Shown in pieces: positions 1-64,000 of a stretch of DNA of 64,000 nucleotides; position 1 is the stretch's first letter, and every line of letters begins with the position of its first letter. The translations under genes were made by a program, and so were the position numbers. This DNA is from an uncultured Gemmiger sp. (GTDB lineage Bacteria > Bacillota > Clostridia > Oscillospirales > Ruminococcaceae): assembly GCA_947629015.1 (NCBI GenBank), contig CANRCB010000003.1:48727-112726 (forward strand), read 5' to 3'. The notes below the pieces were generated by a model, which worked only from the letters and a program-made list of their open reading frames with translations, was not told the origin of the DNA and made no database searches.

Positions 1-162
1 GCCCCCGCCGCCATCGCGCAGGGGATATGGAACGTTTTGTCCGACCCCGCGCACGCGGCGGAGCTTGCGCGCCGCGGCCGCCTGCGCGCCGCGGCCTATA
101 CGTGGGATGCCTCGGCGCAAAAATTCATCGGCATCTGCAAGGAGGTTTTGGGCCTTCCATGA
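1..162 (+). CDS. C-terminal fragment of an upstream protein, possibly a glycosyltransferase (5' truncated by window)
   Basis: Frame 1 is open from base 1 (APAAIAQGIWNVLSDPAHAAELARRGRLRAAAYTWDASAQKFIGICKEVLGLP*). The ending resembles GT4 C-termini. Its stop overlaps the manA ATG. Confidence 0.5.
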   Translation, partial: APAAIAQGIWNVLSDPAHAAELARRGRLRAAAYTWDASAQKFIGICKEVLGLP

Positions 163-1124
163 AGTATGAACCGCTCAAAATGCACCCCTGTTATAAGCAG
201 TACCTTTGGGGCGGGCACCGCCTGAAGGCGGAGTTCCACAAGGCCGACGCGCCGGATGTGGCCGCCGAAAGCTGGGAACTTTCCTGCCATCCGGACGGGC
301 TTTCCCTTGTGGAGGGCGGCCCGTGGGCCGGGCGCAGCATCGCGGAGCTTGGTGCTTTGGACCGCGCCGGCTTTTGGGGTACGGCGTGCACCGGCGCGCA
401 GTTCCCGCTGCTGGTCAAGCTCATCGACGCCGCGCAGCCGCTTTCCATCCAGGTCCACCCGTCCGACGAAAGCGCCGACGCCGCGGCGGGGGAGAGCGGC
501 AAGGCCGAGATGTGGTATATCGTGGACTGCGCGCCGCAGTCGTTCCTCTATTTTGGGTTCGACCGTGCCGTCACGCCCGCAGAATTCAAGCGCCGCGCCG
601 CCGACGGCACCATCTGCGAGGTCCTCAACAAGGTGCCGGTCGCGCCGGGGGACGTGTTCTACATCCTGCCCGGCACCATCCACGCCATCGGGGCGGGCAT
701 CCTCATCGCCGAGATCCAGCAGAGCTCCAACACCACCTTCCGCGTGTATGACTACCAGCGCAAGGGCCCGGACGGCCGGCCCCGCCCGCTCCATCTGGCC
801 CGCGCGGCCGAGGTCGTGAGTTATGCCCCGCTCCTGCCGGAGGAGTGCCATGCCAACAGCATGGTGTCCTTCCGGGATTTCACCATGGCGGAGATGTTCA
901 GCTGCCGGTATTTCCGCGCCTACCGGCTGGATGTGCGCAGCCGGGTGCGCCTGCGGTGCGACGGCACCTCCTTCCAGCACCTTTTGTGCGTGGAGGGCAG
1001 CGGCGTCCTGCGCGCGCAAGGGCGGGAATGGCCGCTTTTGCGCGGGGAGTCCTTCTTTCTCCCCGCCGCGATGGAAGACTATCAGCTGGAGGGCACCTGC
1101 CGGGTGCTGCTTTCGCGGATATAA
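159..1124 (+). CDS. manA: Mannose-6-phosphate isomerase, class I
   Basis: MKYEPLKMHPCYKQYLWGGHRLK...LLVKLIDAAQPLSIQVHPSDESA...LPGTIHAIGAGILIAEIQQSSNTTFRVYDY: class I PMI motifs. The ORF was called from 27, but ATG 159 is the likely start. Confidence 0.9.
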   Translation: MKYEPLKMHPCYKQYLWGGHRLKAEFHKADAPDVAAESWELSCHPDGLSLVEGGPWAGRSIAELGALDRAGFWGTACTGAQFPLLVKLIDAAQPLSIQVHPSDESADAAAGESGKAEMWYIVDCAPQSFLYFGFDRAVTPAEFKRRAADGTICEVLNKVPVAPGDVFYILPGTIHAIGAGILIAEIQQSSNTTFRVYDYQRKGPDGRPRPLHLARAAEVVSYAPLLPEECHANSMVSFRDFTMAEMFSCRYFRAYRLDVRSRVRLRCDGTSFQHLLCVEGSGVLRAQGREWPLLRGESFFLPAAMEDYQLEGTCRVLLSRI

Positions 1125-1147
1125 AGCAAACAGAAAGGACACAATGT

Positions 1148-2227
1148 ATGGAACCCATGAAAAAGACTGCACTGATCATGGCGGGCGGCCGCGGGGAACG
1201 GTTCTGGCCCAAAAGCCGGCAAAACCTGCCCAAACAATTCCTTTCCCTGACCGATGACGGCAAGACGATGATCCAGCTCACGGTGGAGCGCATCCTGCCG
1301 CTGGTCGATATCCAGGATATCTATATCGCCACCAACCGCGCCTACAAGGCGCTGGTGCGCGAGCAGCTGCCTGGCCTGCCGGAGGAAAATATCCTGTGTG
1401 AGCCGGTGGGCCGCAACACCGCCCCCTGTGTGGGCCTTGGCGCCGTGCATATGCAGAAAAAATACGGCGACGCCGTGATGATGGTGCTGGCCTCGGACCA
1501 TCTTATCAAATACACCTCCATCTTCCAGGCCACCCTCAACGATGCCTGCGAGGTCGCGCAGGCGGGGGAGAACCTCGTCACCATGGGCATCACCCCCGAC
1601 ACCCCCGAAACGGGCTACGGCTATATCAAGTTCCTGCCCGACCGCGCGCTGGGCCACGCGCTCAAGGTGGAATGCTTTGTCGAAAAGCCCGACCTCGAGA
1701 CCGCCAAGGAATACCTCGCCTCGGAGCAATACCTGTGGAACAGCGGGATGTTCATCTGGAAAGTCTCCACCATCCTTGACAACATCGCCCGCTACCTGCC
1801 CGATACCTGTGCGGGGCTCAAGCGTATCCAGGCGGCCATCGGCACGCCGGACGAGGAGGCGGTGCTCGAAAAAGAGTTCACGGCCTTCAAGTCGGAATCC
1901 ATCGACTACGGCGTGATGGAAAAAGCCGAGGATATCTACACCCTGGCCGGCTCCTTCGGGTGGGACGACGTCGGCTCCTGGCTGGCGGTCGAGCGCATCA
2001 AGAGCAGCAACGAATTCAACAACGTCCTTGAAGGCAACGTCGTCACGGTCGAGACGCAGAGCACCATCATCCAGGGGCGGGACAAGCTCATCGCGGCCGT
2101 CGGCCTTGAGGATATGATCATCGTCGACACCGAGGACGCGCTCCTCGTCTGCGAGAAAAACCACGCGGCCGATATCAAAAAGGTTTTGGAGCTGCTGCGC
2201 ATCAGCGACCGCACCCAATACCTTTGA
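1148..2227 (+). CDS. manC: Mannose-1-phosphate guanylyltransferase
   Basis: MKKTALIMAGGRGERFWPKSRQNLPKQFLSL nucleotidyltransferase signature; VEKPD and GMFIWK motifs. Confidence 0.92.
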   Translation: MEPMKKTALIMAGGRGERFWPKSRQNLPKQFLSLTDDGKTMIQLTVERILPLVDIQDIYIATNRAYKALVREQLPGLPEENILCEPVGRNTAPCVGLGAVHMQKKYGDAVMMVLASDHLIKYTSIFQATLNDACEVAQAGENLVTMGITPDTPETGYGYIKFLPDRALGHALKVECFVEKPDLETAKEYLASEQYLWNSGMFIWKVSTILDNIARYLPDTCAGLKRIQAAIGTPDEEAVLEKEFTAFKSESIDYGVMEKAEDIYTLAGSFGWDDVGSWLAVERIKSSNEFNNVLEGNVVTVETQSTIIQGRDKLIAAVGLEDMIIVDTEDALLVCEKNHAADIKKVLELLRISDRTQYL

Positions 2228-2251
2228 GTGGAAAGAAAGGAACAACAGCCC

Positions 2252-3292
2252 ATGAAAAAAGCGCTTATCACCGGCATCACCGGGCAGGACGGCTCCTTTT
2301 TGGCGGAGCTTTTGCTGGAAAAAGGGTACGAGGTGCACGGCATCACGCGCCGCGCCTCGCTGCCCAACACCGAGCGCATCGCCCATATCCTTGACAAGGT
2401 CACCCTGCACGACGGGGATTTGAGCGATTCCTCCAGCATCCTGCGCATCATCGGCCTTGTGCGCCCCGACGAGGTGTACAACCTTGCCGCGCAGAGCCAT
2501 GTGCAGGTCAGCTTTGACGTGCCGGAGTATTCCGGCGATGTCGATGCTCTTGGTGTGCTGCGCATCCTTGAGGCCATCCGCATCCTCGGCATGGAAAAGG
2601 CCTGCCGCTTTTATCAGGCTTCCACCTCCGAGCTGTACGGCAAGGTGGAGGAGATCCCCCAGCGGGAGACCACGCCCTTCCACCCCTACAGCCCCTACGC
2701 CATCGCCAAGCAGTACGGGTTCTGGATGGTGAAGGAGTACCGCGAGGCATACGGGATGTTCGCCGTCAACGGCATTCTGTTCAACCATGAATCCGAGCGC
2801 CGCGGCGAGAATTTCGTTACCCGCAAGATCACCCGCGCGGCGGGGCGCATCGCCTGCGGCCTGCAGGACACCCTCCAGCTGGGCAACCTGGACAGCCGGC
2901 GGGACTGGGGCTACGCCAAGGATTACGTTGAATGTATGTGGCGCATCATGCAGCACGATACGCCGGAGGATTTCGTCATCGCCACCGGCGTGCAGCATAC
3001 CGTGCGGGAGTTCACCACCCTCGCCTTCGCCCATGACGGCATCGAGCTGGAATGGCAGGGCAGCGGCCTTGACGAGAAGGGCATCGACAAAGCCACCGGA
3101 AAAGTGGTCGTGACGGTGAACCCCGCGTGGTTCCGCCCCACCGATGTCGACAACCTCTGGGGCGACCCCACCAAAGCAAAGACCGTGCTTGGCTGGGATC
3201 CGCAGACCACCAGCTATGAGCAGCTGTGCGCCATCATGGCCGAGCATGACCTTGCGCTGGCCAAAGCCGAGAAGGCGGCGCAGAACGCATGA
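2252..3292 (+). CDS. gmd: GDP-mannose 4,6-dehydratase
   Basis: [36 protein letters not shown]...[20 protein letters not shown]: characteristic Gmd sequence. Confidence 0.95.
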
Positions 3293-4203
3293 GGGCGCTC
3301 ATCACCGGCAGCAAGGGGTTCGTCGGGCGGTATCTGCGCGCCGAGCTGGAGCAAAACGGGTATGATGTGCTGGGCCTTGACCTGGCCGCCGATGAAAAGA
3401 CCCTCTGCGCCGACCTTTTGGACCCCGAGGCGGCGCGGCAGGCGGTGGCGCAGGCGGCCCCGGACATCATCATCCATCTCGCCGGGCAGGCGGATGTAGG
3501 CCTTTCGTGGCGGCAGCCGCAGCGCACGGTCGAGATCAATGTGGTGGGCGCACTCAACCTGATGGGGGCGGTGCGCACCTGCGCCCCGGCGGCGCATCTG
3601 GTGCTCGTCGGCTCCTCCGACCAGTACGGCGACCTTGGCGCGGCGGGGCAGTGCGTCACCGAGGCATTGCCCATGCGGCCGCGTTCCCCCTACGGGGTGT
3701 CCAAAAAAGCACAGGAGGAGTTTGGCGCCGTCTACGCGCGCGCCTACGGGCTGCATATCTGCATGACCCGCTCCTTCAACCACGGCGGCGCCGGCCAGCG
3801 GGAAGGCTTTCTTATCCCGGATTTTGCCGCCGGCATCGTGCGGGTGGAAAAAGGCATGGCCGATACCGTCAAGGTCGGCAACCTTACCTCCAAACGGGAT
3901 TTTACCCATGTGCGGGACGTGGTGCGCGCCTACCGCCTGCTGGCCGAGGCCGGCCGCCCCGGCGAGGTATACAACGTCGGTTCCGGCACCGCGCACAGCG
4001 CGCAGGAGATCCTGGACGCCCTGTGCGCCATGGCCCGCTGCCCCATCCGTGTCGAGCAGGACCCCGCGCGTATGCGCCCCAGCGATACCCCCGTCATCTG
4101 CTGTGACCACACCAAACTCACGGCGGACACCGGCTGGCAGCCCATCCTGCCGCTGGAGCGCATCCTGCGGGACACCCTTGATTACTACCGTGCAAAGGAT
4201 TGA
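3289..4203 (+). CDS. GDP-4-keto-6-deoxy-D-mannose reductase-like NAD-dependent epimerase/dehydratase
   Basis: [20 protein letters not shown] Rossmann motif; YGVSKKAQE active site; directly follows gmd with a 4-nt overlap. Confidence 0.82.
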
Positions 4204-4205
4204 AG

Positions 4206-4985
4206 ATGCATATGGACCGTTTGCGTGAAATCTACAACTACCGGGAAATGATCTACATGATGGTCCGGCGCGACCTGCGCGGGCGCTACAAGGGGTCGGT
4301 CCTGGGCTTTTTCTGGACCTTCCTCAACCCGCTTTTGCAGTTGGGCGTGTATACCATCGTGTTTTCCATCATCCTGCGCAGCGATATCGAAAAATATTAC
4401 CTGTACCTGTTCATCGCCCTCATCCCGTGGCTGTTCATGGCCAACTCGGTGCAGGGCGGCGCGACCTGCGTGCTCGCGCAAAAGAGCATGGTCACCAAGA
4501 TCTATTTCCCGCGGCAGGTGCTGCCCATCACCCACGTCACCACCGGCTTTGTCAATATGCTGCTGTGCTTTGTGGTGGTGTTCCTGGTGGCGGGCTTTTC
4601 CGTCGGGCTCAACATCATGGCGCTGCCGTACCTCATCCCCACCATGGTCATCGAATACATCCTTGCTTTGGGCCTTTGCTTTATCGCGGCCGCCGTCACG
4701 GTGTATTTCCGCGATATGGAGCATATTTTGGGCATCGCCGTCATGGCATGGCAGTTTCTATCGCCCATCATGTACCCGCCGGACATCGTGCCCGAGCGGC
4801 TGCAGCCCATCTTTAACCTCAACCCCATGACGCCCATCACCAGCGCGTACCGCAGCGTGCTGTACTACAAGCGCCCGCCGGATCTGACAACCATGCTCGC
4901 GGCGCTTGCGATGGGGCTGGTGTTTCTGGTGTTCGGCTGGTTTTTGTTTGAAAAGATGCAGCGGCATTTTGCGGAGGAACTGTAA
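4206..4985 (+). CDS. Polysaccharide ABC transporter permease (Wzm-type)
   Basis: MVRRDLRGRYKGSVLGFFWTFLNPLLQLGVYTIVFS...: typical ABC-2 polysaccharide export permease, followed by the ATPase. Confidence 0.9.
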   Translation: MHMDRLREIYNYREMIYMMVRRDLRGRYKGSVLGFFWTFLNPLLQLGVYTIVFSIILRSDIEKYYLYLFIALIPWLFMANSVQGGATCVLAQKSMVTKIYFPRQVLPITHVTTGFVNMLLCFVVVFLVAGFSVGLNIMALPYLIPTMVIEYILALGLCFIAAAVTVYFRDMEHILGIAVMAWQFLSPIMYPPDIVPERLQPIFNLNPMTPITSAYRSVLYYKRPPDLTTMLAALAMGLVFLVFGWFLFEKMQRHFAEEL

Positions 4986-6272
4986 ATGGAAAACAATATC
5001 GCCATCAGCTGCCGCAATCTGACCAAGGATTTCAAGGTCTATTTTGACAAAGGCTCCAGCCTCAAGGAGAAGATCCTGTTCCGAAACCGCCGCCGCTATG
5101 AGGACAGGATCGTCCTCGACGATGTATCGTTCGATGTAAAAAAAGGCGAGGCCATCGGCATCATCGGTGAGAACGGCTGCGGCAAAAGCACGCTGCTCAA
5201 GCTGCTCAGCCGCATCCTGTACCCGGACAACGGCACCGTCGAGATAGAAGGCCGGGTCTCGGCCCTCATCGAGCTGGGTGCCGGTTTCCACCCCGATATG
5301 AGCGGGCGGGAGAATATCTATACCAACGCCTCCATCTTTGGGCTGAAAAAAGAGGAGATCGACGACCGTCTGCAGGCCATCATTGATTTTTCCGAGCTGG
5401 GCGATTATATCGACAACCCGGTGCGAACCTATTCCTCCGGTATGTATATGCGCCTGGCCTTTGCGGTGGCCATCAATGTGGATGCCGACGTCCTGCTCGT
5501 GGACGAGATCCTTGCCGTGGGCGACGCGGCCTTCCAGGCCAAATGCTTCAACCGCCTGCGCGAGATCAAAGCCGCCGGCACCACCATCGTTATCGTCTCC
5601 CATTCGCTGGGGCAGATCGAGCAGATCTGTGAGCGCAGCCTTTGGATCTGCGACGGCAAGATCCGCGCCGAGGGCTCCCCGCGGGAAGTGCACCCCGCCT
5701 ACCTTGATTTTATGAACCGGCGCAACGAACACGAGCCTGCCCCGGAGCCCCCGGTGGAGGAAGAGGAACAGCCCAAAAACCGCTGGGGCAACGGCAATGT
5801 CCGCATCAGCGCCCTGCGCCTGTTCACCGACGGCGGGGAAGAGGTCGTGGAAAATGTCCAGCTCGGCACCTCCCTGCGCGTCGAGATGGAGTATGCGTGT
5901 AAAAGGCCGCTCAAAAAACCGCAGCTGAACATTTCCTTTTACCGCACGGACGGCGTTTTGTGTTACGCCACGGGCCTTATGGTCGAGGATGAGCTCGGCA
6001 CCGCGATGACGGGGCAGGGGACCGTGACGATGGAGATCGGCCGGATCCTTTTGCTGCCGGCGCAGTACAGCATCGATGTTTCCATCACCGGTGAGGACGG
6101 GTTTGCCTACGATGACTGGCATGATGCGCGGCGTTTTGTCATGTGTTGCCCGCAGGTCGAGCCCGGCATCGTGCGGCTGGAACATACATGGGAATGCACC
6201 CAGGCCCCGGACGCCAAGGAAACGAACGCAACGGAAGGAGACGGAGAACCATGCCGGAAGAAAAATCCCTGA
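4986..6272 (+). CDS. Polysaccharide ABC transporter ATP-binding protein with C-terminal Wzt-like carbohydrate-binding domain
   Basis: Walker A GENGCGKST, Walker B VLLVDEILAVGD, plus an approximately 160-aa C-terminal beta-rich extension (GNGNVRISALRLFTDGGEEV...). Confidence 0.9.
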   Translation: MENNIAISCRNLTKDFKVYFDKGSSLKEKILFRNRRRYEDRIVLDDVSFDVKKGEAIGIIGENGCGKSTLLKLLSRILYPDNGTVEIEGRVSALIELGAGFHPDMSGRENIYTNASIFGLKKEEIDDRLQAIIDFSELGDYIDNPVRTYSSGMYMRLAFAVAINVDADVLLVDEILAVGDAAFQAKCFNRLREIKAAGTTIVIVSHSLGQIEQICERSLWICDGKIRAEGSPREVHPAYLDFMNRRNEHEPAPEPPVEEEEQPKNRWGNGNVRISALRLFTDGGEEVVENVQLGTSLRVEMEYACKRPLKKPQLNISFYRTDGVLCYATGLMVEDELGTAMTGQGTVTMEIGRILLLPAQYSIDVSITGEDGFAYDDWHDARRFVMCCPQVEPGIVRLEHTWECTQAPDAKETNATEGDGEPCRKKNP

Positions 6273-6736
6273 CGGTGGACGTGGAACAGATCATGCGCGA
6301 GATCCGCGCCGATATCAAAATGCAGGAAGATCTGAAAAACCTGCCGGATTTTGAAAGCATCCCGCTCCAGGCGCAGGATGCGCTGGTCGTGCCGGTCGGC
6401 TATCTGGACTGGGCACTGTACCGGCAATCGCTCGAGTACATCAACGCCCATTACGAGATCCCGTATTACTGGACCTTTACCGGCAACCCCGTCAAGGTGT
6501 TCCTCAAGCGGCTCATCCGCAAGGTGCTCAAGTGTATGCTCTGCCCGCTGCTCAACCTGCAGAACCGCTTCAACGCCCATGTGATGCGCTGCCTTGGCCA
6601 GATCCAGCTCTATACCGAGGACGTCCGTGACACCACCGAGCGCCTGGCCAAAGAGTCGGCGGAACTGCGCCGGCAGGTCGCGCAGCTGGAGGAAGAAGTG
6701 CGCCGCCTCAGCGGGCCGGCAGCCTCCGGCCAGTGA
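6251..6736 (+). CDS. Small coiled-coil protein sharing an N-terminal module with the methyltransferase at 11414-12694
   Basis: MPEEKSLTVDVEQIMREIRADIKMQEDL... and PVKVFLKRLIRKVLKCMLCPLLNLQNRFNAHVMRCL; the C-terminus is heptad-like (TERLAKESAELRRQVAQLEEEVRRLS). Confidence 0.7.
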   Translation: MPEEKSLTVDVEQIMREIRADIKMQEDLKNLPDFESIPLQAQDALVVPVGYLDWALYRQSLEYINAHYEIPYYWTFTGNPVKVFLKRLIRKVLKCMLCPLLNLQNRFNAHVMRCLGQIQLYTEDVRDTTERLAKESAELRRQVAQLEEEVRRLSGPAASGQ

Positions 6737-6760
6737 CGCGGATGGGAGGCGAAGACCGCT

Positions 6761-7843
6761 ATGCACATCGTGCAGCTGCTGCCCAACATCACCTACGGGG
6801 ATGCCATCAGCAATGACGCGCGCGCCATCCAAAAGATCCTGCGCCGCTGGGACCCCGATACCGCCATCTATGCCGAGGATATCGCGCCGCTGGCCAAAGG
6901 CGACGCGCAAAAAGCGGAATGTATGCCGCAGCTCGCCCCGCAGGATGTGGTCATCTACCACGGCTCCACCGGCACGCCCCTCAACGACAAACTGCCGCAG
7001 ATGGGCGGCCGCAAGGTGATGATCTACCACAACATCACCCCGCCGGCGTTTTTCGGGCCGTATTCCCCGCCGACGGCCGACAGCGCCCAGCGCGGCCTGG
7101 ACGGCATCAAGCGCCTGGCGGATCATGTGGATTACTGTATCGCCGTGTCGGAGTTCAACCGGCAGGACCTTTTGCGTATGGGGTATACCTGCCCCATCGA
7201 CGTATGCCCCGTCCTGATCCCGTTCTCCGACTATGAGACCCCGCCCGATGCCGCCCTGCTCAAACAGTATGAAGGCGACGGCATCAAAACGCTGCTGTTT
7301 GTCGGGAGGGTCGTGCCCAACAAAAAGCAGGAGGACATCATCCGCGCGTTTTATTTCTACCACAAGTATTACGAGCCCAAGTCCCGGCTGATCCTCGTCG
7401 GCTCCTGGGTGGGCATGGATGCCTACCATGAGCGCCTGTGCGCCTATGTGGGGCGGCTCGGGCTGCAGGGGAGCGTGTTCCTGGCGGGGCATTTGATGTT
7501 CGATGCCATCCTGGCGTGGTACCGCCTGGCGGACGCCTTTGTCTGCATGAGCGAGCACGAGGGCTTTTGCGTGCCGCTTGTGGAGGCAATGTATTTTGAT
7601 GTGCCGGTCTTTGCCTACAACAGCACGGCCATCCCCGACACGCTGGGCGGCAGCGGCGTGCTTTTGCCGGAAAAAGACCCCGCCGTGGCGGCCGCCTGCA
7701 TCGACAAAGTCCTGCGTGACCCGGCCCTGCGGAAAAGCATCCTTGCGGGGCAGCGGCGCCGGCTGGCCGATTTTTCGTATGACAAGGTCGGTGCCAGGAT
7801 GGAGGCCCTGCTCGGCGCTTTTCTTGGGGAAAGCCCGCTTTGA
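6761..7843 (+). CDS. Glycosyltransferase family 4
   Basis: MHIVQLLPNITYGDAISNDARAIQKIL...LLFVGRVVPNKKQEDII...FVCMSEHEGFCVPLVEAMYFDVPVFAYNSTAIPDTLGGSG. Confidence 0.9.
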   Translation: MHIVQLLPNITYGDAISNDARAIQKILRRWDPDTAIYAEDIAPLAKGDAQKAECMPQLAPQDVVIYHGSTGTPLNDKLPQMGGRKVMIYHNITPPAFFGPYSPPTADSAQRGLDGIKRLADHVDYCIAVSEFNRQDLLRMGYTCPIDVCPVLIPFSDYETPPDAALLKQYEGDGIKTLLFVGRVVPNKKQEDIIRAFYFYHKYYEPKSRLILVGSWVGMDAYHERLCAYVGRLGLQGSVFLAGHLMFDAILAWYRLADAFVCMSEHEGFCVPLVEAMYFDVPVFAYNSTAIPDTLGGSGVLLPEKDPAVAAACIDKVLRDPALRKSILAGQRRRLADFSYDKVGARMEALLGAFLGESPL

Positions 7844-7904
7844 GGGCATCGCCTGCGCGTGTGCGGCGTGTGTGCGGTAAAAGACAAAGAGCAAGGGGGA
7901 ACAT

Positions 7905-8987
7905 ATGCGCATCGTGCAGCTGCTGCCGACCATCGCTTATGGCGATGCGGTCGGCAATGATACGCTTGCCATCCGGGAAATTTTGCGCCGCTGGGACCCG
8001 GACACCAAGATCTACGCCGAAAACATCGGCACTTCGGTAAAACAGTACGCGCTGGGCGTGGAACGTATGCCCCGGCTTGGCCCGCAGGACGTGGTGCTGT
8101 ACCACGCCTCCACCGGCACGTCCCTCAACGGCAGGCTGCCGCGGATGGGCGGCCGCAAGGTGATGATCTACCACAACGTTACCCCGCCAAAATTTTTCTG
8201 CGGGTATTCCCCGCAGGCACAGGCGCTGGCGGAGGATGGCCTTGCGGGGATACGCTCACTTGCCGGCAAGGTCGACCTTTGCATCGCGGATTCCGAATAC
8301 AACAAAAATGAACTTGTCCGCATGGATTTTACCTGCCCCGTGGACGTCTGCCCCATCCTGATCCCGTTCGCGGATTACGAAAAGGCGCCCAACCAGACGC
8401 TGCTGCAGCGCTACGAAGGGGACGGACGCACCAACCTGCTCTTTGTGGGCCGGGTGGCGCCCAACAAACGCCAGGAAGACCTTTTGCGGATGTTTTATGT
8501 CTACCGCAAATACTATGACCCCACGGCCCGCCTTGTCCTGGTGGGGGCGTGGGGCGGCATGGAGCGGTACTGCCAGCGCCTGCGGGACTATGCCGGGGCG
8601 CTCGGCATCGGGCAGGACGTTGTGTTCACCGGGCACATCAAATTTGACGAGATCCTTGCGTGGTACCATCTGGCGGACGCCTTTGTCTGTATGAGCGAGC
8701 ATGAGGGCTTTTGTGTGCCGCTGGTCGAAGCGATGTATTTCGGCCTGCCCGTCATCGCGCGCAGCGCCGCGGCCGTGCCCGATACGCTGGGCGGCAGCGG
8801 CGTCCTGCTGCCAAGCGCCGACCCGGCCGCCATGGCCGCGTGTGTGGATACGATCCTGCGCGATACCGCCCTGCGGGAGCACATCGTCGCGGGCGAAAAG
8901 CGGCGGCTGGCGGATTTCTCGTATGAGAAGGTCAGCGCCCGGCTCCAAACGATCCTGCAAAACTTTCTGGAGGGGGTAAGCGCGTGA
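7905..8987 (+). CDS. Glycosyltransferase family 4, tandem paralog of 6761-7843
   Basis: MRIVQLLPTIAYGDAVGNDTLAIREILRRWDPDTKIYAENI...; collinear and same length (360 aa) as the preceding gene. Confidence 0.9.
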   Translation: MRIVQLLPTIAYGDAVGNDTLAIREILRRWDPDTKIYAENIGTSVKQYALGVERMPRLGPQDVVLYHASTGTSLNGRLPRMGGRKVMIYHNVTPPKFFCGYSPQAQALAEDGLAGIRSLAGKVDLCIADSEYNKNELVRMDFTCPVDVCPILIPFADYEKAPNQTLLQRYEGDGRTNLLFVGRVAPNKRQEDLLRMFYVYRKYYDPTARLVLVGAWGGMERYCQRLRDYAGALGIGQDVVFTGHIKFDEILAWYHLADAFVCMSEHEGFCVPLVEAMYFGLPVIARSAAAVPDTLGGSGVLLPSADPAAMAACVDTILRDTALREHIVAGEKRRLADFSYEKVSARLQTILQNFLEGVSA

Positions 8988-10174
8988 AAAAGCTGGCGTT
9001 CGTCACCCCATGGTACGGGGAGGATATCTCCGGCGGGGCGGAGACAGCCCTGCGCGGGCTGGTACACCATTTGCAGGCGGCGGGCACCGATCTGGAGGTG
9101 CTCACCACCTGTGTGAAGGACTTCCGCTCCGACTGGAACATTGATTTCCACCCCGCCGGCCTTTCGGATTGCGCGGGCATCCCCGTGCGGCGGTTCCCTG
9201 TCCGCCGCCGGGACACCGGAGCGTTTGACCGCATCAACCAAAAGCTGATGGCCGGGCAGCCCATTACCGCCAGGGAAGAGCGGACCTTTATGGAGGAAAT
9301 GGTCAACAGCCCGGAACTTTACCGCTATATCGGGGAACACAAGGCGGAATATTCACTGTTTGTGTTCACGCCGTATATGTTTGGCACGACCTATTACGGC
9401 GTGCAGCAATGCTATGAAAAGGCGGTGCTGATCCCCTGCCTGCACGATGAGCCCTATGCCCACATGGATGTGTTCCGGCAGGTGTTTTCCCGGGCCGCGG
9501 GCATGATCTTCCTCTCCCGTCCGGAGCAGGCGCTGGCCGAAAGCCTGTACGGCGTGCGCGGGCCCGCCTTCCAAAGCCTCGGCACCGGGCTGGATACCGC
9601 CTTTACCGGGGACGGCGCGCGTTTTTGCAAAAAGTACGGCATCGACGCCCCCTTCCTTTTGTATGCCGGCCGCAAGGACCACGGCAAAAAAGCGGATGAG
9701 TTGGCGCGCTTTTTCCTGTATTACAAAAAGCGCCGGCCCGGCGCCCTCAAACTGGTGATGATCGGCCCCGGCACGCTGGGGGCAACTTCCGGTGACATCG
9801 TGGATCTGGGCTTTGTGCCTTTGCAGGACAAATACGATGCCTACGCGGCGGCGGCGGTGTTCTGCAACCCATCGCAGTTCGAGAGCTTTTCCATCGTCAT
9901 CATGGAAAGCTGGCTCTCCGGTGTGCCGGTGCTCGTCAACGGGGAGTGCGCCGTCACGCGGGATTTTGCCGTGCAGGCGCGCGGCGGGCTGTACTATAAC
10001 GGCTACGCGGAGTTCGAGGGCTGCCTGGAGTACCTGTTCAGCCACCCGGACGTTGCGCGGCAGATGGCCCAAAACGGCGGCGCCTATGTGCGGCAGCATT
10101 TCAGCTGGGATGCCATCGTGGAAAAATACACCCGGTATTTCCGGGCGGCAGGGGGCGATGCGCATGAAGGATAA
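8984..10174 (+). CDS. Glycosyltransferase family 4
   Basis: MKKLAFVTPWYGEDISGGAETALRGLVHHL...LLYAGRKDHGKKADEL...PSQFESFSIVIMESWLSGVPVLVNG. Confidence 0.88.
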   Translation: MKKLAFVTPWYGEDISGGAETALRGLVHHLQAAGTDLEVLTTCVKDFRSDWNIDFHPAGLSDCAGIPVRRFPVRRRDTGAFDRINQKLMAGQPITAREERTFMEEMVNSPELYRYIGEHKAEYSLFVFTPYMFGTTYYGVQQCYEKAVLIPCLHDEPYAHMDVFRQVFSRAAGMIFLSRPEQALAESLYGVRGPAFQSLGTGLDTAFTGDGARFCKKYGIDAPFLLYAGRKDHGKKADELARFFLYYKKRRPGALKLVMIGPGTLGATSGDIVDLGFVPLQDKYDAYAAAAVFCNPSQFESFSIVIMESWLSGVPVLVNGECAVTRDFAVQARGGLYYNGYAEFEGCLEYLFSHPDVARQMAQNGGAYVRQHFSWDAIVEKYTRYFRAAGGDAHEG

Positions 10175-11330
10175 GATCGCGTTCGTCTGCCAGCGTTATG
10201 GGCTGGAGGTCAACGGCGGGGCGGAGTTGTACTGCCGCGAGATGGCGGAAAAGATGTGCGCCGTCTATGACGTGGAGGTGTATACCACCTGCGCGCTGGA
10301 TTACGTCACTTGGGCCGACCATTACCCCGCCGGTACGCAGACGCTCAACGGTGTGACGGTGCATCGTTTCCCCGTGGAGCGCCAGCGCGAGATCAAGGCT
10401 TTCAACCGCCTTTCCCGGCGCGTGCTGGAGACGCCGGAGCACACCGCAGAGCAGGAGGAAAAATGGGTCGACGACCAGGGCCCTTTCTGCCCGCAGCTGC
10501 TCGATGTGCTGGAACGCGAACAGCACCGTTACCGCGCCGTCGTTTTTATGACGTATATGTATTACCTCTCGGCCAGGGGGCTGCCGCGGCATTTTGACAA
10601 CGCCTACCTCATCCCCACCGCCCACGACGAGCCCGCCATCTACCTGCACTATTACGAAAAGGTGTTCGAGGGCGCTAAGGGCTTTATCTGGAACACCCCC
10701 GAGGAACGTGCCTTTGTGGAGCACCGCTTCCCCGCAGTCGCCGGCCGGCCCGGCACCATGGCGGGCATCGGCATCAACGTGCCGGCGGGGCCGCTGCCCC
10801 CTGTCCCGGAGCAGCTGCGGGATGAGCCTTACCTTGTGTACGCCGGCCGCATCGAGCCCGCCAAAGGCTGCGATTCGATGTTTGAGTTTTTCCGCCGCTA
10901 CAAGCGGGAGCACGGCGGCCAGCTCAGGCTGGTGCTCATGGGCAAGGCCGTGATGGAGGTGCCCAAAGCGGACGATATCGTGGAATTGGGTTTTGTCAGC
11001 GAGGAGATGAAATTCGCCGTCATGGGCGGCGCCAAAGCGCTGGTGCTTTTCTCACGGTTCGAGAGCCTGTCCATGGTGGTGCTGGAGAGCATGGCCATGG
11101 GGCGGCCGGTGCTGGTCAACGGCGGGTGCGAGGTGCTCAAGGGCCACTGCCTGCGCAGCAACGCGGGGCTGTTCTTCGACAATTATGTGGAGTTTGCCGC
11201 CACGCTGCGGTATCTTCTCGACCACCCGGCGGAATACGCCGCCATGTGCGAGAACGGCAAGGAATATGTTGCGCAGAATTACCAGTGGGACAAGATCGTC
11301 GCACGTGTTGCGGGGCTGCTGTCTGCCTGA
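10164..11330 (+). CDS. Glycosyltransferase family 4
   Basis: [31 protein letters not shown]...[20 protein letters not shown]...[25 protein letters not shown]; overlaps the end of the upstream GT. Confidence 0.88.
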   Translation: [388 protein letters not shown]

Positions 11331-11333
11331 ACA

Positions 11334-11362
11334 TTGCAAAAGGGCCGCCGACAGTGTATAAT
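11334..11362 (+). promoter_or_regulatory. Predicted sigma70/sigmaA promoter (TTGCAA-17 bp-TATAAT) upstream of the methyltransferase
   Basis: TTGCAA 11334-11339, 17-bp spacer, TATAAT 11357-11362. Confidence 0.65.
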
Positions 11363-11413
11363 TAAAATTCTCTGGAACGTATGCGGCAAACGCTGCCGCC
11401 ACGCAGGAAAGGG

Positions 11414-12694
11414 ATGGCCATGCCAAAGGATAGAAAAGAATTTGAGCGCCGGCTGCAAAACGGCCGCTTTGCGTGGGAAAGCTACTACGGCACCGCCCCG
11501 CGGGAGCCGTGGGAAAAGCCGGCGTCGGAAAAGGCGGAGACGTTTGCCCTGCCGCCCCTTCCCACGCTGGAACCCTGCCGCGCCGATATGCTGGCGCAGC
11601 GGGGGATATGGGCGGCGGTGCAGCAGGATATCGATGCCGCGGCCGGGGCACAGACCGCCACGGCCTATCGGACGCTTTCCTCCCACCGCAAGGTGCTGGG
11701 GCCTGTGATCCTGTTTTTCAAAAAGGTTGTGCGCAAGCTGTTGAAGGTGCTGCTGGGGTGGTATATCTTCCCTATATTGGAGACCCAAAGCGAGTATAAT
11801 GCCCGTGTGCTGCACGCGGTAGCGCTGGAGCGCGATATGCTTGCCAAACAGCTTTCGGAAACGGACGAAGCCCTGCGCGGCCTGACGGCCGCCGTGCGGG
11901 CCCTTCAGGAACACGGCGAGGAACAGCTGCACGAGCAGGCCCGGGCGAGGGAACAGCTGGAGGAACGCCTGCGCAAGATCGAGAACCTGCCCACCTCGGA
12001 TGATGTTTTCTACCATTATTTTGAAGAGAAATTCCGCGGTTCGCGCAAAGAGATCAAACAAAGCCTGAAAAACTATGTGGCGGTCGTTAAGGAACATCTG
12101 CCCGATTTTTCCAAGGGGCGCTTTGTGGATGTTGGCAGCGGCCGCGGCGAATGGCTGGATCTTTTGCAGGAAAACGGCGCCGTCGACTATGTGGGCGTCG
12201 ATTTGAACGAGGTACAAAACAGCGTATGTGAGGCACGCGGCCATACTACCGTCTGCCAGGATTGCATCGCCTACCTTAAAGAGCAGCCGCCCCAGAGCAT
12301 CGACCTCATCACCGGGTTCCAGATCATCGAGCATCTGGCCATGCCGGATCTGATGGAACTGCTCCGGCAAAGTTACCGCACCCTCAAAAAGGGTGGGATG
12401 ATCCTGTTTGAGACGCAGAATCCCCGCAACATCACGGTCGGCGCCGATACCTTCTTCCTTGACCCATCCCACCACCGCGTCATGGAGCCAAGAATGGTAT
12501 CGTTTTTGGCCAAATGGAATGGCTTTGGGGAAATACGGATCATCGATAACAATACCGGTGCCAGGGGCAATCCCATCGCTTTTACGATGGACGGCGTGCC
12601 CGATGAGATACGGCAGCTGTACCAGGATGTCAACGACATGAAGTGGATGATCTGGGGCCCGCAGGACTACGCCTTGTTCGCCATCAGGGAGTGA
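11414..12694 (+). CDS. Class I SAM-dependent methyltransferase with N-terminal amphipathic/coiled-coil region
   Basis: FVDVGSGRGEWLDLLQENGAVDYVGVDLN SAM motif I; ...DLITGFQIIEHL; upstream coiled coil ALRGLTAAVRALQEHGEEQLHEQARAREQLEERLRKIENL. Confidence 0.85.
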   Translation: MAMPKDRKEFERRLQNGRFAWESYYGTAPREPWEKPASEKAETFALPPLPTLEPCRADMLAQRGIWAAVQQDIDAAAGAQTATAYRTLSSHRKVLGPVILFFKKVVRKLLKVLLGWYIFPILETQSEYNARVLHAVALERDMLAKQLSETDEALRGLTAAVRALQEHGEEQLHEQARAREQLEERLRKIENLPTSDDVFYHYFEEKFRGSRKEIKQSLKNYVAVVKEHLPDFSKGRFVDVGSGRGEWLDLLQENGAVDYVGVDLNEVQNSVCEARGHTTVCQDCIAYLKEQPPQSIDLITGFQIIEHLAMPDLMELLRQSYRTLKKGGMILFETQNPRNITVGADTFFLDPSHHRVMEPRMVSFLAKWNGFGEIRIIDNNTGARGNPIAFTMDGVPDEIRQLYQDVNDMKWMIWGPQDYALFAIRE

Positions 12695-12699
12695 GAAAA

Positions 12700-13305
12700 A
12701 TGCCAGAGAAGGGGAAAATTGCGGTGCTGTATCCACAGCGCCCCTTTGTACATAACGACGCCGGGCAGGTGGCACAGGAGCTGGCCGCCAAACTCCGGCA
12801 GGAGGGGTGGCGCGTACAGCTGGTCGGGCTGCCTTATACAGCGCTTACGGAGAACCAGTGGCTTGATAGCTGGTTTTTGTGCCGGCTGGCCGATCTGGGC
12901 GAATCCGACGGCGAAACGATCGACTGTGTGGTCGCTTTCGGTGCCCCGGCCTGCCTTGTCCGGCATCCCAACAAGGTGGTATTGCTGGACGGGCGTTTTT
13001 CTGTGCCGGGGCCGCCTGCCGGGGCAGCCGGCGGGCCTGCCGCTCCGGACAAGTTCCGCGCAGACATCCTGCGGATGGGGCGGCAAGCCCTGCGGGAGGC
13101 AAGGCGGGTCTATGCGGTGACAGAAAAAGACGCGGAACTGTTTAAAAGGGAAACGGGCATGGAAGTACAACCCCTTTTGCCGCCTTCCGATGACCCGCAA
13201 CAGCAGAGGGACGTTTCCGGGGAGGCGGTTTGGGACGTATTGGTACGGGAGTTGGCGTTCCTGATGCGTCCTGCTTCCGAAAACAGTGTCGCGGATAAGG
13301 GGTGA
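12700..13305 (+). CDS. Half-length GT4-like protein (N-terminal Rossmann domain only)
   Basis: KIAVLYPQRPFVHNDAGQVAQELAAKLRQEGWRVQLVGLPY...VRHPNKVVLLDGRFSVPG...REARRVYAVTEKDAELFKRETG aligns to the first half of the next ORF; no donor-binding domain follows. Confidence 0.65.
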   Translation: MPEKGKIAVLYPQRPFVHNDAGQVAQELAAKLRQEGWRVQLVGLPYTALTENQWLDSWFLCRLADLGESDGETIDCVVAFGAPACLVRHPNKVVLLDGRFSVPGPPAGAAGGPAAPDKFRADILRMGRQALREARRVYAVTEKDAELFKRETGMEVQPLLPPSDDPQQQRDVSGEAVWDVLVRELAFLMRPASENSVADKG

Positions 13306-14363
13306 ATCTGTTGAGCAAAAAGCGTATTGCGGTACTGCACGCACTGGTGCCCTTTGTGAGCGGCGGTGCGGAGCTGCATGTAAAGGGCCTGCGTGATGCA
13401 TTGGTACGCCGCGGTTACGAGGCGGAGGTGGTTTCCCTGCCGTTCAAATGGTACCCGCGCAAGTCTCTGGAGGACAGTTACCTGATGTGGCGTATGCTGG
13501 ATCTGACCGCCTGCGAGGCCGGCCCGATCGATCTGGCCATCGCCCTGAAGGTACCCACCTTTATGGTCAAGCACCCCAACAAGGCGGTTTGGGTCATGCA
13601 CCAGTTCCGCCAGGCGTATGACTGGCGGGACGACCCGGCCAAAGGCGGGCTCGACCTGACGGAAGAAGGCCGCCAGATCATTGCCGAAGTGACGCGGATG
13701 GACAACTTGGGCATCGGGGAAGCAAGGGCGGTCTATGCCAACTCCCGCAATGTGGCTGCCCGATTGCAAAAGTACAATGGGATCGCCTCGGCACCGCTGT
13801 ACCATCCGCCTTCTCTGGTGGGGCGCTACCGCATCGGCGAATATGGGGATTACATCCTCTCCGTAGGCCGGCTGGATGCCGCCAAACGCATCGACCTGCT
13901 CATCCGTGCGCTGCCGTATTGTGACAGCCACATCCGCGTCAAGATCGCCGGGCGCGGGCCGGAGATGACGGCCCTGCAAAAGCTCGCCGTGGAGCTGGGC
14001 GTGGCGGACAGGGTGGATCTGCTCGGCTTTGTGCCGGACGACGACCTTTTGGATCTGTACGCCAACGCGCTGGCCGTCTGTTACCCGCCCCTTGACGAGG
14101 ATTACGGCTATGTCACGCTGGAGGCGTTCCTCTCGCAAAAACCCGTCCTGACCTGCCATGATTCCGGCGGCGTGCTGGAATTTGCAAGGGAAGGGGAGAA
14201 TGCCTTTATCACGGACTTTGACGCCGCGCAGATGGGTGCCGCTTTTGATAAGGTGTATGCCAACAAGGCGATGGCGCGTGATATGGGCGCCTCCGGCTAT
14301 GGCCTGGTAAAGGATATCAGTTGGGACAATGTCGTGGACGAATTGACCAAAACGATACGGTAG
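13302..14363 (+). CDS. Glycosyltransferase family 4
   Basis: KKRIAVLHALVPFVSGGAELHVKGLRDAL...YILSVGRLDAAKRIDLLIRALPY...YPPLDEDYGYVTLEAFLSQKPVLTCHDSGG. Confidence 0.9.
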   Translation: MNLLSKKRIAVLHALVPFVSGGAELHVKGLRDALVRRGYEAEVVSLPFKWYPRKSLEDSYLMWRMLDLTACEAGPIDLAIALKVPTFMVKHPNKAVWVMHQFRQAYDWRDDPAKGGLDLTEEGRQIIAEVTRMDNLGIGEARAVYANSRNVAARLQKYNGIASAPLYHPPSLVGRYRIGEYGDYILSVGRLDAAKRIDLLIRALPYCDSHIRVKIAGRGPEMTALQKLAVELGVADRVDLLGFVPDDDLLDLYANALAVCYPPLDEDYGYVTLEAFLSQKPVLTCHDSGGVLEFAREGENAFITDFDAAQMGAAFDKVYANKAMARDMGASGYGLVKDISWDNVVDELTKTIR

Positions 14364-14368
14364 GTGAT

Positions 14369-15670
14369 ATGATGCGCATTGGGTATTGTTCCCCGTTCAA
14401 CCCCATGAAGTCCGGCATCTCGGATTTCAGTGAGGAGCTTGTATTCGCCTTGGCAGAGCAGATGGAGGTCGTGATTTTCTCCCCCGTTGAGGTCACTAAC
14501 AAGGCCCTGCGGGAAAAATTTGAGATCCATCTGCTTTCCGACCTGGACGACGCGGCTTTGCGCGGTTCTCTGGATCAGATCGTCTACCATCTCGGCAACA
14601 ACGCCGATATGCACACGGAGATCATGGAGATGCTGCACAAATACCCCGGTGTGGTGGAGCTGCATGATTTCGGTATGCACCACTTTGCGGCGGAGTATTA
14701 CCTGGGCAAACGCCAGGACGGGCAGGGGTATCTGGATCTTGCCCACTATTGCCACGGGGAGCGGGGGCTTGCTGTCGCGCAGGCGTTTTTGGCCGGAAAA
14801 GCCCCGGCACCGTGGGAGACGCACCCCTTGGATATGTCGATGAACAAGCGCTATATCGACGAGGCAACGGGCATCATCGTCCATTCCCCCCTGTTGAAAG
14901 ACATGGTCATGGCGTGCCGGCCGGATGTGCCCATTGCTGTCGTCATGCATCATTCCGCCGATCTGTATGATGACCCGCAAACGCTGCAAAAGGAATGCCG
15001 GGCCAGGCTGGGCCTGCCGGAAGGGCAACTCATCTTCGGCAGTTTCGGGTTCGCGCAGGAAAACAAGCGCATCATCCCTATCCTGGATGCGTTGGAGCGC
15101 TACCGTAAAGAGTGGGGCGGTGAGTTCCGCTACTATATCGTCGGCAAACCGCAACCCGGTTTGGCGCTGCCACAAAAGATCCATCAGCGCGGCTTGGAGG
15201 ATAATGTTTTCATCACAGGTTTTACCGAACTTGAGGATTTCAAACTCTATATGGGCGCCTGTGATTTCTGCCTGAACCTGCGCTACCCTACCATGGGCGA
15301 GACTTCCGGCAGCCTGCACCGCATGATGGGCATGGGCAAGCCGGTCATCGTAACGGCCGCCGGTACCTTCTGCGATTACCCGGACAATGTCGTGCTGAAA
15401 GTGCGTTACGGGGAGCAGGAGGCCGACGACATTTACCAGGCCATCTGCACCTTGGCCAACATCCCCCTCAAGCGCGCTTATTACGGGGAAATGGCGCTTG
15501 CCTATGCGCAGGAACACTGTGACATCCACAAGAACGCCATCCTCTACAAACGCTTTTTTGAGCAGATAAGCGACGGCACGTGGCAGCCGGAGTATCTGGA
15601 CCGCCTGTTTGGCTGCCTGTGCGAACTGGGACTTATCCCCGGGCAGGAGAATACCGGCGCAACAGCGTAA
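14369..15670 (+). CDS. Glycosyltransferase (GT4-like)
   Basis: MMRIGYCSPFNPMKSGISDFSEELVFALAEQ...PEGQLIFGSFGFAQENKRIIPILDAL...LNLRYPTMGETSGSLHRMMGMGKPVIVTAAG. Confidence 0.85.
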   Translation: MMRIGYCSPFNPMKSGISDFSEELVFALAEQMEVVIFSPVEVTNKALREKFEIHLLSDLDDAALRGSLDQIVYHLGNNADMHTEIMEMLHKYPGVVELHDFGMHHFAAEYYLGKRQDGQGYLDLAHYCHGERGLAVAQAFLAGKAPAPWETHPLDMSMNKRYIDEATGIIVHSPLLKDMVMACRPDVPIAVVMHHSADLYDDPQTLQKECRARLGLPEGQLIFGSFGFAQENKRIIPILDALERYRKEWGGEFRYYIVGKPQPGLALPQKIHQRGLEDNVFITGFTELEDFKLYMGACDFCLNLRYPTMGETSGSLHRMMGMGKPVIVTAAGTFCDYPDNVVLKVRYGEQEADDIYQAICTLANIPLKRAYYGEMALAYAQEHCDIHKNAILYKRFFEQISDGTWQPEYLDRLFGCLCELGLIPGQENTGATA

Positions 15671-15695
15671 GGAAAAGCCGAGGTGCAGACATAGA

Positions 15696-18107
15696 ATGGC
15701 AGATATGCATACCACTAGCCCCCTGCTGAACAGGAGCAGCCGCTGGAAAAGGCTGGCTTTGGAAACGGTGGCCTTTGTTGCGGTCGTCGTTGTGCTGGAA
15801 TGGTTCTACTTTGGCTTTTGCAATACGGATTTTTCCGTCCCCATCGCCTATCAGGGGGATGGCCTCAACGCCGTATTGATCGTGAAAAATATCCTGCGCG
15901 GCAGCGATGCCATGAAGGGATCCCCCTTCTCGCAGGATCTTTCGGCGTTCGCGGCCCGATATACGGAACTCAACCGCATTTTTGTCAAGATCTGCGGCCT
16001 TTTTGTGCATGATCCGGCGACTGTATTGGATCTGTGCCTGTTTGCCATCCCGCTTTTCAATGCGCTTATTTGCTATTGGGTGCTGCGGCAGTTCAAGGTG
16101 CGCGGCTGGCTGGCGGGTGCTGCGGCGGTCACGTTCGGTTTCTGCCCGTATGTGCAGGGGCGGTTGTACCACCATTTGTATCTGGCCGCGGTCGAGGGCG
16201 TCCCCCTGCTGCTGCTCATCATCCTGTGGTGTATGGAAGATCCGGGCTTTAACCGGCCGGGCAAAGGCTGGGCCCGGAACCGGCGCAATTGGATCGCCCT
16301 GTTTTTTGCGTGGATGATCGCCAACAACGGCCAGGTGTACTATCCCTTCTTTTCCTGCTTTTTGCTCTGCGTCGTAGCGCTGTGCCTATGGCTGCGGGAA
16401 AGATCCTGGAAGGCGATCCTCCCTCCTGTTGTCATGGTCGGCGAAGTTGTTGCCTTTCTGGCGCTTGGATTTATGCCGACGGTCATTGGCTTTTTGTCCG
16501 GATACGGCAATGTGGCTGACAACGGCGTGGCCCGCGCCATGGGGGAAGCGACACTTTACAGTATGCGCCTCAACTCCATGCTGGTATCGCCAAAAGGGTG
16601 GGGGATACCCATCCTGCGGCAGATCACGGATCGTTTCCTTGCATTCTGTAGCACATATGATCCTTTCTACAACGAAAATTCGCTGGCGTATATCGGTATC
16701 ATCGCAACGGCCGGCTTTTTGATTTTGTTCGTCTGCCTGTTCTGCACATATGCCAAAAACGAGAACGCGACGCTCAAAGCACGGTTGTGGATGCTTGCCC
16801 ACATCATGGCCGCCGCTATTTTGCTGGGCGTACAGACCGGTCTGGGTACGCTGGTGAACATCCTTGTGCGGTACATCCGGGGGTATAACCGCATCTCCCC
16901 GTACATTGTCTGTTGCGCCGTCTTTGCGGTGGCCCTTTGCGCCGAGGCGCTCCTTAACCGGCTGCGTGCCGCCCAAAAGGTCCGCACATATATCCTGCTT
17001 TGCGCCGCGCTGTTGGCCGTGTTCGGCTATGGCCTGTGGGAGCAGCAGGGGACCTACCTTTATTTCGCGCCGGGCTACGCCGCCAGCCAGTGCCAGTGGG
17101 CGGACGCGAACAGCACATTTGTCCACGACATCGAGGAGCAGACCACGGAAGGTGATATCATCTTCCAACTGCCCTACATGAAGTCCTTTGAAAACGGCAA
17201 TGTACGGGACATACCGGATTATGACCATCTGCGCGGCCTGCTTTACAGCGATACCCTGTGCTGGACTTACGGTGCCCCCAATGACACTGCCAACGATGTG
17301 TGGTATCGGGAAACGAGTGCGCTGGAACCGCGGTATATGCTTAGCGAGCTGGCATCGCAGGGGGTTGCCGGGATATGGCTCAACAAGGCCGGCTATGAAG
17401 AGGAAGAAGGCACCCGGTTGGAAGAGGAGCTTTGTGCAGCCGCCCACTGTGGGGAACCCTTGCACTGTGAGGACGGGCATACGGTGTATATCCCTCTGCG
17501 GCAGCTGGTGTATGATGTAGACCTGGCGACCGATATGGTGCGAGGGATGTATTATACCGCTACCGAAGGAAATCTTGCATATCTGCGTGAGGACCTTGCC
17601 GGCAGTGAAGCGGCCTTCCAATGGGTGGAACAAGCGCTGGCCGCACAGCCGCTGGATGGGGAATACCATGAGCTGCGATTCCCCGCCGACGCAGACTTTG
17701 ATCTGCACTGGAAAACCGCCGAGGAGCGCGGCGAACTGACGAGCGTGGCCACGGTGGTCGATGAGAAGGATGTGGAGTTGCAGCTCAATAACGACCATCA
17801 GCTCATTACCTTCCCCATGACGATCGAGGAAAATACCCTGTACAAGGTCACCATCGAACTGCCTGCGGATGCCGATTTCGAGACATTGAAGAGCCTGATC
17901 GTGGATTTCTGGGCTGAAAACTATGACCAGCCTGAGCAGGAGGCAAGCTACTTTGTAACGGACGGGAAGTATATCTATACGTTCTACTTCGATTCCGGCG
18001 CGCTGGGGAAAGAAAAGGTCGAAGGTATGGCACGTGCTTTTGATTACGATATGGGCTCGACCGTCGTACTCAAAACCTATAAAGTGGAAAAAATGCGCCG
18101 GAACTGA
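15696..18107 (+). CDS. Large multi-TM protein (GT-C-like glycosyltransferase/polymer-modifying enzyme) with C-terminal soluble domain
   Basis: Multiple hydrophobic segments in the first ~500 aa, then an extracytoplasmic-type region ending in the repeat domain TVVDEKDVELQLNNDHQLITFPM...NYDQPEQEASYFVTDGKYIYTFYFDSG. Confidence 0.75.
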   Translation: MADMHTTSPLLNRSSRWKRLALETVAFVAVVVVLEWFYFGFCNTDFSVPIAYQGDGLNAVLIVKNILRGSDAMKGSPFSQDLSAFAARYTELNRIFVKICGLFVHDPATVLDLCLFAIPLFNALICYWVLRQFKVRGWLAGAAAVTFGFCPYVQGRLYHHLYLAAVEGVPLLLLIILWCMEDPGFNRPGKGWARNRRNWIALFFAWMIANNGQVYYPFFSCFLLCVVALCLWLRERSWKAILPPVVMVGEVVAFLALGFMPTVIGFLSGYGNVADNGVARAMGEATLYSMRLNSMLVSPKGWGIPILRQITDRFLAFCSTYDPFYNENSLAYIGIIATAGFLILFVCLFCTYAKNENATLKARLWMLAHIMAAAILLGVQTGLGTLVNILVRYIRGYNRISPYIVCCAVFAVALCAEALLNRLRAAQKVRTYILLCAALLAVFGYGLWEQQGTYLYFAPGYAASQCQWADANSTFVHDIEEQTTEGDIIFQLPYMKSFENGNVRDIPDYDHLRGLLYSDTLCWTYGAPNDTANDVWYRETSALEPRYMLSELASQGVAGIWLNKAGYEEEEGTRLEEELCAAAHCGEPLHCEDGHTVYIPLRQLVYDVDLATDMVRGMYYTATEGNLAYLREDLAGSEAAFQWVEQALAAQPLDGEYHELRFPADADFDLHWKTAEERGELTSVATVVDEKDVELQLNNDHQLITFPMTIEENTLYKVTIELPADADFETLKSLIVDFWAENYDQPEQEASYFVTDGKYIYTFYFDSGALGKEKVEGMARAFDYDMGSTVVLKTYKVEKMRRN

Positions 18108-18167
18108 GGAGCGCCTGTTTTCACAAAGGACGCGGGCACAATTGAAAACGGGGAAGAGGAGCGAACG

Positions 18168-20822
18168 ATGGAGAAAAACAAAAACATCAAACTCGCGGGG
18201 TGGACACTGGCTGTCTTTGCCCTCCATATGCTGGTGGCCATGCAGCTTCGCACCGCCACGATGTGGGGGGATGAGGTCGGCGTGCAGGCGATCGTGGCCT
18301 TTTTTGCCGGCGAAGATTGGAGCGGGATCATGTCCGCGCTGGTCCAGGCCTACTACGGGTTTGGCGGGGCACTGCCCTATGTGCCCATCTATTGGCTGGT
18401 CAAGGATCCGGATATCCGCTATGTGTGTATGGGGATACTGGACTCGGCCATGTTGGCCATGATCGTGGTCATGGTCTATGCGATCCTGGGTTCTCTGCAC
18501 ACGATCTCGGCCAAAAAGCGCCGGCGCTACGCGGCGGTGATCGCTATTTTCCCCTCTTTTATGGTTTATACCAAATGGTGTTGGGGCGAGGTGATGCTCG
18601 CGGTCATCCCTTGGGTATTGCTGCTGCTGGTCGCACGGATGGTCGAAGGCAAGGGCAACCGCGCCATACAGAGCGCGTTGCTGGGTTTACTCCTCATTTA
18701 CGCCTACAGCATAAATGGGCGCGGCCTTATCTACACCGTGTGCATCGCCATGATCCTTGTCTATGTGCGGATGGCTTATAAACGCTGGTACGCCAATGTG
18801 CCGGTTTTGGCCATCAGTTATGGCGTGTGTTATGCCGGGTACAAGGCGATCAAATCCATCGTTGTAAAAGGGGTGTGGGCCACCAGCGACGAGGGCAAAT
18901 TGGCAAACACGATGGGGAAGGCGCTGAACCTCCTTTCCAGGGCAGCTTCCCGGCGGCGGTCCACCAATATTTTCCAGATGGCGGCCAGCCATATCGCTAC
19001 ATCTTCCATCGCCTCCTATGGCCTTGTATTGTTGGTATTTATCTTTCTCGCGTTCTATATCTGGAAAAAAGCAAAACGCCAGCCTGTGCTGCCGGCGGAT
19101 GTGGCGCCGCAGGATGTCATGCAGTGGGAAACGGTCGGCCTTTTCTGCGTGCTGGCTTTTTTGGGCAGTTTCGCCACCACGATCATTGGTTTCTATGGCG
19201 CGCAAAACGATTATCTGATCTACAACCGCTACTATGCGCCGAGCCTGGGCCTTATCGCCCTGTTGGCACTGCTCATCGTCAATGAGATCGGCTTTCCCAA
19301 AAAGGGATATGTGCTTACGGCCGTCCTTTTTGCGTTGGTTCCGCTTTTGTATCTGACGGTATGGCAAAACCTCGCGTTTGGCCGGCAATCGGTCTACTTT
19401 AATATTTATCCATACCTCATCGGCGACGAACTCACGGCGCTCTTCGGCGCGGGGGGCATCACCCTGGGGTTGTTTGTCATTTTTGCATTGTTGAGCTGTT
19501 CCCGTTTCAAAAAATGGAACATAGTGTTTTTGGCGGTGGTTTTCCTGCACGCCTATGCCTATTGTGCGATCCAATATATCCTGCCATCCGGCTTGAGCGA
19601 GGCGGCCCATCTGGAGGGAACGAGGCAGGTCATGGCCGAGCCGATGCACGCCCTGCCCGGGATGCAATTCTATACGTTGAATGCCGGCGGCCAGGCCGGA
19701 AAATTGCAATACCGGCTCCCCCAGGTAACGATCCATCCGCTTGATGATATCGATGCCAAAGATGTCAAGGAAAAAATTCCGGAAAATAGCGTCGTCCTCT
19801 CCATGAGCGATATGGAACTGGATGCTTTGTATGAAGATTTTTACAAAGTCAAGGACAGCCGCCTCGGCCTGCACGAAAATCTCTGGATCTATGGCGAGGA
19901 GCTTGCACAGACCTTTAAAGATGAATTTGGCTTTTCCCTCACAAACCGCATAAACGATCCCATCCTTGTGTTCAAGTCGGAACTGGGCGGTGAGGAAGAT
20001 GTCCAGGCCCTGCCGGAAGGGCGCATCCTGCTTGAGGAACGAGACTTTACCCTGCACCTTAAAGAAGGCAACGCTGTGCTCATTGCCGAATTTCCGTTGC
20101 GCATCCGGGAGCATACCGTCTACCGCATCGATCTGGAGTTGGATCCCACTGTGACGCCGGCTGCCCGCGGTTCCATGGTAGTGGACCTGGCCGCGCCCGG
20201 GTATGACAATGCCCAGCAGGAGGCAAATGCCTTTTTCAGCGAGACGGCAAATAAATACGCCATCTATTTTGACTCCGGTGATACGCCTGCCCAACCGATG
20301 GATGTGGCGCTCCGCGTTATCTGTTATGCACTGGACAAACAGGTATCCATCCAGAGGCTGTGTGCGACCGAAATGAGCGACGAGATCCCGGAGGAGGACA
20401 TGGTGACGGTCGCACGGCAGGAACTTCGCGATGCCGTTGATCTGCCGGCCCTTACCGAAGAAGAGGTATTGCTTGAAAAAGACGCGTTTGTGCTGCAACA
20501 TGATGAAGCAAACCAGGTGCAGAGCGTGGCTTTCGGCCTTGCGGTGGAGCCAAACACGATTTATCGAATCGATTTGGAGCTTGCGAAAGATATGCCTGTG
20601 GCGGCGCGTGAGGCATTCATGGTGGACTTTGCCACTGAGGGGTATGACAATGCCCAGCAGGAGGTGAGCGCCTTTGTCACACCGGAGGAGAACTACTATG
20701 ACATCTATCTGGACAGTGGAACACTGCCCCGGCAGCCCTTGGATGTGGCGCTGCGCTTCGTCTGCTATAACCTTGAGGAAACGGTCGAGGTTCAGCATAT
20801 TGTTGTGACAAAAATGAAGTGA
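18168..20822 (+). CDS. Large multi-TM protein (GT-C-like) with two tandem C-terminal domains
   Basis: Hydrophobic N-terminal half; the C-terminus carries two copies of ...YRIDLEL...YDNAQQE..AF........Y.IYFDSG...P.DVALR. Confidence 0.75.
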   Translation: MEKNKNIKLAGWTLAVFALHMLVAMQLRTATMWGDEVGVQAIVAFFAGEDWSGIMSALVQAYYGFGGALPYVPIYWLVKDPDIRYVCMGILDSAMLAMIVVMVYAILGSLHTISAKKRRRYAAVIAIFPSFMVYTKWCWGEVMLAVIPWVLLLLVARMVEGKGNRAIQSALLGLLLIYAYSINGRGLIYTVCIAMILVYVRMAYKRWYANVPVLAISYGVCYAGYKAIKSIVVKGVWATSDEGKLANTMGKALNLLSRAASRRRSTNIFQMAASHIATSSIASYGLVLLVFIFLAFYIWKKAKRQPVLPADVAPQDVMQWETVGLFCVLAFLGSFATTIIGFYGAQNDYLIYNRYYAPSLGLIALLALLIVNEIGFPKKGYVLTAVLFALVPLLYLTVWQNLAFGRQSVYFNIYPYLIGDELTALFGAGGITLGLFVIFALLSCSRFKKWNIVFLAVVFLHAYAYCAIQYILPSGLSEAAHLEGTRQVMAEPMHALPGMQFYTLNAGGQAGKLQYRLPQVTIHPLDDIDAKDVKEKIPENSVVLSMSDMELDALYEDFYKVKDSRLGLHENLWIYGEELAQTFKDEFGFSLTNRINDPILVFKSELGGEEDVQALPEGRILLEERDFTLHLKEGNAVLIAEFPLRIREHTVYRIDLELDPTVTPAARGSMVVDLAAPGYDNAQQEANAFFSETANKYAIYFDSGDTPAQPMDVALRVICYALDKQVSIQRLCATEMSDEIPEEDMVTVARQELRDAVDLPALTEEEVLLEKDAFVLQHDEANQVQSVAFGLAVEPNTIYRIDLELAKDMPVAAREAFMVDFATEGYDNAQQEVSAFVTPEENYYDIYLDSGTLPRQPLDVALRFVCYNLEETVEVQHIVVTKMK

Positions 20823-20892
20823 GAAGGGGAGAGGTGCCTGCGCACCGCCCGGGTCGTACAGGCCCCATCTCTTAAAAAGCGAGGAAAACAGA

Positions 20893-21894
20893 ATGAAATT
20901 GATCATCCAGATCCCATGCTACAATGAAGAGGAGACCCTGCACCTGGCTTTTAATGACCTGCCGCGCCATATTGATGGTATCGATACGATTGAGTATCTT
21001 ATCATCAACGATGGCAGCAAGGACGGTACCGTAGAAGTCGCCAAAGAGCTGGGGTTCCATTACATCGTCAATTTCAAGCAGAACAAAGGCCTGGCGAAGG
21101 GCTTCATGGCCGGGCTCGACGCTTGTCTGCATCTGGGGGCTGACATTATTGTCAACACCGATGCGGACAACCAGTATTGTGGCGCCGATATCGAAAAGCT
21201 CGTGCGCCCCATCCTGAACAATGAGGCTGATATCGTCATCGGGGAACGCCCCATCGACCAGACCGAGCATTTTTCCTGGAAAAAGAAAAAGTTCCAGCAT
21301 CTCGGCAGTTGGGTCGTGCAGGTGGCCAGCAGTTCCGACATCCCGGATGCGCCCAGCGGTTTCCGCGCCTACTCACGCGAAGCAGCCCTCCGCCTGAACG
21401 TAACAAATTCCTATACCTATACGCTGGAAACCATCATCCAGGCCGGGCAGGACCGCATAGCCATGACCTCGGTGCCCATCCGTACCAACCCCGAGACCCG
21501 CCCATCGCGCCTGTTCAGCAGTATGTGGCGGTACATGAAACGCTCGGCTACGGTCATCATCCGCTCCTTCATTATGTACCGTCCGCTGCGGTTTTTTACT
21601 ATTTTGGGGTGCGTCCCCTTCCTCGCCGGGGTAGCGCTGGGCATACGGTATCTGGTCTACTTGTTTGCTGGCCAGACGGCCGGCCATATCCAATCGCTCA
21701 TTTTGGCAGCCATCCTTATTTTGATGGGCTTCCAAACTTTTGTCACCGGTTTGGTGTCCGATATCATCGCCGCCAACCGCAAACTGCTGGAGGATGTACA
21801 GTACCGGCTCCGCAAACTGGACTGTGCACAGACCGATGGTGACGGCGCATATGATTTCTCGTCCCAACTGCCTTGCGCGGGGAAAGAAAAGTGA
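20893..21894 (+). CDS. Glycosyltransferase family 2 (polyprenyl-phosphate sugar synthase/DPM-GtrB-like) with C-terminal TM helices
   Basis: MKLIIQIPCYNEEETLHLAFNDLPRHIDGIDTIEYLIINDGSKDGT...IIVNTDADNQY...; hydrophobic C-terminus. Confidence 0.88.
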   Translation: MKLIIQIPCYNEEETLHLAFNDLPRHIDGIDTIEYLIINDGSKDGTVEVAKELGFHYIVNFKQNKGLAKGFMAGLDACLHLGADIIVNTDADNQYCGADIEKLVRPILNNEADIVIGERPIDQTEHFSWKKKKFQHLGSWVVQVASSSDIPDAPSGFRAYSREAALRLNVTNSYTYTLETIIQAGQDRIAMTSVPIRTNPETRPSRLFSSMWRYMKRSATVIIRSFIMYRPLRFFTILGCVPFLAGVALGIRYLVYLFAGQTAGHIQSLILAAILILMGFQTFVTGLVSDIIAANRKLLEDVQYRLRKLDCAQTDGDGAYDFSSQLPCAGKEK

Positions 21895-21948
21895 GCCCCC
21901 ATCCAAAAGATAGAAAGCACAAAAAAAGGCCACGGCAAGGTGAACTGC

Positions 21949-21992
21949 ACCCCGTTTGTTAGACAGTATGGTATACTGCTAACAAATGGGGT
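21949..21992. repeat. Imperfect ~20-bp inverted repeat
   Basis: ACCCCGTTTGTTAGACAGTATG / GTATACTGCTAACAAATGGGGT; 13 of 14 outer bases match, then a 1-nt indel and CAGTAT/ATACTG. Confidence 0.7.
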
Positions 21993-22034
21993 GTTACTTA
22001 TGCCCAAAAGGGAAACGGAAAGACAACATAGAAT

Positions 22035-22256
22035 TCAAGCAAAGAACGGTATCGTCCGGTTGAAGGCGGTGCTTTTGGGTGGGCCGAAATACAGCTGCGG
22101 TGTGCCGTCGTCACACCGGATGCGCTGCACAGTCCTGCGCACATGGAGGCACTGCTGCCGGCTGTCGATGGCCGCCCAGCACAATGCACATACTTCCCCG
22201 ATGCCGTATCGCTGTGTAAAGTGCCAACAAAATACCCGGGTTATTCCTCCAGCCAC
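22035..22256 (-). pseudogene. Decayed tyrosine recombinase (phage/ICE integrase) fragment
   Basis: Minus strand: RYGIGEVCALCWAAIDSRQQCLHVRRTVQRIRCDDGTPQLYFGPPKSTAFNRTIP resembles the integrase catalytic domain (..LALYTG.RIGE.CAL.W.DID...VRRTVQRI...PPKS...R.IP). The preceding GILLALYTA piece is in another frame. Confidence 0.65.
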
Positions 22257-22403
22257 AGGTACAGCAGACGCCCCATTGTAGCGGGAAAACCGTCATTGTT
22301 GAAATCTTCCATTTGCCTCTCCTTTCTTTATGCAGTTGGGGGGGAGGGTACAGACGCAAGAGCAACGCCCTCTGTCCGACCCTGCGGCCGGACGTGGCCG
22401 GTA

Positions 22404-22432
22404 TTGACTAGCCGGTTGAAAAAGGGTATAAT
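22404..22432 (+). promoter_or_regulatory. Predicted promoter TTGACT-17 bp-TATAAT
   Basis: TTGACT 22404-22409, 17-bp spacer, TATAAT 22427-22432. Confidence 0.75.
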
Positions 22433-22440
22433 ATAACAAA

Positions 22441-22469
22441 TTTTCGCAAAGGGAAAATCTTTGCGAAAA
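22441..22469 (+). promoter_or_regulatory. 5'-UTR stem-loop immediately before the Shine-Dalgarno
   Basis: Perfect 11-bp inverted repeat TTTTCGCAAAG-ggaaaat-CTTTGCGAAAA, followed directly by AGGAGGAG and a TTG start at 22481. Confidence 0.7.
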
Positions 22470-22480
22470 AGGAGGAGCTC

Positions 22481-23620
22481 TTGAAAATTGTGATCCTTGG
22501 CCCGGTATACCCCTACCGCGGCGGCATCGCGCAGTATACCGGTCTGATGGCGCAGAACCTTGGCAGGCGGCACTCCGTCGTCAACGTTTCCTACTCGCTG
22601 CAATACCCGAGCTTTCTGTACCGGAACGAGCAGAAAGATCCGTCCAACGACACTTTCAAAGCGCCAGACACACGTTATTGGCTCAACACTGTCAACCCGT
22701 TTTCCTGGTTGGCCACCGCGCGGCGCATCAACAAACTGGCGCCGGATGTCGTTATCGTACAGTGGTGGCACCCGTTTTTTGCCCCGGCTTACTGGAGCCT
22801 GCTCAAACTGCTCAACGGACGCATCCGCGTGCTGTTCTGCTGCCACAATGTACTGCCGCACGAGGAGTTCCCTTGCAAAAAGCTGCTGGCAAAAATGGTG
22901 TTGCGGCAAGGGGACGGCTTTTTCATCCACAGCGATACCGATGAGGCGGATCTGCGTGCCTTGGTGCCGGCGGCGCGTTATATCCGGATGCCGCTGCTGA
23001 CCTTCAACGCTTTCCGGCAAAAAGGTTTGACGCGCGCGGAGGGCAGGCAGGCGCTCCGCCTGCCGATGGATGCCGAGGTACTGCTGTTTTTCGGCTTTAT
23101 CCGCCAATACAAAGGGCTGAAGCACCTGCTGCGCGCCATGCCGGCCATAGTGGCCGCAAGGCCGAAAGCCCGCCTTTTTGTTGTGGGGGAATTTTTTGAG
23201 GGCAATAAGGCCGAATATCTGGAACTGATCAATTCTTTGCAACTGCCGGCGGGCGCCCTGACGTTGGTGGACGGGTATCTGCCGGATAAGGAAGTGGAGC
23301 CGTATTTTACGGCCAGCGATCTGCTGGTGTTGCCATATGAAAGCGCTACGCAGAGCGCCGTGGTCCAAACGGCGTATGACTTTGGCAAGCCTGTTGTGGC
23401 AACGGCGGTTGGCGGCCTGCCGGAGGTGGTTTTGGACGGCGTGACCGGGTATCTGGTGCCGCCGAAAGACGAAAAGGCTCTGGCGGAGGCGGTCATCCGC
23501 TTTTTTGCGGAGGAAAAGGCCACCGCCTTTGCGCAGGGCATCCGGGAGGAAGCCCACAAATATTCCTGGGACCGCATGAACGAAGCGGTCGAAAAACTGT
23601 ATGAGGAGTGCCAGAAGTGA
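22481..23620 (+). CDS. Glycosyltransferase family 4
   Basis: LKIVILGPVYPYRGGIAQYTGLMAQNLG...LLFFGFIRQYKGLKHLLRAMP...LPYESATQSAVVQTAYDFGKPVVATAVGGLPEVV. Confidence 0.9.
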   Translation: MKIVILGPVYPYRGGIAQYTGLMAQNLGRRHSVVNVSYSLQYPSFLYRNEQKDPSNDTFKAPDTRYWLNTVNPFSWLATARRINKLAPDVVIVQWWHPFFAPAYWSLLKLLNGRIRVLFCCHNVLPHEEFPCKKLLAKMVLRQGDGFFIHSDTDEADLRALVPAARYIRMPLLTFNAFRQKGLTRAEGRQALRLPMDAEVLLFFGFIRQYKGLKHLLRAMPAIVAARPKARLFVVGEFFEGNKAEYLELINSLQLPAGALTLVDGYLPDKEVEPYFTASDLLVLPYESATQSAVVQTAYDFGKPVVATAVGGLPEVVLDGVTGYLVPPKDEKALAEAVIRFFAEEKATAFAQGIREEAHKYSWDRMNEAVEKLYEECQK

Positions 23621-24602
23621 AGATCCTTGTTACCGGCGCTACCGGATTTATCGGACAAAAGTTATACCACAAGCTGTCCGGCCTGGGGCATGACTTGCGT
23701 CTGCTTGTCCGGGATCCCGCCCGAGTTATGCGGGGGGGGGTAATGCCGAACTAATCGTTGGAGATGTTACTGACCCCGACTCCCTGCGTGGTTGCTGTGA
23801 TGGCATGGATGTCGTTTTTCATCTGGCCGCTTTGATGGGGCACGATACCCCTTCGCAAGAGAGCTTTGCCCGTTTCCGCAAGGTCAATGTGGAAGGGTTG
23901 AGAAATATTGTGGCTGAGGCAAAAAAGAGCCATGTCAAGCGCTTCATCCACCTGAGCAGCACCGCGGCTATGGGCCTGCTGGAGGATGCACTCGTCAATG
24001 AAGTGACTTCCTGCAAGCCGTATACCCCCTATCAGGTCACCAAATATGAAGGGGAACAATATCTGCTGGAGGAGTGGCGCAAAAACGGTTTCCCTGTGAT
24101 CATCCTGCGCCCCTCCATGATTTATGGCCCCGGCTTCAAGGGCGATTTCCTGACCTTGGCCAAGGTGTGCAAAACGGGCTTTTTCCCCACCATCGGGCAC
24201 GGCAAGAACCTTTCGCCCGCGCTTTATATCGACGATCTGATCGATGTCCTTCCGAAATGCATTGACCATGGCCGTATGGGCGAGATCTATCTGCTGTCTT
24301 CCGAGCAGTCGTATCCACTGCGCCAGGCTTCTGCCATCATTGGCAAAGCGCTGGGCAAAAAGCTGCATTATGTGTATGTGCCGGTGGGGATGGCGATATT
24401 TGGTGCCAGAGTACTGGAAAAGGGAATGCCATTGCTGGGGCGAAGATCCCCGGTGACGGAACGCAATATCCGCTCCACCGTGACGGACAGGACCTTTGAT
24501 GTGACCAAGGCAAAACGTGAGCTGGGTTTCCGGCAACAGGTGCCGTTGGAACAGGGCCTGACAGAAGCGGTCCATTACTTTGTGCAGGAGCATTACCTTT
24601 GA
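23617..24602 (+). pseudogene. NAD-dependent epimerase/dehydratase frameshifted at a G9 tract (putative phase-OFF allele)
   Basis: Frame 1: VKILVTGATGFIGQKLYHKLSGLGHDLRLLVRDPARVM then RGGVMPN*. One extra G (or two fewer) joins this to NAELIVGDVTDPDSLRGCCDGMDVVFHLAALMG... in the +1 frame, which stays open to 24602. Confidence 0.85.
23732..23740 (+). repeat. Poly-G tract, G9
   Basis: ...GAGTTATGC GGGGGGGGG TAATGCCG...; located exactly at the frameshift. Confidence 0.95.
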
Positions 24603-24773
24603 TCGAAAAGGGCAGGAGAGTCAGTATGAAAGTTTTGTTGAAAGGTCTGGCAGCCGCCTTTGGCGCTGGCTGCGCACGAAAAGAACTGCGACGATGACCC
24701 CGTGAGCCCCTTGGACGTGCTGTGCACTGCCTGAGCTTTGCGGTGGTTGCCGTGTGCGTCCAAGGAGGAAAAC

Positions 24774-25748
24774 GTGAGGATTTTGGTTACCGGCGCTACC
24801 GGGTTCATCGGTAGCCATTTTGTGGAGCGTGCCCTGGCCGAAGGGCACGATGTGGTGTGCGTTACGCGGAAGGCCATTGCGGACGGGGCTTTTTCAAAGC
24901 CGGTCCAAAACATCATATGTGATCTGCAAAACATTGAAAATGCGGGCAGCGCCATGGAAGGCATCGACGTTGTGGTGCACTTGGCCGCCCAGCTCGGGCA
25001 CTACGGCATCCCGTACGAATATTATTATAACGTCAATTACCAGGCCACCATGAAACTGGCTGAAGCGGCCCTGCGGCACGGTGTAAAGCAGTTCATCTAT
25101 TGCAGTGCGCCGTTCGTCACCGGGCTGGAAGGGCGTAACGTCGGCGAGGATGCCCCCTATGCGCCGCCCAACCCGTACGCAGAGACCAAGGCCCTTGCGG
25201 AACAGGGGCTGATAAAAGAGTACAAGGGCCGGCTGCCCTATACCATCCTGCGCCCCAGTTTCGTATATGGCGCCGGGGATGTGCGCCGTACCGCACTGTA
25301 CCGCAACATCAAGCGCGGGACCTTTGTGTTGACGACAAGCGGGAAGACCTATATGCAGCCCACCTATGTCTCCGACATCGTGGACGGCTTCATGCTCTGC
25401 CTGCTCAACCCGGCGGCCTATGACCAGATATTCAACCTGGGTGCCGAAAAGGACTGCACCAGCAAAGAGTATTTGAGTTGTATTGCCCGCAATGTCGGCA
25501 GCCGGTTGATCCATATCAACATCGGGTATGGCCCGTCTGTATTTTTGGCCAACATCGTTGACGGGACGTGTAAGGCCCTGTTCAAAAAAGCCGGATTTGT
25601 CAATAAAGGCAGGATCGATTTCCTTTCCAGGGATCATTCCTCCGATATCACCAAGGCAAAACGCGTGCTTGGCTATGTCCCCAAGATCGATTTGGAGACC
25701 GGTATCAAACTGGCGCTCGACTGGTCGAAAGAAAACGGATATTTGTAA
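24774..25748 (+). CDS. NAD-dependent epimerase/dehydratase (paralog of 23617-24602)
   Basis: VRILVTGATGFIGSHFVERALAEGHDVVCVTRK...YAETKALAEQ; GTG start after AGGAGG. Confidence 0.88.
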   Translation: MRILVTGATGFIGSHFVERALAEGHDVVCVTRKAIADGAFSKPVQNIICDLQNIENAGSAMEGIDVVVHLAAQLGHYGIPYEYYYNVNYQATMKLAEAALRHGVKQFIYCSAPFVTGLEGRNVGEDAPYAPPNPYAETKALAEQGLIKEYKGRLPYTILRPSFVYGAGDVRRTALYRNIKRGTFVLTTSGKTYMQPTYVSDIVDGFMLCLLNPAAYDQIFNLGAEKDCTSKEYLSCIARNVGSRLIHINIGYGPSVFLANIVDGTCKALFKKAGFVNKGRIDFLSRDHSSDITKAKRVLGYVPKIDLETGIKLALDWSKENGYL

Positions 25749-25766
25749 AAGCTGGAGGTCTTGCAT

Positions 25767-26561
25767 ATGCCAACCCCGGAAAAAGAAGTATTTGGCGTTA
25801 TTTATGAGCGGTACTCCGTCGGCAAAAAACTGGCGGCATTTGGAAAGGCACATGGTATCAAAACGGTACTGGAACTGCCGGCCCACGGCGTAAAGGCGAT
25901 GCCTTCCGTCTATTCTCTGGGTTTTGGCGGCTGCGCCGAGGAGATCACGCTCGTCAACGGCAACCAGAAATATCGCTCGGAATGGAAAAAGATCGGTGCC
26001 GACCAAAAGGTCAAGTGGGTGGAACAGGCGGACATCCTGCACACCACCTTGCCCACAGCCGGCTATGATTTTGTGTGGAATTTTGCCTATATCCCCAACT
26101 GCCCCGACCCGGATCAGATGATCGAGGAAATGAAGCGCTTGAGCAAAAAATATGTGGCGCTCTTCTCAGTCAACGCCGGGAATATCGGTTTCCCCATCCA
26201 CCGAATGGTGCATAAAAAGACCGGCATCCCGTGGACGCATGGCGATATCCGCTACAACAAGCGCAAATTCATCCGCAAAAAAATGCAGGAGCACGGGCTG
26301 AAGGTCGTGGACGCCGGTTTTGTGGATTGCCCGGTCTGGCCGGATTCCATCGGTTTCCGGGATGTGCGTCTGCACCGTATGAATGTGGATTTCAACAAGA
26401 TGGACTGGGAGTCAGATTATCCGCAGATGTTGGCAAACAATGTTTTCCCTGCATGGGTCAAGGCAGTTTATCTGGTAGAAAAATTCCCGATGCCGGCGCC
26501 CATTAAATCCATCCATTCGCATATCAATTACACCATCGCGGAGAAAGAGGACGTGCAATGA
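25767..26561 (+). CDS. Putative class I methyltransferase-like protein
   Basis: MPTPEKEVFGVIYERYSVGKKLAAFGKAHGIKTVLELPAHGVKAM...VEQADILHTTLPTAGYDFVWNFAYIPNCPDPDQMIEEMKRLSKKYVALF; overall methyltransferase-like layout but a non-canonical motif I. Confidence 0.5.
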   Translation: MPTPEKEVFGVIYERYSVGKKLAAFGKAHGIKTVLELPAHGVKAMPSVYSLGFGGCAEEITLVNGNQKYRSEWKKIGADQKVKWVEQADILHTTLPTAGYDFVWNFAYIPNCPDPDQMIEEMKRLSKKYVALFSVNAGNIGFPIHRMVHKKTGIPWTHGDIRYNKRKFIRKKMQEHGLKVVDAGFVDCPVWPDSIGFRDVRLHRMNVDFNKMDWESDYPQMLANNVFPAWVKAVYLVEKFPMPAPIKSIHSHINYTIAEKEDVQ

Positions 26562-27712
26562 ACAAATCGGATCTGTTTTTCAAACTGGGCCCGAACCTGG
26601 CGGCCTACCGTATGAACCGTTGGTTCGGGTACCAGAACTTCAACCCTATCACGCTGACCTACTCGGTCACGGCGGCGTGCCAGAGCCGCTGCAAGACCTG
26701 CCAGATCGGCGCCATGTTCTGCCAAGACCCTTCCCGCGCTGAACGCGACCTCAAGCTGGACGAGATCGAGAAGATTTTTGCCAGCATGAAACCCGTCTAC
26801 TTTTTCAATATGAGCGGCGGCGAGCCCTTCCTGCGCAAGGATCTGCCGGATATCGTGCGTCTGGCCTGCAAGTACCTCAAGCCGCGGGTCATCCACACGC
26901 CAACCAACGCCATCCTCACCGACCGCATCATCGAGAACACCGAGAAGATCCTCAAGATCATCCGGGAAGAATACGACCCCACTGTCCCGTTCACCGTCAA
27001 GCCGTCCATTGACGGCGTGGGAGAGATGCACGATGAGATCCGCGGCGTAAAGGGCAACTTTGACAAACTCCTCAAGACCATCGAGGGGCTCAAAAAACTG
27101 GAGGAAAAGTACGACAACTTCCACCTGGAGCTGGGCACCGTCATCTCCAATTTCAACATCGACCATCTGGACGAGATCGAGGATTTTGTGCACGGCCTGG
27201 GCATTGAGAGTTACCGCAACGAGGTGGCCGAGTGCCGCACTGAGTTCTTTAACCTGGATGATCCCATCACCCCGCCGGCGGACGTATATCAGCGCCTCAT
27301 CAAGGATTTTGCGCGCAAGGTGGAGGAGAATATCGCCACCAAAAAAAGCCTGGCCAAAACGACCGAGGCGCTGCGCGTCGTCTATTACGACATTGCCGGG
27401 CGCATCCTGGCCGAGAAGCGCCAGGTCATCCCGTGCTACGCGGGCGTGTCCAACGTGCACATCAATTTTGACGGCGGGGTGTGGCCCTGCTGTGTGCTGG
27501 GGTATGACCAGGAAATGGGCAACCTGCGGGATTACGATTACGATTTCCAGAAGCTGTGGCACAGCGAAAAAGCGCAGAAGGTCCGCAAGTATATCCGCGG
27601 CGGCAACTGTGCCTGCCCGCTGGCCAATCAGGGCTATTCCAACATCCTCATGCACTTCCCGTCTTTGTTCAAGGCCGGGGTCAAGAGCATCCAGTTTGGG
27701 ATGAAAAAGTAA
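26558..27712 (+). CDS. Radical SAM protein with SPASM-like C-terminal cysteines
   Basis: TAACQSRCKTCQIG (CxxxCxxC); FNMSGGEPFLRKDL; C-terminal CYAGVSNVHINFDGGVWPCC...CACP. Confidence 0.9.
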   Translation: MNKSDLFFKLGPNLAAYRMNRWFGYQNFNPITLTYSVTAACQSRCKTCQIGAMFCQDPSRAERDLKLDEIEKIFASMKPVYFFNMSGGEPFLRKDLPDIVRLACKYLKPRVIHTPTNAILTDRIIENTEKILKIIREEYDPTVPFTVKPSIDGVGEMHDEIRGVKGNFDKLLKTIEGLKKLEEKYDNFHLELGTVISNFNIDHLDEIEDFVHGLGIESYRNEVAECRTEFFNLDDPITPPADVYQRLIKDFARKVEENIATKKSLAKTTEALRVVYYDIAGRILAEKRQVIPCYAGVSNVHINFDGGVWPCCVLGYDQEMGNLRDYDYDFQKLWHSEKAQKVRKYIRGGNCACPLANQGYSNILMHFPSLFKAGVKSIQFGMKK

Positions 27713-27720
27713 GGACGAAA

Positions 27721-28659
27721 ATGGCAGCCAAAAAATGGATCAAAATCGCGGGCAACATCCTGACAGCCCTGGCGTTGGTGCTGGTCGTATACCGCCTGGC
27801 CAGCATAGAGATCGATTATTCCATCATTTTCCGGTGGGATCACCTTTGCTGGGTGGCGTTCCTGGCCCTTCTGTACGGGGTCCATATCGCGTCCATCCCG
27901 TATTCCTGGCAGATCATATTGCATATCGTCACGGGGAAGAAACTCCCGTTTTTGTCGATCCAATATACATTCTGCCGTTCCAATCTGCTGAAATATCTGC
28001 CGGGGAACGTGTTTCAGTATGTGGGCCGCAACGAGATCGCCGTTCAATATGACCTGCCGCACAAGGAGGTCGCCCTTTCCACCCTGTTGGATGTGGCGGC
28101 CAACATTTTGGGGGTACTGGCGGTCGCCGTACTGTGCTATGCGGCCGGCCTTCAGACCGGGCTGGAAAGCGTCCTTGGGCGGGTCAGCCCGGCATGGCTG
28201 GGGGCCGCTGCGGTGGCGGTGCTCCTTGTGTGCGTCATTGCCTACAAACTGCGGGCGTTCCTACTGGAAAAGCTCCGGATCCTCTTTATCGGTGCCAACT
28301 TGGCGCGCTATGCGTTTTGCATCGCCTACTATGCCTTTTTTGCCCTGTATACGGGCGCCATCTATCTTGCCGTCCTGACGCAGATCCTGAATGTCCCGTT
28401 AAATGGCCGGCTGCTGTTTATCGTGATCGGAGCTTACCAGCTTTCCTGGCTGCTTGGGTTCATCATGCCGGGCGCACCCGGCGGCGTGGGGATACGCGAA
28501 ACGGTGATCGTCGTCCTTTTGGCGCAATACGTCCCGCAGGATCCCGTACTGCTCGCGATCGTCATGTATCGCATCATCAACATCGTCGGGGATTTCATCG
28601 CCTTGCTGCTCAACCGTGTATGGGCTTTGGGAGTAAAACGGTGCAGGAACCGCGCGTGA
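27721..28659 (+). CDS. Lysylphosphatidylglycerol synthase TM-region/AglD-like integral membrane protein
   Basis: Multi-[18 protein letters not shown]...[18 protein letters not shown] is typical of this superfamily. Confidence 0.75.
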
Positions 28660-28688
28660 GGAAAAAAATCGAACGGGAGAGAAAAAGT

Positions 28689-29918
28689 ATGAACATAGCG
28701 ATTGCCGGCACGGGGTATGTAGGGTTGTCGAATGCGATCCTGCTGGCGCAGCACAACCACGTAATGGCGGTGGACATCGTGGCGGAGAAGGTGGCGATGA
28801 TCAATGCCCGCCGCTCCCCGCTGGTGGACAAAGAGATCGAGGAATATCTTTCCAGCAAAAAACTGGATCTGACTGCCACCACCGATGGCGATACCGCCTA
28901 CCGCGACGCGGAGTTTGTCATCATCTCCACCCCCACCAACTATGACCCCGCTAAAAACTATTTCGATACCTCCTCGGTGGAGTCAGTCATCCGGCAGGTA
29001 CAGGCGGTGAACCCGGATGCTGTCATGGTCATCAAATCCACCGTGCCGGTGGGCTATACCGAGGCGGTGCGGGAAAAACTGGGTTGTAAAAAACTGCTGT
29101 TCTCGCCGGAGTTCCTGCGCGAGGGCAAAGCCTTGTATGATAACCTCTACCCCTCGCGCATCATCGTGGGCGCGCCGGAGGAAGAGGTTCTTCGTACTGC
29201 TGCGCAGCAGTTTGCGGATCTGTTGGCGCAGGGCGCCAACAGGAAAGATATCCCTGTGCTGCTCATGCGGCCGACCGAGGCGGAGGCGGTCAAGCTGTTT
29301 GCCAACAGCTATCTGGCGCTGCGGGTCGCCTATTTCAACGAGTTGGACACCTACGCCGAGGTGCGCGGGCTGGACAGCAAACGGATCATTGCGGGGGTCT
29401 GCCTTGACCCGCGTATCGGTGATTTTTACAACAACCCCTCGTTTGGGTACGGCGGGTACTGCCTGCCCAAAGACACCAAGCAGCTGCGTGCGAATTTTGA
29501 CCAGGTGCCGAGCAATATCATCGGGGCCATTGTGGACGCGAACCATACACGCAAGGATTTTATCGCCGAGCGCATCCTGGAGAAGGCGGGGTACTACGGC
29601 GCCAACGGCGAAGGGTACGGCGGCCGGCCGGGGAACCCATGCACGGTGGGTATCTACCGGCTGACGATGAAGTCGAACTCGGACAATTTCCGGCAGTCGA
29701 GCATACAGGGTGTGATGAAACGGCTGAAGGCGAAGGGTGTGGAGGTCATCCTCTACGAGCCGACGCTGAAGGACGAGACGTTCTATGGCAGTCGTGTGCT
29801 GCGTGACTGGGACGCCTTCGTCCGCGAGAGCCAGGTCATCATCGCCAACCGTATGGACGAACGCCTGCGCCCGGTACAGCATAAGGTCTATACTCGGGAC
29901 CTCTTTAAGAGGGATTGA
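28689..29918 (+). CDS. ugd: UDP-glucose 6-dehydrogenase
   Basis: [30 protein letters not shown]...[23 protein letters not shown]...[15 protein letters not shown]. Confidence 0.93.
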
Positions 29919-29947
29919 ACGGTCCCGTTCTTCTGACGGGACCGTTC
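29917..29947 (+). terminator. Stem-loop at the 3' end of ugd
   Basis: GAACGGTCCCGT-tcttctg-ACGGGACCGTTC perfect 12-bp stem; weak U-tract. Confidence 0.5.
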
Positions 29948-29989
29948 ATCCGCAGGCCAGGCCGGAACAGAAGAAGTCACGATCGATCG

Positions 29990-30027
29990 AAAGCCCCGTC
30001 CTGTTCTGAAAGAGGATGGGGCTTTTG
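29990..30027 (+). terminator. Rho-independent terminator candidate
   Basis: AAAGCCCCGTCCT...AGGATGGGGCTTTTG stem followed by T-rich bases. Confidence 0.7.
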
Positions 30028-30193
30028 TGATGCACTTGCAGGATGGGCAAAGAACGGTATGCCCGGGGCGGCATTTTCTCGTATTCACAATAACGGCCCG
30101 CCCGGATGCCTCCGATATTCAGCACGGAAGCATATTTTTCGTAGCAGTATCGTTGCATGATCGTGCCGTGCCATAGAATATTGTTAGGTCAGC

Positions 30194-30222
30194 TTGCATA
30201 TGGCGGGAAACTGTTGTATAAT
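30194..30222 (+). promoter_or_regulatory. Predicted promoter of the rfbF operon
   Basis: TTGCAT 30194-30199, 17-bp spacer, TATAAT 30217-30222. A palindrome TTTGTTTGTAAACAAA follows at 30226-30241. Confidence 0.75.
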
Positions 30223-30293
30223 GACTTTGTTTGTAAACAAAAACGCGTATAAATGGAAGAGCAATATACAATGCGGGAGGTAGCAATAGAAAT

Positions 30294-31070
30294 ATGAAGG
30301 TCGTGATTTTGGCCGGCGGGTTCGGCACCCGTATCAGCGAGGAGAGCGTGCTCAAGCCCAAACCCATGGTGGAGATCGGCGGTAAGCCCATCCTGTGGCA
30401 CATCATGAAGGGCTATGCCCACTATGGCTACACCGATTTTATCATCTGCGCCGGGTATAAGCAGGATGTCATCAAGCAGTATTTCTTTGACTATTACCTG
30501 CACAACGCCGATGTCGCCTTTGATTTGGCGACCAACTCCATGCAGGTGCTCAACAGCCATGCCGAGCCGTGGAAAGTGACGGTGGTGGACACCGGCCTCA
30601 ACACCATGACGGGCGGACGTCTCAAACGCGTGCAGGAATATATTGGCAACGAGCCTTTCATGCTCACCTACGGCGACGGCGTCTCGGACATCGACCTCAA
30701 TGCATTGGAAGCCTTCCACAGGGCGCACGGCAAGCTGGTCACGATGTCCAGCTACAACGTTGGCCAACAGTTCGGCGTGCTGGATGTGGATGCCCAGGGC
30801 CTGGTGACCGGATTCCGCGAAAAGCAGGAAATGGACGGCAGCATGATCAATATCGGCTTTATGGTCTGCCAGCCGGAATTCCTTGACTATATCGAGGGGG
30901 ATCCCATTGTGCTGGAAAAGCAGCCGTTGGAGACGGCAGCCAGGCAGGGCCAGCTGCAAAGCTGCTGCCACAAGGGCTTTTGGAAGTGCATGGATACCGT
31001 GCGGGATAAAAACCTGCTGGAGGAACTTTGGAACAGCGGCAAAGCGCCATGGAAGGTGTGGAAAGATTGA
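30294..31070 (+). CDS. rfbF: Glucose-1-phosphate cytidylyltransferase
   Basis: MKVVILAGGFGTRISEESVLKPKPMVEIGGKPILWHIMKGYAHYGYTDFIICAGYKQ. Confidence 0.95.
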   Translation: MKVVILAGGFGTRISEESVLKPKPMVEIGGKPILWHIMKGYAHYGYTDFIICAGYKQDVIKQYFFDYYLHNADVAFDLATNSMQVLNSHAEPWKVTVVDTGLNTMTGGRLKRVQEYIGNEPFMLTYGDGVSDIDLNALEAFHRAHGKLVTMSSYNVGQQFGVLDVDAQGLVTGFREKQEMDGSMINIGFMVCQPEFLDYIEGDPIVLEKQPLETAARQGQLQSCCHKGFWKCMDTVRDKNLLEELWNSGKAPWKVWKD

Positions 31071-32164
31071 TGGATCTGAGCTTTTACAAAGGCAAACGCG
31101 TCTTTGTTACGGGGCACACCGGCTTCAAGGGCACCTGGCTGTGCCGGATGCTGGTGGGTGCCGGCGCGGTGGTCACCGGCTACAGCCTTGACCCGCCGAC
31201 CGACCCGAACCTGTTCGCCCTGGCGGGGCTGGAAGGCAAAATGACCGACGTCCGCGGCGATATCCGTGACCTGGAACGCCTCAAAAAAGCGTATGACGCG
31301 GCGGACCCCGAGATCGTGCTGCACCTGGCCGCGCAGCCCATCGTACGGGACAGCTATAAGGATCCGCGCTACACCTACGAGACGAACGTCATGGGCACCG
31401 TTGATCTGCTGGAGTGCGTGCGCCTGGCCGTGGCCGCGGGCCGGGGGCCCAAATCGGTGCTCAATGTCACGACCGACAAGGTCTACCACAACAATGAATG
31501 GTGTTGGGGCTACCGCGAGGAAGAGCCGCTGGACGGGTACGACCCGTATTCCAACTCCAAAAGCTGCTCCGAACTTGTCACCCACAGCTACATCAACAGC
31601 TTTTTTGCCGCCCCCGGTGCGCCGGCGGTGTCCACCGCGCGGGCGGGCAATGTCATCGGCGGGGGAGACTTTGCCAATGACCGCATCATCCCGGACTGCG
31701 TGCGTGCCATGCAGGCCGGGCAGGCCATCGGCGTGCGCAACCCGTACTCCACCCGGCCCTACCAGCACGTGTTGGAGCCGCTGGCTGTCTACCTGACCAT
31801 CGCCCAAAAGCAGTATGAGGATAAAAAGTACGCCGGCTTTTACAATGTGGGCCCCGACGACTGTGACTGCCTGACCACCGGCGAACTGGTGGATCTTTTC
31901 TGCAAGACCTGGGGCGAGGGCGCCCGGTGGGAAAACCGTGCCGAGCCCGGCGCCCCGCATGAGGCGACCTTCCTCAAGCTGGATTGCAGCAAGATCAAGG
32001 CGACTTTCGGCTGGCGGCCGCGCTGGCATATGGACGAGTGTATGCGGATGACCTGCCGCTTTGCCAAGGTTTGGCTGGCCGGCGGCGATGTCCCCGCCGA
32101 GATGGATGCCGAGATCACTGCCTTTTTAGGCAGAGATTGCCCCCAAAACGCAAATTGTGGATGA
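31070..32164 (+). CDS. rfbG: CDP-glucose 4,6-dehydratase
   Basis: MDLSFYKGKRVFVTGHTGFKGTWLCRMLVGAGAVVTGYSLDPPTDPNLF...YDPYSNSKSCSELVTHSY. Confidence 0.94.
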   Translation: MDLSFYKGKRVFVTGHTGFKGTWLCRMLVGAGAVVTGYSLDPPTDPNLFALAGLEGKMTDVRGDIRDLERLKKAYDAADPEIVLHLAAQPIVRDSYKDPRYTYETNVMGTVDLLECVRLAVAAGRGPKSVLNVTTDKVYHNNEWCWGYREEEPLDGYDPYSNSKSCSELVTHSYINSFFAAPGAPAVSTARAGNVIGGGDFANDRIIPDCVRAMQAGQAIGVRNPYSTRPYQHVLEPLAVYLTIAQKQYEDKKYAGFYNVGPDDCDCLTTGELVDLFCKTWGEGARWENRAEPGAPHEATFLKLDCSKIKATFGWRPRWHMDECMRMTCRFAKVWLAGGDVPAEMDAEITAFLGRDCPQNANCG

Positions 32165-34040
32165 TTCGTCGCCAACTGGATGCCCGCAGGACGGGATATA
32201 CCTTCGAGAAGGGAGAGCAAATGTTTTGGGAAAGCCGGACATTTTGAAGAAACCGCAAAGCCGGCAGAGGTTTTACACGGCCGTATTTTGCGCGGCAGCC
32301 GTTCTTGTTACCGTTGCGTGGTTTATGTACATCCGCGTCATTTTGAATTATGAGCGCGCAGGCGACGATTCGTATGATCATTTGGTCTGGTGGTACAGGC
32401 TTGCCCATGAAGGTGCGTGGAACATTTGGGCTGAGGGTCTGCGGGAACTGAAAAATCAGTTGCTGTTGAAAGTAGACCGCTTTTATCCTTTTAATGCTCG
32501 CGGCGTGGATCGTGTTGTCTGGCATTTTACGGAGAGCATCGTTTCTTATCGGTTGTTTTTGATTACCCTTAGCTGTGCCACGGGGATTGCGTTTGGCACT
32601 CTCCTGTGGCGGCTTACCAACAAAAAATGGCTTGGAATGGCGTTTTTTGCCCTGATGCCGCTGATGTTTTGCCTTCCTGGCGGGATCATGACAAGTTATG
32701 ACGGAATTGTTACCAATACGCTGCTCAGGGCACTTCTTTCGGCACATTGTATGGTCAGCTGGGCGCACACAAGGCATTGGCGTTGGGCGGGCCTCTCGGC
32801 ATTTTTCATGTTTATGAGCTGTGGAACGTATGAATTGGGTTATATCCTGATCATCGCCTTGGGCTTCTTCGCTCTGATGCTCCACGACCGATTCCGGGAC
32901 AGCGTCTGTACAGGGCTGCCTGCTGCAGTGGGGGAATTGATCGCAATGGGGTTCCGCGTAGCCAGCGGCAGGGGGAAGGCTGCCAATGCCAGCGTGGATT
33001 TTAACTTCGATATCCCCAAAATCGTTGAGACAACGCTAAAACAGATGTGGGGGGGGGTACCAAACGGCTTAGCCATAGCGTCAAAACGTCCTTGGCCCGA
33101 AACATGGACGTATGGTGACTTGTTTTGGTCTTTTTGTCTGGCTTTCGTGTGCGTTGCAGCGCTTTATCTTATCACCGTCCCATTGAGCCGAAAGCAATGG
33201 GTCTGCCTGTCTTTTGCCGGGCTCTGTATCCTGGCAGGGCCGGCGTTGATGATAGGGCTTTCCAGCAAGTATCAGACAGTAGGGTGGATATCCTGGCGCA
33301 CGACTTACATCCCCGCAGAGATGGTATCTTACGGTGTGGGATGTACAGCCATGCTCCTTATGCTGGGGGCGCTGCAGCTTGTGCGCGGCGCAAGGCATCG
33401 GAAGATCCTGCGCCTTGGCTTTGCCGGGGCGATGGTGGTATTGCTGACGGCCAGCGGTATTTATACACGATCCATAACACGGGTCGTTTATCCGCCGGAG
33501 TCCCGCTACAATTATGAACTTCATGCCGCCAGCATCACGGATGGCATTGCGGACAATGTCAGGGCCGAGGATATCCTGTTCCTGAATTTCAGTCCCTATG
33601 GCGGCAATGAAAGGGCGGCGCAATCCTTTTTCCGCCGATACGGTGAGCGGGAATTGCAAGTCTATCCCAGCCGCTATTGGACCCAGAACAACCCGGCCGA
33701 GGAAATAGCAGAGGACACAACGCTCTATCTTATGGGCATCAGCGACCATGTGAATGCAAGGAGCGCCAGCGATTACAGTATCGTGTGGTTGGGATATGCA
33801 CAGGATAAAGAAGCGACCCTGATGCGTGATGTAAGGATCTATATCGACGGCGCAAAGATACCGGAAAACGCGGTTCTGCAATACAGCGTGAAAATGCCGG
33901 ACGGAAACGCCGAGCAGCGGATGGTTGCACTGAATACTTTGCCGCGCACCGAGATCAATGAAAAGGGAAGATATTTTGTCATCCTGAATGATCAGAATAT
34001 CGATACGGCAACATTTCTGTGTGAGGCTGCACCCGCCTGA
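32157..34040 (+). CDS. Multi-TM membrane protein (GT-C-like), contains an in-frame G9 tract; start codon uncertain
   Basis: Hydrophobic segments; ERAGDDSYDHLVWWYRLAHEGAWNIWAEGLRELKNQ; possible starts are GTG 32157 or TTG 32226. Confidence 0.7.
   Translation: MDDSSPTGCPQDGIYLREGRANVLGKPDILKKPQSRQRFYTAVFCAAAVLVTVAWFMYIRVILNYERAGDDSYDHLVWWYRLAHEGAWNIWAEGLRELKNQLLLKVDRFYPFNARGVDRVVWHFTESIVSYRLFLITLSCATGIAFGTLLWRLTNKKWLGMAFFALMPLMFCLPGGIMTSYDGIVTNTLLRALLSAHCMVSWAHTRHWRWAGLSAFFMFMSCGTYELGYILIIALGFFALMLHDRFRDSVCTGLPAAVGELIAMGFRVASGRGKAANASVDFNFDIPKIVETTLKQMWGGVPNGLAIASKRPWPETWTYGDLFWSFCLAFVCVAALYLITVPLSRKQWVCLSFAGLCILAGPALMIGLSSKYQTVGWISWRTTYIPAEMVSYGVGCTAMLLMLGALQLVRGARHRKILRLGFAGAMVVLLTASGIYTRSITRVVYPPESRYNYELHAASITDGIADNVRAEDILFLNFSPYGGNERAAQSFFRRYGERELQVYPSRYWTQNNPAEEIAEDTTLYLMGISDHVNARSASDYSIVWLGYAQDKEATLMRDVRIYIDGAKIPENAVLQYSVKMPDGNAEQRMVALNTLPRTEINEKGRYFVILNDQNIDTATFLCEAAPA
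33049..33057 (+). repeat. Poly-G tract, G9 (in frame: M-W-G-G-V-P)
   Basis: CAGATGT GGGGGGGGG TACCAAAC. Confidence 0.95.
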
Positions 34041-34129
34041 ACCAAAAGGCTTGAATGGGACAAGTTCAGACCCTGGTGCACTTCGACTGCAGACGTTTTA
34101 TAATGCTGAAGATCTGGAGGAGATTATAA

Positions 34130-35476
34130 ATGCCAAACTGGAAAAACGAAGCTGAGGCCCGTGCCCAAATCAAGGAATTGGTCACCCAATATTACCACGA
34201 TTTCAAAGAGAAAAAAGAGCCCTTTCAGCCCGGGGACCGCATCACCTACGCGGCGCGCGTGTTTGACGAGAAGGAGATGTGCGCCCTTACCGACGCCACG
34301 TTGGATTTCTGGCTGACCACCGGCCGCTTTGCCGAAGAATTTGAAAAAGGATTCGCCAAATGGCTGGGCGTGCGTTTTGCAAACCTCGTCAACAGCGGGT
34401 CTTCGGCCAACCTCATCGCGTTCATGGCGCTGACGGCGCCGGAACTTGGCGAGCGGCAGATCAAAAAGGGCGACGAGATCATCACCGTGGCCTGCGGTTT
34501 CCCCACCACCGTCACGCCGGCTTTGCAGTACGGCGCCGTGCCGGTGTTCGTGGATGTCACCGTGCCGCAGTACAACATTGATGTGAGCAAGCTGGAGGCC
34601 GCGCTCTCGCCGAAAACCAAGGCCGTGATGATCGCGCACACGCTGGGCAATCCGTTCGACCTTGCCGCTGTCAAGGCGTTCTGCGATGCGCACAAGCTGT
34701 GGCTGGTCGAGGACAACTGCGATGCGCTCGGCAGCACCTACACCATCGACGGGCAGACACGCTTCACCGGGACCTGGGGCGACATCGGCACCAGCAGTTT
34801 CTATCCGCCGCACCACATGACGATGGGGGAGGGCGGCTGCGTCTACACCAATGACCCGCTGCTCAACCGCCTGATCAAGAGCTACCGCGACTGGGGGCGG
34901 GACTGTGTCTGCCCCTCCGGGCATGACAATTTCTGCGGCCGCCGCTTTGACGGCCAGTACGGCGAGCTGCCTGCCGGCTATGACCACAAGTATGTCTACA
35001 GCCATTTCGGCTATAACCTCAAGGTCACCGATATGCAGGCGGCCGTTGGGTGCGAGCAGCTCAAAAAATTCCCCGCCTTTATCGAGCGCCGCCGCCACAA
35101 CTGGCAGCGCCTGCACGATGCGTTGGCCGCAAGCCCCGTGGCGGACAAGATCATCCTGCCGCAGGCGGCGCCCGGCAGCAAGCCTTCGTGGTTCGGGTTC
35201 CTCATCTCGGTGCGGCCGGAAAGCGGGCTTTCCCGCAACGCCGTCACGCGGTATATCGAGGATCACAACGTGCAGACCCGGCTGCTGTTCAGCGGCAACC
35301 TGGTCAAGCATCCCTGCTTTGACCAGATCCGCGGGACCGATGCCTACCGCGTTGTGGGCGGGCTCGAAAACACGGACTTTATCATGAACAACACCTTCTG
35401 GGTCGGTGTTTACCCCGGCATGACGGATGAGATGATCGACTATATGGCAAAGACGATCGAGGAGGCTTTGCGGTAA
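34130..35476 (+). CDS. rfbH: CDP-4-keto-6-deoxy-D-glucose 3-dehydrase (PLP-dependent)
   Basis: Aspartate aminotransferase-fold protein with NLVNSGSSANLIAFMALTAPELG..., VEDNCDALGSTY, TSSFYPPHHMTMGEGGCVYTND (His replaces the internal-aldimine Lys, as in RfbH/ColD-type dehydrases). Confidence 0.93.
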   Translation: MPNWKNEAEARAQIKELVTQYYHDFKEKKEPFQPGDRITYAARVFDEKEMCALTDATLDFWLTTGRFAEEFEKGFAKWLGVRFANLVNSGSSANLIAFMALTAPELGERQIKKGDEIITVACGFPTTVTPALQYGAVPVFVDVTVPQYNIDVSKLEAALSPKTKAVMIAHTLGNPFDLAAVKAFCDAHKLWLVEDNCDALGSTYTIDGQTRFTGTWGDIGTSSFYPPHHMTMGEGGCVYTNDPLLNRLIKSYRDWGRDCVCPSGHDNFCGRRFDGQYGELPAGYDHKYVYSHFGYNLKVTDMQAAVGCEQLKKFPAFIERRRHNWQRLHDALAASPVADKIILPQAAPGSKPSWFGFLISVRPESGLSRNAVTRYIEDHNVQTRLLFSGNLVKHPCFDQIRGTDAYRVVGGLENTDFIMNNTFWVGVYPGMTDEMIDYMAKTIEEALR

Positions 35477-35913
35477 TGCTGAAAGCGCTGTGGGCGCGCT
35501 TGGGCGTACATACCTCTGCCGAGGCCCGGACGTTGCTTTGGCAGTTTTGTAAGTTCGGTATGGTCGGCTTAAGCAACACGGCCGTCAGCATGGGGGTCTA
35601 CTACCTGTTTTTGTGGCTGGATCCAAATCTGTATATGGTCGGTAGTGTGCTTGGCACGATCTTGAGCATCGCCAATGCCTTCTTCTGGAATGATCGGTTC
35701 GTTTTTACCGGTAATGAGCGGGATTTAAAAAGTACCCTCAAACGTCTGGGCAAAACTTATATCAGCTATGGGGGAACTTCGATCTTGTCCAATGTGTTGC
35801 TGTGGGTGGAAGTAACGTTCTTCCATGTCGGCAAAAGCATTGCCCCCGTCGTAAATCTGCTTGTTACCATTCCGATCAACTTTGTCATCAATAAGCTGTG
35901 GACCTTCCGCTGA
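35476..35913 (+). CDS. GtrA-family flippase-like protein
   Basis: LWQFCKFGMVGLSNTAVSMGVYYLFLW...SIANAFFWNDRFVF...NLLVTIPINFVINKLWTFR: GtrA hallmarks. Confidence 0.9.
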   Translation: MLKALWARLGVHTSAEARTLLWQFCKFGMVGLSNTAVSMGVYYLFLWLDPNLYMVGSVLGTILSIANAFFWNDRFVFTGNERDLKSTLKRLGKTYISYGGTSILSNVLLWVEVTFFHVGKSIAPVVNLLVTIPINFVINKLWTFR

Positions 35914-35943
35914 ACCCGGATGTCTGCTGAAAAGGAGAATTTC

Positions 35944-36987
35944 ATGGAAGGTTCCATCCAACTGCTGGACTGCACCCTGCGCGACGGTGGCTTTTGCTTT
36001 GAAGATGCAGCTTTGAAAGGCTGGAGCGAAACCTGCTATTCCCAACAGGATATCCGCAGCATCATCAGCGACCTGACTGCCAGTAAGGTCGAGATCGTTG
36101 AGATCGGGGCGGTAGAGATATCGCCCAATGACAAGCGGAAATACGCGATCTATCAAAATATTGAGGCAATTTCTGAGACGATGCCCGTTGCGCAAACGGG
36201 CGGCCCTTTGTACGCAGCGCTGTACCGCGGCCCCGATACGCCGCTGGAGGACATCCCAATCTGGCGGCCGGGCTTATGCCCGGGGGTGCGGGTCATTTTG
36301 CGGTATTCACAGCTGCAAAAATCGGTCGATTTCTGTGCCGGTCTGGCAGCCAAAGGGTATAAAGTGTTCGTGCAGCCTATGCTGACCATGCGCTATACCC
36401 CACAGGAGTTGGATCTGTTGGTGCGATCCGCCAATGCGATGGGGGCTTATGCGCTCTACATCGTGGACAGTTACGGGTATATGAACGGTGCAGATGTGCA
36501 GCGGCTGTTCGATGTGTATGACGCCGGTTTGCGCCCGGAGATCCGCATCGGTTTCCACGCCCACAACAACATGAATCTGGCGTTCGCGAATGCATTGGCC
36601 TTTCTGGCCCATCATGGGGCGCGGGACATTATTGTGGATGCCTGTGCATTGGGGGTAGGGCAGGGCGCCGGCAATCTGCAGACCGAGATCATTGCCCATC
36701 ATTTGAACACAAATGCCGGCAAACACTATGACTACAGTGCGGTATTGCAGGCATGCGAAACGGTGAGCGCCCTGAGCCCTGACCCGTTGTGGGGGTATTC
36801 GCTCACCCGATTTTTACCGGCTATCCATAAAGTGGCATACAAATACTCGTTGGCTCTGCGCAAACAGTACGGTCTGCCGTATGTGGAGATCGACCGCATC
36901 CTTGCCAATATGCCGGAGGACCTCCGTCATCGCTATACAGCAGAAAACACCGTTGAGTTGCTCCGGCGGACAGGTCACACCGTGTAA
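35944..36987 (+). CDS. DRE-TIM metallolyase/aldolase (HMG-CoA lyase/4-hydroxy-2-oxovalerate aldolase-like)
   Basis: LLDCTLRDGG near the N-terminus and GFHAHNNMNLAFANALA metal-binding motif. Confidence 0.85.
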   Translation: MEGSIQLLDCTLRDGGFCFEDAALKGWSETCYSQQDIRSIISDLTASKVEIVEIGAVEISPNDKRKYAIYQNIEAISETMPVAQTGGPLYAALYRGPDTPLEDIPIWRPGLCPGVRVILRYSQLQKSVDFCAGLAAKGYKVFVQPMLTMRYTPQELDLLVRSANAMGAYALYIVDSYGYMNGADVQRLFDVYDAGLRPEIRIGFHAHNNMNLAFANALAFLAHHGARDIIVDACALGVGQGAGNLQTEIIAHHLNTNAGKHYDYSAVLQACETVSALSPDPLWGYSLTRFLPAIHKVAYKYSLALRKQYGLPYVEIDRILANMPEDLRHRYTAENTVELLRRTGHTV

Positions 36988-37018
36988 GCGGGAAATGGTG
37001 AAAGGGAGCGGATGACCG

Positions 37019-38722
37019 ATGCAAGCGGCTGACTACATTGCCGGTTTTTTGGCCCAAAACGGTGTGACCGATGCCTTTGGCATCCCCGGCGGCGTTATCT
37101 TGGAACTGCTGTATGCCCTGGACCGGGCCGAAGGCATCACGCCACACCTGTGCTACCATGAGCAGGGCGCCGCCTTTGCGGCCGCCGGGTATGGCCAGTG
37201 CGGGCCGGTGCCCGGCGTGGCGTTTGCCACCTGCGGCCCCGGCGTGACCAATACGCTGACCGCTGTGGCCGATGCCTACTGTGATTCCACCCCCATGCTA
37301 GTCTTTACCGCCCATGCCCATGCCGGGCAGGAACCTGCACCCGATGGGGCACGGTTCTACCATGGGCAGGAGATGGCGCTTGCCCCGGTGTTTGCCGCCG
37401 TGACCAAGGCGTGCATACGCGTCGATGCGCTGGCGGAACTGCCCGGCACCGTTTTGGCAGCCTGGGCCGCGGCCACAACAGGCCGCAAGGGCCCAGTGGT
37501 GGTGGATATCCTTTCCGGCCTGTTCACACAGGAGCTGCCTACCGATATGCCGGCGGCGCCAACTATCTCGCCTTCTGCCACCGATGCCGCGGCGGCCGCC
37601 GACGACATCGCCCGGCACCTTGCCGCAAGCAAGCGCCCGGTGCTGCTTTTCGGTAAGGGCATCCGCCTGGCCGGTGTGCGGGCACAGGCCGCCGCCTTTG
37701 CCGAAAAATGGGGCATTCCGGTGCTGTCCAGCCGTTACGCGCAGGACATTATGCCGGGGTCGCCGCTGTATTTCGGTTACATTGGCACCCACGCCGTGCG
37801 TGCGGCCAATTTTATCCTGTCCAAGGCGGATCTCATCGTCGCGCTGGGCAACCGGCTGGCGTTTCCGGTGCAGTCCCAAAGTTTCCGCCCGCTGACGGAG
37901 CGCACGAAGATCCTGCGCGTCGATGTCGACCCGGCGGAGCTTGGCCGCGCCGTGCCCAACACGGCCGGCTATTGCGCCGACCTGGCAGATGTCCTGCCTG
38001 CTTTGGCACGCCTGGAACCCCGCGGCGCCGGGTATACCGGCTGGCTGGAGGTCTGCCGCCGCCTGCAAAACGCGCTTGCCGGGTATGATACGCCGGAGCC
38101 TGTGCAGCTGATGGCTGAGGTCTTGCGTTGCGCAGGGCCAGGCTGTACCGTTACCAGCGATGTCGGCAACAATGAGATGTGGCTTTCCCGCGCGTACCAT
38201 CTGGCGGGGGCGCAAAACCGCGTCCTCTATTCCCAGACATTTGGCGCGCTGGGATGCTCTTTGCCAAAGGCCATCGGCGCGCAGTTTGCCACCCGGGCCC
38301 CGGTGCTGTGCTTTACCGGAGACCAGGGTCTGCAAATGAACGTGCAGGAGTTACAAACGGTCGCCGTCAACCGGCTGCCCATCCTCATTGCGGTGCTCAA
38401 CAACCGCGCTTCCTCAATGATCCGCGAGCATGAGCAGGTGCGCCATCCCGGGCACCCGCTGCTGGTCACGGATGCCAGCGGCTACGCCGCTGCGGACCTG
38501 CAAAAGTTGGCCGGCGCCTACGGTATCCCATACCGGCGTTGGCGGGAACTGCCGCCGCCCGAAAGGCAGGCCCTGCTGCGCGATATCTGCGGGCCACTGC
38601 TGCTGGATATCGAGGTGGAGGACCGCTATGATGTCCAGCCAAGCCTCAAACGCGGGGAGCCGTGCCAGAAGCTGTTCCCATATCTGGATGCAGAACTGTA
38701 CAGTGAACTGGATGAATTGTAA
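37019..38722 (+). CDS. ThDP-dependent enzyme of the acetolactate synthase/YerE type
   Basis: Three-domain layout: YHEQGAAFAAAGYGQ (activating Glu), CGPGVTNTLTAVADAY, and C-terminal TGDQGLQMNVQELQTVAVNRLPILIAVLNN ThDP-binding motif. Confidence 0.85.
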   Translation: MQAADYIAGFLAQNGVTDAFGIPGGVILELLYALDRAEGITPHLCYHEQGAAFAAAGYGQCGPVPGVAFATCGPGVTNTLTAVADAYCDSTPMLVFTAHAHAGQEPAPDGARFYHGQEMALAPVFAAVTKACIRVDALAELPGTVLAAWAAATTGRKGPVVVDILSGLFTQELPTDMPAAPTISPSATDAAAAADDIARHLAASKRPVLLFGKGIRLAGVRAQAAAFAEKWGIPVLSSRYAQDIMPGSPLYFGYIGTHAVRAANFILSKADLIVALGNRLAFPVQSQSFRPLTERTKILRVDVDPAELGRAVPNTAGYCADLADVLPALARLEPRGAGYTGWLEVCRRLQNALAGYDTPEPVQLMAEVLRCAGPGCTVTSDVGNNEMWLSRAYHLAGAQNRVLYSQTFGALGCSLPKAIGAQFATRAPVLCFTGDQGLQMNVQELQTVAVNRLPILIAVLNNRASSMIREHEQVRHPGHPLLVTDASGYAAADLQKLAGAYGIPYRRWRELPPPERQALLRDICGPLLLDIEVEDRYDVQPSLKRGEPCQKLFPYLDAELYSELDEL

Positions 38723-38766
38723 ACCTTGCCGGACGGAAAGCCGGCAGACCAAGGAGTGGACGCCAA

Positions 38767-39738
38767 ATGCCCAGGAAAAAGGTCAGTATTGTGATACCTT
38801 CTTACAATGAGGAGGAAAATATCCGCCCCATTACCGAGACAGTCAGGAACGAGCTCGTGACCAACCTGCCGGAATACGATTTTGAGATCATTATCATCGA
38901 CAACAATTCCCAGGACAACACGCGCCCCATCATCCGCTCCCTGTGTGCGGAGGACAGGCGCGTCAAGGCCATCTTTAATGAGAAAAACTTCGGGCCGGAC
39001 AACTCGCCCTACTATGGCCTGTTGCAGGCCAGCGGGGATTGCGCCATCATCATTACGGCGGATTTTCAGGATCCGGTGGAAATGATCCCCAAGTTGGTGC
39101 GTGAGTGGGAAAAAGGGTATACCGTCGTCACTGCCATCAAAATGCAGAGCAAGGAAAACAAGATCATTCGGTTTCTGCGCACGATCTACTACCGGTTGAT
39201 CCGGCGCATTTCCAATACCGAGATCATCGAGCATTTCACCGGTTTTGGCTGTTATGACAAAAAATTCCTGGATATCCTGCGGGATCTGGACGATCCGGTC
39301 CCGTTCCTGCGCGGCGTTGTGGCGGAGTTTGCCGGCAACCGCTCCTCCTTGAACTATGTGCAGCAAAAGCGTCGTGCGGGCAAAAGCCATATCCGTTTCT
39401 TTACTCTTTATGATATAGCCATGCGCAGCTTTACGTCCTATACCAAGGTGGGCCTGCGGATGTGTACCTTCTTTGGCTTTGGCACGGCGCTGGTCAGCAT
39501 CATCATCGCGCTTTTCTATCTGGTCAAAAAGCTGACGATGTGGAATGAATTCGAATTTGGCATCCCGGTCATTTTGATCGGCATGTTCTTCCTCGGTGCG
39601 GTCCAGCTTATTTTTTTGGGCTTTATGGGGGAATATATCCTGATGATCAACCAGCGCAGCATGAGAAGGCCGCTGGTGGTAGAGCATGAGCGTATCAACT
39701 TTGACGACGAAACTGAAGCTGCATCCCGCGGACAGTGA
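38767..39738 (+). CDS. Glycosyltransferase family 2 (polyprenyl-phosphate glycosyltransferase, GtrB/ArnC-like)
   Basis: KKVSIVIPSYNEEENIRPI...IIIIDNNSQDNTRPII...; FQDPVEMIPKL; two C-terminal TM segments. Confidence 0.9.
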   Translation: MPRKKVSIVIPSYNEEENIRPITETVRNELVTNLPEYDFEIIIIDNNSQDNTRPIIRSLCAEDRRVKAIFNEKNFGPDNSPYYGLLQASGDCAIIITADFQDPVEMIPKLVREWEKGYTVVTAIKMQSKENKIIRFLRTIYYRLIRRISNTEIIEHFTGFGCYDKKFLDILRDLDDPVPFLRGVVAEFAGNRSSLNYVQQKRRAGKSHIRFFTLYDIAMRSFTSYTKVGLRMCTFFGFGTALVSIIIALFYLVKKLTMWNEFEFGIPVILIGMFFLGAVQLIFLGFMGEYILMINQRSMRRPLVVEHERINFDDETEAASRGQ

Positions 39739-39778
39739 CCACTAAGTGGCTACGATAACACAAGGAGGGCAAACGGCA

Positions 39779-40771
39779 ATGCTGCAAGGGAAAACGGTTC
39801 TGATCACCGGCGCAACGGGGCTGCTGGGAAGCAATCTTGCACGGGAATGCCTGCGCCGCGGCGCGAAGGTCATCGCGCTGGGGCGCAGCCGGGAAAAAAT
39901 TGAAAACTGCTTTGCCCCGTATATCGGCACCCCCTCCTTTGACTGTGTGCCGGCGGATATTGGGAAAGAGCCTTTACAGGTACAGGGCCCGGTGGATTAT
40001 ATCTTCCACGCCGCCGGCTCCATCGAATTCAATACCATTGTAAACAGGCCGGTCGATATCATTGCACCCAATGTGATGGGTACCATCTCCTGCCTGGAAT
40101 ATTTGCGGCGCCAAAATGAGGCGGGGGGGGGCCGCGGTCGGTTGATCTATTTCTCCAGCGAAGCGGTGTACGGGAGGGACGGCACGGAACGGGCCGTATC
40201 GGAAAAAGATACCGAATTTGCGGACGCTTTGAGCGCCCCCCGGACGCCGTATTCCCATTCCAAGCGGATGGCAGAGGTCATCGTGAACGGGTATGTAAAA
40301 CAATATGACATAGACGCCGTAAACGTGCGGTTTGCCTGGATCTACGGCAACGCCCGGTACCGCCCGAAGCAGGCTTTGTTTGATTTTATTGAACAGGCCT
40401 TTGCCGGCAAGGACATCTTGATCCGCAACCCGGATACGCCGCGCAGAGACAACCTGTATATGGGCGATGCCATGGCCGCGCTGCTGCTTATTGCGCAGAA
40501 GGGGATGCCGGGCGAGGCGTACAACATTTCCTCTAACGGGGACAAGGGCAACTACGCCGGCGCCGATGAGATCGCCGAAGCCGTCGTGGCCATCGCAAAC
40601 CAAAAAACGGGGAAAAATGTGAAAGTGCTCTATGAGAAGCAGCCATCCGGACGCGAGGGCGGCGTCAGGATGGACAATACCAAATTAAAGCAGCTGGGGT
40701 GGGAGGTATCCACAAGCCTTCAGGACGGTATGCTGAAATTGATCGAGGAGATTGAGAACCATGTATATTGA
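39779..40771 (+). CDS. NAD-dependent epimerase/dehydratase (SDR), contains an in-frame G9 tract
   Basis: MLQGKTVLITGATGLLGSNLARECLRRGAKVIALGR...YFSSEAVYG...YSHSKRMAE. Confidence 0.88.
   Translation: MLQGKTVLITGATGLLGSNLARECLRRGAKVIALGRSREKIENCFAPYIGTPSFDCVPADIGKEPLQVQGPVDYIFHAAGSIEFNTIVNRPVDIIAPNVMGTISCLEYLRRQNEAGGGRGRLIYFSSEAVYGRDGTERAVSEKDTEFADALSAPRTPYSHSKRMAEVIVNGYVKQYDIDAVNVRFAWIYGNARYRPKQALFDFIEQAFAGKDILIRNPDTPRRDNLYMGDAMAALLLIAQKGMPGEAYNISSNGDKGNYAGADEIAEAVVAIANQKTGKNVKVLYEKQPSGREGGVRMDNTKLKQLGWEVSTSLQDGMLKLIEEIENHVY
40123..40131 (+). repeat. Poly-G tract, G9 (in frame: A-G-G-G-R)
   Basis: AATGAGGC GGGGGGGGG CCGCGGTCGG. Confidence 0.95.
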
Positions 40772-42593
40772 AAAAATACACGGCCCTGCCGATGTGAAGG
40801 CGCTCACGCTCGATGAGTGCGCGGCCCTTGCTGCGGAGATGCGGCAGACACTTTTGAACAAACTCAGCAAGACCGGCGGCCATCTGGCGCCCAACCTGGG
40901 GGTGGTCGAGGCCACCGTGGCGCTCCATTATGTGTTCGATTCCCCCAAAGACAAGATCGTGTTCGACGTCTCGCACCAATGTTACCCGCACAAGATGCTC
41001 ACCGGCCGGATGAGCGCCTATACCGACCCCGAAAAATATAAGTCCGTCACCGGCTTTACCGAGATCACCGAGAGCGAGCACGATTTCTTTACTGTAGGCC
41101 ACACCTCCACCTCGATCAGCTTGGCCAGCGGGCTGGCGAAAGCGCGGGATTTCAAAGGTGACCATGAGAACATCATCGCCTTTATTGGCGATGGTTCCCT
41201 TGGCGGTGGTGAAGCGCTGGAAGGTCTTGACTTTGTTGCCTCGGAGCTGGCAAGTAACTTTATCATCGTGTTGAACGACAACAACATCTCCATCGCGGAA
41301 AACCGCGGCGGGTTGTACCGCAATCTGAAACTCCTGCGCGATACGCAGGGCAAGGCCGGGAACAATTTCTTCAAAGCCCTGGGGCTGGATTACCGCTTTG
41401 TCAAGGAAGGGAACAATGTCGCCGCACTGGTCGAGGCGTTCCGGGCGGTAAAGGACATCGACCATCCTGTGGTCGTCCACATCTGTACAAAAAAAGGGTA
41501 TGGATATTCCTATGCGGAAGAAAATCCTGAGTTGACGCATTGCCTCAACAAACCGTTCGATCTGGAAAAGGGCCCGGATTTTACACCGTTCCCTTATGTA
41601 GAAGGAAAAAATGAGCGGTATGACTTTATTATCCGTGAGCATTTGCTGAAGCGTATGCGGGAAGATCCTCTGATCACGACCATCATGGCCTCGACAATGT
41701 ACTGCCTGTCGTTTACGGCGGAAAAACGCGCGGAAGCGGGGGCGCAGTTCATTGATGTCGGCGCTGTGGAAGAACACGGGGTGGCGATGACCGCCGGTAT
41801 CGCGCGCAACGGCGGCAAGCCGGTCTTTGTGACGGCCTCGACCTTTTTCATGCGGACGTATGACCAGATCTCGCAGGAACTGTGCATCAACAAATGCCCG
41901 GCGACCCTCATCGTCATCAATGCGTCGATATATTCGGTGGACGATGTGACCCATACCGAGATCTTTGATATCCCCATGATGTCAAACATCCCCAACCTTG
42001 TCTATCTTGCCCCGACCAACAAGGAAGAATATCTTGCCATGCTGGATTGGAGCATCGACCAGACGCAGTATCCCGTCGCGATCCGCCAGCCACGCAACGG
42101 TGTGTTCCACGCAAAGCATGAGGTCGACAAGGATTACAGCGCCCTGAACCGCTACAAGGTGGAACGAGAGGGGAATACCGTCGCAATCATTGCCCTGGGG
42201 GAATTTTTCCAACTGGGCGAGACGGTGGCAGATCTGCTGCTGGAAAAAGCAAATATCAACGCAACGTTGATCAACCCCCGGTACATCACCGGGATCGATA
42301 AGGAACTTTTGGCATCTCTGCCTGCCAAGCACAAACTGGTGGTCACGCTGGAAAGCGGCTCTTTGGAAGGCGGTTTCGGTGAAAAAGTTGCTTCGTATCT
42401 TGGTATATACGATGGCATCAAGGTCCTGAACCGCGGTTTGCAAAAATCGTTTTTGGATACCGTCCATGTGAGCGCCGATGAGCTGCTTACGCAAAACCGC
42501 TTGCAGCCCGAACAGCTCTGCACGGATATCTTGGCGTTGCTCAACATCATGCAGTATATTTTGGAGGATGGCTATGTTTTTGGAACGGATTGA
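40761..42593 (+). CDS. DXS-like transketolase-family ThDP enzyme, copy 1
   Basis: GGHLAPNLGVVEATVALHYVFDSPKDKIVFDVSHQCYPHKMLTGR; GDGSLGGGEALEGLD...LNDNNISIAEN; DVGAVEEHGVAMTAGIARNGGKPVFVT. Confidence 0.85.
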   Translation: MYIEKIHGPADVKALTLDECAALAAEMRQTLLNKLSKTGGHLAPNLGVVEATVALHYVFDSPKDKIVFDVSHQCYPHKMLTGRMSAYTDPEKYKSVTGFTEITESEHDFFTVGHTSTSISLASGLAKARDFKGDHENIIAFIGDGSLGGGEALEGLDFVASELASNFIIVLNDNNISIAENRGGLYRNLKLLRDTQGKAGNNFFKALGLDYRFVKEGNNVAALVEAFRAVKDIDHPVVVHICTKKGYGYSYAEENPELTHCLNKPFDLEKGPDFTPFPYVEGKNERYDFIIREHLLKRMREDPLITTIMASTMYCLSFTAEKRAEAGAQFIDVGAVEEHGVAMTAGIARNGGKPVFVTASTFFMRTYDQISQELCINKCPATLIVINASIYSVDDVTHTEIFDIPMMSNIPNLVYLAPTNKEEYLAMLDWSIDQTQYPVAIRQPRNGVFHAKHEVDKDYSALNRYKVEREGNTVAIIALGEFFQLGETVADLLLEKANINATLINPRYITGIDKELLASLPAKHKLVVTLESGSLEGGFGEKVASYLGIYDGIKVLNRGLQKSFLDTVHVSADELLTQNRLQPEQLCTDILALLNIMQYILEDGYVFGTD

Positions 42594-44331
42594 CAGCCCG
42601 GCGGATCTTAAACAGCTGAGCATCCATGAATGTGAACAGCTTGCTGCCGAAATACGCACGGCGCTGCTTACGAAGGCCTCTGCGGCGGGCGGGCACCTTG
42701 CATCCAATCTGGGCATGGTGGAAGCGTCCATCGCACTTCACTATGTGTTTGATTCCCCCAAAGACAAGATCGTGTTCGATGTCTCGCACCAGTGCTATAC
42801 CCATAAGATATTGACCGGGCGCAGGGATGCGTTCCTTTGCCCGGAAAAATACGGTACCGCCAACGGGTATACCAACCCCGACGAAAGTGAGCATGATCTC
42901 TTCCGGGTAGGCCATACGGCTACCTCCATCAGCCTTGCCTGCGGCCTGGCCAAAGCGCGGGATATCAACGGCGGCAAGGAAAACGTTATCGCTGTTATCG
43001 GTGACGGCTCCATGAGCGGCGGCGAAGCGTTCGAAGGGCTGGATTACGGCGGCTCGGATATCAACAGCAACCTCATCGTGCTGTTTAACGACAACCAGAT
43101 GTCCATCGCGGAGGATCATGGCGGCATCTACCAAAACCTTGCAAAGCTCCGTGAAACAGAAGGCGCCGCTGAGGAAAATTTTTTCCGAGCCTTTGGGTTT
43201 GACTATCTCTTTGTCAAGAATGGCAACAGTGTGGCGGACGTTGTGGCGGCGTTGCGCCAAGTCAAGGATATCGACCACCCGGTGGTGGTGCACATCTGTA
43301 CCACCAAGGGGAAAGGGTATGCGTATGCCGAAAGCCACAAGGAAAGCACGCACTATGTCCGTCCTTTTGACCTGGCCACGGGCCGGGAGAAAAATGCCTT
43401 TACCGGGGAACGGTATGACCGGTTGATCCGTGATCACCTGCTTGAAAAAATGAAACAGGATCCCAAGATCGTAACGATGATCGCGGCAGTGCCCGATTCT
43501 CTGAATTTCACGCAGGAATACCGTTTGGCCGGCGGAAAGCAATTTGTTGATGTGGGCATCGCCGAGGAGCATGCCATCGCCATGGCCGCCGGCCTTGCCA
43601 AAAACGGATGCAAGCCGGTGTTTGCCACGCTGGCGACCTTCTACCAGCGCACCTATGATCAGATCTCGCAGGAGCTGTGCATCAACAATGCGCCCGCCAC
43701 CCTGATCGTGGCGAATGCTTCCGTCTACGCCGTGAACGATATGACCCATATCGGTATCTTTGATATCCCCATGATGTCGAACATCCCCAACCTTGTCTAT
43801 CTGGCGCCGACGAACCGGCAGGAATACTTTGCCATGCTGGATTGGTCCATCGACCAGACGGAGCATCCTGTGGCACTGCGCGCGCCGCGCAACGGCATCT
43901 TTGAAGCGAAAGGCAGCGTGGATACCGACTACAGCCGGCTGAACGTATATAAGACGGTCACCCGGGGCGAAAAGGTCGCAATCCTGGCGTTGGGCGATTT
44001 CTTTCAGATGGGAGAAGAACTGGCACAAGCCGTCAAGGACGCGTACGGCTTTATCCCCACCCTGATCAATCCGCGCTATATAACCGGATTGGATGAGACG
44101 CTTTTGCAGGAACTCAAGAAGGATCACACGCTGGTCATAACCTTGGAGGACGGCGTGCTGGACGGCGGCTGGGGGCAGAAGATCGCAAGTTTCTACGGCC
44201 CAAGCGATGTCAAGGTATTGAACTATGGCTTAAAGAAAGAGTTTTTGGATCGTTATGATATCAACAAGGTCCTGGAGCGCAACCATCTGCGAGTGGATCT
44301 GATCATGCAGGATATCCGCGGTTTGGTATGA
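42574..44331 (+). CDS. DXS-like transketolase-family ThDP enzyme, copy 2
   Basis: GGHLASNLGMVEASIALHYVFDSPKDKIVFDVSHQCYTHKILTGR; GDGSMSGGEAFEGLD; DVGIAEEHAIAMAAGLAKNGCKPVFAT. Confidence 0.85.
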   Translation: MFLERIDSPADLKQLSIHECEQLAAEIRTALLTKASAAGGHLASNLGMVEASIALHYVFDSPKDKIVFDVSHQCYTHKILTGRRDAFLCPEKYGTANGYTNPDESEHDLFRVGHTATSISLACGLAKARDINGGKENVIAVIGDGSMSGGEAFEGLDYGGSDINSNLIVLFNDNQMSIAEDHGGIYQNLAKLRETEGAAEENFFRAFGFDYLFVKNGNSVADVVAALRQVKDIDHPVVVHICTTKGKGYAYAESHKESTHYVRPFDLATGREKNAFTGERYDRLIRDHLLEKMKQDPKIVTMIAAVPDSLNFTQEYRLAGGKQFVDVGIAEEHAIAMAAGLAKNGCKPVFATLATFYQRTYDQISQELCINNAPATLIVANASVYAVNDMTHIGIFDIPMMSNIPNLVYLAPTNRQEYFAMLDWSIDQTEHPVALRAPRNGIFEAKGSVDTDYSRLNVYKTVTRGEKVAILALGDFFQMGEELAQAVKDAYGFIPTLINPRYITGLDETLLQELKKDHTLVITLEDGVLDGGWGQKIASFYGPSDVKVLNYGLKKEFLDRYDINKVLERNHLRVDLIMQDIRGLV

Positions 44332-44363
44332 CAGGGACTTTTACAGGGGAAGGAGAAAATACG

Positions 44364-45356
44364 ATGAATGCTTTTTCCGGCAAGACCGTTTTGGTCACCG
44401 GCGCCACCGGGCTGCTGGGCAGCCGCCTCATAGACCGTCTTATGGAAAATGTGTGGGGGGGGGTATGCCATATAATCGCCCTCAGCCGCAACGCGCAGAA
44501 GCTGCGGCGCACCTTTGCCGCGTATGAGGGCTTACCGAACTTTACTATGCTGGCGCAGGGCGTGGAAGCCCCGCTTTCCCTGGAGGATACTACCGTTGAC
44601 TATATCTTCCATGCCGCCAGCCCCATTGAGCGCACCGTGATCGAGAGAATGCCGCTCAACGTCATTTCCCCCAATGTTTTCGCCGCCGGGAACCTTTTGG
44701 AACTGCTGCGGGAGCAAAAGCAGAAAAAAGGCGTTTCGGGGCGGATGATCGTCTTTTCCTCCGCTACGGTATACGGCGGCTCCTGCGGAGAGGACCGCAC
44801 TGTGACCGAGGCTGATACCCATTTCACCGAACCGCTGGATTTTTATAACGCGCCCTATTCGCAAAGCAAGCGCATCGCCGAGGTGCTGGCCACCTCCTAC
44901 TGGAAACAACACGGCGTCGAAACCGTTATTGGGCGTTTCAGCTATGTGTACGGCTACAGCGCCTGCCACCCCATGACGGCTTTCTTTGAGTTCCTTGAGC
45001 AGGCGCGCCGTGGCGATCCCATCCGCATCAACGCCGCCGGCCTGCCCCGGCGGGACAACATCTATGTGGAGGACGCCGTTGACGGCGCGCTGTGCCTGGC
45101 CCTTGCGGGCAAACCGGGCGAGGCGTACAACATCTCCTCCAACGGGCAGGGCGGCAACTTTGCCGCTGTGGACGAGATCGCCCGCGTCATGGTGGAGCAG
45201 GCAGGTGCCGGCGGCGGGGTGGCCTGCCCGGAAGGGTTTAAGCATCTGCCAGGCCTGCTTCTGGACAATACCAAACTGAAAACGTTGGGCTGGGAGCTGA
45301 AAACCGATTTAAAAACCGGCATCGCGGCCGTTTTCCGGGCGATGGAAACCGCGTAA
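44364..45356 (+). CDS. NAD-dependent epimerase/dehydratase (SDR), paralog of 39779-40771, contains an in-frame G9 tract
   Basis: MNAFSGKTVLVTGATGLLGSRLIDRLMENVWGGVCHIIALSRN...YSQSKRIAEV. Confidence 0.88.
   Translation: MNAFSGKTVLVTGATGLLGSRLIDRLMENVWGGVCHIIALSRNAQKLRRTFAAYEGLPNFTMLAQGVEAPLSLEDTTVDYIFHAASPIERTVIERMPLNVISPNVFAAGNLLELLREQKQKKGVSGRMIVFSSATVYGGSCGEDRTVTEADTHFTEPLDFYNAPYSQSKRIAEVLATSYWKQHGVETVIGRFSYVYGYSACHPMTAFFEFLEQARRGDPIRINAAGLPRRDNIYVEDAVDGALCLALAGKPGEAYNISSNGQGGNFAAVDEIARVMVEQAGAGGGVACPEGFKHLPGLLLDNTKLKTLGWELKTDLKTGIAAVFRAMETA
44455..44463 (+). repeat. Poly-G tract, G9 (in frame: V-W-G-G-V-C)
   Basis: GAAAATGTGT GGGGGGGGG TATGCCAT. Confidence 0.95.
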
Positions 45357-45474
45357 GGTGCCAAACGGGCCGGCCCGTGCCTTTGTGCAATGTGCCAAAA
45401 ATGCGGGCCGCAGCAGGGGAGGAGGGGCGCCTCCATCCGAAGGGAACCGGCAAAATGCCGAAAATAGCATACAC

Positions 45475-45511
45475 GCGGCCGGGCGTCAAACGCCCGGCCG
45501 CTTTCCTTTCC
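45475..45511 (+). terminator. Rho-independent terminator ending the polysaccharide locus
   Basis: GCGGCCGGGCG-tcaaa-CGCCCGGCCGC perfect 11-bp stem followed by TTTCCTTTCC. Confidence 0.85.
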
Positions 45512-45540
45512 AAAATTGCGTAAAAAAGGGAAAAATCCCC

Positions 45541-45569
45541 TTGACAAAGCACCCCATTGGCGGTATACT
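45541..45569 (+). promoter_or_regulatory. Predicted strong promoter of rpoBC
   Basis: TTGACA 45541-45546, 17-bp spacer, TATACT 45564-45569. Confidence 0.85.
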
Positions 45570-45737
45570 GTCAAAGTATCACAAAATGGCATAGAATGCC
45601 CTATTGTGGTTTTTGGGCGCGTGGCTGCGCCAAAAATTCAGCAAAATGCCCAAGGCACGCTTCGCGGCGCGGCGGGCGGGGCGTTTTGGCTGCGTGGTTG
45701 GAACCCTGACAGTGCAAGAAGGAGTGGTCGCATCATT

Positions 45738-48700
45738 ATGGTAAAGGTCAAGCCCGTACAAAATGGCCGGACGACCCGTATGAGTTTTTCCCACATCGAC
45801 GAGGCCATCGGTATGCCCAACCTCATCGAGATCCAGAAAAACTCCTACAACTGGTTCCTGGACGAGGGCCTGCGCGAGGTCTTCCATGACATCGCCGCGA
45901 TCGAGGACTATACCGGCAACCTTGTGCTGGAGTTCATCGATTTCCGCCTGGATAAAGAGAACACCAAATACACCATCAAGGAGTGCAAGGAGCGCGACGC
46001 CAGCTACGCCGCCCCCCTGTATGTGACGGCGCGCCTGCTCAACAAGCAGACCGGCGAGGTCAAGGAGCAGGAGATCTTCATGGGCGATTTCCCGCTCATG
46101 ACGGAGTCCGGCACCTTCATCTCCAACGGCGCCGAGCGCGTCATCGTCAGCCAGCTGGTGCGCAGCCCCGGCGTGTTCTACGCCTCCACCAAGGACCGCT
46201 CCGGCAAGGATCTGTTTACCGCCACGATGAACCCCAACCGCGGCGCCTGGCTGGAATACGAGACCGACTCGCAGGACGTTTTCTACGTCCGCATTGATAA
46301 AAACCGCAAGCTGCCCGTGACCACGCTGCTGCGCGCATTGGGCCTTGGCACCGACGAGCAGCTGCGCACCTTCTTTGGCGAGAACGAGCCCAAGATCAAC
46401 GCCACCATCGAGAAGGACGTCACCCACAACACCGAGGAGGGCCTGCTGGAGTGCTACCGCAAGCTGCGCCCCGGTGAGCCGCCGACGGTCGAGAACAGCC
46501 GCAACCACATCGACACGCTGTTCTTTGACCCGCGCCGCTATGACCTTGCGCGGTTCGGCCGCTACAAGATGAACTCGAAGCTGGCGCTGGCCCGCCGCAT
46601 CACCGGCTACCGCGTCGGCGAGGACATCGTCGCCCCCTTCACCGGTGAGCTGCTGGCCGCCAAGGGCGAAAAGCTGAGCGCCGACAAGGCCCGCGAGATC
46701 GACGCCGCCGGCGTCACCCGCGTGACCGTCCTGGTCGAGCACAAGGGCGAGGAGCCGGTGCCGGTCATCGTCGTGTCCAACGGGTGCGTGGACGCGCAGC
46801 CCTTCTTCCCCTTCGATGTGGAGGAATGCGGCATCAACGAGCGCGCCAGCATCGCGGGCATCAAGAAGATCTTGGACGAGACGGCCGACATCGCCGACGA
46901 GGCCGAGCGTGTGGAGGCGCAGAAGGAGCTGCTGCGCAAAAACCGCGACACCCTCATCAGCCGCACCGTCACCGTGGACGACATTTTCGCCTCGGTCAGC
47001 TACCTCATCGGGCTGGACCACGGCATCGGCTCCACCGACGAGATCGACCACCTCGGCAACCGCCGCGTGCGCAGCGTGGGCGAGCTGCTGCAAAACCAGT
47101 TCCGCATCGGCTTCTCCCGCATGGAGCGCGTCATCCGTGAGCGCATGACCCTGCAAAACCAGGACAGCGGCGAGATCACGCCCCAGAGCCTGGTCAACAT
47201 CCGGCCGGTGGTCGCCGCCATCAAGGAGTTTATCGGCTCCAGCCCCCTGTCCCAGTTCATGGACCAGAACAACCCCCTGGCCGAGCTCACCCACAAGCGC
47301 CGCCTGTCCGCCCTGGGCCCCGGCGGCCTCTCGCGCGACCGCGCCAGCTTTGAAGTGCGCGACGTGCACTACACCCACTACGGCCGCCTGTGCCCCATCG
47401 AGACGCCGGAAGGCCCCAACATCGGCTTGATCTCGTATCTCGCCACCTTTGCCAGGATCAACAAGTACGGCTTTGTCGAGGCGCCCTACCGCAGGGTGGA
47501 CAAGGCCACCGGCGTCGTGACCAAAGAGGTGGTCTATATGACCGCCGACGTCGAGGACGAGTATATCGTCGCACAGGCCAACGAGCCGCTGGACGAGGAA
47601 AACCGCTTCGTGCGGACCCGTGTGTCCGGCCGCCACCGCAACGACATCCAGGAGTTTGACCGCTCCCAGGTCGATTTCATGGACGTCTCGCCGCGGATGA
47701 TGGTCTCGGTCGCCACCGCGATGATCCCCTTCCTCGAAAATGACGACTGCAACCGCGCCCTGATGGGCTCCAACATGCAGCGGCAGGCCGTGCCGCTGAT
47801 GGTCACCCAGCAGCCCACCGTCGCCACCGGCATGGAGTACAAGGCCGCGACGGACTCCGGCGTCTGCGTGCTGTGCAGCCGCGCCGGCACCGTGGAGTAT
47901 GTTGATTCCGAGAAGGTCGTCGTGCGCGGCGATGACAACACCACCGATACCTACGAGCTCATCAAGTTCATGCGCTCCAACCAGGGCACCTGCATCAACC
48001 AGCGGCCCATCGTGGAGCCGGGTGAGCACGTTGAGCCCGGCGACATCATCGCCGACGGCCCCGCCACCAAAAACGGCGAGATCAGCCTTGGCAAGAACGC
48101 CCTCGTCGGCTTTATGACGTGGGAAGGCTACAACTACGAGGACGCCGTCCTGCTCAACGAAAAGCTCGTGCGGGAGGATATCTACACATCCATCCACATC
48201 GAGGAGTATGAGAGCGAGGCCCGCGAGACCAAGCTCGGCCCCGAGGAGATCACCCGCGATATCCCCAACGTCGGCGACGACGCCCTCAAGGATCTGGACG
48301 ACCGCGGCATCATCCGCATCGGCGCCGAGGTCACGACCGGTGACATCCTCGTCGGCAAGGTCACGCCCAAGGGCGAGACGGAGCTCACCGCCGAGGAGCG
48401 CCTGCTGCGCGCCATCTTTGGCGAGAAGGCGCGCGAGGTGCGCGATACCTCGCTGCGCGTGCCGCACGGCGAGTATGGCATCGTGGTGGACATCAAGGTC
48501 TTTACTCCCGACAACTGCGATGAGCTGCAGCCCGGCGTGCGCCAGTGCGTGCGCGTGTATATCGCGCAGAAGCGCAAGATCTCGGTCGGCGACAAGATGG
48601 CCGGCCGCCACGGCAACAAGGGCGTCGTCTCCCGCATTTTGCCCCAGGAGGATATGCCCTTCCTGCCCGACGGCACCCCGCTGGACATCGTGCTGAATCC

Positions 48701-49595
48701 CCTGGGCGTGCCTTCCCGTATGAACATCGGCCAGGTGCTGGAGGTCAACCTCGGCTACGTGGCCAAGGCGCTGGGCTGGAAGGTGCAGACGCCGGTCTTT
48801 GACGGCGCGCACGAGGCCGATATCCGGGAATGCTTTGCCGAGGCCCGCGCCAAATGGAAGGACGGCACCGCACCGGCCTACCCCACCAAGCTCGACCGGC
48901 TGATGGGGGACAAGGGCCACATCATCGATTTCAGCAAGCTGGATCTGACCGACGACGGCAAGACCACCGTCTACGACGGCCGCACCGGCGAGAAGTTCCC
49001 CTCCAAGGTCACCGTGGGGTATATGTACTACCTCAAGCTGCACCATCTGGTCGACGATAAGATCCACGCCCGCTCCACCGGGCCGTACTCCATGGTCACC
49101 CAGCAGCCGCTGGGCGGCAAGGCACAGTTCGGCGGCCAGCGTTTCGGCGAGATGGAGGTCTGGGCGCTGGAAGCCTACGGCGCCGCCTACACCCTGCAGG
49201 AGATCCTGACCATCAAATCCGACGACGTCGTCGGCCGTGTCAAGACCTACGAGGCCATCGTCAAGGGCGAGGACGTCCCGCAGGCCGGCATCCCGGAGAG
49301 CTTCCGCGTCATGCTCAAGGAATTGCAGAGCCTTGGCCTCAACGTGGTCGTGCAGGACGCCGAGGGCAACGAGGTGGATGTGCGCCAAGAACTGGATGAC
49401 GACGACACCGGCTTTGTCACCGATGACCTGCCGCTGGGCGACAGCGTCATGATCGAAAGCGAGCTCGAGGGTGACTACAGCGTCAAGGACGCCGACGAAG
49501 GCTTTGACGCCGACTTTGACGAAAGCGCCGACGCCGACGCCGAGCCGGACGAAGAGGCGCTTGGCGAGGTGGACGACGACCCCCTTTTTGACTGA
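45738..49595 (+). CDS. rpoB: DNA-directed RNA polymerase subunit beta
   Basis: [65 protein letters not shown] (Rif region); full-length. Confidence 0.98.
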
Positions 49596-49641
49596 CGCCG
49601 TACCGTTTTGACGAGCCTGAATGAATGAGAGGGTTTTCTGC

Positions 49642-53208
<3,567 letters not shown>

Positions 53209-53239
53209 ACACCGACCCCCGGCACGAACCCCGGCACAG

Positions 53240-53266
53240 CCCCCGGCCCGCGTCCGGGGGTTGTTG
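53240..53266 (+). terminator. Possible terminator hairpin after rpoC
   Basis: CCCCCGG-cccgcgt-CCGGGGG followed by TTGTTGG; no clean U-tract. Confidence 0.4.
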
Positions 53267-53309
53267 GCTGTCAAACAAGGCCGGTGCACTTTTGAAAGGA
53301 GAACCCGCC

Positions 53310-55115
53310 ATGCCCGAACCATTGAAAGAACGCCGCGAACTGGACCCGCGCTTCCAGTGGGACCTGACCCCCCTCTACGCCGACGACCAAACGTGGGAAA
53401 AGGCGTTTGCCGAGGTCGATGCCGGCATCCAAACGCTCGCCGCCTTTGCCGGCACGCTCAACACCGCCGCCCGCATCCGGGAATTTCAGGATGCGCTGCA
53501 CACCTTCCTGCGCAGCTTTGCCAACCTGTATGAATATGCCTCGCTGCGCCTGAGCGAGGACATCCGCGCCACCGCCGCCAAGAGCATGGCGGACCGCATG
53601 GGCGCCAAGGCCGCGCAGCTCAGCGCCGCCATCGCCTTTGCCGAGCCGGAGATGCTGGCCCTGCCCGGGGAGCAGCTCAAGGCCATCGCCGAGGATGACC
53701 TGCTCAAGCCCTACCGCTTTGCCATGCAGGAGCTGCTGCGCAACAAGCCGCACGTGCTTTCCGCCGCCGAGGAAAAGCTGCTCGCCGGCTTTGGCGAGGT
53801 GCTCGGCGCCCCCGGCGACATCGCCGACAACCTCATGGACGCCGACCTTGTGTTTGACGACATCACCGACGGCGAAGGGGAAACCCATGAGCTGACCGAA
53901 TCCTCCTTCATCCCGTGCCAGATGTCGGCGGACCGCACCCTGCGCGAGAACGCCTTCCGCAGCTTTTACAAGGGCTACCGCCAGCACCAGAACACCTTTG
54001 CCGCCGTCTACGGCGCCAACGTGAAGGCCGCCACCGCCACGGCCGCGGCCCGGCATTACCCCTCCAGCCGCGCCATGGCGATGGCGGGGGAGAACATCCC
54101 CACCGAGGTGTATGACAATCTTGTCGCCAGCGTGCGCGCGCACCTGCCCGCCATGTACCGCTATGTGGCGCTGCGCAAGCGCATCCTCGGCGTGGACGAG
54201 CTGCACTACTACGATGTCTACGCCCCGCTCGTCAAGGAGAACAAGACCCGGTACACCTACGAACAGGCGCAGCAGATGGTCCTGGAGGCCGTCGCCCCCC
54301 TGGGGCAGGACTACCAGGCCACCGTGCAAAAGGCGTTCGATTCCCGCTGGATCGACGTTTACCCCAACAAAGGCAAGACCGGCGGCGCCTATTCCGCCGG
54401 CACCTATGACAGCGCGCCCTATATCCTTTTGAACTTTGCCGGCACGCTGGACAGCATTTCCACCATCGCGCACGAGATGGGCCACAGCATGCACAGCTGG
54501 TACAGCCGCCACGCGCAGCCCCCGCAGACCGCCGATTACACGCTGTTTGTGGCGGAGGTCGCCTCCACCGTCAACGAGAACCTGATGATCGAGCAGCTGC
54601 TCGCCAAAGATCCCGACCCCGCCACCCGCCTCTACCTGCTCAACCAGTATCTGGAAAATTTCAAGGCCACCGTCTACCGCCAGACCATGTTCGCGGAGTT
54701 TGAGCGCGACGCCCACGCCATGAACGAGAGGGGAGAGGCCCTCAGCCCCGCCGCCCTCAACGCCCTGTACAAGGGCCTTGTGGCCGATTATTTCGGCCCC
54801 GACCTTGTGCTGGACGACGAGGTCCAGTATGAATGGGCGCGCATCCCGCATTTCTACCGCCCCTTCTATGTGTACAAGTATGCCACCGGCTACTCCACCG
54901 CCGTCGCCCTGTCGGAGGGGATTTTGCACGGCGGGCCGGAGGCGGTCAAAAAATACAAGGAGTTCCTCTCCATGGGCGGCAGCGCCTATCCGCTGGATGA
55001 GCTGCGCCACGCCGGGGTCGACCTTTCCACCCCGGAGCCCGTCGACAAAGCCCTGGAAAAGTTTGCCCGCATCGTTGCGGACGCGGAGCAGACAGCGGCA
55101 AAGCTGGGGCTTTAA
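53310..55115 (+). CDS. pepF: Oligoendopeptidase F (M3 family)
   Basis: IAHEMGHSMHSWYS (HExxH) with M3B architecture. Confidence 0.93.
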   Translation: MPEPLKERRELDPRFQWDLTPLYADDQTWEKAFAEVDAGIQTLAAFAGTLNTAARIREFQDALHTFLRSFANLYEYASLRLSEDIRATAAKSMADRMGAKAAQLSAAIAFAEPEMLALPGEQLKAIAEDDLLKPYRFAMQELLRNKPHVLSAAEEKLLAGFGEVLGAPGDIADNLMDADLVFDDITDGEGETHELTESSFIPCQMSADRTLRENAFRSFYKGYRQHQNTFAAVYGANVKAATATAAARHYPSSRAMAMAGENIPTEVYDNLVASVRAHLPAMYRYVALRKRILGVDELHYYDVYAPLVKENKTRYTYEQAQQMVLEAVAPLGQDYQATVQKAFDSRWIDVYPNKGKTGGAYSAGTYDSAPYILLNFAGTLDSISTIAHEMGHSMHSWYSRHAQPPQTADYTLFVAEVASTVNENLMIEQLLAKDPDPATRLYLLNQYLENFKATVYRQTMFAEFERDAHAMNERGEALSPAALNALYKGLVADYFGPDLVLDDEVQYEWARIPHFYRPFYVYKYATGYSTAVALSEGILHGGPEAVKKYKEFLSMGGSAYPLDELRHAGVDLSTPEPVDKALEKFARIVADAEQTAAKLGL

Positions 55116-55181
55116 GTACTTTTCGTTTGGTGTAACGGCGCCCTGCGGCGCCGAAAAAACAGGGAAAAGGGGAATCGTGTC

Positions 55182-56537
55182 ATGAAAAAACTGTCCACCG
55201 CCAAGATCTGGGCCTTCGCCACCGGCCAGTTCGGCTGGAGCCTGATGAGCGGCCTCATCGCCAACTGGCTGGTCTACTTCTACCAGCCCGACGCCACGGC
55301 CATCGCCGAAGGGCAGACCGTCTTTATCCCGCAGGGCGCGGTCATCGCCGGGGTGTTCACCGTCATCGGCGCCATCACCGCCTTTGGCCGCCTGTTCGAT
55401 GCCGTCACCGACCCGCTCATCGCCTCTCTGTCCGACCGCTGCACCTCCCCCAACGGGCGCCGTATGCCGTTTTTGCGCTGGGCGTCGCTGCCGCTGGCGG
55501 TGTGCACCGTGCTCACCTTCTGGTCCCCCAGCGCGGAAACGGGCTGGCTGAACGCCGCGTTCCTGTTCGTGATGGTCATGGGGTACTACCTCTCCATCAC
55601 CGCCTACTGTACGCCGTACAACGCCCTCATCTCGGAGCTGGGCCACACGCAGGAGGAGCGCCTCAACATCTCCACCGTCATCTCCTTCACCTACATCGCC
55701 GGCACGGCCATCGCCTACATGGCCCCTGTCATCTGGGGCGCCTTTGTGCCGGCGCTGGGCCGCGTGAACGCCATCCGCATCACCTTCATCGGCATGGCGG
55801 TGCTGGCCTTCCTCTGCATGCAGGTGCCGGTCATGGCCATCCGGGAGAAGGACTACGTCAACACCGTGCCCACGCAGGACGGGGCGTTCGGCTCGCTGGC
55901 GGCCACCTTCAAAAATGCCGAGTTCCGCAAATTCGTCGCCTCGGACATCCTGTACTGGATCGCCATCACCATGTTCCAGACCGGCCTGCCGTTCTTTGTC
56001 ACCAGCCTGCTCAAGCTCGATGAGAGCATGACCACCCTCTACTTTGTGGGCATGACGGCCATCTCGCTGGTGTTCTACATCCCCATCAACAAGCTCACCC
56101 CGAAGCTGGGCAAGAAAAAGCTCATCACCTTTGCGTTCGGCGTGTTCTTTGCCGCCTACCTGTACACCGGCTTCATCGGCAACATCCCCGGCATCCCCGC
56201 CACCGTGCAGGGCGCCATCCTGACCGTCGTCGCGGCGCTGCCCATGGCCATCTTCGGCATCCTGCCGCAGGCCGTCGTGGCGGACATTGCCCAGAGCGAT
56301 GCCCGCAAGACCGGCTCCAACCGCGAGGGGATGTTTTACGCCGCGCGCACCTTTGCCTTCAAGATGGGGCAGAGCGTCTCGATGCTCATCTTCACCCGCG
56401 TCTCCATCATCGGCGGGGCGTCCGGCGCCGGCTACCGCATCACGGCCTTCCTTGCAGCGGCGTTCTGCGTGCTGGGCGGCGTTGTGTTCCTGAGCTATAA
56501 CGAGAAGAAGATCAGCGCCTCCATCGAAGAAAAATAA
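55182..56537 (+). CDS. MFS/GPH-family sugar:cation symporter
   Basis: TAKIWAFATGQFGWSLMSGLIANWLVYFY...FDAVTDPLIASLSDRCTSPNGRRMPFLRWASLPLAV. Confidence 0.88.
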   Translation: MKKLSTAKIWAFATGQFGWSLMSGLIANWLVYFYQPDATAIAEGQTVFIPQGAVIAGVFTVIGAITAFGRLFDAVTDPLIASLSDRCTSPNGRRMPFLRWASLPLAVCTVLTFWSPSAETGWLNAAFLFVMVMGYYLSITAYCTPYNALISELGHTQEERLNISTVISFTYIAGTAIAYMAPVIWGAFVPALGRVNAIRITFIGMAVLAFLCMQVPVMAIREKDYVNTVPTQDGAFGSLAATFKNAEFRKFVASDILYWIAITMFQTGLPFFVTSLLKLDESMTTLYFVGMTAISLVFYIPINKLTPKLGKKKLITFAFGVFFAAYLYTGFIGNIPGIPATVQGAILTVVAALPMAIFGILPQAVVADIAQSDARKTGSNREGMFYAARTFAFKMGQSVSMLIFTRVSIIGGASGAGYRITAFLAAAFCVLGGVVFLSYNEKKISASIEEK

Positions 56538-56554
56538 GGTAAGGCGGCACGCAA

Positions 56555-58738
56555 ATGGCCATCTATGCGCAAAACGGGCTGTTCCAGCTCAACACCCGGA
56601 ACACCAGCTACCAATTTACGGCCGACGAACACGGCGTCCTGGTGCACACCTGGTACGGCGCGCGCATCCCCAACGAGAGCATGGCCGCCGGGATATGGCG
56701 GCAGGATGTCGGTTTTTCCCCCAACCCGGCCGATGCCGGGGCCGACCGCGCGTATTCCCTCGATACCCTGCCGCAGGAGGTCTCCTGCGGCGGGGAGGGG
56801 GATTTCCGGGAACCCATGCTCGAGCTCACGCACCCGGACGGCAGCACGGCGGCGGATCTGCGCTACCAAAGCCATGAGGTCCTGCCCGCCGCGCAAAGCC
56901 TGCCCGGCCTGCCCGCGCTCTACGGCACCGGGGAAGAACCCGGCGAGACGCTCGTCGTGACCCTCAAGGACACCGCGTCGGAGCTGTATGCAAGGCTCAT
57001 CTACGGCGTGTTCCCGCAGCAGGATATCATCACCCGCAGCGTCACGCTGGAAAACCGCGGCACGGCCCCCGTCACGCTGGAGCGCGTTCTCTCGCTCTGC
57101 CTCGACCTGGACGGCGCCTTCACCCTCACCGCCTTCTGCGGCCGCCATGCGATGGAGCGCCAGCCCGAGACGGTGCCGGTGGGCCGCGTCAAGGCGGAGT
57201 TCGGCAGTGTGCGCGGCGCCTCCAGCCACCAGTACAACCCCGCGTTTTTGCTCTGCCGCCCCGGCACCACCGAGACGGCGGGGGGATGCTACGGCTTCTG
57301 CCTTGCCTACAGCGGCAACTTCCTCGCCTGCGCACAGGCCGACCAGATGGGCCGCGCCCGCGTGCTGCTGGGCATCCAGCCGCGGCAGTTCCGGTGGGAA
57401 CTTGGGCCCGGCGCCGTGTTTGCGGCGCCGCAGGCGCTGCTGTCTTATTCCGGGCAGGGGCTTGAGCGGCTGAGCCACAATTTCCACGATGTCATGCGGG
57501 AACATCTGTGCCGCGGGCCGTACAAACACGCGCCGCGCCCGCTGCTCATCAACAACTGGGAGGCCACCCACTTCACCTTTGACCGGCCGCAGCTGCTCGC
57601 CCTGGCACGGCAGGCCGCCGCCCTTGGCATCGAGATGCTGGTGCTGGACGACGGCTGGTTCGGCAAGCGCGACAGCGACGCCAGCGGCCTGGGGGACTGG
57701 TTCCCCAACGAGCAAAAGCTCGGCGGCACGCTGGGCGCCTTTGCCGCCGATGTCCGCGCGCTGGGGCTCAAGTTCGGCCTTTGGATGGAGCCGGAGATGG
57801 TCTCGGAGGACAGCGCCCTCTACCGCGCCCACCCGGACTGGGCCGTCGCCATACCGGGGCGCGCGCCCGCCCGCAGCCGCGGCCAGCTCGTGCTGGACAT
57901 GACCCGCGCCGACGTGCGGGACTACCTTTTTGCGCGCCTCTCGGCCGTTTTAGCCGAGGCAAAGGCCGACTACCTCAAATGGGACATGAACCGCAGCGTC
58001 TGCGATGCCTTCAGCCGCGCGCTGCCCGCCCACCGCATGGGGGAGTTTTACCACCGCTTTACTTTAGGCACCTACGAGCTGCTCGAGCGCCTGCTCGCCG
58101 CCTTCCCGCATCTGCTCATCGAGGGGTGCAGCGGCGGGGGCGGCCGGTTCGACGCCGGTATGCTTTACTATACCCCGCAGATCTGGTGCAGTGACAACAC
58201 CGACGCCATCGACCGCATCTCCATCCAGTACGGCACCTCCTTTTTCTACCCGGCATGCGCGGTGGGGGCGCACGTGTCCGCCTGCCCCAACGAGCAGACG
58301 CAGCGCACCGTGCCGTTTTCCACCCGCGCCGCCGTGGCGATGGGGGGCACCTTCGGCTATGAGCTGGACCCCAACACACTCACACCGCAGGAGCGCGAGG
58401 CCATGCTGGCCGCCAACGCGGACTACCGCCGCTGGCATGACCTTGTGCGCGAGGGCGATGCCTTCCGCCTGGCCGGCCCCGGGGGCGATACCGCCGCGTG
58501 GGCCTTTGCCGCAAAGGACAAAAGCCGGGTGCTCGTCACCGCGGTGCAGCTTGCGCGGCGCGGTTACGCCGCGCCGCCGTGCCTGCCGCTGCGCGGGCTT
58601 GACCCCGCCGCGCGCTACCGCTGCGCGGCCCTGGGCCAAACGCACACCGGCGCCGCCTGGATGGCGGGCGGCATCACGATCAAAACACTGCTGCCGCAGT
58701 ACGCCGCCGTGCAGCTGTTGTTTGAACGGGAAGCCTGA
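56555..58738 (+). CDS. Alpha-galactosidase, GH36
   Basis: INNWEATHFTF...MLVLDDGWFGKRDSDASGLGDWFPN...FGLWMEPEMVS...DYLKWDMNR...IEGCSGGGGRFD. Confidence 0.95.
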   Translation: MAIYAQNGLFQLNTRNTSYQFTADEHGVLVHTWYGARIPNESMAAGIWRQDVGFSPNPADAGADRAYSLDTLPQEVSCGGEGDFREPMLELTHPDGSTAADLRYQSHEVLPAAQSLPGLPALYGTGEEPGETLVVTLKDTASELYARLIYGVFPQQDIITRSVTLENRGTAPVTLERVLSLCLDLDGAFTLTAFCGRHAMERQPETVPVGRVKAEFGSVRGASSHQYNPAFLLCRPGTTETAGGCYGFCLAYSGNFLACAQADQMGRARVLLGIQPRQFRWELGPGAVFAAPQALLSYSGQGLERLSHNFHDVMREHLCRGPYKHAPRPLLINNWEATHFTFDRPQLLALARQAAALGIEMLVLDDGWFGKRDSDASGLGDWFPNEQKLGGTLGAFAADVRALGLKFGLWMEPEMVSEDSALYRAHPDWAVAIPGRAPARSRGQLVLDMTRADVRDYLFARLSAVLAEAKADYLKWDMNRSVCDAFSRALPAHRMGEFYHRFTLGTYELLERLLAAFPHLLIEGCSGGGGRFDAGMLYYTPQIWCSDNTDAIDRISIQYGTSFFYPACAVGAHVSACPNEQTQRTVPFSTRAAVAMGGTFGYELDPNTLTPQEREAMLAANADYRRWHDLVREGDAFRLAGPGGDTAAWAFAAKDKSRVLVTAVQLARRGYAAPPCLPLRGLDPAARYRCAALGQTHTGAAWMAGGITIKTLLPQYAAVQLLFEREA

Positions 58739-58801
58739 CCGCCCCGCCGCAGCGGTGCCTGTGACCACACGCGACCATTTCCGGAAAGGGGAAGAGGACT
58801 T

Positions 58802-60088
58802 ATGCAGTACAACGCCGCACAACAGATGTTCTTTTTGCTGGCCTACGGCTTTTTGAGTTGGGTGGCGGAGGTCGTCTACTACGCCATCCGCGATAAAAAG
58901 TTCATCAACCGGGGCATTTTGTCCCTGCCCATTGATTTTGAGATGGGGCTCGTCTTTTCCAACATTGCCGTCATCCTGCCCACGCTGGGGCGCAATTATA
59001 TCGGCATGTATATCATCACGCTGGCCACTTTGGTCATCACGCGCGCGGTGCTGGGCTTCTTCGGCTCCCGCCTGACCAAAAACGCCAAATGGCTCGAGGC
59101 GGCGCCCAGCGGCACATGGCGCGGCGGCTTGCTCAACGCCATAACGGCGGGCGGCATCCTCGTCATCTACCTGCTGCTCCAGCCGGGGGTGATGGTGCTC
59201 GTCTCGCTGATCCCCGCCATCGTTTTGAACATCGTGCGCATCGTTGCGTGGGTGTTCATCGTGCTGGATTTCATCACGCTGCTCATCGCCGCCCGCAAGG
59301 GGCAGCAGCAGTATGAGCAGCGCGTGGAGCAAGGCAAAACCGATGAGCTTTCCGGCGCCATCTCCCGCTTTGTGTGGGCCCGCCTTGAGAAAGCCTACCC
59401 CGGCATCCGCGATGAGGAAAAGCGGGCCGACATCGTGTTCGCCAAGGGCATGAGCCTGGACAAGATCGTCTGGGTGTTCCTTATCTCGGCGCTTGTTGGG
59501 GATCTCATCGAAACGCTCTACTGCGGCCTGATGGACGGCAAATGGATGAGCCGCTCCAGCGTCGTGTTCGGGCCGTTCAGCTTCGTGTGGGGGCTTGGCG
59601 CCGTGGTGCTGACCGTCAGCCTGATGCGCCTCAAGGACAAAAACGACCGCTGGGTCCTGCTGGCGGGCGCGCTGCTGGGCGGCGCGTTCGAGTATATGTG
59701 CAGCGTTTTTACCGAGATCGTGTTCGGCAAGGTGTTTTGGGATTACAGCTGGATGCCGCTCAACATCGGCGGGCGCACCAACGTGCTGTTCATGTTCTTC
59801 TGGGGCATCCTGGGCCTGGTGTGGGTCAAGATCGCCTACCCGCCGCTCGACCGCTTTATCGAGAAATTCCCACCCGCGGCGGCCAAGGTGGCCACCTGGC
59901 TCATCATCGTGCTGATGTCCTTCAATGCGCTGTTCACCGTCGTGGTGATGCTGCGCTACAACACCCGCGCCGAGCGCCCGCAGCCCGCCAACGTGCTGGA
60001 GCAGTTCATCGACGAGACATATGGTGACGACTTTGTCGAGAACCGCTGGAAAAACATGAAGGTCAACCCCGTCACACAGCAGCAGTAG
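58802..60088 (+). CDS. Putative ABC transporter permease of the CmpB family (multi-TM)
   Basis: FFLLAYGFLSWVAEVVYYAIRDKKFINRGIL...SRSSVVFGPFSFVWGLGAVVLTV...FWDYSWMPLNIGGRTNVLFMFFWGILGLVW. Confidence 0.75.
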   Translation: MQYNAAQQMFFLLAYGFLSWVAEVVYYAIRDKKFINRGILSLPIDFEMGLVFSNIAVILPTLGRNYIGMYIITLATLVITRAVLGFFGSRLTKNAKWLEAAPSGTWRGGLLNAITAGGILVIYLLLQPGVMVLVSLIPAIVLNIVRIVAWVFIVLDFITLLIAARKGQQQYEQRVEQGKTDELSGAISRFVWARLEKAYPGIRDEEKRADIVFAKGMSLDKIVWVFLISALVGDLIETLYCGLMDGKWMSRSSVVFGPFSFVWGLGAVVLTVSLMRLKDKNDRWVLLAGALLGGAFEYMCSVFTEIVFGKVFWDYSWMPLNIGGRTNVLFMFFWGILGLVWVKIAYPPLDRFIEKFPPAAAKVATWLIIVLMSFNALFTVVVMLRYNTRAERPQPANVLEQFIDETYGDDFVENRWKNMKVNPVTQQQ

Positions 60089-60211
60089 CCTTTTGGCCGG
60101 CCCCGGCAGCCCCGGGGCCGCTTTGCCTGGCCTTGCCGCGCGCCGCCCCAAACGCCGCGCGGCAATTTCTCTGTTTTGTACGAATTTTGCAAGAAAAATT
60201 TGGCAATACTC

Positions 60212-60240
60212 TTGACAAACCCTCCCCGTTTGGCTATGAT
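60212..60240 (+). promoter_or_regulatory. Predicted promoter of rpsL-rpsG-fusA
   Basis: TTGACA 60212-60217, 17-bp spacer, TATGAT 60235-60240. Confidence 0.8.
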
Positions 60241-60343
60241 AAGTATTGCGTCGGCCTATGGGGATTTTGCGCCCTTTTGCGCACAGCAGCGGACCAAAAC
60301 CGCCATACCGCAAACGCATATCACGAAAGAAAGGAGAAAAGAA

Positions 60344-60766
60344 ATGCCTACTTTTAACCAGCTGGTTCGGAAAGGCCGTGAGGTCCTGGCCCACAAGAGC
60401 ACGGCGCCTGCTTTGCAGCGCAGCTACAACTCGCAGAAAAAGCAGTACACCACGCTCAACAGCCCGCAAAAGCGCGGCGTGTGCACCGCGGTGCGTACCA
60501 TGACGCCCAAAAAGCCCAACTCCGCGCTGCGCAAGGTCGCGCGTGTCCGCCTCACAAATGGTATCGAGGTCACTTCCTACATTCCCGGTATCGGCCACAA
60601 CCTGCAAGAGCACAGCGTCGTCCTCATTCGCGGCGGCCGTGTCAAGGATCTGCCCGGTGTGCGTTACCACATCATCCGCGGCACGCTTGATACGCAAGGC
60701 GTGGCCAACCGCGGCCAGGCCCGCAGCAAGTACGGCGCCAAGCGCCCCAAAGCCGGGAAGAAGTAA
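60344..60766 (+). CDS. rpsL: 30S ribosomal protein S12
   Basis: [25 protein letters not shown]...[54 protein letters not shown]. Confidence 0.98.
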
Positions 60767-60882
60767 GGAAACCCTTTTCGCCATCAAATAAGGCAGCCGG
60801 AGCTGCCTCGTTTGTGGCACGGCGGGAGTTTCAATACTTTCGAGTACCGATGATATCATGTATGTGAAGGAGGGAAGACAAG

Positions 60883-61353
60883 ATGCCCAGAAGAGGTAAT
60901 GTCGCAAAACGCGAAGTTCTGGCTGATCCCATGTACAATTCCAAGATGGTCACCCGGCTGATCAACTCGATCATGCTGGACGGCAAAAAGGGCGTGGCCC
61001 AGAAGATCGTGTACGATGCCTTTGACATCGTGAAAGACAAGACCGGCAACGACCCGCTCGAGATGTTTGAAAAAGCGCTCGAGAACATCATGCCCAGCCT
61101 TGAAGTCAAGGCCCGCCGCGTGGGCGGCGCCACCTATCAGGTGCCGCTGGAAGTCAGCCCCGCCCGTCGTGAAACGCTCGGCCTGCGCTGGCTCACCCAG
61201 TACAGCCGCGCCCGCAATGAAAAGACCATGTCCCAGCGCCTGGCGGCAGAGATCATCGATGCGACCAACAATGCCGGTGCCGCGGTCAAACGCCGTGAAG
61301 ACACCCACAAGATGGCCGAGGCCAACAAGGCTTTCGCCCATTATCGTTATTGA
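60883..61353 (+). CDS. rpsG: 30S ribosomal protein S7
   Basis: [47 protein letters not shown]... Confidence 0.98.
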
Positions 61354-61380
61354 TTCTCTGATTTCCAGGAGGTTTAAGCC

Positions 61381-63504
<2,124 letters not shown>

Positions 63505-63533
63505 ACCGCTGCCCAACTATTTTTGCAACGGTC

Positions 63534-63562
63534 TTGATTTTTGCCCCAAAATCCGGTATGAT
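63534..63562 (+). promoter_or_regulatory. Predicted tuf promoter
   Basis: TTGATT 63534-63539, 17-bp spacer, TATGAT 63557-63562. Confidence 0.7.
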
Positions 63563-63614
63563 AGCCTTACAGTTGTACCCATTGATTCGTTTTAATTAAA
63601 GGAGGAAATTCCCC

Positions 63615-64000
63615 ATGGCTGAGAAAGCTAAATTTGACCGCTCTCTTGAGCATGTGAACATTGGCACCATCGGTCACGTTGACCATGGCAAGACCACCCT
63701 GACCGCCGCCATCACCAAGGTCCTGTCCTTCAAGGGCGATGCGGACTTCATGGCGTATGACAGCATCGACAAGGCCCCCGAGGAGAAGGCCCGCGGCATC
63801 ACGATCAACACCGCGCACGTTGAGTACCACACCGACAAGCGCCACTATGCCCACGTTGACTGCCCCGGCCATGCCGACTATATCAAGAACATGATTACCG
63901 GTGCCGCCCAGATGGATGGCGCTATCCTGGTCGTGGCCGCCTCCGACGGCCCCATGCCCCAGACCCGTGAGCACATCCTGCTCGCCCGTCAGGTCGGCGT
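63615..64000 (+). CDS. tuf: Elongation factor Tu (3' truncated by window)
   Basis: ATG 63615: [41 protein letters not shown]...[35 protein letters not shown]. Not in the ORF track because it is open-ended. Confidence 0.98.

Follow-up and report, generated by a model that had tools for sequence, protein, structure and literature searches.

In the 64,000-nucleotide stretch of DNA from an uncultured Gemmiger sp. that was analysed here (the window), two DXS-like ThDP enzymes that lack the Arg420 of canonical DXS are encoded between two extended SDRs, in a four-gene block that closes a 15-kb operon on its 3' side. We see an even chance that this operon makes a CDP-activated, 4-C-branched deoxy sugar, which a GtrA/GT2 lipid-carrier system would take over for surface decoration. 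A more far-reaching reading, which we put forward tentatively, is that a clade of the DXS superfamily has lost its phosphate-binding arginine and has been re-purposed in gut Clostridia as nucleotide-sugar-branching carboligases, which, acting one after another with a pyruvate aldolase and an enzyme of the YerE/ErwE type, would give a multiply extended branched sugar; slippage at the poly-G tracts of the partner reductases might then switch its final form. If DXS-like enzymes do branch sugars, they would represent a distinct C-C-forming enzyme class, whose substrates may be non-phosphorylated, and gut Clostridia would be predicted to carry a family of branched surface sugars. The features on which these readings are based are the following:

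30294-31070, + strand: rfbF, glucose-1-phosphate cytidylyltransferase (TIGR02623, 370.7 bits, cut-off 300)
31061-32164, + strand: rfbG, CDP-glucose 4,6-dehydratase (TIGR02622, 421 bits, cut-off 278)
32157-34040, + strand: polytopic membrane protein of 627 aa without a family, perhaps the GT-C component of a Gtr-type trio
34130-35476, + strand: rfbH, CDP-4-keto-6-deoxyglucose 3-dehydrase (NF011936, 716 bits, cut-off 423)
35476-35913, + strand: GtrA-family flippase
35920-36987, + strand: HMGL-like aldolase related to 4-hydroxy-2-oxovalerate aldolase
37019-38722, + strand: acetolactate-synthase-like ThDP enzyme, YerE/ErwE-like candidate
38767-39738, + strand: GT2 of the PgfS/ArnC type (polyprenyl-phosphate glycosyltransferase)
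38490-45303, no strand: block replaced in congener G018 by DXS and GT2 without SDR; both flanks conserved, 81-88% nucleotide identity
39779-40771, + strand: SDR1, extended SDR (Epimerase family), 330 aa; TGATGLLG nucleotide motif and SS...YSHSK catalytic residues present
40123-40131, + strand: G9 tract in SDR1, loop EAGGGRGR, codon ~115, in frame; gain or loss of one G leaves 176 or 121 aa
40761-42593, + strand: DXS1, PRK12315-type DXS-like ThDP enzyme, 610 aa; Asn at the Arg420 position
42574-44331, + strand: DXS2, PRK12315-type DXS-like ThDP enzyme, 585 aa
44364-45356, + strand: SDR2, extended SDR, 330 aa; 43% identity to SDR1
44455-44463, + strand: G9 tract in SDR2, within a 3-4 residue insertion (VWGGV), codon ~30, in frame; gain or loss of one G leaves 54 or 36 aa

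The four reading frames of the 3' block are all open, and their positions, + strand orientation and tight spacing match exactly those given in an earlier note on this DNA, the genes either overlapping (SDR1/DXS1 by 11 nt, DXS1/DXS2 by 20 nt) or lying close together. The gene order SDR1-DXS1-DXS2-SDR2 is mirrored, yet the reading direction is common to all four. Pfam domains are Epimerase in both SDRs and DXP_synthase_N, Transket_pyr and Transketolase_C in both DXS-like proteins. The earlier note had read this arrangement as a duplicated two-enzyme module. Paralogous pairs are indeed present, but their divergence is old: DXS2 shares 76% identity with a Lachnospiraceae protein from another cassette (L044) but 60% with DXS1, and in the tree it groups with genes of other species to the exclusion of DXS1. 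A recent tandem or inverted duplication has been ruled out by this tree together with the congener synteny, the G018 site holding one DXS and no SDR, and the 3' block is exchanged as a module. Because the single DXS of G018 has no adjacent SDR, an SDR is not essential in that cassette.

The search for SDR and DXS-like pairs in glycan loci that had been suggested has shown that both genes are present in each of four further Clostridia cassettes (L037, L044, L057 and L096), with CDP-4-keto-sugar genes in three of them, namely those whose contig extends far enough. The set rfbF-rfbG-aldolase-AHAS-SDR-DXS is found, in partly changed order, in L037, L044 and L096; L057 shows AHAS-SDR-DXS at a contig edge, and in L039 the gene set is accompanied by a different, classical SDR. 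None of the other cassettes has RfbH. The gene set is co-inherited, and within the genus 2 of 35 genomes have both the AHAS and the DXS genes, the remaining 33 having neither.

The upstream rfbF, rfbG and rfbH, the 4-hydroxy-2-oxo-acid-type aldolase and the acetolactate-synthase-like ThDP enzyme had not been part of the earlier note. The aldolase has 4-hydroxy-2-oxovalerate aldolases as its nearest proteins, and a search for its relatives in 392 genomes of the class has given only distant, longer proteins (33-35%). The AHAS-like protein carries AHAS-type ThDP decarboxylase domains beside the CDP-4-keto-sugar genes, and by sequence it lies closer to AHAS (229 bits) than to the YerE-like enzyme JanthE (8rph, 173 bits); a housekeeping acetolactate synthase has been ruled out by its score far under the biosynthetic AHAS cut-off and by a true ilvB elsewhere in the genome. 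With GtrA and the polyprenyl-phosphate GT2, two parts of the GtrA/GtrB/GT-C three-component system lie within the operon. The membrane protein at 32157-34040 has about seven hydrophobic segments and no Pfam match, no homologues have been found in 149 genomes of the family, and its single-sequence model (pLDDT 43) is too poor for searching. The usual reductase partner of RfbH has not been seen among the genes examined.

In the pathway that we propose, RfbF and RfbG would form CDP-4-keto-6-deoxyglucose, from which RfbH would remove the 3-OH, while the aldolase would join pyruvate and an aldehyde to a 4-hydroxy-2-oxo acid; the AHAS-like enzyme would decarboxylate this acid and, like ErwE, attach the acyl anion at the C4 ketone. 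The DXS-like enzymes may take one more acetyl (C2) unit from pyruvate and transfer it to an aldehyde or keto acceptor that is not glyceraldehyde-3-phosphate and that belongs either to the precursor of the side chain or to the sugar itself; the SDRs would reduce the resulting ketone(s), and the GtrA/GT2 system would receive the CDP-activated sugar for surface decoration. The operon resembles the yersiniose A (YerE) and erwiniose (ErwE) systems in its CDP-4-keto-(di)deoxyglucose genes and a ThDP decarboxylase-type carboligase, and its aldolase would suit the 4-hydroxy-2-oxo-acid donors that, according to excerpts of a 2025 review of sugar-branching ThDP enzymes, ErwE uses on CDP-4-keto-3,6-dideoxyglucose (PMC12247030). 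It differs from them in its occurrence in gut Clostridia, its extra DXS-like enzyme(s) and its poly-G tracts, and the AHAS-like protein is a YerE-like candidate only. Because of the YerE/ErwE precedent, as described in these excerpts, the AHAS-like enzyme with the aldolase is by analogy a better candidate for branch attachment than DXS, with DXS and SDR probably serving to elaborate the side chain or to provide it. Of the glycan logic predicted earlier, in which the DXS-like enzyme adds the C2 branch to a keto sugar and the SDR acts on the product, the pairing of DXS with SDR has found support, in three of the other cassettes beside CDP-4-keto-sugar genes, whereas branch attachment by DXS is doubtful; the further prediction of two related sugars stays unproven, since one DXS/SDR pair suffices in other cassettes. 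The branching enzymes of the TK and alpha-KADH2 superfamily (miharamycin, paulomycin) are likewise ThDP enzymes proposed to add C2 to keto sugars, but they belong to natural-product pathways and are not DXS-like, the miharamycin TK being a split gene; the same excerpts name no DXS-type enzyme, and the review nowhere uses the term DXS (PMC12247030).

It is very improbable that DXS1 and DXS2 are ordinary DXS paralogues that provide DXP for isoprenoids or thiamine and are linked to the glycan operon by chance. They are of full length, share with canonical DXS the domain order, the ThDP motif and the ThDP and catalytic residues (E370, H49, H82, H431, GDG), and pass the cut-off of the looser NCBIfam model PRK05444.2-2, which names both of them DXS. 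However, both stay below the cut-off of the TIGR00204 equivalog (418.8 and 458.5 bits versus 465.95), and against PRK12315 (NF008968) they reach 806.2 and 857.8 bits, above its curated cut-off of 510. R420 and R478 are GAP-binding residues of DXS (PMC11019550), and in our alignment all 12 canonical DXS but none of the 75 PRK12315 proteins have R at the Arg420 position, where all 11 members of the glycan clade have N; across the 75 proteins, E370, H431 and mostly R478 are kept, and Asp427 is gone in nearly all. Linkage to glycan genes moreover recurs in unrelated genomes. A search of the genome, in response to the concern that one of the two might be its only dxs, has found a separate canonical dxs, and since Arg420 is lost as well, an ordinary DXS role appears unlikely; a housekeeping identity has been rejected on the same two grounds, in agreement with the earlier view. 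Unlike most PRK12315 proteins examined, which are standalone loci in gut bacteria outside glycan loci, DXS1 and DXS2 fall into a glycan-locus clade that carries Asn at 420, for which a search of 399 genomes of the phylum has returned only more distant matches (52-56%). The best PDB match of the DXS-like proteins is 9KPQ (734 bits), a relative whose structure has been solved; our literature search has found no paper on it, nor on DXS in capsule loci. A single heteromer of DXS1 and DXS2, instead of two activities, is also improbable, if less so: the genes are overlapping and co-directional, and DXS being a homodimer, paralogues could pair, but each protein has the full set of catalytic residues, and a single DXS gene suffices in other cassettes. 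A greater, though still clearly minor, chance is given to the possibility that the branch comes from the AHAS-like enzyme and the aldolase and is then reduced by the SDRs, with the DXS-like enzymes only supplying a free precursor (e.g., a deoxyketose, or the aldehyde for the aldolase) and leaving the CDP-sugar untouched. Glycan loci of another type (L038, L042, L108) also contain DXS homologues, together with LicD and a TagD-like cytidylyltransferase, two of these loci adding an IspD/TarI-like cytidylyltransferase and an SDR, to which a reduced, CDP-activated free ketol would fit, and the wider DXS-like family is mostly standalone. In the four cassettes, however, a nucleotide-sugar-type SDR precedes DXS or sits one or two genes away, which hints at sugar-linked substrates.

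Both SDRs contain a G9 tract at the codons reported before, in frame and exactly nine long, and a change by one G in either direction truncates either protein, as in a poly-G contingency locus; a third G9 of the operon (33049-33057) lies in the membrane protein. Since the two SDR sites are non-homologous and the insertion around the SDR2 tract is missing from five relatives, the tracts seem to have arisen independently, as the earlier note had proposed. Slippage in both SDRs and the membrane protein would vary the final sugar structure. Such a mechanism would resemble the switching of Bifidobacterium breve pili by poly-G slippage, likewise a coding-sequence G tract in a surface locus of a gut Gram-positive (PMC9187656), with the difference that sugar enzymes would be switched here and that the tracts are known from the sequence of one genome; our literature search has found no report of such possible slippage-based surface variation for this group. 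It is conceivable, but rather doubtful, that the tracts are a neutral outcome of GC-rich codon use or assembly and sequencing artefacts, with no switching at all. The number of G8 words in the window (8, with 6.7 expected from dinucleotide shuffles) is not unusual, the genome is a draft of 75 contigs, and database entries are known to give unreliable poly-G lengths (PMC9187656). Yet synonymous-codon shuffles of the 12-gene operon have produced at least three runs of nine or more G, the observed number being three, in 3 of 3000 trials, and such a run in both SDRs in 0.5% of trials. Genome-wide, runs of G7, G8, G9 and G10 number 51, 0, 12 and 1, and in the congeners (n=33, summed by hand, the G7-rich G029 left out) G7, G8 and G9 amount to 972, 157 and 83, G9 exceeding geometric decay. 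Codon shuffles, run-length excess and non-homologous sites together indicate that the SDR tracts are non-random. Switching of the SDRs by slippage is plausible, given the truncation by one G and the behaviour of other tracts. Other G9/G10 tracts break reading frames in the Gemmiger genome and in G011, and G tracts also separate the -35 from the -10 hexamer upstream of an LRR surface protein and of a GT2-GtrA pair; an allelic comparison of a G9 promoter across congeners has given no result, the region not being conserved. Related cassettes vary in G-tract length and frame, and at the same place in two of them a G9 goes with an open frame and a shorter run with a broken one. The glycan operon is adjoined by RNA-polymerase genes.

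The four genes that close the glycan operon at its 3' end have been found at the coordinates proposed in the earlier note, all on the plus strand:

39779-40771, plus strand, SDR1, extended SDR
40761-42593, plus strand, DXS1, all three DXS domains
42574-44331, plus strand, DXS2, all three DXS domains
44364-45356, plus strand, SDR2, extended SDR

The nucleotide-binding and YxxxK motifs are intact in both SDRs, and the identity amounts to 60% for DXS1 vs DXS2 and 43% for SDR1 vs SDR2. With 806 and 858 bits, respectively, DXS1 and DXS2 score far above the cut-off of 510 for the NCBIfam DXS-like subfamily PRK12315; they stay under that of the dxs equivalog model TIGR00204 and pass another NCBIfam DXS equivalog model, and the canonical dxs is located on a separate contig of the genome. 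In an alignment of 87 proteins (12 canonical DXS and 75 PRK12315), residues E370 and H431 never vary, and R478 is mostly retained. The Arg420 position is occupied by arginine in 12/12 canonical DXS and 0/75 PRK12315 proteins, and by asparagine in all 11 members of the DXS1/DXS2 clade vs 6 of the 64 other PRK12315 proteins. In E. coli DXS, glyceraldehyde-3-phosphate is bound by R420 and R478, and the R478A variant shows a Km for D-GAP of ~1.4 mM (PMC11019550). Judged from these residues, DXS1 and DXS2 have likely retained pyruvate decarboxylation and altered the acceptor.

Upstream of the block, rfbF, rfbG and rfbH (each above its curated cut-off) are accompanied by a GtrA flippase, a PgfS/ArnC-type GT2, an acetolactate-synthase-like (AHAS-like) ThDP enzyme and an HMGL-type aldolase closest to 4-hydroxy-2-oxovalerate aldolases. 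The AHAS-like gene is not the housekeeping acetolactate synthase, as the true ilvB sits elsewhere in the genome. 4-Hydroxy-2-oxo acids of the type donated to ErwE are products of the 4-hydroxy-2-oxo-acid aldolase family. A ThDP-enzyme route to branched CDP-sugars is already known: YerE takes pyruvate as the source of the C2 unit that it adds to CDP-4-keto-3,6-dideoxyglucose, and ErwE prefers 4-hydroxy-2-oxo acids on the way to erwiniose (PMC12247030). Because of this donor preference, the aldolase and the AHAS-like enzyme are by analogy the best candidates for making and then attaching the branch; the SDR would reduce the new ketone, and the DXS-like enzymes might add a further C2 unit onto the side-chain precursor or onto the sugar. 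The C2 addition followed by reduction that the earlier note had predicted may still apply, probably to a step other than the first branching, which the aldolase and AHAS-like enzyme fit better. The literature searched has contained no description of a DXS-type enzyme in a branched-CDP-sugar pathway, of the residue signature of the clade or of poly-G tracts in partner reductases.

The set of rfbF, rfbG, aldolase, AHAS, SDR and DXS has been found again, in partly changed order, in three loci from other genomes (L037, L044, L096); L057, at the edge of its contig, has AHAS-SDR-DXS, and L039 carries a classical SDR in place of the usual one. At the thresholds used, 2/35 genomes of the genus carry both the AHAS-like and the DXS-like gene, and the remaining ones carry neither. 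A second setting of the same DXS clade has been read by eye in L038, L042 and L108, with LicD and a TagD-like cytidylyltransferase, to which L038 and L042 add an IspD/TarI-like cytidylyltransferase and an SDR; this glycan context suggests a CDP-activated deoxy-polyol or similar product. PRK12315 members outside the clade, as far as their loci were viewed, stand alone and are spread over many phyla, mostly of gut bacteria (carriers include Bacteroidota, Melainabacteria, Elusimicrobiota, Rickettsiales, Verrucomicrobiota and Coriobacteria), which suggests that the family has spread horizontally.

A recent duplication of the SDR-DXS module has not been borne out. In a quick tree, DXS2 groups with L044 (76%) and L037, next with L038/L042/L108, and only after these with DXS1 (95-98 SH-aLRT); the split is an old one. 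In the congener G018 (L127), which shares the rpoB upstream region with the window, the same operon site holds rfbF (94%), rfbG (88%), GtrA (82%), the aldolase (77%) and the AHAS-like gene (84%), followed by a single DXS (57-59%) and a GT2 (62%); no SDR, rfbH or membrane-protein gene is present at this site. The window block 38490-45303 differs from G018 as one unit.

Both SDRs carry a G9 tract in frame, at 40123 in SDR1 and 44455 in SDR2, and a gain or loss of one G would truncate the products at 176 or 121 aa and at 54 or 36 aa, respectively. A third in-frame G9 of the operon lies at 33049 within the membrane-protein gene. At least three such runs have been obtained in 3/3000 synonymous-codon shuffles of the operon, and a run in both SDRs in 0.5% of trials; the plain G8 count shows no excess and is in line with dinucleotide shuffles. 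The assembly is a draft in 75 contigs with 87% completeness, and the tract lengths in SDR1 and SDR2 could possibly reflect assembly error. Poly-G switches are already known in gut Gram-positives, e.g., for the pili of B. breve (PMC9187656). At a homologous acyltransferase position, L039:5492 (Lachnospiraceae) has G9 and an open frame, and L096 (Clostridia) a shorter run and a broken frame; a G10 in L096 also breaks the neighboring short SDR, a reductase that is intact in L039. The L096 sites lie at 4500 and 8378. Since some tracts break frames, others sit in candidate promoters and tracts vary between L039 and L096, slippage switching appears plausible for this class of loci; for the tracts of SDR1 and SDR2 it is a prediction.

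Genome-wide, 51 G7, 0 G8, 12 G9 and 1 G10 runs have been counted. The base 3' of G9 is T in 11/12 cases, and in 12/12 in the congener G011, whereas ~11% of the G7 runs of the genus have a T there; these flank statistics, like the totals for the congeners, were counted by hand from lists. In the same glycan region of the window, an SDR/NmrA-type gene (23617-24602) runs out of frame at the G9 23732-23740 and looks like an OFF-phase gene; read by eye, the frames at C1:9882 and C21:34168 appear broken likewise. Two further G9 tracts, at C3:5243 (L010:1501) and C1:211404 (L008:1501), are flanked by a -35-like and a -10-like hexamer and are candidate phase-variable promoters, one preceding a GT2-GtrA pair and the other an LRR surface protein. 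In G011, a membrane acyltransferase-like and an ATP-grasp-like gene (L120 and L124) are seemingly frameshifted at G9 tracts, and L117:1-6501 shows several G8/G9 tracts at the 3' ends of apparent nonulosonate-type sugar genes, most of them with similar TNCTGGAAGCA sequence on the 3' side that might be a short repeat.
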